NCBI GenBank assembly: GCA_030747075.1
Contig: JASLLL010000043.1
Location: forward strand, 1-16,135
Reading direction: 5' to 3'
Length of the DNA: 16,135 nucleotides
From: Gemmatimonadota bacterium
GTDB taxonomy: Bacteria; ARS69
Shown here: piece after piece, positions 1 to 16,135 of the stretch
Position numbering within the stretch: the stretch's first letter is position 1
Layout: the number at the start of each line of letters is the position of its first letter
Translations under genes and position numbers: made by a program
Notes under the pieces: generated by a model
Database searches by the model: none
What the model was told of the DNA's origin: nothing
Seen by the model: only the letters and a program-made list of their open reading frames with translations

Positions 1-926
1 GTCAGGTCGTAGACCCGCATTCCCGCTCCGTAGCTGGCCACATAGGCACGGTCTCCCGCGAGCGAAACATCGAACATGAGGTCCGATCCCGGGTGGGTTC
101 CGGAGATCACCGGCGCGCCGACTGTGGAGATGTCCAGCGTGACAAGACCCGCGGTCAGGTCCGCGACCACGGCCAGGTCACCGTTCGCGTCCACCCCCAC
201 CGCTTCCCCGCCGGTGAAGAGCACACCACCGGCCACCGGCGTGTCGGGATTGGAGACATCGACCTCCACGACACCCGCCTCACGAACCGCCACGAACGCC
301 CGAGTCCCGGACAGTACGACATCCGTCGCCCAACCCGGGAGAGACAGCGTCGCGGTCAGTAGAGGATTCGCCGGGTCGGTGAGGTCCACCACCGAGAGCC
401 CGGAGCTTCCGTCCGCCAGAAACACGCGACCCAACCCCATTGCCAGGCCGCCGTACGCGATGCCGGGCGTATCCACCGATCCCAGGAGCACAGGATTCGC
501 CGGGTCGGCGATGTCCACGACCTCCACGCCCAGAAACTGCCGGGAGAGACACGCACGATCCCCCGAGACGGCCACTCCCCGATAGACATGCCCCGACGCC
601 AGCGCCCCCACCCACACCGGACTCCCGGGATCGGACACATCGGCGATCAGAAGGCCCGCCGCGTACCCCGCCACACACGCAAAATCCCCGGCCAGCGCGA
701 CGGCCAGCGCATTGTCGGAGGATGGGGAACTCCCCGCCAGAAACGGAACGCGGCTGTGCAGACGGAGTTCGCCCTTCTGCACATCCCACTCGGCGGAGGT
801 CTCCAGAGAGTCCCGATAGAGGACCGTCTGAAAGTCCTCCGCGAAACTCCCTCCCGCGCGCGCCGGTGGCTGAGGGCACAGCAGAAGAAGCCCCAGAAGG
901 GGTGCGACAACGATGCGGAGTTCCAA
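1..926 (-). CDS. LVIVD-repeat secreted beta-propeller-like protein (3' end outside window)
   Basis: The reading frame is open from an in-frame TAA at 965-963 to the window edge, giving 308 complete codons. It has no ATG. The only reasonable start is TTG at 926, with GGCGGGA (940-934) seven bases upstream, and it places a signal peptide at the N-terminus: hydrophobic core LLGLLLLCP at residues 10-18, likely cleavage after ARA at 24. Residues 30-56 are a short linker containing YRDS and GELRL. From about residue 73 there are at least five repeats of the type '(G)L.VVD(I/V)(A/S)DP..P', with DP-type turns near residues 99, 141, 184, 227 and 269, a period close to 43. This matches LVIVD repeats, predicted to form beta-propeller blades in surface or secreted proteins. 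No enzymatic residues are recognised; a binding or adhesive role is only a guess. The gene lies 180 bp behind the MBL gene and may have its own promoter. The repeat family is secure, the start less so. Confidence 0.85.
   Translation of the reverse strand, partial: MELRIVVAPLLGLLLLCPQPPARAGGSFAEDFQTVLYRDSLETSAEWDVQKGELRLHSRVPFLAGSSPSSDNALAVALAGDFACVAGYAAGLLIADVSDPGSPVWVGALASGHVYRGVAVSGDRACLSRQFLGVEVVDIADPANPVLLGSVDTPGIAYGGLAMGLGRVFLADGSSGLSVVDLTDPANPLLTATLSLPGWATDVVLSGTRAFVAVREAGVVEVDVSNPDTPVAGGVLFTGGEAVGVDANGDLAVVADLTAGLVTLDISTVGAPVISGTHPGSDLMFDVSLAGDRAYVASYGAGMRVYDL
363..508 (-). repeat. Two near-identical DNA copies inside the LVIVD repeats
   Basis: Seventeen identical bases (plus strand aggattcgccgggtcgg) occur at 363-379 and 492-508, exactly 129 bp or 43 codons apart. 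The similarity continues for about nine more bases with two mismatches. They encode the (A/T)DPANP turns of two successive repeats. This supports a 43-residue repeat unit and suggests recent duplication or gene conversion between blades. Confidence 0.7.
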
Positions 927-959
927 GATGCATTCCCGCCAATTGAAGAGACAGCGCCC

Positions 960-968
960 ATCTTACCA
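960..968 (-). promoter_or_regulatory. Candidate extended -10 promoter for the LVIVD gene
   Basis: On the minus strand TGGTAAGAT (968-960) fits the TGnTATAAT extended -10 element. A start about seven bases downstream would give a leader of roughly 27 bases before the TTG at 926. No good -35 box lies 16-18 bases upstream, as is common for extended -10 promoters. The call rests on pattern only. Confidence 0.35.
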
Positions 969-999
969 CAATGAGGGGCGCATCTCTGTCAGGAGGGGT

Positions 1000-1016
1000 C
1001 AGGGCCGCGCGGCCTG
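1000..1016 (-). other. GC palindrome in the gap between the MBL and LVIVD genes
   Basis: A perfect 12-bp palindrome, ggccgcgcggcc at 1003-1014, can be extended by two pairs with one bulged base. It lies between the MBL stop (1107) and the promoter candidate (968). There is no run of T after it, so it is not a canonical intrinsic terminator. It could be a weak hairpin or a dyad binding site. Nothing else is recognised in the 927-1106 gap. Confidence 0.3.
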
Positions 1017-1106
1017 AACACCTTGCGGATACTGGGGAAATGGCACTTCTGCTTGCGGATTCAAACGCATCCCGCGCAATGCTGGCAGTAGTCTCCGGCG
1101 CGACTC

Positions 1107-2411
1107 TTACTCGAAGCGAACATCCCTTGCGACCACGGTGAATCCGGATCCGTCGGTGTAGACAATGACATCTCCGCGAACGCCGGAGAGCGCCCGATCC
1201 CGATTCGGAATGACACGATCCGAGGCGTAGTAATCAATGCCCCGATTGCGAAGACGACCCAGCACATACGCGTGCTCCACGCCGCCGTTTTCGCTGATCG
1301 CATTCGTAATCAGGCCCACCGTGGGCCGAATGAAGTCGATATAGCGTTCGCTGTTTGAGTCGTTCGATCCGTGGTGTCCGAGTTTCAGGATGTCCACATC
1401 GAGGAACTCCTGGGAATAGTGGTTCATCAGGAACTGCTCGGACGCAAACTCCGCATCTCCCATCAGAATGGCGGCGAAGTCCCCGTACTGCACGCGGTAG
1501 ACCATGGAGTCGTTGTTGATCACGCTCCCCGCCTCTTCCTGCGCCGCATAGTCCGGGATCAGGAACTCCTTGCGCCCCGCGGACAAGAGGTCCACCCGCA
1601 CGCCGGCACCCCACTGAAGATCCGGATCCGAGATGCTGGACGCGCCCCACTCCTTGAAGCGATGCCCCACCTCCGGGGGCCGCGCGGCCATGGCTTCCAG
1701 CAGATCTTCGTAGGGGCCATTCGTCAGCGTCTTGTCCGTGATGTCCAGAAAGGTGCCCACCGGGAAGTCCGCGAGAATCCCGACGATGTCCTGATAGCTG
1801 TCCCCGTAGAATCCGCCGATGTGATCGTTGTGCACATGGCTCATCGACGCGAAGTCCAGATACGACACGCCCCACCACTGCAGGAACTCACGCACCTCCA
1901 CGGCATCTTCCGGATGTCCGGCATCCACCAGCGTCCGCGTTCCGTCCGGAGCCTCCATGAAGAGTGCGTCTCCCCACCCGACATCGATCATCGCCAGGAC
2001 GAAGAGGTCTTCTTCCGCCACCGTGCCGGTCTGGAAGGTGCCGCCATCCAGGTTCATGGAGGCCTCATTCCCGGCGCGATCCCGCATGCGCAGAAGATAC
2101 GCGTACTCCGCATCCGACGCCGCCGCGACGAGCTTTACGACACCCGCGACCGCAAACTCCTCCGACTGCGAATACGAATGGCGGTGAAGCTCATCCGCTG
2201 CCGCTCCGTAGTCCAGCACCGCCTTCACGGGTTCGTCCGAACTCCAGATGGCATACGCCTGCTGATCCGTGGCCGTCATCACTTCGAAAGAAACCAGAGA
2301 CGGCGCCGTCGTATCTGCGGACGGATCGAAGACGGACTCCTCCGGCCCGCTGCAGGATGCCACGAGGAGAAGGAACGGGAGTACGGCAAGACTCGCAAGT
2401 CGGTGAGCCAT
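1107..2411 (-). CDS. ComEC-like metallo-beta-lactamase-fold lipoprotein
   Basis: A 434-residue protein starting at ATG 2411, with GGAGG (2423-2419) seven bases upstream. Residues 1-20 end in a lipobox, VASC, with Cys20 as the likely lipidation site. Residues about 35-130 resemble a fibronectin-III or purple-phosphatase-N type beta domain (TAPSLVSFEV, then Y.LRMRDRAGN). The hydrolase domain begins near 135. It holds the complete metal motif HVHNDH (192-197), a second-shell GDA at 318-320, and LGHHGSNDS at 344-352, the arrangement of the ComEC/Rec2-type MBL domain. Members of this branch are hydrolases, and the ComEC domain has been linked to nuclease activity, but substrates vary. There are no competence membrane segments, so it is not ComEC itself. 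It lies 38 bp behind the phosphatase, probably in the same transcript. The fold is firm; a nuclease role is inference. Confidence 0.87.
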   Translation of the reverse strand: MAHRLASLAVLPFLLLVASCSGPEESVFDPSADTTAPSLVSFEVMTATDQQAYAIWSSDEPVKAVLDYGAAADELHRHSYSQSEEFAVAGVVKLVAAASDAEYAYLLRMRDRAGNEASMNLDGGTFQTGTVAEEDLFVLAMIDVGWGDALFMEAPDGTRTLVDAGHPEDAVEVREFLQWWGVSYLDFASMSHVHNDHIGGFYGDSYQDIVGILADFPVGTFLDITDKTLTNGPYEDLLEAMAARPPEVGHRFKEWGASSISDPDLQWGAGVRVDLLSAGRKEFLIPDYAAQEEAGSVINNDSMVYRVQYGDFAAILMGDAEFASEQFLMNHYSQEFLDVDILKLGHHGSNDSNSERYIDFIRPTVGLITNAISENGGVEHAYVLGRLRNRGIDYYASDRVIPNRDRALSGVRGDVIVYTDGSGFTVVARDVRFE

Positions 2412-2449
2412 CGGAAAACCTCCGGAGCGCGGAAAGAGAAGGACGGAGG

Positions 2450-3844
2450 CTAGCCGGGGCTGTGCTCCGTGTCAATCGAAGTGCGCGCCCTGGGCCAGGC
2501 CACACCCAGAACATCCCGAAGCCACTGCCCGAAGAGATCGTGCGTGCGGATTCCCCTCGCTTCCCCCGCGCGAACCCCCCAGGCCCGCACCGGCACCGGT
2601 TCTCCCGTGTGCCCGTGAACGCGGGTAGAACGCAGATGGTCTTCATACGGGATGAAGGAGATCCCGAATCGCCCGGACAGAATGCCGCCCAGAGCCGTCT
2701 TTCTGTCGTAATGACTCTCTCCGGTGATCAACCGGTCCAGATCCGCCGCCCGGAGCCCGGTGTGCCGCGCCCCACGGTCAATGACCGGCAGGGCCGCCGC
2801 TTCCAGCGCCGCCGGCGTCCCTTCCCATGATTCGCCACCGAAAACCTCCGCCTCCATACGCGCCACCGACATCGTCACCACGCTCAAGCTCTCCGGAGCG
2901 GCATACTCCATCAGCGTCGGGGAGTCCGTTGCGTGATCCGCCACCACGAGCACAAGCGTGGAGTCCAGATCCACCGTGCCGAGCACCGCTCGAAGCGCAC
3001 GATCCAGCCGAAGCACATTCGCCGCAACTCCCGCTCCGTCGTGTTCATGGCAAGCGATGTCCACATGCGCTTCCTCGGCCAGCAGGAACCACGGAGTTCC
3101 CGACGCCCGCAGCCGTTCGATCGCAGCCACGCACATCTCCGCGAGATCGGGGTCCGCCTCCGAAGAGTCGAGGCTATGCGGCAAGTGCGAATCCGCGAGG
3201 AGCCCCAGCACCGGGCGATCCGTCGGCAGGGCCTCATGCAGATCCTCCACGACCGCCACGCCCGCCACGCGCGCTTCCGCGATGAGATCCCGCTGGTCCT
3301 GACGACGCCCTCCCGCCTCTTCGCCCCGGAAGTGCCGCGCCCCTCCCCCGAGCGCCACCGTGAACCCCGCCTTCACCAGTTGGGCGGCCATGTCGTTCTC
3401 GCGGCCCCGATGATCGACGCGCGCGTAGAAGGGGCCCGGAGTCGCGTGAGTGACGCGCGCCGTTGTGACAAACCCGCACGCTCGTCCTGCTCGACCCAGC
3501 GTCTCGAAGAGCACTTCGGACGAATCCTCCCCCGCCGGGATCCCGATCGAATAGACCGGCGCAAGCATCCCCAGCGACCACGCCGTTGCTGCGGCGGCGG
3601 AGTCCGTGACGCGAGCCCCGGCCGGACGGGTATCCAGGAACCCCACGGTTTCCGCAGTCGAAAACGCCAGCGACTCCCCGCGTGCCTCCGCGACCGCGCG
3701 ACCCAGCGACCATGCGCCCACACCAAAGCCATCTCCGACGAGGAGAACGACATTGGGCGGCCGCCCGGGAACATCCGACTCTCCGGAAAACCCGGCGCAC
3801 GACGCCAGGATGAGCAGCATCAGAGTCCATGCCAATCGTGTCAT
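2450..3844 (-). CDS. Alkaline phosphatase family lipoprotein (PhoA-type)
   Basis: A 464-residue protein. ATG 3844 was chosen because it forms an ATGA overlap with the stop of the upstream permease, follows GGAG by eight bases, and begins a lipoprotein signal (LASC, Cys16). The frame stays open 130 codons further upstream, but that part only shadows the permease gene. Motifs match alkaline phosphatase: metal Asp38 in VGDGFG, nucleophile Ser82 in TDSAAAAT, THATPGPFYAR (132-142), Glu257...Asp262...His266 (EE.HVD..CH), Asp303-His304 in VADHATDS, and His412 in HGHTGEPVPV. All expected zinc and magnesium ligands can therefore be located. The enzyme would release phosphate from monoesters outside the inner membrane. 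Its coupling to a nucleoside-type importer suggests that nucleotides are a substrate, which is inference. The family call is firm. Confidence 0.92.
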   Translation of the reverse strand: MTRLAWTLMLLILASCAGFSGESDVPGRPPNVVLLVGDGFGVGAWSLGRAVAEARGESLAFSTAETVGFLDTRPAGARVTDSAAAATAWSLGMLAPVYSIGIPAGEDSSEVLFETLGRAGRACGFVTTARVTHATPGPFYARVDHRGRENDMAAQLVKAGFTVALGGGARHFRGEEAGGRRQDQRDLIAEARVAGVAVVEDLHEALPTDRPVLGLLADSHLPHSLDSSEADPDLAEMCVAAIERLRASGTPWFLLAEEAHVDIACHEHDGAGVAANVLRLDRALRAVLGTVDLDSTLVLVVADHATDSPTLMEYAAPESLSVVTMSVARMEAEVFGGESWEGTPAALEAAALPVIDRGARHTGLRAADLDRLITGESHYDRKTALGGILSGRFGISFIPYEDHLRSTRVHGHTGEPVPVRAWGVRAGEARGIRTHDLFGQWLRDVLGVAWPRARTSIDTEHSPG

Positions 3845-4713
3845 CGATCTGTCTCCAGCGGTTTGCCAAGTGATGCCGGTGGGCGCGACCTCCCCACAAA
3901 ACCGGCCAATGCAATCATGGTGAGCACATACGGGAGCATCTGCACAAACTGGGTCGGGATGCCGAGTCCCTGAAGGCGGATCTGCAGAGCCTCCGCCAGC
4001 CCGAAGAAGAGGCAGGCCCCCGCAACCGGCAGGGGTTTCCACTTGCCGAAGATCACGGCCGCCAGCGCAATGAAACCGCGGCCCGCGGACATGTTCTTCA
4101 CAAACTGGTGCGTCTCCAGCGCCAGAAAAGCGCCACCCATTCCCGCCAGCGCCCCGGCCAGCACCACCGCCGCGAAGCGAGTTCGCGCCGGATCCACTCC
4201 CAGCGACTCCGCCGTCTGTGGATGCTCGCCGCACGCGCGCAGGCGCAGACCGAAGGGAGTCTGATTCAGGAGAACCAGGACCAGAGGTGGCAGGCAGATC
4301 GCCAGATAGACGAGAGGCGTGAACCCGCCCGGCCCCGAAGCGTCAAAACCGGTGACCAGGGGAGTGTTCGCGGAGGATCCGAAGAGCACATCCATCAGGA
4401 ACTGCGTGAGCCCGACGACCAGCAGATTGAGCGCCACCCCCACGACAATCTGGTCTCCGCGCAAAATGACTCCCGCAAAGGCGTGCACCACGCCCACCAG
4501 CGCCCCCGCGCCGGCCGCGGCAACGACCCCCGCCCATGGGTTTCCCGTGGCACCCGCGACAATCGCCGCGGCAAAGGCCCCGGCAAGGAGTTTCCCTTCC
4601 AGCGCAATGTTCACCACACCCGCCCGTTCAGACAGGACGCCACCCATCGCCGCAAAGAGAAGCGGAGTCGCCATGCGAACGGCCGAGGCCCATGTCCCCG
4701 CGTCCAGGATCAT
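3841..4713 (-). CDS. ABC transporter permease, nucleoside/BMP type (NupQ-like)
   Basis: A 290-residue, strongly hydrophobic membrane protein of the branched-chain/ribose-type permease family that partners BMP-family binding proteins. Family signatures are ERAGVVNIALEGKLL (29-43), the cytoplasmic loop GLRLRACGEHPQTAESLGVD (155-174), which would contact the ATPase, and GRGFIALAAVIFGKWKP (211-227). About eight to nine membrane segments are likely. ATG 4713 overlaps the preceding permease stop as ATGA, with GGAG five bases upstream; its own stop overlaps the phosphatase start in the same way. It is the shorter of two permeases, matching the NupP/NupQ (YufP/YufQ) pair. The substrate cannot be read from sequence; a purine nucleoside is favoured by the family and by the neighbouring deaminase. 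Confidence 0.92.
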   Translation of the reverse strand: MILDAGTWASAVRMATPLLFAAMGGVLSERAGVVNIALEGKLLAGAFAAAIVAGATGNPWAGVVAAAGAGALVGVVHAFAGVILRGDQIVVGVALNLLVVGLTQFLMDVLFGSSANTPLVTGFDASGPGGFTPLVYLAICLPPLVLVLLNQTPFGLRLRACGEHPQTAESLGVDPARTRFAAVVLAGALAGMGGAFLALETHQFVKNMSAGRGFIALAAVIFGKWKPLPVAGACLFFGLAEALQIRLQGLGIPTQFVQMLPYVLTMIALAGFVGRSRPPASLGKPLETDR

Positions 4714-5786
4714 GAGCTCTCCGCCTTTCGCCGGGCGCGCCGCGCGATCAGTCTTCGGGAAACTTCATCTCCAGCGACCACAAACAGGAGAATGCCTGCC
4801 TGCACCACCAGCATCAGTTCCTGAGGAATCCCGGTGAACAGATCAATCTCCACCGCTCCCGCATTCAACACTCCGAAGAGAAGCGCCGCCGCCACGACAC
4901 CCGCCACGCGCACGCGCCCGAGCAGCGCCACGGCAATTCCGAGAAAGCCGACTCCCGACGAGAAGTTGTCGAGGTAGCGATGCCGGAACCCCAGCGCCTC
5001 GTTCACCCCCGCCAGTCCGGCCAGTGCCCCGGCCACCGCCATGGCCGCCACGAGAGTCATCCCCGTCGGCACCCCGGAGGTCTGCGCCGCGCGTTCCCCC
5101 TGCCCGATGGCCCGCACCCGGAATCCCAGCGGCGTGCGGTAGAGAACCCACGCGACCACCCCGGCCGCTCCCAGCGCCAGAAAAAGCGCGGAGTTCGCGG
5201 GGCTGGACGCCGGGACGAGCCTCCCGACAAGCGGGAGGTCTCCCAGACGCGGGATCCACGCGGCCTCTGGCAGGACTGAGGTCTGCGGGATCATCTGGCC
5301 GGGTTCCTTGAAGATGTGGACCGTCAGATACCCGGTCAGGCCCGATGCGATGAAGTTCATCATGATCGTATTGATGACTTCATGAACGCCCAGGCGCGCA
5401 CGGAGAAGTCCCGGGATGGCTCCCCAGACCGCGCCCGCAGCCGCCGCGGCAAGAATGCACAGAGGAACGAGCAGGAACCGCGGCGCTCCCGGAAGATGCA
5501 AGGCCGTGATGGAAGCCGCAAAAGCTCCCACCACCAACTGACCCTCCGCCCCGATGTTGAAGAGCCCCGCGCGGAATGCAAACGCCACCGACAATCCGGT
5601 CAGCGTCAGCGCCGTGGCGTTGAACAGCACATTCCCGAGTCCGTCGGGTGTGGTCAGCCCTTCGGCAAGGACCTGCGCAGCGCGGAGCGGGTTCTCTCCG
5701 ATCACGACGGCGAGAATCCCGCCCAGCACGGCAGCCCCGGCCACCGCAAGCAGCGGGGAGATCAGCCCTCTAAGCGACCTGGTCAT
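4710..5786 (-). CDS. ABC transporter permease, nucleoside/BMP type (NupP-like)
   Basis: A 358-residue inner-membrane protein, the larger permease of the pair. Conserved features are AFRAGLFNIGAEGQL (70-84), GVHEVINTIMMNFIA (133-147) and the coupling loop GFRVRAIGQGERAAQTSG (221-238). ATG 5786 follows GGGAGG by eight bases and lies 17 bases inside the end of the ATPase gene, so the two are probably translationally coupled. The C-terminus is basic (RRLIARRARRK), as expected for a cytoplasmic tail. With the smaller permease it should form the heterodimeric channel of a nucleoside-type importer. Confidence 0.92.
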   Translation of the reverse strand: MTRSLRGLISPLLAVAGAAVLGGILAVVIGENPLRAAQVLAEGLTTPDGLGNVLFNATALTLTGLSVAFAFRAGLFNIGAEGQLVVGAFAASITALHLPGAPRFLLVPLCILAAAAAGAVWGAIPGLLRARLGVHEVINTIMMNFIASGLTGYLTVHIFKEPGQMIPQTSVLPEAAWIPRLGDLPLVGRLVPASSPANSALFLALGAAGVVAWVLYRTPLGFRVRAIGQGERAAQTSGVPTGMTLVAAMAVAGALAGLAGVNEALGFRHRYLDNFSSGVGFLGIAVALLGRVRVAGVVAAALLFGVLNAGAVEIDLFTGIPQELMLVVQAGILLFVVAGDEVSRRLIARRARRKAESS

Positions 5787-7299
5787 CCAGCGTGCCTCCC
5801 GTCATCACCACTCCCAGCGACTCTTCGTCCGCTTCCCCACGCCGGAACTCCTTCGCGATCAGACCGGTGTAGAGGACGACGATCCTGTCCGACAGCATGA
5901 GCACTTCCGACAGGTCCGCGCTCACCAGCAGGATCCCCACTCCCGCATCCCGAAGCGCCAGGATCTCCCGGTGGATGGCCTCCATTGCTCCGACATCCAC
6001 GCCACGGGTCGGATGTGCCGCCACCAGAATCCGCGGCTCACCCTCCGCCTCCCGCGCAAAGACCACCTTCTGTTGATTCCCGCCCGACAACGACTCCGCC
6101 TTCACTCCCGGATCCGCGGGACGAATGTCGAACGTGCGGATTCTCGACTCCGCGTACTCTTTGATCCGCCCCGGATGAAGCGACAGTCCGCTGCGGAACC
6201 GCCCCTGGGCCTCGCGTCCGAGAATCAGGTTTTCGCCCACCGTCATCGGACCCACCAGCCCCCCGAGCACGCGATCCTCCGGAACATGGGCCAGCCCCAT
6301 CCGGCGGATCTCGCCGGGAGAGACCCCCGCGATGCTCTCTCCGCCCAGATGGACTTCCCCGGCAAAGGGCCGCAACCCCCCGAGAATCTCCGTCAGTTCG
6401 CGCTGTCCGTTGCCTTCCACTCCCGCAATGCCGAGGATCTCTCCCGCACGCACATCAAAGCTCACATCCCGAAGACGGCCCGCCGCCCGGCCTCCCTTTT
6501 CGCCCACCGAGCGGAGGGTAAGCACCGGCTCCCCGGGAGCCTGTCTTGGCGTCCCGTCCGGCGGCGCGGGTTCCCGCCCGACCATGAGTTTCGCGAGATC
6601 CCGCTCGGAAGAGGAGGCCGCGTCGCGTACGCCAACCACGCGCCCCGCACGCATCACGGTCACGCGATCCGCCAGTTCCAGCACTTCGCGCAGTCGATGC
6701 GTGATGAAGACGATGGACGCGCCATCCGCGGCCAGCGACCGGAGCGTTTCCATGAGTGCGCGCACTTCCGAGGGCACAAGCACCGCGGTCGGCTCGTCGA
6801 GAATGAGAACACGCGCGCCGCGCATGAGAACCTTGATGATCTCCAGACGCTGACGCTCCCCGACCGAGAGATCCTCCACGGGCGCATCCGGATCCAGGTC
6901 CATGCCGTAAGCCTCCGCCGTCGCCAGGAGTTCCGCGCGGGCACGCTCCCGATCGATCCGGACGCCGCCGCGCCTCGGTTCTTCGCCCAGTATGGCGTTC
7001 TCCAGAACCGTAAACGGGGGAATCAGCATGAAGTGCTGGTGGACCATTCCGACGCCGCTCGTCAGTGCGTCGCGTGGCCCGGCAGGAGCGTGGGACTTAC
7101 CATTCACTTCCATCTCGCCCCCGTCCGGGCGAGTCATCCCGTAAAGAATCCGCATCAGTGTCGACTTGCCGGCGCCGTTCTCTCCGGCAATGGCGTGGAT
7201 CTCTCCCGCGCCGCACTCCAGATCCACTCCATCCACGGCGGTCACGCCGGGGTAGTGCTTCACCATCCCACGCATGGAGAAGGATGCCGGCGCATTCAC
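5770..7299 (-). CDS. ABC transporter ATP-binding protein, two-domain nucleoside/sugar type (NupO-like)
   Basis: A 509-residue cytoplasmic ATPase with two fused nucleotide-binding domains. Domain 1 has Walker A GENGAGKST (39-47), Q-loop Gln88, signature LSVGERQ (144-150), Walker B VLILDEPTA (164-172) and switch His201. Domain 2 has a degenerate Walker A GVEGNGQREL (293-302), signature LSGGNQQKV (404-412) and LVAAHPTRGVD (425-435) in place of a normal Walker B. This asymmetry is typical of the ribose/nucleoside (RbsA, YufO/NupO) class. The start is GTG 7299: it forms a GTGA overlap with the glycosyltransferase stop and follows GAGGAG by eight bases. The frame stays open 35 codons upstream, but that part only shadows the glycosyltransferase. 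It should power the two permeases encoded directly downstream. Confidence 0.94.
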   Translation of the reverse strand: MNAPASFSMRGMVKHYPGVTAVDGVDLECGAGEIHAIAGENGAGKSTLMRILYGMTRPDGGEMEVNGKSHAPAGPRDALTSGVGMVHQHFMLIPPFTVLENAILGEEPRRGGVRIDRERARAELLATAEAYGMDLDPDAPVEDLSVGERQRLEIIKVLMRGARVLILDEPTAVLVPSEVRALMETLRSLAADGASIVFITHRLREVLELADRVTVMRAGRVVGVRDAASSSERDLAKLMVGREPAPPDGTPRQAPGEPVLTLRSVGEKGGRAAGRLRDVSFDVRAGEILGIAGVEGNGQRELTEILGGLRPFAGEVHLGGESIAGVSPGEIRRMGLAHVPEDRVLGGLVGPMTVGENLILGREAQGRFRSGLSLHPGRIKEYAESRIRTFDIRPADPGVKAESLSGGNQQKVVFAREAEGEPRILVAAHPTRGVDVGAMEAIHREILALRDAGVGILLVSADLSEVLMLSDRIVVLYTGLIAKEFRRGEADEESLGVVMTGGTLDDQVA

Positions 7300-8060
7300 C
7301 GCGAGGACTCCTCTCGCTGAATGTCCCACGCCCTTGCGTACACGGCGAACTTCACCATGGAGTGGATCCCCGCAATGAGAAACCCGTGGACCCCGTCGCG
7401 CCATCCGGACTGAACCACGAACTTCCGAAGGAAGGCCGCTGCGGGATGTGCCACAAGATGAACCGGGCGAATCCGTTTCCGACGGGCGCGGTCCGGCCCC
7501 AGGTGCTCCGAATAACGCGCAACGCGGGAGAACGAAGCGGCCAGCGTCGGGTGGGTGTCGTGTTCCAGAGCGCCGGTCAGATTCCCCGGCACGCCATCCA
7601 TGTGCAGCGTCTCATGCCCGGGTGCTCCCCGCACGCAGACACATTCCCTCCGAACCAGACGAAGCTGCGGATCCGGCCACCAGCCCCCATGGCGAATCCA
7701 CCGACCCAGGAACCGGTTCCTTCGACGCACACGATATCCATCCACGGCATCCGGCTTCTCGACGGTGCTGCGGATCTGGCGCGCCAGTTCCCCGGTCACC
7801 ACTTCATCCGCATCGAGTCGAAAGACCCACTCTCCCGTCGTCGCATCCACGGACCGCACAATCTGCTCCGCGAAGTTCCCCGGCCAGGGGATCTCCAGCA
7901 CCTTCGCCCCCGCCCCGCGAGCTTCCTCCACGGTCCCGTCCGTACTCCCTCCGTCGATGACCACCACCTCGTCCGCCCAGCGCACGGACTCGACCGCCTT
8001 GCCGATCCGCCCTCCTTCATTCTGGGCAATCATGCATACGGAGACGGTCGGCGGATTCAC
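7296..8060 (-). CDS. Family 2 glycosyltransferase, LPS-core WaaE/KdtX-like
   Basis: A 254-residue GT-A fold transferase. Residues 5-11 (TVSVCMI) start the first strand. DGGSTDGT (36-43) is the nucleotide-sugar motif, and DADE (83-86) carries the metal-binding DxD. The block RRRNRFLGRWIRHGGWWPD (112-130) and the basic C-terminus (FLRKF, then GW.DGVHGF) are typical of the WaaE-like branch that adds a hexose to the inner core of lipopolysaccharide. The start is GTG 8060, overlapping the upstream stop as GTGA; its Shine-Dalgarno sequence is weak (GGAG 11 bases upstream), so it probably depends on coupling. The family is clear, the sugar and acceptor are not. Its place between the binding protein and the ATPase of an importer is odd (see findings). 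Confidence 0.88.
   Translation of the reverse strand: MNPPTVSVCMIAQNEGGRIGKAVESVRWADEVVVIDGGSTDGTVEEARGAGAKVLEIPWPGNFAEQIVRSVDATTGEWVFRLDADEVVTGELARQIRSTVEKPDAVDGYRVRRRNRFLGRWIRHGGWWPDPQLRLVRRECVCVRGAPGHETLHMDGVPGNLTGALEHDTHPTLAASFSRVARYSEHLGPDRARRKRIRPVHLVAHPAAAFLRKFVVQSGWRDGVHGFLIAGIHSMVKFAVYARAWDIQREESSR
7308..7313 (-). promoter_or_regulatory. Ribosome binding site deciding the ABC ATPase start
   Basis: GAGGAG at 7313-7308 lies eight bases before GTG 7299, inside the last codons of the glycosyltransferase gene. It supports the GTG start over the longer open frame. Confidence 0.7.
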
Positions 8061-9067
8061 GAACGCCCGGTCTCCACGGGAATCTCGATCTCGCCGGCAA
8101 TCACGGAGTCCGAAAGAGCTTGTATCACCTCGAGCATTTCCGGTGTGAGGAGATGGCGATTGTGTTCATCCACCGAGTAACCGACCCCGCCTTCCGCCAG
8201 CCCCAGTTCCAGGAGGCCACCCCGAAACTCCCCGGAATGCGACGCCAGGATGGCCCGGTAGACCGCGTTGTCGACACGCTTGATCATGGAGGTCAGGACC
8301 GTCCCCGGCGCGACATCGTTCTGATTCGCGTCCACACCGATCGCGAAGAGACCTTTCTCGCGCGCAGCCTCAATCACTCCCAGCCCGGTGACGCCCGCCG
8401 CATGGAAAACGACATCCGCACGCTGCCGGAACTGGGAGAGCGCAATCTCCTTTCCGCGCACCGGATCGGTAAACGCCTCCGGGCGAACACCCGCGTACCC
8501 CACGAGAACCCGAGCGTCGGGATTCACGCGTTGCGCCCCCGCGGCGTATCCCGCTTCAAACTTGTGAATCAGCGGAATGTCCATCCCGCCGACAAAACCC
8601 ACCACCCCCGTCTTGGAAGCCATCGCCGCCAGCGCCCCCACGAGAAACGAACCCTCGTTTTCCCGGAAGACCAGTGACACGACATTGGGCATGTCTTCGA
8701 TATACCCGTCGACCAGAACGAAGTGCGTTTCTGGAAAGTCCGTCGCCACGGAACGAATGGAGTCGGTGAACAGGAAGCCCACGCCAACGACGACCTCGTA
8801 ACCGTGAGCCGCCAGCTTGCGAAGACCGACCTCCCGGTCCGAGTCCCCGCTGGGTTCGAACTCGGATGCCACGATCCCCAGTTCCCGGCGGGCCCGATCC
8901 ATGCCTTCGAATGCGGAATCGTTGAAGGAGCGATCTCCCTTCCCTCCGACATCGAACACCATTCCCACACGAAAGGCGGAATCCCCGGACTCTCCGCCGC
9001 CCGAGCCTCCACCGCACCCGGGAAGCAGCACGGCAAGCACCGCCAGCACGGCCATGGTCACTTTCAC
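8057..9067 (-). CDS. BMP/PnrA-family nucleoside-binding lipoprotein of an ABC importer
   Basis: A 336-residue binding protein. The start is GTG 9067, two bases after the upstream stop, with AAGGAG seven bases before it. It gives a short lipoprotein signal ending in LPGC (Cys18), followed by a Gly/Ser-rich linker. FDVGGKGDRSFNDSAFEGM (38-56) is the hallmark BMP-family N-terminal motif. GFLFTDSI (97-104), FVGGMDIPLIHKFEAGYAAG (158-177) and GVDANQN (244-250) match ligand-cleft segments of PnrA-type purine nucleoside receptors. Ligand specificity is inferred from the family. It would be anchored in the membrane and deliver substrate to the two permeases, whose genes follow after an intervening glycosyltransferase. 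Confidence 0.93.
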   Translation of the reverse strand: MKVTMAVLAVLAVLLPGCGGGSGGGESGDSAFRVGMVFDVGGKGDRSFNDSAFEGMDRARRELGIVASEFEPSGDSDREVGLRKLAAHGYEVVVGVGFLFTDSIRSVATDFPETHFVLVDGYIEDMPNVVSLVFRENEGSFLVGALAAMASKTGVVGFVGGMDIPLIHKFEAGYAAGAQRVNPDARVLVGYAGVRPEAFTDPVRGKEIALSQFRQRADVVFHAAGVTGLGVIEAAREKGLFAIGVDANQNDVAPGTVLTSMIKRVDNAVYRAILASHSGEFRGGLLELGLAEGGVGYSVDEHNRHLLTPEMLEVIQALSDSVIAGEIEIPVETGRS

Positions 9068-9069
9068 AA

Positions 9070-10452
9070 TCAGACTCCTTTTCGGGAAGCGAAGGACGAC
9101 GATGCGCACCACCCCGGCAGTTCGGGAGCCGCTCGTTCGAGCAGCGTGGCGGCACATCGGTTGGCGTCGGTGAGCACGGCCGCGCGGTCCAGACGGCACG
9201 GGGCTCCATCTTCCACAAGCAGCTCTCCGGCCACCAGGACGAGCCGCACATCAGACGCCTGCGCCGAATACACCAGCGCCGTCACGGGATCCGTGACCGG
9301 CGAAGCGTGGGCCGTATTCAGATCCACCGCAATGACATCCGCCTCCATGCCCGGCGCCAGGCGACCGACGCGGTCGTCCATCCCCAGCGCTTCCGCGCCG
9401 CCGAGGGTGGCCATCGTGAGGACATCGCGGGCGGAGAGCCTGCCCGGGCCCGCTGTCCACGACGACAGGAGAGCGGCGGCGCGCATCTCCGAGAATCCAT
9501 CCAGCCGGTTGTTGGCGGGAGCCCCGTCACACCCCAGCGAAAGATGGACACCCGCTTCCCGCAGACGGTGTGCGGGCTGCACGCCGGAACCCAGCTTCAG
9601 GTTGGTGCCGGGACAGTGCACGGCACGCGACCCGGACCGTGCAAGAACGGTCACTTCCTCCTCGTCCAGCCAGACGCAGTGCGCAAGAACGGTCCCCTTT
9701 CCGAGGAAGCCGATGTCATCGAAGAAGCACACATTGCGGCGCCCCTTCATCTCCTCCACGGCGCGGCACTCCCGCTCGCCTTCCGAGGCGTGCGTATGGA
9801 GAAGGTACTTTCCTCCAGCCAGCGACACGACTTCGCGGAGGAGCTCGTCCGTGCATGACAGTACGAAGCGCGGCGCAAACGCATACCTCAACCGGCCTCC
9901 CGCCGCGCCGTCCCACTTCTCCGCCAGGTCAAAACTCTCGCGAAGAGAGTCCAGCGTGGTCTCCAGAAGACCGGCGGGTACGCCTTCGCCATCGTCCATC
10001 ATGGCCTTCCCGCCGAACGCCCGGATGCCGGTCTCCTCCAGCACCGTGAAGACTTCTTCGTAGTGATGCGTGGTCCCCATGTCGAGCACGGTGGTCGTCC
10101 CGCCGAGAAGGAGTTCCAGTACGGACAACCGCGCGGAGGCCCGCAGACTCGCGGGATCATGCGCGGCTTCGAGCGGCCAGATCCGCTCCCGCAACCACGG
10201 CAGGAGCGTGCGGTCTTCGGCAAGCCCGCGAAAGAGGGTCTGGCAGAGATGGACATGCGTCTGCACGAGGCCCGGCATCAGCGTCAGCCCGGATGCGTCC
10301 ACCCGGCGCGCATCTGCCGGGGCTTCCTCCGCGAGGTCGCCGCCCACACGCCGGATTCGGCCGTCGACGACCAGAAGGTCGCCCGTCGACTCCTCCCAGT
10401 CCGGCCCTCCGCACAGTATCCGCGCCGCACCCCGCAGGAGAGTGGCCGTCAC
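9070..10452 (-). CDS. Amidohydrolase: purine/deoxyadenosine-type deaminase (SsnA / TRZ-ATZ family)
   Basis: A 460-residue cytoplasmic metal-dependent deaminase of the amidohydrolase superfamily. Metal and catalytic residues are visible: HVH at 66-68 in GLVQTHVHLCQTLFRG, His221 and Glu224 in HTHASE, His258 in VLAHC.WLDEEE, and Asp309 in LGCDGAP. The segment from QTLFRGLAED to IWPLEAAHD is closest, from memory, to proteins annotated as 5'-deoxyadenosine deaminase. SsnA-type, guanine, and MTA/SAH deaminases share the same fold. Start GTG 10452 overlaps the carbamate kinase stop as GTGA and has GGAGG seven bases upstream. Next to YqeC and carbamate kinase genes it occupies the place SsnA has in selenium-dependent purine clusters. 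It would deaminate an imported purine base or nucleoside; the exact substrate is open. Confidence 0.88.
   Translation of the reverse strand: MTATLLRGAARILCGGPDWEESTGDLLVVDGRIRRVGGDLAEEAPADARRVDASGLTLMPGLVQTHVHLCQTLFRGLAEDRTLLPWLRERIWPLEAAHDPASLRASARLSVLELLLGGTTTVLDMGTTHHYEEVFTVLEETGIRAFGGKAMMDDGEGVPAGLLETTLDSLRESFDLAEKWDGAAGGRLRYAFAPRFVLSCTDELLREVVSLAGGKYLLHTHASEGERECRAVEEMKGRRNVCFFDDIGFLGKGTVLAHCVWLDEEEVTVLARSGSRAVHCPGTNLKLGSGVQPAHRLREAGVHLSLGCDGAPANNRLDGFSEMRAAALLSSWTAGPGRLSARDVLTMATLGGAEALGMDDRVGRLAPGMEADVIAVDLNTAHASPVTDPVTALVYSAQASDVRLVLVAGELLVEDGAPCRLDRAAVLTDANRCAATLLERAAPELPGWCASSSFASRKGV
9075..9080 (-). promoter_or_regulatory. Strong ribosome binding site deciding the BMP lipoprotein start
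   Basis: AAGGAG at 9080-9075 lies seven bases before GTG 9067, overlapping the end of the deaminase gene. It selects this GTG over the frame open 44 codons upstream and over the later GTG 9061 and ATG 9055. The chosen start also gives a lipoprotein signal of normal length. Confidence 0.75.
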
Positions 10453-11399
10453 GAGGCATCCTCCGCATCCGGCACGATTCTCGTGCCCGCCTTCCCGGCG
10501 ATCGCATCGAGGAGACCGGGCGGGTCCGTGATCAGCGCCTCTCCTCCGCCGGACTCCACGAACTCCACCGCCGCCTCCATCTTCGGACCCATGCTGCCGG
10601 GGGGGAACTGCCCCTCGGCGTGGTGGGCCTTCGCTTCGGAAAGCGTGACGGTCCGCAGCGGGCGAGCGGACGCCTTGCCGAAGTCCAGAAGCACTTCGGG
10701 AACGCTCGTAACGATGACCAGACGATCCGCGCCCACTTGACGGGCCAGCACGGCGGAGGCGCGATCCTTGTCGATGACCGCTTCCACGCCCTCCAGGCTG
10801 CCGTCACTCCGACGCACCACCGGAATCCCACCGCCCCCGGCGGCGATCACAACCGCACCCGCCTCCACCAGCGAGAGAATGGCCTCCGACTCCACGATCT
10901 CCAGCGGCCTGGGAGACGGCACCACGCGACGATGCCCTCTTCCGGAATCCTCCACGATGTCCCAGCCGCGCTCCACCGCCTGCTTCGCGGCTTCCTCCCC
11001 GGTGTAGAACGGCCCGATCGGTTTGGTGGGATCCGCGAAGGCGGGATCGTCCGGGTCCACGACACACTGCGTCACCACCGACGCCACGGGTCGCTTCATG
11101 CCGCGCCGCACCAGTTCGTTCTGGAGCACCTGTTGCAGCATGTACCCGATGCCGCCCTGCGAGTCCGCTCCGCAGACATCGAGCGGCATGGGGGGGATCC
11201 GGTCGCGCACGGCTTCGTTCCGAAGGACGATGTTCCCCACGATCGGTCCGTTGCCATGCGACAGGATCACGCCGGCCCCGGAGGCAATCCGTTCCGCAAC
11301 ATCTCCCATGACGCGGCGGGCCACTTCCATCTGTGCGTCGATGGTCCCGAGCCCGTTCGCGGGGAGGATGGCGTTTCCACCCAGTGCGATAAGTTCCAT
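10449..11399 (-). CDS. arcC: Carbamate kinase
   Basis: A 316-residue amino-acid kinase family protein of normal carbamate kinase length. It carries ALGGNAIL (5-12), SHGNGPIVGN (47-56), CGADSQGGIGYMLQQ (76-90), the lid-side VVPSPRP (159-165), AAGGGGIPV (186-194), EAVIDKDRASAVLA (206-219) and GSMGPKMEAA (268-277). The usual HGNGPQVG has Ile53 in place of Gln. The enzyme makes ATP and carbamate from carbamoyl phosphate and ADP, the energy step of arginine, agmatine and purine/allantoin fermentation. No arginine deiminase or carbamoyltransferase gene is in view, and the neighbours point to purine use. ATG 11399 matches the usual N-terminus. GTG 11411 (four residues longer) has better Shine-Dalgarno spacing and remains possible. 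Confidence 0.93.
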   Translation of the reverse strand: MELIALGGNAILPANGLGTIDAQMEVARRVMGDVAERIASGAGVILSHGNGPIVGNIVLRNEAVRDRIPPMPLDVCGADSQGGIGYMLQQVLQNELVRRGMKRPVASVVTQCVVDPDDPAFADPTKPIGPFYTGEEAAKQAVERGWDIVEDSGRGHRRVVPSPRPLEIVESEAILSLVEAGAVVIAAGGGGIPVVRRSDGSLEGVEAVIDKDRASAVLARQVGADRLVIVTSVPEVLLDFGKASARPLRTVTLSEAKAHHAEGQFPPGSMGPKMEAAVEFVESGGGEALITDPPGLLDAIAGKAGTRIVPDAEDAS

Positions 11400-11433
11400 G
11401 GCGCGGCCCACTCTCCCGTCTCCCCGCCGGGGG

Positions 11434-12285
11434 TCAGGCCTCGGCGGCAGGCGGACCGTGGACTTCCACCGGGCCGCCCTGGCGATTGTCCCCGACCGCG
11501 ACACGCCGGATTCGCAGCCCGCACTTCGAGAGAAGGATGCGGGCAAACTCCTTCACGGCCTCACGAGCCGGTCCCATCGGAGCCTTGTTCACATAGACCA
11601 GAACCTCTACATCTCCCGGGATCTTCCCGAGAATCCCCCGCGGATGGGAAAGAAGTTCCGCAGCCTTCTCCGCGGTGATGGGAGCACCCCAGGGCAATCC
11701 GAGAAGGTCCTGCACAATCTCCGGGCGATGAACATGGTCGTCGTTCAGTGTGACTCCCAACGCATCCGCTCCAAGAACGATCACGCAGTGCGTCGCGCAC
11801 AGCGGAAACGCGGGCTCACCGAGGCGGTGCCCCTTGACCGACTTCCCCCGGCTCCCGTCCGCTTCGACCACCACATGGTCCCAACTGAGCCTTCCCAGAA
11901 GTTCGCCGAGGTGGTCCGCCGGAAGACCGATGATCTTGTCGCGCATGATGGATCGACCGAGAAAAGTGGCGGGTAGTCCGGCCTCTGCCTCCGCACCCGC
12001 GAGAGCCCGGTCAATCCACCGTTTTCCCGACGCCGAGGAGCGCGACTCCCATGCGGTCCATGTCTGCCCCATCGGATCTTTCTCATCCCAGAAGAGAACA
12101 TCCCGCATATCGGAGAGGTCCTCCATCTTCATGCGCGTGGTGGTCGTGGCGAGCACCCGGCGTCCCTCCTGTCCGCACTCCAGACAAAGGCGTCGGAGGG
12201 TCGTCGTCTTCCCGCCACCACCCACCAGCGCCACGACCGAACGCGACGGAATGCCGAGGCCTTCGGTCAGAGTGAGATAGTCCAT
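11434..12285 (-). CDS. yqeC: YqeC-type selenium-dependent hydroxylase accessory protein
   Basis: A 283-residue P-loop-like protein. GGGGKTTTL (22-30) near the N-terminus, ATTTTRM (46-52), VVVEADGSRGKSVKGH (138-153), a VLGADALG segment (170-177) and VYVNKAP (230-236) are the family pattern of YqeC, annotated as a selenium-cofactor or selenium-dependent molybdenum hydroxylase accessory protein. Its biochemical role is not established. Elsewhere it travels with yqeB, selD, xanthine dehydrogenase-like hydroxylases, carbamate kinase and ssnA. ATG 12285 has GGAGG four bases upstream and lies 11 bp after the aminotransferase stop; carbamate kinase follows after 34 bp. Family assignment is good. Whether selenium is involved here cannot be told, since no SelD or hydroxylase gene is in the window. 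Confidence 0.87.
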   Translation of the reverse strand: MDYLTLTEGLGIPSRSVVALVGGGGKTTTLRRLCLECGQEGRRVLATTTTRMKMEDLSDMRDVLFWDEKDPMGQTWTAWESRSSASGKRWIDRALAGAEAEAGLPATFLGRSIMRDKIIGLPADHLGELLGRLSWDHVVVEADGSRGKSVKGHRLGEPAFPLCATHCVIVLGADALGVTLNDDHVHRPEIVQDLLGLPWGAPITAEKAAELLSHPRGILGKIPGDVEVLVYVNKAPMGPAREAVKEFARILLSKCGLRIRRVAVGDNRQGGPVEVHGPPAAEA

Positions 12286-12296
12286 GCGTCCTCCGG

Positions 12297-13463
12297 TCAG
12301 ACTCCCTGCAACAGTCCCGCCATCTTGTCCAGCGCCTTGTCGATGTTCTCCAGCGAGTTGGCGTAGGACAGCCGGAGATACCCTTCACCCTCCGGGCCGA
12401 ACGAAGTGCCAGCCAGCGCTGCCACGCCCGCCTCTTCCAACAGTCGATGCTGAAGTTCCGAAGCCGGGACACCCGTCCCGGTGATATTCGGGAAGACGTA
12501 GAACGCTCCCTTGGGCTTCACGCAGGTGATCCCGGGAATCGCATTCAACCCCTCGACGATCCGGTCCCGACGCCGACGGAACTCCGCCACCATCGCCTCC
12601 GCTTCGTCCTGCGGCCCGCGAAGAGCCTCGATTCCGGCAAGCTGCGTAAAGCTGGCCGTGCACGAGTTGGAGTTCGTCATGAGTCGGGCCAGATGCGGCA
12701 CCAGATCCTGCGGCATGACGCCATACCCGAGGCGCCATCCCGTCATTGCGTAAGTCTTGGAATACCCCTCCACGACGATCGTCCGGTCCGCCATCCCCGG
12801 GAAGCGGATGATCGAATCATGCGGCTCTTCGTAGACGATCCGCGAATAGACTTCGTCGGCAAGCACCCAGAAGTCATGCTTCTCAGCAAGCTGAGCAATG
12901 GCCTCCAGGTCCGAAGAGGACAGCATGGACCCGCAGGGATTGTGCGGCGAGTTGATGATCAGCATCCGTGTGCGGTCTGTGATCCGCGCTTCCAGATCCG
13001 CGATGTCAAAGGTGAACTCCCGATCTTCGCGAAGCGGAAGAGGAACCGGGCGGGCACCGAAGAAGGAGATGACCGATTCATAGATCGGGAACCCCGGGTC
13101 CGGGTAGATGACTTCATCTCCGGGATTCACGAGAGCCAGCACGGAATAGAAGAGAATCGGCTTCGCGCCCGGTGTGATCACGATGCGATCCGCGTCGACC
13201 GGGACGCCACGATCATTCGAGAAAGTCTCCGCGATGGCCTCGCGGGCTTCGGGAAGCCCTGCGGACGGACCGTAGTGCGTCCACCCGGACTGCATGGCAC
13301 TCACGCCTGCGGCGATCACATTGGACGGCGTATCGAAATCCGGTTCCCCGATCTCCAGATGGATGACCTCTTTCCCTGTGGCCTCGATCTTGCGGGCCCG
13401 CGCCAGCACTTCGAAGGCCGTCTCCGTTCCCAGTCCGTTCATTCGCTCCGCAATGCGCTTCAT
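12297..13463 (-). CDS. PLP-dependent class I/II aminotransferase (aspartate aminotransferase-like)
   Basis: A 388-residue fold-type I aminotransferase of normal length. Signatures are LEIGEPDFDTP (36-46), NSPHNPCG (171-178), ADEVY (202-206) with Asp203 binding the pyridine nitrogen, YSKTYAMTGWR (234-244) with Schiff-base Lys236, and YLRLSYA (362-368) with Arg364 for the substrate carboxylate. It resembles the subgroup Ib/archaeal-type aspartate aminotransferases, but amino-donor specificity is not readable. Start ATG 13463 has an AAGGGG-type ribosome site five bases upstream. It is the first gene of the compact block, preceded by a 159-bp gap and followed after 11 bp by yqeC. It may amino-acceptor-couple nitrogen released by purine breakdown, but this is inference. 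Confidence 0.9.
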   Translation of the reverse strand: MKRIAERMNGLGTETAFEVLARARKIEATGKEVIHLEIGEPDFDTPSNVIAAGVSAMQSGWTHYGPSAGLPEAREAIAETFSNDRGVPVDADRIVITPGAKPILFYSVLALVNPGDEVIYPDPGFPIYESVISFFGARPVPLPLREDREFTFDIADLEARITDRTRMLIINSPHNPCGSMLSSSDLEAIAQLAEKHDFWVLADEVYSRIVYEEPHDSIIRFPGMADRTIVVEGYSKTYAMTGWRLGYGVMPQDLVPHLARLMTNSNSCTASFTQLAGIEALRGPQDEAEAMVAEFRRRRDRIVEGLNAIPGITCVKPKGAFYVFPNITGTGVPASELQHRLLEEAGVAALAGTSFGPEGEGYLRLSYANSLENIDKALDKMAGLLQGV

Positions 13464-13569
13464 TTCTCCCCCTTCTGTGGGCTCATCCCGGTCCCGGTCG
13501 CCCGCCCTCCTGCCCGAATGCAGCGTGACGGGACATCGGCACCGCGTTGGCAAGTCTGCGCCGTCGGCG

Positions 13570-13599
13570 AAGATACCACTCCTGCGATCCTCGCGGCAA
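13570..13599 (-). promoter_or_regulatory. Candidate sigma70-type promoter of the ten-gene block
   Basis: In the 159-bp gap, minus-strand TTGCCG (13599-13594) and TATCTT (13575-13570) are separated by 18 bases, giving a leader of about 100 bases to ATG 13463. Both boxes deviate from consensus. It is the best candidate in the gap and the only sizeable gap upstream of the block. Confidence 0.3.
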
Positions 13600-13614
13600 C
13601 CGGAGCCGGGTGCC
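13595..13614 (-). other. Imperfect hairpin downstream of the class III aminotransferase
   Basis: The minus strand can form arms ggcacccgg and ccggttgcc with one mismatch and a very short loop, ten bases after the TAG at 13625-13623. No T run follows, so termination is doubtful. It also overlaps the candidate -35 box. Confidence 0.25.
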
Positions 13615-13622
13615 CTCGATCT

Positions 13623-14918
13623 CTACCCCGCCACGGTGTCGAAGGCGCTCCTCAGACACTGGAGTGCCTGATCGATGTCCGACTCCTCCACGATCAGAGG
13701 CGGCGTCAGTCGCAGCACATTGCCGTACCCGCCTCCCCGCCCCACGAGAAGCCCTTCGTCCTTCGCCGCTTCCATGATGCGCCCCGTCTCGGCGACAGCG
13801 GGTTCCTTCGTCTGAGGATCACGAACCAGCTCGACCGCAATCATCAGCCCCTTGCCCCGGACCTCGCCAATCATCGGGAACCGATCGGCCAGTTCCTCCA
13901 GGCCCTCAGAGAACCGCGCACCCAGTTCCGCGACGCGTGCGGGAAGCCCGCGGTCTTCCACTTCCGCAATCGTCGCGAGAGCCGCCCGGGAAGAAACGGG
14001 ATTCCCGCCGAAGGTGCAGACATTGTTCCCCGAGTACGCGTCCGCAATCTCCGTTCGCGCGATCAGCGCTCCCATCGGGAAGCCGTTCGCCATTCCCTTT
14101 GCGAAGGTCATGATGTCCGGCTTCACGCCCCAGTGTTCAATCCCGAACATATGCGTTCCCGTGCGTCCGAATCCAGTCTGGACCTCATCCGCGATAAAGA
14201 GCCCGCCCTTGCGGTCGAGGATTTCGCGGAGCATGGGGAAGTACTCCGGCGGGGGGGTGATGAACCCGCCCACGCCCTGGATGGGCTCCGCGATCAGCGC
14301 GGCCACGCTCCCGTGGGTCTGCGTGTCGATCACATCCTCCAGATCGCGGGCGCATCGGACTTCGCACGACGGGTATTCCCGCCCGAGCGGACAGCGATAG
14401 CAGTACGCGTTCTGGGCGAAGAGCGTGTTGTGCGGCGCGGAGGTGGGAAGCCTCCACGACGACAGACCGGTCACTCCGATCGCAACCTGGCTTCGTCCGT
14501 GATAGGCGTGCCGGAGCGCGACTATGTCGTCCTTCCCGGTAGCGAGCTTCGCAAGCAGGAGCGCGGTGTCGTTCGCTTCCGTACCGGAGTTCGCGAAGAA
14601 GCTCTTCTCCAGCCCGTCGGGCGTGATCTCCGCCATCTTGTCCGCAAGGTCCAGCACCGGTTCCGTCAGATAGACGGTGGATGTGTGCTGGAGCCGTCCC
14701 ACCTGATCGACGACCGCCTTGTTCACGGCCTCATTGCAGTGCCCGACCTGCACGGTCAAGATCCCCGCGAAGAAGTCCAGGTACTCGCGCCCTTCTTCGT
14801 CGCGCAGGTGCTGCATTTTCCCTTCGGCCACCACCATGGGGTCTTCGTAGTAGTGCTTCACACAGGGGAGGATTCTCTCGGCCTTCCTCTCCGCAAGACG
14901 GCGTCCCTGTTCGGTCAT
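13623..14918 (-). CDS. Class III PLP aminotransferase (alanine-glyoxylate / beta-amino acid type)
   Basis: A 431-residue aminotransferase. VQVGHCNEAVN (56-66), FFANSGTEAND (107-117), AYHGRS (138-143), EPIQGVGGF (211-219), ADEVQTGFGRTG (243-254) with Asp244, and TFAKGMANGFPMGA (271-284) with Schiff-base Lys274 are diagnostic. It is closest in pattern to the AGXT2 group (alanine-glyoxylate, beta-alanine or 3-aminoisobutyrate to pyruvate). A cysteine-rich insert, AYCYRC to SCEVRC (171-189, Cys173, 176, 185, 189), is notable. ATG 14918 has GGAG seven bases upstream and lies 33 bp after the sulfatase-like stop, so the two may be co-transcribed. Glyoxylate, an end product of allantoin breakdown, would be a fitting acceptor here, but that is only inference. 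Confidence 0.9.
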   Translation of the reverse strand: MTEQGRRLAERKAERILPCVKHYYEDPMVVAEGKMQHLRDEEGREYLDFFAGILTVQVGHCNEAVNKAVVDQVGRLQHTSTVYLTEPVLDLADKMAEITPDGLEKSFFANSGTEANDTALLLAKLATGKDDIVALRHAYHGRSQVAIGVTGLSSWRLPTSAPHNTLFAQNAYCYRCPLGREYPSCEVRCARDLEDVIDTQTHGSVAALIAEPIQGVGGFITPPPEYFPMLREILDRKGGLFIADEVQTGFGRTGTHMFGIEHWGVKPDIMTFAKGMANGFPMGALIARTEIADAYSGNNVCTFGGNPVSSRAALATIAEVEDRGLPARVAELGARFSEGLEELADRFPMIGEVRGKGLMIAVELVRDPQTKEPAVAETGRIMEAAKDEGLLVGRGGGYGNVLRLTPPLIVEESDIDQALQCLRSAFDTVAG

Positions 14919-14951
14919 GGTTCCTCTCCGATGGTTTCCCGATGATTCCGT

Positions 14952-16135
14952 TCAGTCCACATAACCGATGGAGCGCAGGCGGTCTTCTACTTCCGGATCC
15001 AGCGGCCCCTCCGGCGGGACGACTCTCGCGTCCGCAATCCAGCGTTCCAGTTCCTCGAACAGACGCACCGGCTCCCCGGCGGGAGGCAGTGCCTGATACT
15101 GCAGTTCCCCCGGGTCCGTCCTCGGATCCGTCCAGCCCCGCTGCCTCGCGCCCGGGACCACAAACACCGCCGCTTCCGGGCTTCGCGCCACCCGCGGCTT
15201 GCGAAGGTTGGCGTACTCTCCTTCTCTCTCGGCGTCCCAGGGCATCGACGCAACCCCGAAGACCGGCAGCCCGCTTCCACCCCGCGTCCAGTCGGCGAGA
15301 TTCCCCGCTTCTTCCGGACGACTCCACTCGACCTGAAGTTCCCCGAGGATGGCCGCGGGGACATCGATCGTCCGTACCATGGCGTCGGCAAGGCCCGCGC
15401 CGAAGTTCGGACTCCCGCGCACCAGCAGCGGAACGCGGACATCCTGATCGAAGACGGACGGACCGTGCCGGAAGGGCAGCCCCCGTTCACCGAGGCTCTC
15501 CCCGTGATCCGAGGTCAGCACCACCATGACGCTCTCTTCGAGTTCCAGCTCCCGGAGGAAACCGCCGATCTCGCGGTCCAGCCCGTCGATCTCCGCCAGG
15601 TAGAGCGACGCGACATGCCGCGTCCCGCCACCGTCCAGAAGCGACGGATCATCCCACGCTGCGCGGAGAAACTCCATGGACCCGTTCGCCGGGCCGGAGT
15701 ATCCGGTGGCACGGAGCGCAAGGTCCACGGAGTTCGGTTCGTACGGGAAGTGCGGCTCGAAGAGATGCACCCACAGGAACGCGCGCCCTTCGCGCTTCGC
15801 CCACCATTCGCGGGCCGGTGGCAGCGTCTCCGCGGCAGGCCGCCACCCCTGATCGAGCGGCACATCCCGCACCGTTCGAGAGTCGTACGGATCGAATCCC
15901 TGCCCGAGATTCAGTGAGCGATCGAGGGCGGCGCTGGACACAAACGCTCCGGTCGAAAACCCCGACTCGCGGAGAATCTCCGCCAGCGTCTCGACATCCT
16001 CCGGCACATACCACCCGTTCCGCGGCACGCCGTGCGTGGTGGGCCACAGGCCGGTGAGCATGGAAGTGTGCGACGCAAGGGTGGTGGGTGAGGGAGAGTA
16101 GGCGCGGCAGAACTGCATCCCCCCCCGGAAGAAAC
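14952..16135 (-). CDS. Sulfatase-like hydrolase, alkaline phosphatase superfamily (5' end outside window)
   Basis: The frame enters from the window edge; five in-frame residues (FFRGG) precede the Met at 16118, and RGG.QF.RAYSPSP is a normal internal segment of these proteins, so that Met is not the start. About 393 residues are visible. TLASHTSMLTG begins at 16082, WVHLFEPHFPYEP reads as the second conserved block, and TSDHGESLGERG (about 188 codons after the nucleophile site) supplies the metal Asp-His. In place of the formylglycine core Cys/Ser-x-Pro-x-Arg there is Thr-Leu-Ala-Ser-His, so it is unlikely to be a classical sulfatase; a phosphodiesterase, phosphotransferase or phosphonate-type hydrolase is possible. 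The end SIGYVD is also typical of this group. The N-terminal metal site and any signal peptide are not visible. Confidence 0.85.
   Translation of the reverse strand, partial: FFRGGMQFCRAYSPSPTTLASHTSMLTGLWPTTHGVPRNGWYVPEDVETLAEILRESGFSTGAFVSSAALDRSLNLGQGFDPYDSRTVRDVPLDQGWRPAAETLPPAREWWAKREGRAFLWVHLFEPHFPYEPNSVDLALRATGYSGPANGSMEFLRAAWDDPSLLDGGGTRHVASLYLAEIDGLDREIGGFLRELELEESVMVVLTSDHGESLGERGLPFRHGPSVFDQDVRVPLLVRGSPNFGAGLADAMVRTIDVPAAILGELQVEWSRPEEAGNLADWTRGGSGLPVFGVASMPWDAEREGEYANLRKPRVARSPEAAVFVVPGARQRGWTDPRTDPGELQYQALPPAGEPVRLFEELERWIADARVVPPEGPLDPEVEDRLRSIGYVD

Follow-up and report, generated by a model that had tools for sequence, protein, structure and literature searches.

The analysed window (the whole stretch of 16,135 nucleotides, contig C43 of a Gemmatimonadota bacterium, assembly GCA_030747075.1) carries a block of genes that probably forms an operon for acquiring nucleosides and recovering energy in anaerobic, selenium-dependent purine degradation of the reductive uric-acid type, the ring-breaking core of which would lie at a second locus, on contig C4. 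Nucleoside uptake is here physically linked to the YqeC/carbamate-kinase part of a recently solved pathway, that of anaerobic uric-acid degradation. The arrangement is new but the pathway is known, and this is not a new kind of system.

Gene content and conservation of the block

The block includes 11 co-directional genes that follow one another almost without gaps on the minus strand, from 13463 to 1107. Gene boundaries in this high-GC window were set by codon-usage scoring of the reading frames. The features are sorted according to their position; the last one is located upstream of the block.

1107..2411, minus strand: metallo-beta-lactamase (MBL)-fold lipoprotein, relative of the ComEC C-terminal domain (PDB 9ic4, 2.6e-11; ComEC 30bt, 2.9e-10)
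2450..3820, minus strand: alkaline phosphatase with a lipoprotein-like signal, exported (PF00245, 7.2e-50)
3841..4713, minus strand: importer permease 2 (PF02653, 1.4e-39)
4710..5786, minus strand: importer permease 1 (PF02653, 2.2e-45)
5770..7275, minus strand: double-domain ABC ATPase, NupO/RbsA-like (PF00005, two stretches)
7296..8060, minus strand: GT2 glycosyltransferase (PF00535, 3.5e-17), 4-base overlap with the BMP gene
8057..9112, minus strand: BMP/PnrA-type substrate-binding lipoprotein (PF02608, 7.9e-69, scored on the longer frame 8057-9199)
9070..10452, minus strand: AmdH, amidohydrolase-superfamily deaminase of predicted 5'-deoxyadenosine/MTA/SAH-deaminase type (PRK07228, 524.6 against a cut-off of 522)
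10449..11399, minus strand: carbamate kinase, ArcC/YqeA (TIGR00746, 378.8 bits, cut-off 358.25)
11434..12285, minus strand: YqeC, selenium-cofactor (SDMH) accessory protein (TIGR03172, 135.3 bits, cut-off 73.05; PF19842)
12297..13463, minus strand: AT1, class I aminotransferase (PF00155, 1.4e-75), first gene of the conserved block
13623..14918, minus strand: class III aminotransferase (PF00202)

The spacing is operon-like across the block. The ArcC/AmdH, BMP/GT2 and permease 1/permease 2 gene pairs overlap by 4 bases, the ABC ATPase and permease 1 genes also overlap, and the remaining intergenic gaps are of 11-38 bases. Scans of the operon for sigma-70-like promoters and terminators gave nothing above chance. 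The tight block described in the original prediction was borne out, its families being matched by profiles at their predicted positions on the minus strand. Its end had been placed at 2450; the families and the spacing stand, but the true end is at 1107 and an additional gene, encoding the MBL-fold lipoprotein, belongs to the block.

A second genus of the family (G002) keeps the whole gene order, AT1 through MBL, with 59-76% identity for the genes from the aminotransferase to the permeases; a third genus (G004) keeps the first half of the block, AT1 through the ABC ATPase gene. Chance grouping is therefore not a reasonable explanation. The AmdH-BMP-ABC order is also kept in G003. Counterparts of AT1 (75-76% identity, at the equivalent position) and of the ABC ATPase (62-67%) are found in G002 and G004; those of permease 1 (71%), permease 2 (76%) and the phosphatase (53%, at the equivalent position) are found in G002, where the N-terminal part of the MBL lipoprotein is also matched at the equivalent position. 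The best NCBIfam match of AT1 is an archaeal aspartate aminotransferase, under the cut-off.

The GT2 gene, which interrupts the importer gene set, is found in G002 and is missing from the equivalent place in G004 and G003; it is probably a passenger gene. The class III aminotransferase gene is not conserved with the block and was excluded from it. The encoded protein has 53-54% identity to an aminotransferase of the pyrimidine-degradation clusters of the relatives, which suggest a role in pyrimidine breakdown.

Predicted import and processing of nucleosides

All components of the complete PnrA/NupOPQ-type importer that had been predicted were found: a PnrA-like binding protein, a double ATPase and two permeases. 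The BMP gene is present in a single copy in the genome. The best PDB match of its product is Lbp (7x0r, 209.7 bits), followed by PnrA (2fqw, 161.6), against 89 for AtzT (6pi5) and 68 for 3s99, and the equivalents of PnrA Asp27, Phe36, Phe186 and Asp238 are conserved. The protein is closest to nucleoside binders, and its specificity is presumably for nucleosides.

The predicted secreted phosphatase was likewise recovered, as the PF00245 protein with a lipoprotein-like signal; its nucleophile motif is TDSAAAATA. The adjacent MBL lipoprotein has an HVHNDH metal motif and matches the ComEC model TIGR00361 (1.4e-21) under its cut-off. It is possibly an extracellular nuclease, many MBL proteins having no such role.

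AmdH had been described as an "SsnA/deoxyadenosine-type deaminase". The deoxyadenosine type holds: PRK07228 (5'-deoxyadenosine deaminase) is the only model passed, and marginally so. SsnA was ruled out, scores being far under both models (TIGR03314, 127.7 against 455.5; PRK07203, 133 against 444). The metal-ligand motifs HVH, HTH, AHC and CDG are all present. PDB relatives are 3lnp (uncharacterised), 7ww2 (8-oxoguanine deaminase) and 4f0r (MTA/SAH deaminase). AmdH is thus classified by its matches as a 5'-deoxyadenosine-deaminase-type enzyme of predicted activity.

Selenium-cofactor genes

YqeC, whose P-loop is GGGGKT, was detected in three genomes of the family and shares an operon with the importer in all three, as the predicted adjacency would have it. 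A single-sequence YqeC scan of the genome_contigs set gave no match. SelD, also anticipated, is encoded on C4 (G000:C4:62873-63799; 364 bits, cut-off 125), and an in-frame TGA within a CAG[U] motif indicates that it contains selenocysteine. YqeB, which was expected as well, was matched in none of the five family genomes by profile search; the same search was above the cut-off in three of four YqeC-positive genomes from other lineages, used as positive control. The markers of the selenium-cofactor (SDMH) trait found here are SelD, YqeC and a TIGR03311 molybdenum hydroxylase (Mo hydroxylase), YqeB being missing.

The missing YqeB speaks against the proposed function, the published marker of this trait being YqeB together with YqeC only (PMC5029168). 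In Clostridioides difficile, single deletion of yqeC has no growth phenotype (PMC11448449); yqeB matters in that species. The family is a natural case of YqeC without YqeB, in which the role of each accessory protein can be asked. A broader proposal, which is doubtful as a whole, would be that the selenium-dependent Mo hydroxylases of the family are matured by YqeC alone and that external nucleic acid supports anoxic life through a chain that starts outside the cell with an exported ComEC-like nuclease and the phosphatase, continues with the nucleoside importer and the deaminase, and ends with selenium-dependent ring reduction and carbamate kinase.

Purine-degradation core elsewhere in the genome

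Profile search of the genome located a core cluster at C4:125145-136443. It encodes a xanthine dehydrogenase of predicted selenium content (Se-XDH; TIGR03311, 883.5, cut-off 830.45), YgeW (581, cut-off 500), YgeY (559, cut-off 321), a hydrolase whose best match is SsnA (268 bits, under the cut-off of 444), a short YgfK (N-terminal half matched, 399 against 835 bits) and two PALP-family (PLP lyase-like) proteins, neither of which matched as the YgeX equivalog. The remaining part of the YgfK model finds its match in a GltD-like gene of contig C9 (229 bits). A hydantoinase/dihydropyrimidinase is also encoded on C9 (618, cut-off 393) and may have its role in pyrimidine breakdown, like its relatives in G002-G004. 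The genome encodes in addition a xanthine dehydrogenase and two purine nucleoside phosphorylases above the cut-off. In G004, the Se-XDH-SsnA-PALP-PALP order is as on C4, with YgeW in addition; in G002, the XDH, YgfK, YgeY and YgeW genes are adjacent.

The Mo hydroxylase and ring-opening amidohydrolase on which the original prediction depended are thus present in the genome, as are YgeW and YgeY, but not a YgeX equivalog. Its reading of the block as nucleoside import and purine catabolism is supported by these core enzymes and by the YqeC-importer operon of the three YqeC-bearing genomes.

Proposed function

The nuclease-type ComEC-like lipoprotein and the alkaline phosphatase would convert external nucleic acid and nucleotides into nucleosides, which would enter through the PnrA-type ABC importer. 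Adenine nucleosides could be converted by the deaminase into inosine types, and bases could be released by the purine nucleoside phosphorylases encoded elsewhere. Xanthine dehydrogenase and the selenium-dependent Mo hydroxylase would then act, YqeC aiding the selenium cofactor of the latter. Ring opening would involve YgfK, SsnA, hydantoinase, YgeW, YgeY and the PLP lyases, and the carbamoyl phosphate produced by YgeW would yield ATP through the carbamate kinase of the window. The substrates of all these steps, like the nuclease step itself, are predictions from gene families. The pathway chemistry and the roles of the steps have been described, and the E. coli cluster is known from the same work to include carbamate kinase, as YqeA (PMC12507026). 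Since the core and the window are on different contigs, we only infer their co-regulation.

Alternative explanations

The carbamate kinase gene of the window is the only one found in the genome, and viral contigs scanned for carbamate kinase gave no match. An arginine deiminase-like (ArcA) gene adjoins an OTC gene on contig C2, and carbamate kinase may therefore be shared with the arginine route. The kinase could even chiefly complete this route, in which case its YqeC/importer neighbourhood would be a general energy or nitrogen operon and not one for purine degradation. The ArcA-like match (407 bits, under the cut-off of 489) lies next to a strong OTC match without any adjoining carbamate kinase gene, and the same pairing is seen in G004 and G003. 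However, the operon of G002 retains carbamate kinase and no ArcA was found by search of that genome, a Chloroflexi locus (L137) has carbamate kinase beside YqeC, YgeY, YgeW and Se-XDH, and the E. coli purine cluster also contains yqeA. A chiefly arginine-related role of the kinase is unlikely.

Even less probable is salvage instead of catabolism, in which importer and deaminase would reclaim nucleosides, together with by-products of S-adenosylmethionine (5'-deoxyadenosine, MTA, SAH), as precursors of nucleotides, YqeC and carbamate kinase being incidental. The model matched by AmdH is that of 5'-deoxyadenosine deaminase, and the genome encodes MTA phosphorylase above the cut-off in addition to purine nucleoside phosphorylases. 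On the other hand, YqeC, carbamate kinase and the deaminase are found together across three genera, Desulfovibrio (L100, 369 bits) and Haloarcula (L149, 283 bits) likewise encode a related deaminase close to YqeC, and the same genome contains a large purine-breakdown core. Import of another BMP-family ligand, e.g. a vitamin-like molecule or a different derivative of a nucleobase, in place of nucleosides is the least probable of all. In NCBIfam, all four importer proteins match best to a putative B6 transporter, each far under the cut-off, but Lbp and PnrA give the best BMP scores, the key ligand residues of PnrA align, and the operon also holds the exported phosphatase, the deaminase and an SDMH gene.

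Comparison with other loci and known systems

An importer of BMP type beside YqeC is not special to this lineage. Such neighbourhoods also occur outside the family, in members of Actinomycetota, Holophagaceae and Chloroflexota, four being observed against 0.19 expected from the background density of BMP genes. In Holophagaceae (L103, L150), Actinomycetota (L085) and Chloroflexi (L137, NupOPQ-type), an ABC ATPase and two permeases are encoded at most 10 kb from YqeC and a selenium-type Mo hydroxylase, as in the importer-YqeC pairing of the window. A BMP protein is encoded within 10 kb of YqeC in three of the four loci. In L103 and L085 the binding protein is nearest to 3s99 and AtzT (409 and 320 bits, respectively, against 3s99), i.e. 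of nucleobase type, whereas that of the window is PnrA/Lbp-like; the L150 protein falls into no clear group. In these four SDMH clusters YqeB is adjacent, and no exported phosphatase or MBL gene was found. A literature search found no description of BMP importers within selenium-dependent purine clusters.

Among the surveyed loci, that of Propionivibrio dicarboxylicus (L098) is nearest to the C4 core (Se-XDH, 1005; first PALP, 671; YgfK, 617 bits). Its YgfK is short, like that of C4. It includes YqeB and, by sequence reading, an NCS2-like permease, but neither the importer operon nor carbamate kinase.

The E. coli yqe/yge/ygf/ssnA cluster (XdhD-YgfK-SsnA-HyuA-YgeW-YqeA-YgeY-YgeX) and the genome have in common YqeC, carbamate kinase, YgeW, YgeY, a YgfK homologue, an SsnA-like hydrolase and a selenium-type Mo hydroxylase. 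In contrast to E. coli, the genes are distributed here over at least two loci without YqeB, the Mo hydroxylase is of TIGR03311 type, YgfK is short, the PALP enzymes are not YgeX equivalogs, and a nucleoside ABC importer and an exported phosphatase, not a xanthine/uracil permease, are encoded beside YqeC and carbamate kinase.

The Treponema PnrA and Borrelia BmpD importers share their binding-protein family and ligand-contact residues with the BMP protein of the window. The Borrelia model, in which a nucleotidase acts before import, resembles the pairing of phosphatase and importer found here. Those importers serve salvage, whereas that of the window shares its operon with catabolic and selenium-cofactor genes.

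Operon layout

The window is one entire contig (C43, 16,135 bases) of a 2.67 Mb genome in 61 contigs (G000; recorded completeness, 100%). Every gene called in it is on the minus strand. Eleven consecutive genes are separated by short overlaps or by gaps of at most 38 bases.

Features of the window
13463 to 1107, minus strand: in order, class I aminotransferase, YqeC, carbamate kinase, amidohydrolase, BMP (PnrA-type) binding protein, GT2 glycosyltransferase, ABC ATPase, two permeases, alkaline phosphatase, metallo-beta-lactamase (MBL)-fold lipoprotein
7296-8060, minus strand: GT2 glycosyltransferase, amid the importer genes, overlapping the BMP gene by 4 bases
13623-14918, minus strand: class III aminotransferase

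The originally predicted gene block is real: the named families were found, and YqeC (135 vs 73 bits) and carbamate kinase (379 vs 358 bits) score above their curated cut-offs. The MBL-fold lipoprotein gene, next after the phosphatase, was not part of the predicted block. The block is flanked by an LVIVD-repeat protein and a sulfatase-family protein (window 3-926 and 14952-16118); the contig ends cut its surroundings.

Conservation in the family

G002, G003 and G004 are other genomes of the same family. The full order, from the aminotransferase to the MBL gene, is found in G002, which belongs to a different genus; its aminotransferase-to-permease proteins are 59-76% identical to those of the window. 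A G004 contig keeps aminotransferase to ABC and a short G003 contig keeps deaminase, BMP and ABC, both without the GT2 gene, which is present in G002. The block is thus inherited as a unit, of which the glycosyltransferase is an optional passenger.

Importer and outer stage

The sole BMP gene of the G000 genome encodes a protein nearest to Lbp (7x0r, 210 bits), then to Treponema PnrA (2fqw, 162 bits), and much more distant from the nucleobase binders AtzT (89 bits) and 3s99 (68 bits). Residues aligned with the PnrA ligand-contact positions Phe36 and Asp238 are conserved, as are the equivalents of PnrA Asp27 and Phe186 (described in PMC7093131). The alkaline phosphatase begins like a lipoprotein and carries the nucleophile motif of its family. 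The MBL-fold lipoprotein is akin to the C-terminal domain of ComEC, a protein of DNA uptake (PDB 9ic4, 2.6e-11), and scores under the NCBIfam ComEC cut-off; it may plausibly act as a nuclease.

Among 80 YqeC loci surveyed, a PnrA-type nucleoside importer together with an exported phosphatase was seen beside YqeC only in the window's family. Within the stretch surveyed, YqeB is present in 41 of the 80 loci and a Mo hydroxylase in 31. Outside the family, an importer ATPase with two permeases was found in four loci (Actinomycetota, one; Holophagaceae, two; Chloroflexi, one), three of which also encode a BMP protein. Background BMP density (55 genomes) predicts 0.19 cases (Poisson P about 5e-5 for the four observed, 0.001 for three independent ones, the two Holophagaceae being related; the density is one of BMP genes, and the Chloroflexi locus counts through its ATPase and permeases). 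Of the three binding proteins outside the family, two belong to the 3s99/AtzT group and the third gave no clear assignment. BMP-type importers were therefore probably coupled to the purine pathway more than once in evolution.

Probable purine degradation

Genes elsewhere in the genome support the pathway reading, purine catabolism: the ring-opening enzymes sought were found there. Contig C4 (125145-136443, about 11 kb) encodes a selenium-dependent xanthine dehydrogenase (Se-XDH; TIGR03311, 883 vs cut-off 830), an SsnA-like hydrolase, two fold-type-II PLP enzymes, YgeW (581 vs 500), YgeY (559 vs 321) and a short YgfK. The order of the first four core genes, then YgeW, is identical in G004; xanthine dehydrogenase, YgfK, YgeY and YgeW adjoin in G002. 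On contig C9, a hydantoinase is directly preceded by a GltD-like gene (L063:8085-10840) matching YgfK model positions 441-837, the portion absent from the short YgfK; the GltD-like gene may thus be one part of a divided YgfK, or else PreT. The genome also encodes one MTA phosphorylase and two purine nucleoside phosphorylases.

The window amidohydrolase, predicted as SsnA/deoxyadenosine-type, retains marginally the second assignment (5'-deoxyadenosine deaminase model, 524.6 vs 522) and loses the first (SsnA, 127.7 vs 455.5). It has a full set of metal-binding motifs; its nearest solved structures are an uncharacterised amidohydrolase, 8-oxoguanine deaminase and MTA/SAH deaminase.

In E. coli, XdhD and YgfK reduce uric acid, SsnA and HyuA open the rings, YgeW and YgeY strip ureido groups and YgeX then releases pyruvate; the cluster includes a carbamate kinase, YqeA (PMC12507026). 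By homology, imported nucleosides would enter the same reductive route, and the window carbamate kinase would yield ATP from carbamoyl phosphate. What is new is how the genes of a known pathway are arranged; the system itself is not of a new kind.

This carbamate kinase is the single copy in the genome. It may also serve an arginine deiminase route, since an arginine deiminase-like gene adjoins OTC on contig C2 (L183:5379-9181), followed by an antiporter-like membrane protein and with no carbamate kinase there. The row is kept in G004; in G002, a search found no arginine deiminase, but carbamate kinase is kept.

Selenium trait

SelD (C4:62873-63799, locus L042) is itself a selenoprotein: its frame contains a TGA within the motif CAG[U], which makes use of selenocysteine by the organism very probable. 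YqeB was found in none of the five family genomes; of four YqeC-bearing genomes from other lineages, the same search picked it up in three. In the literature, the selenium-cofactor trait is recognised by YqeB and YqeC occurring together (PMC5029168). Under that strict definition G000 lacks the trait, even though it encodes SelD, YqeC and a Mo hydroxylase of the Se type. In C. difficile, a phenotype was seen with yqeB and none with yqeC alone (PMC11448449). Either YqeC suffices in this lineage, or YqeB has a substitute in some other protein, or the Mo hydroxylase functions independently of the selenium cofactor.

Related clusters

The class III aminotransferase is 53-54% identical to that of clusters in G002-G004, which read as full pyrimidine-degradation clusters, with genes named from their sequence. 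These clusters include the hydantoinase, so the G000 hydantoinase may serve pyrimidines instead of purines. Pyrimidine breakdown may be scattered in G000, as its dihydropyrimidinase lies apart, on C9. Among the loci surveyed, the cultured Propionivibrio dicarboxylicus (L098) has the nearest counterparts of the C4 core, namely Se-XDH, a short YgfK and the paired PALP enzymes, and is a candidate for laboratory work.
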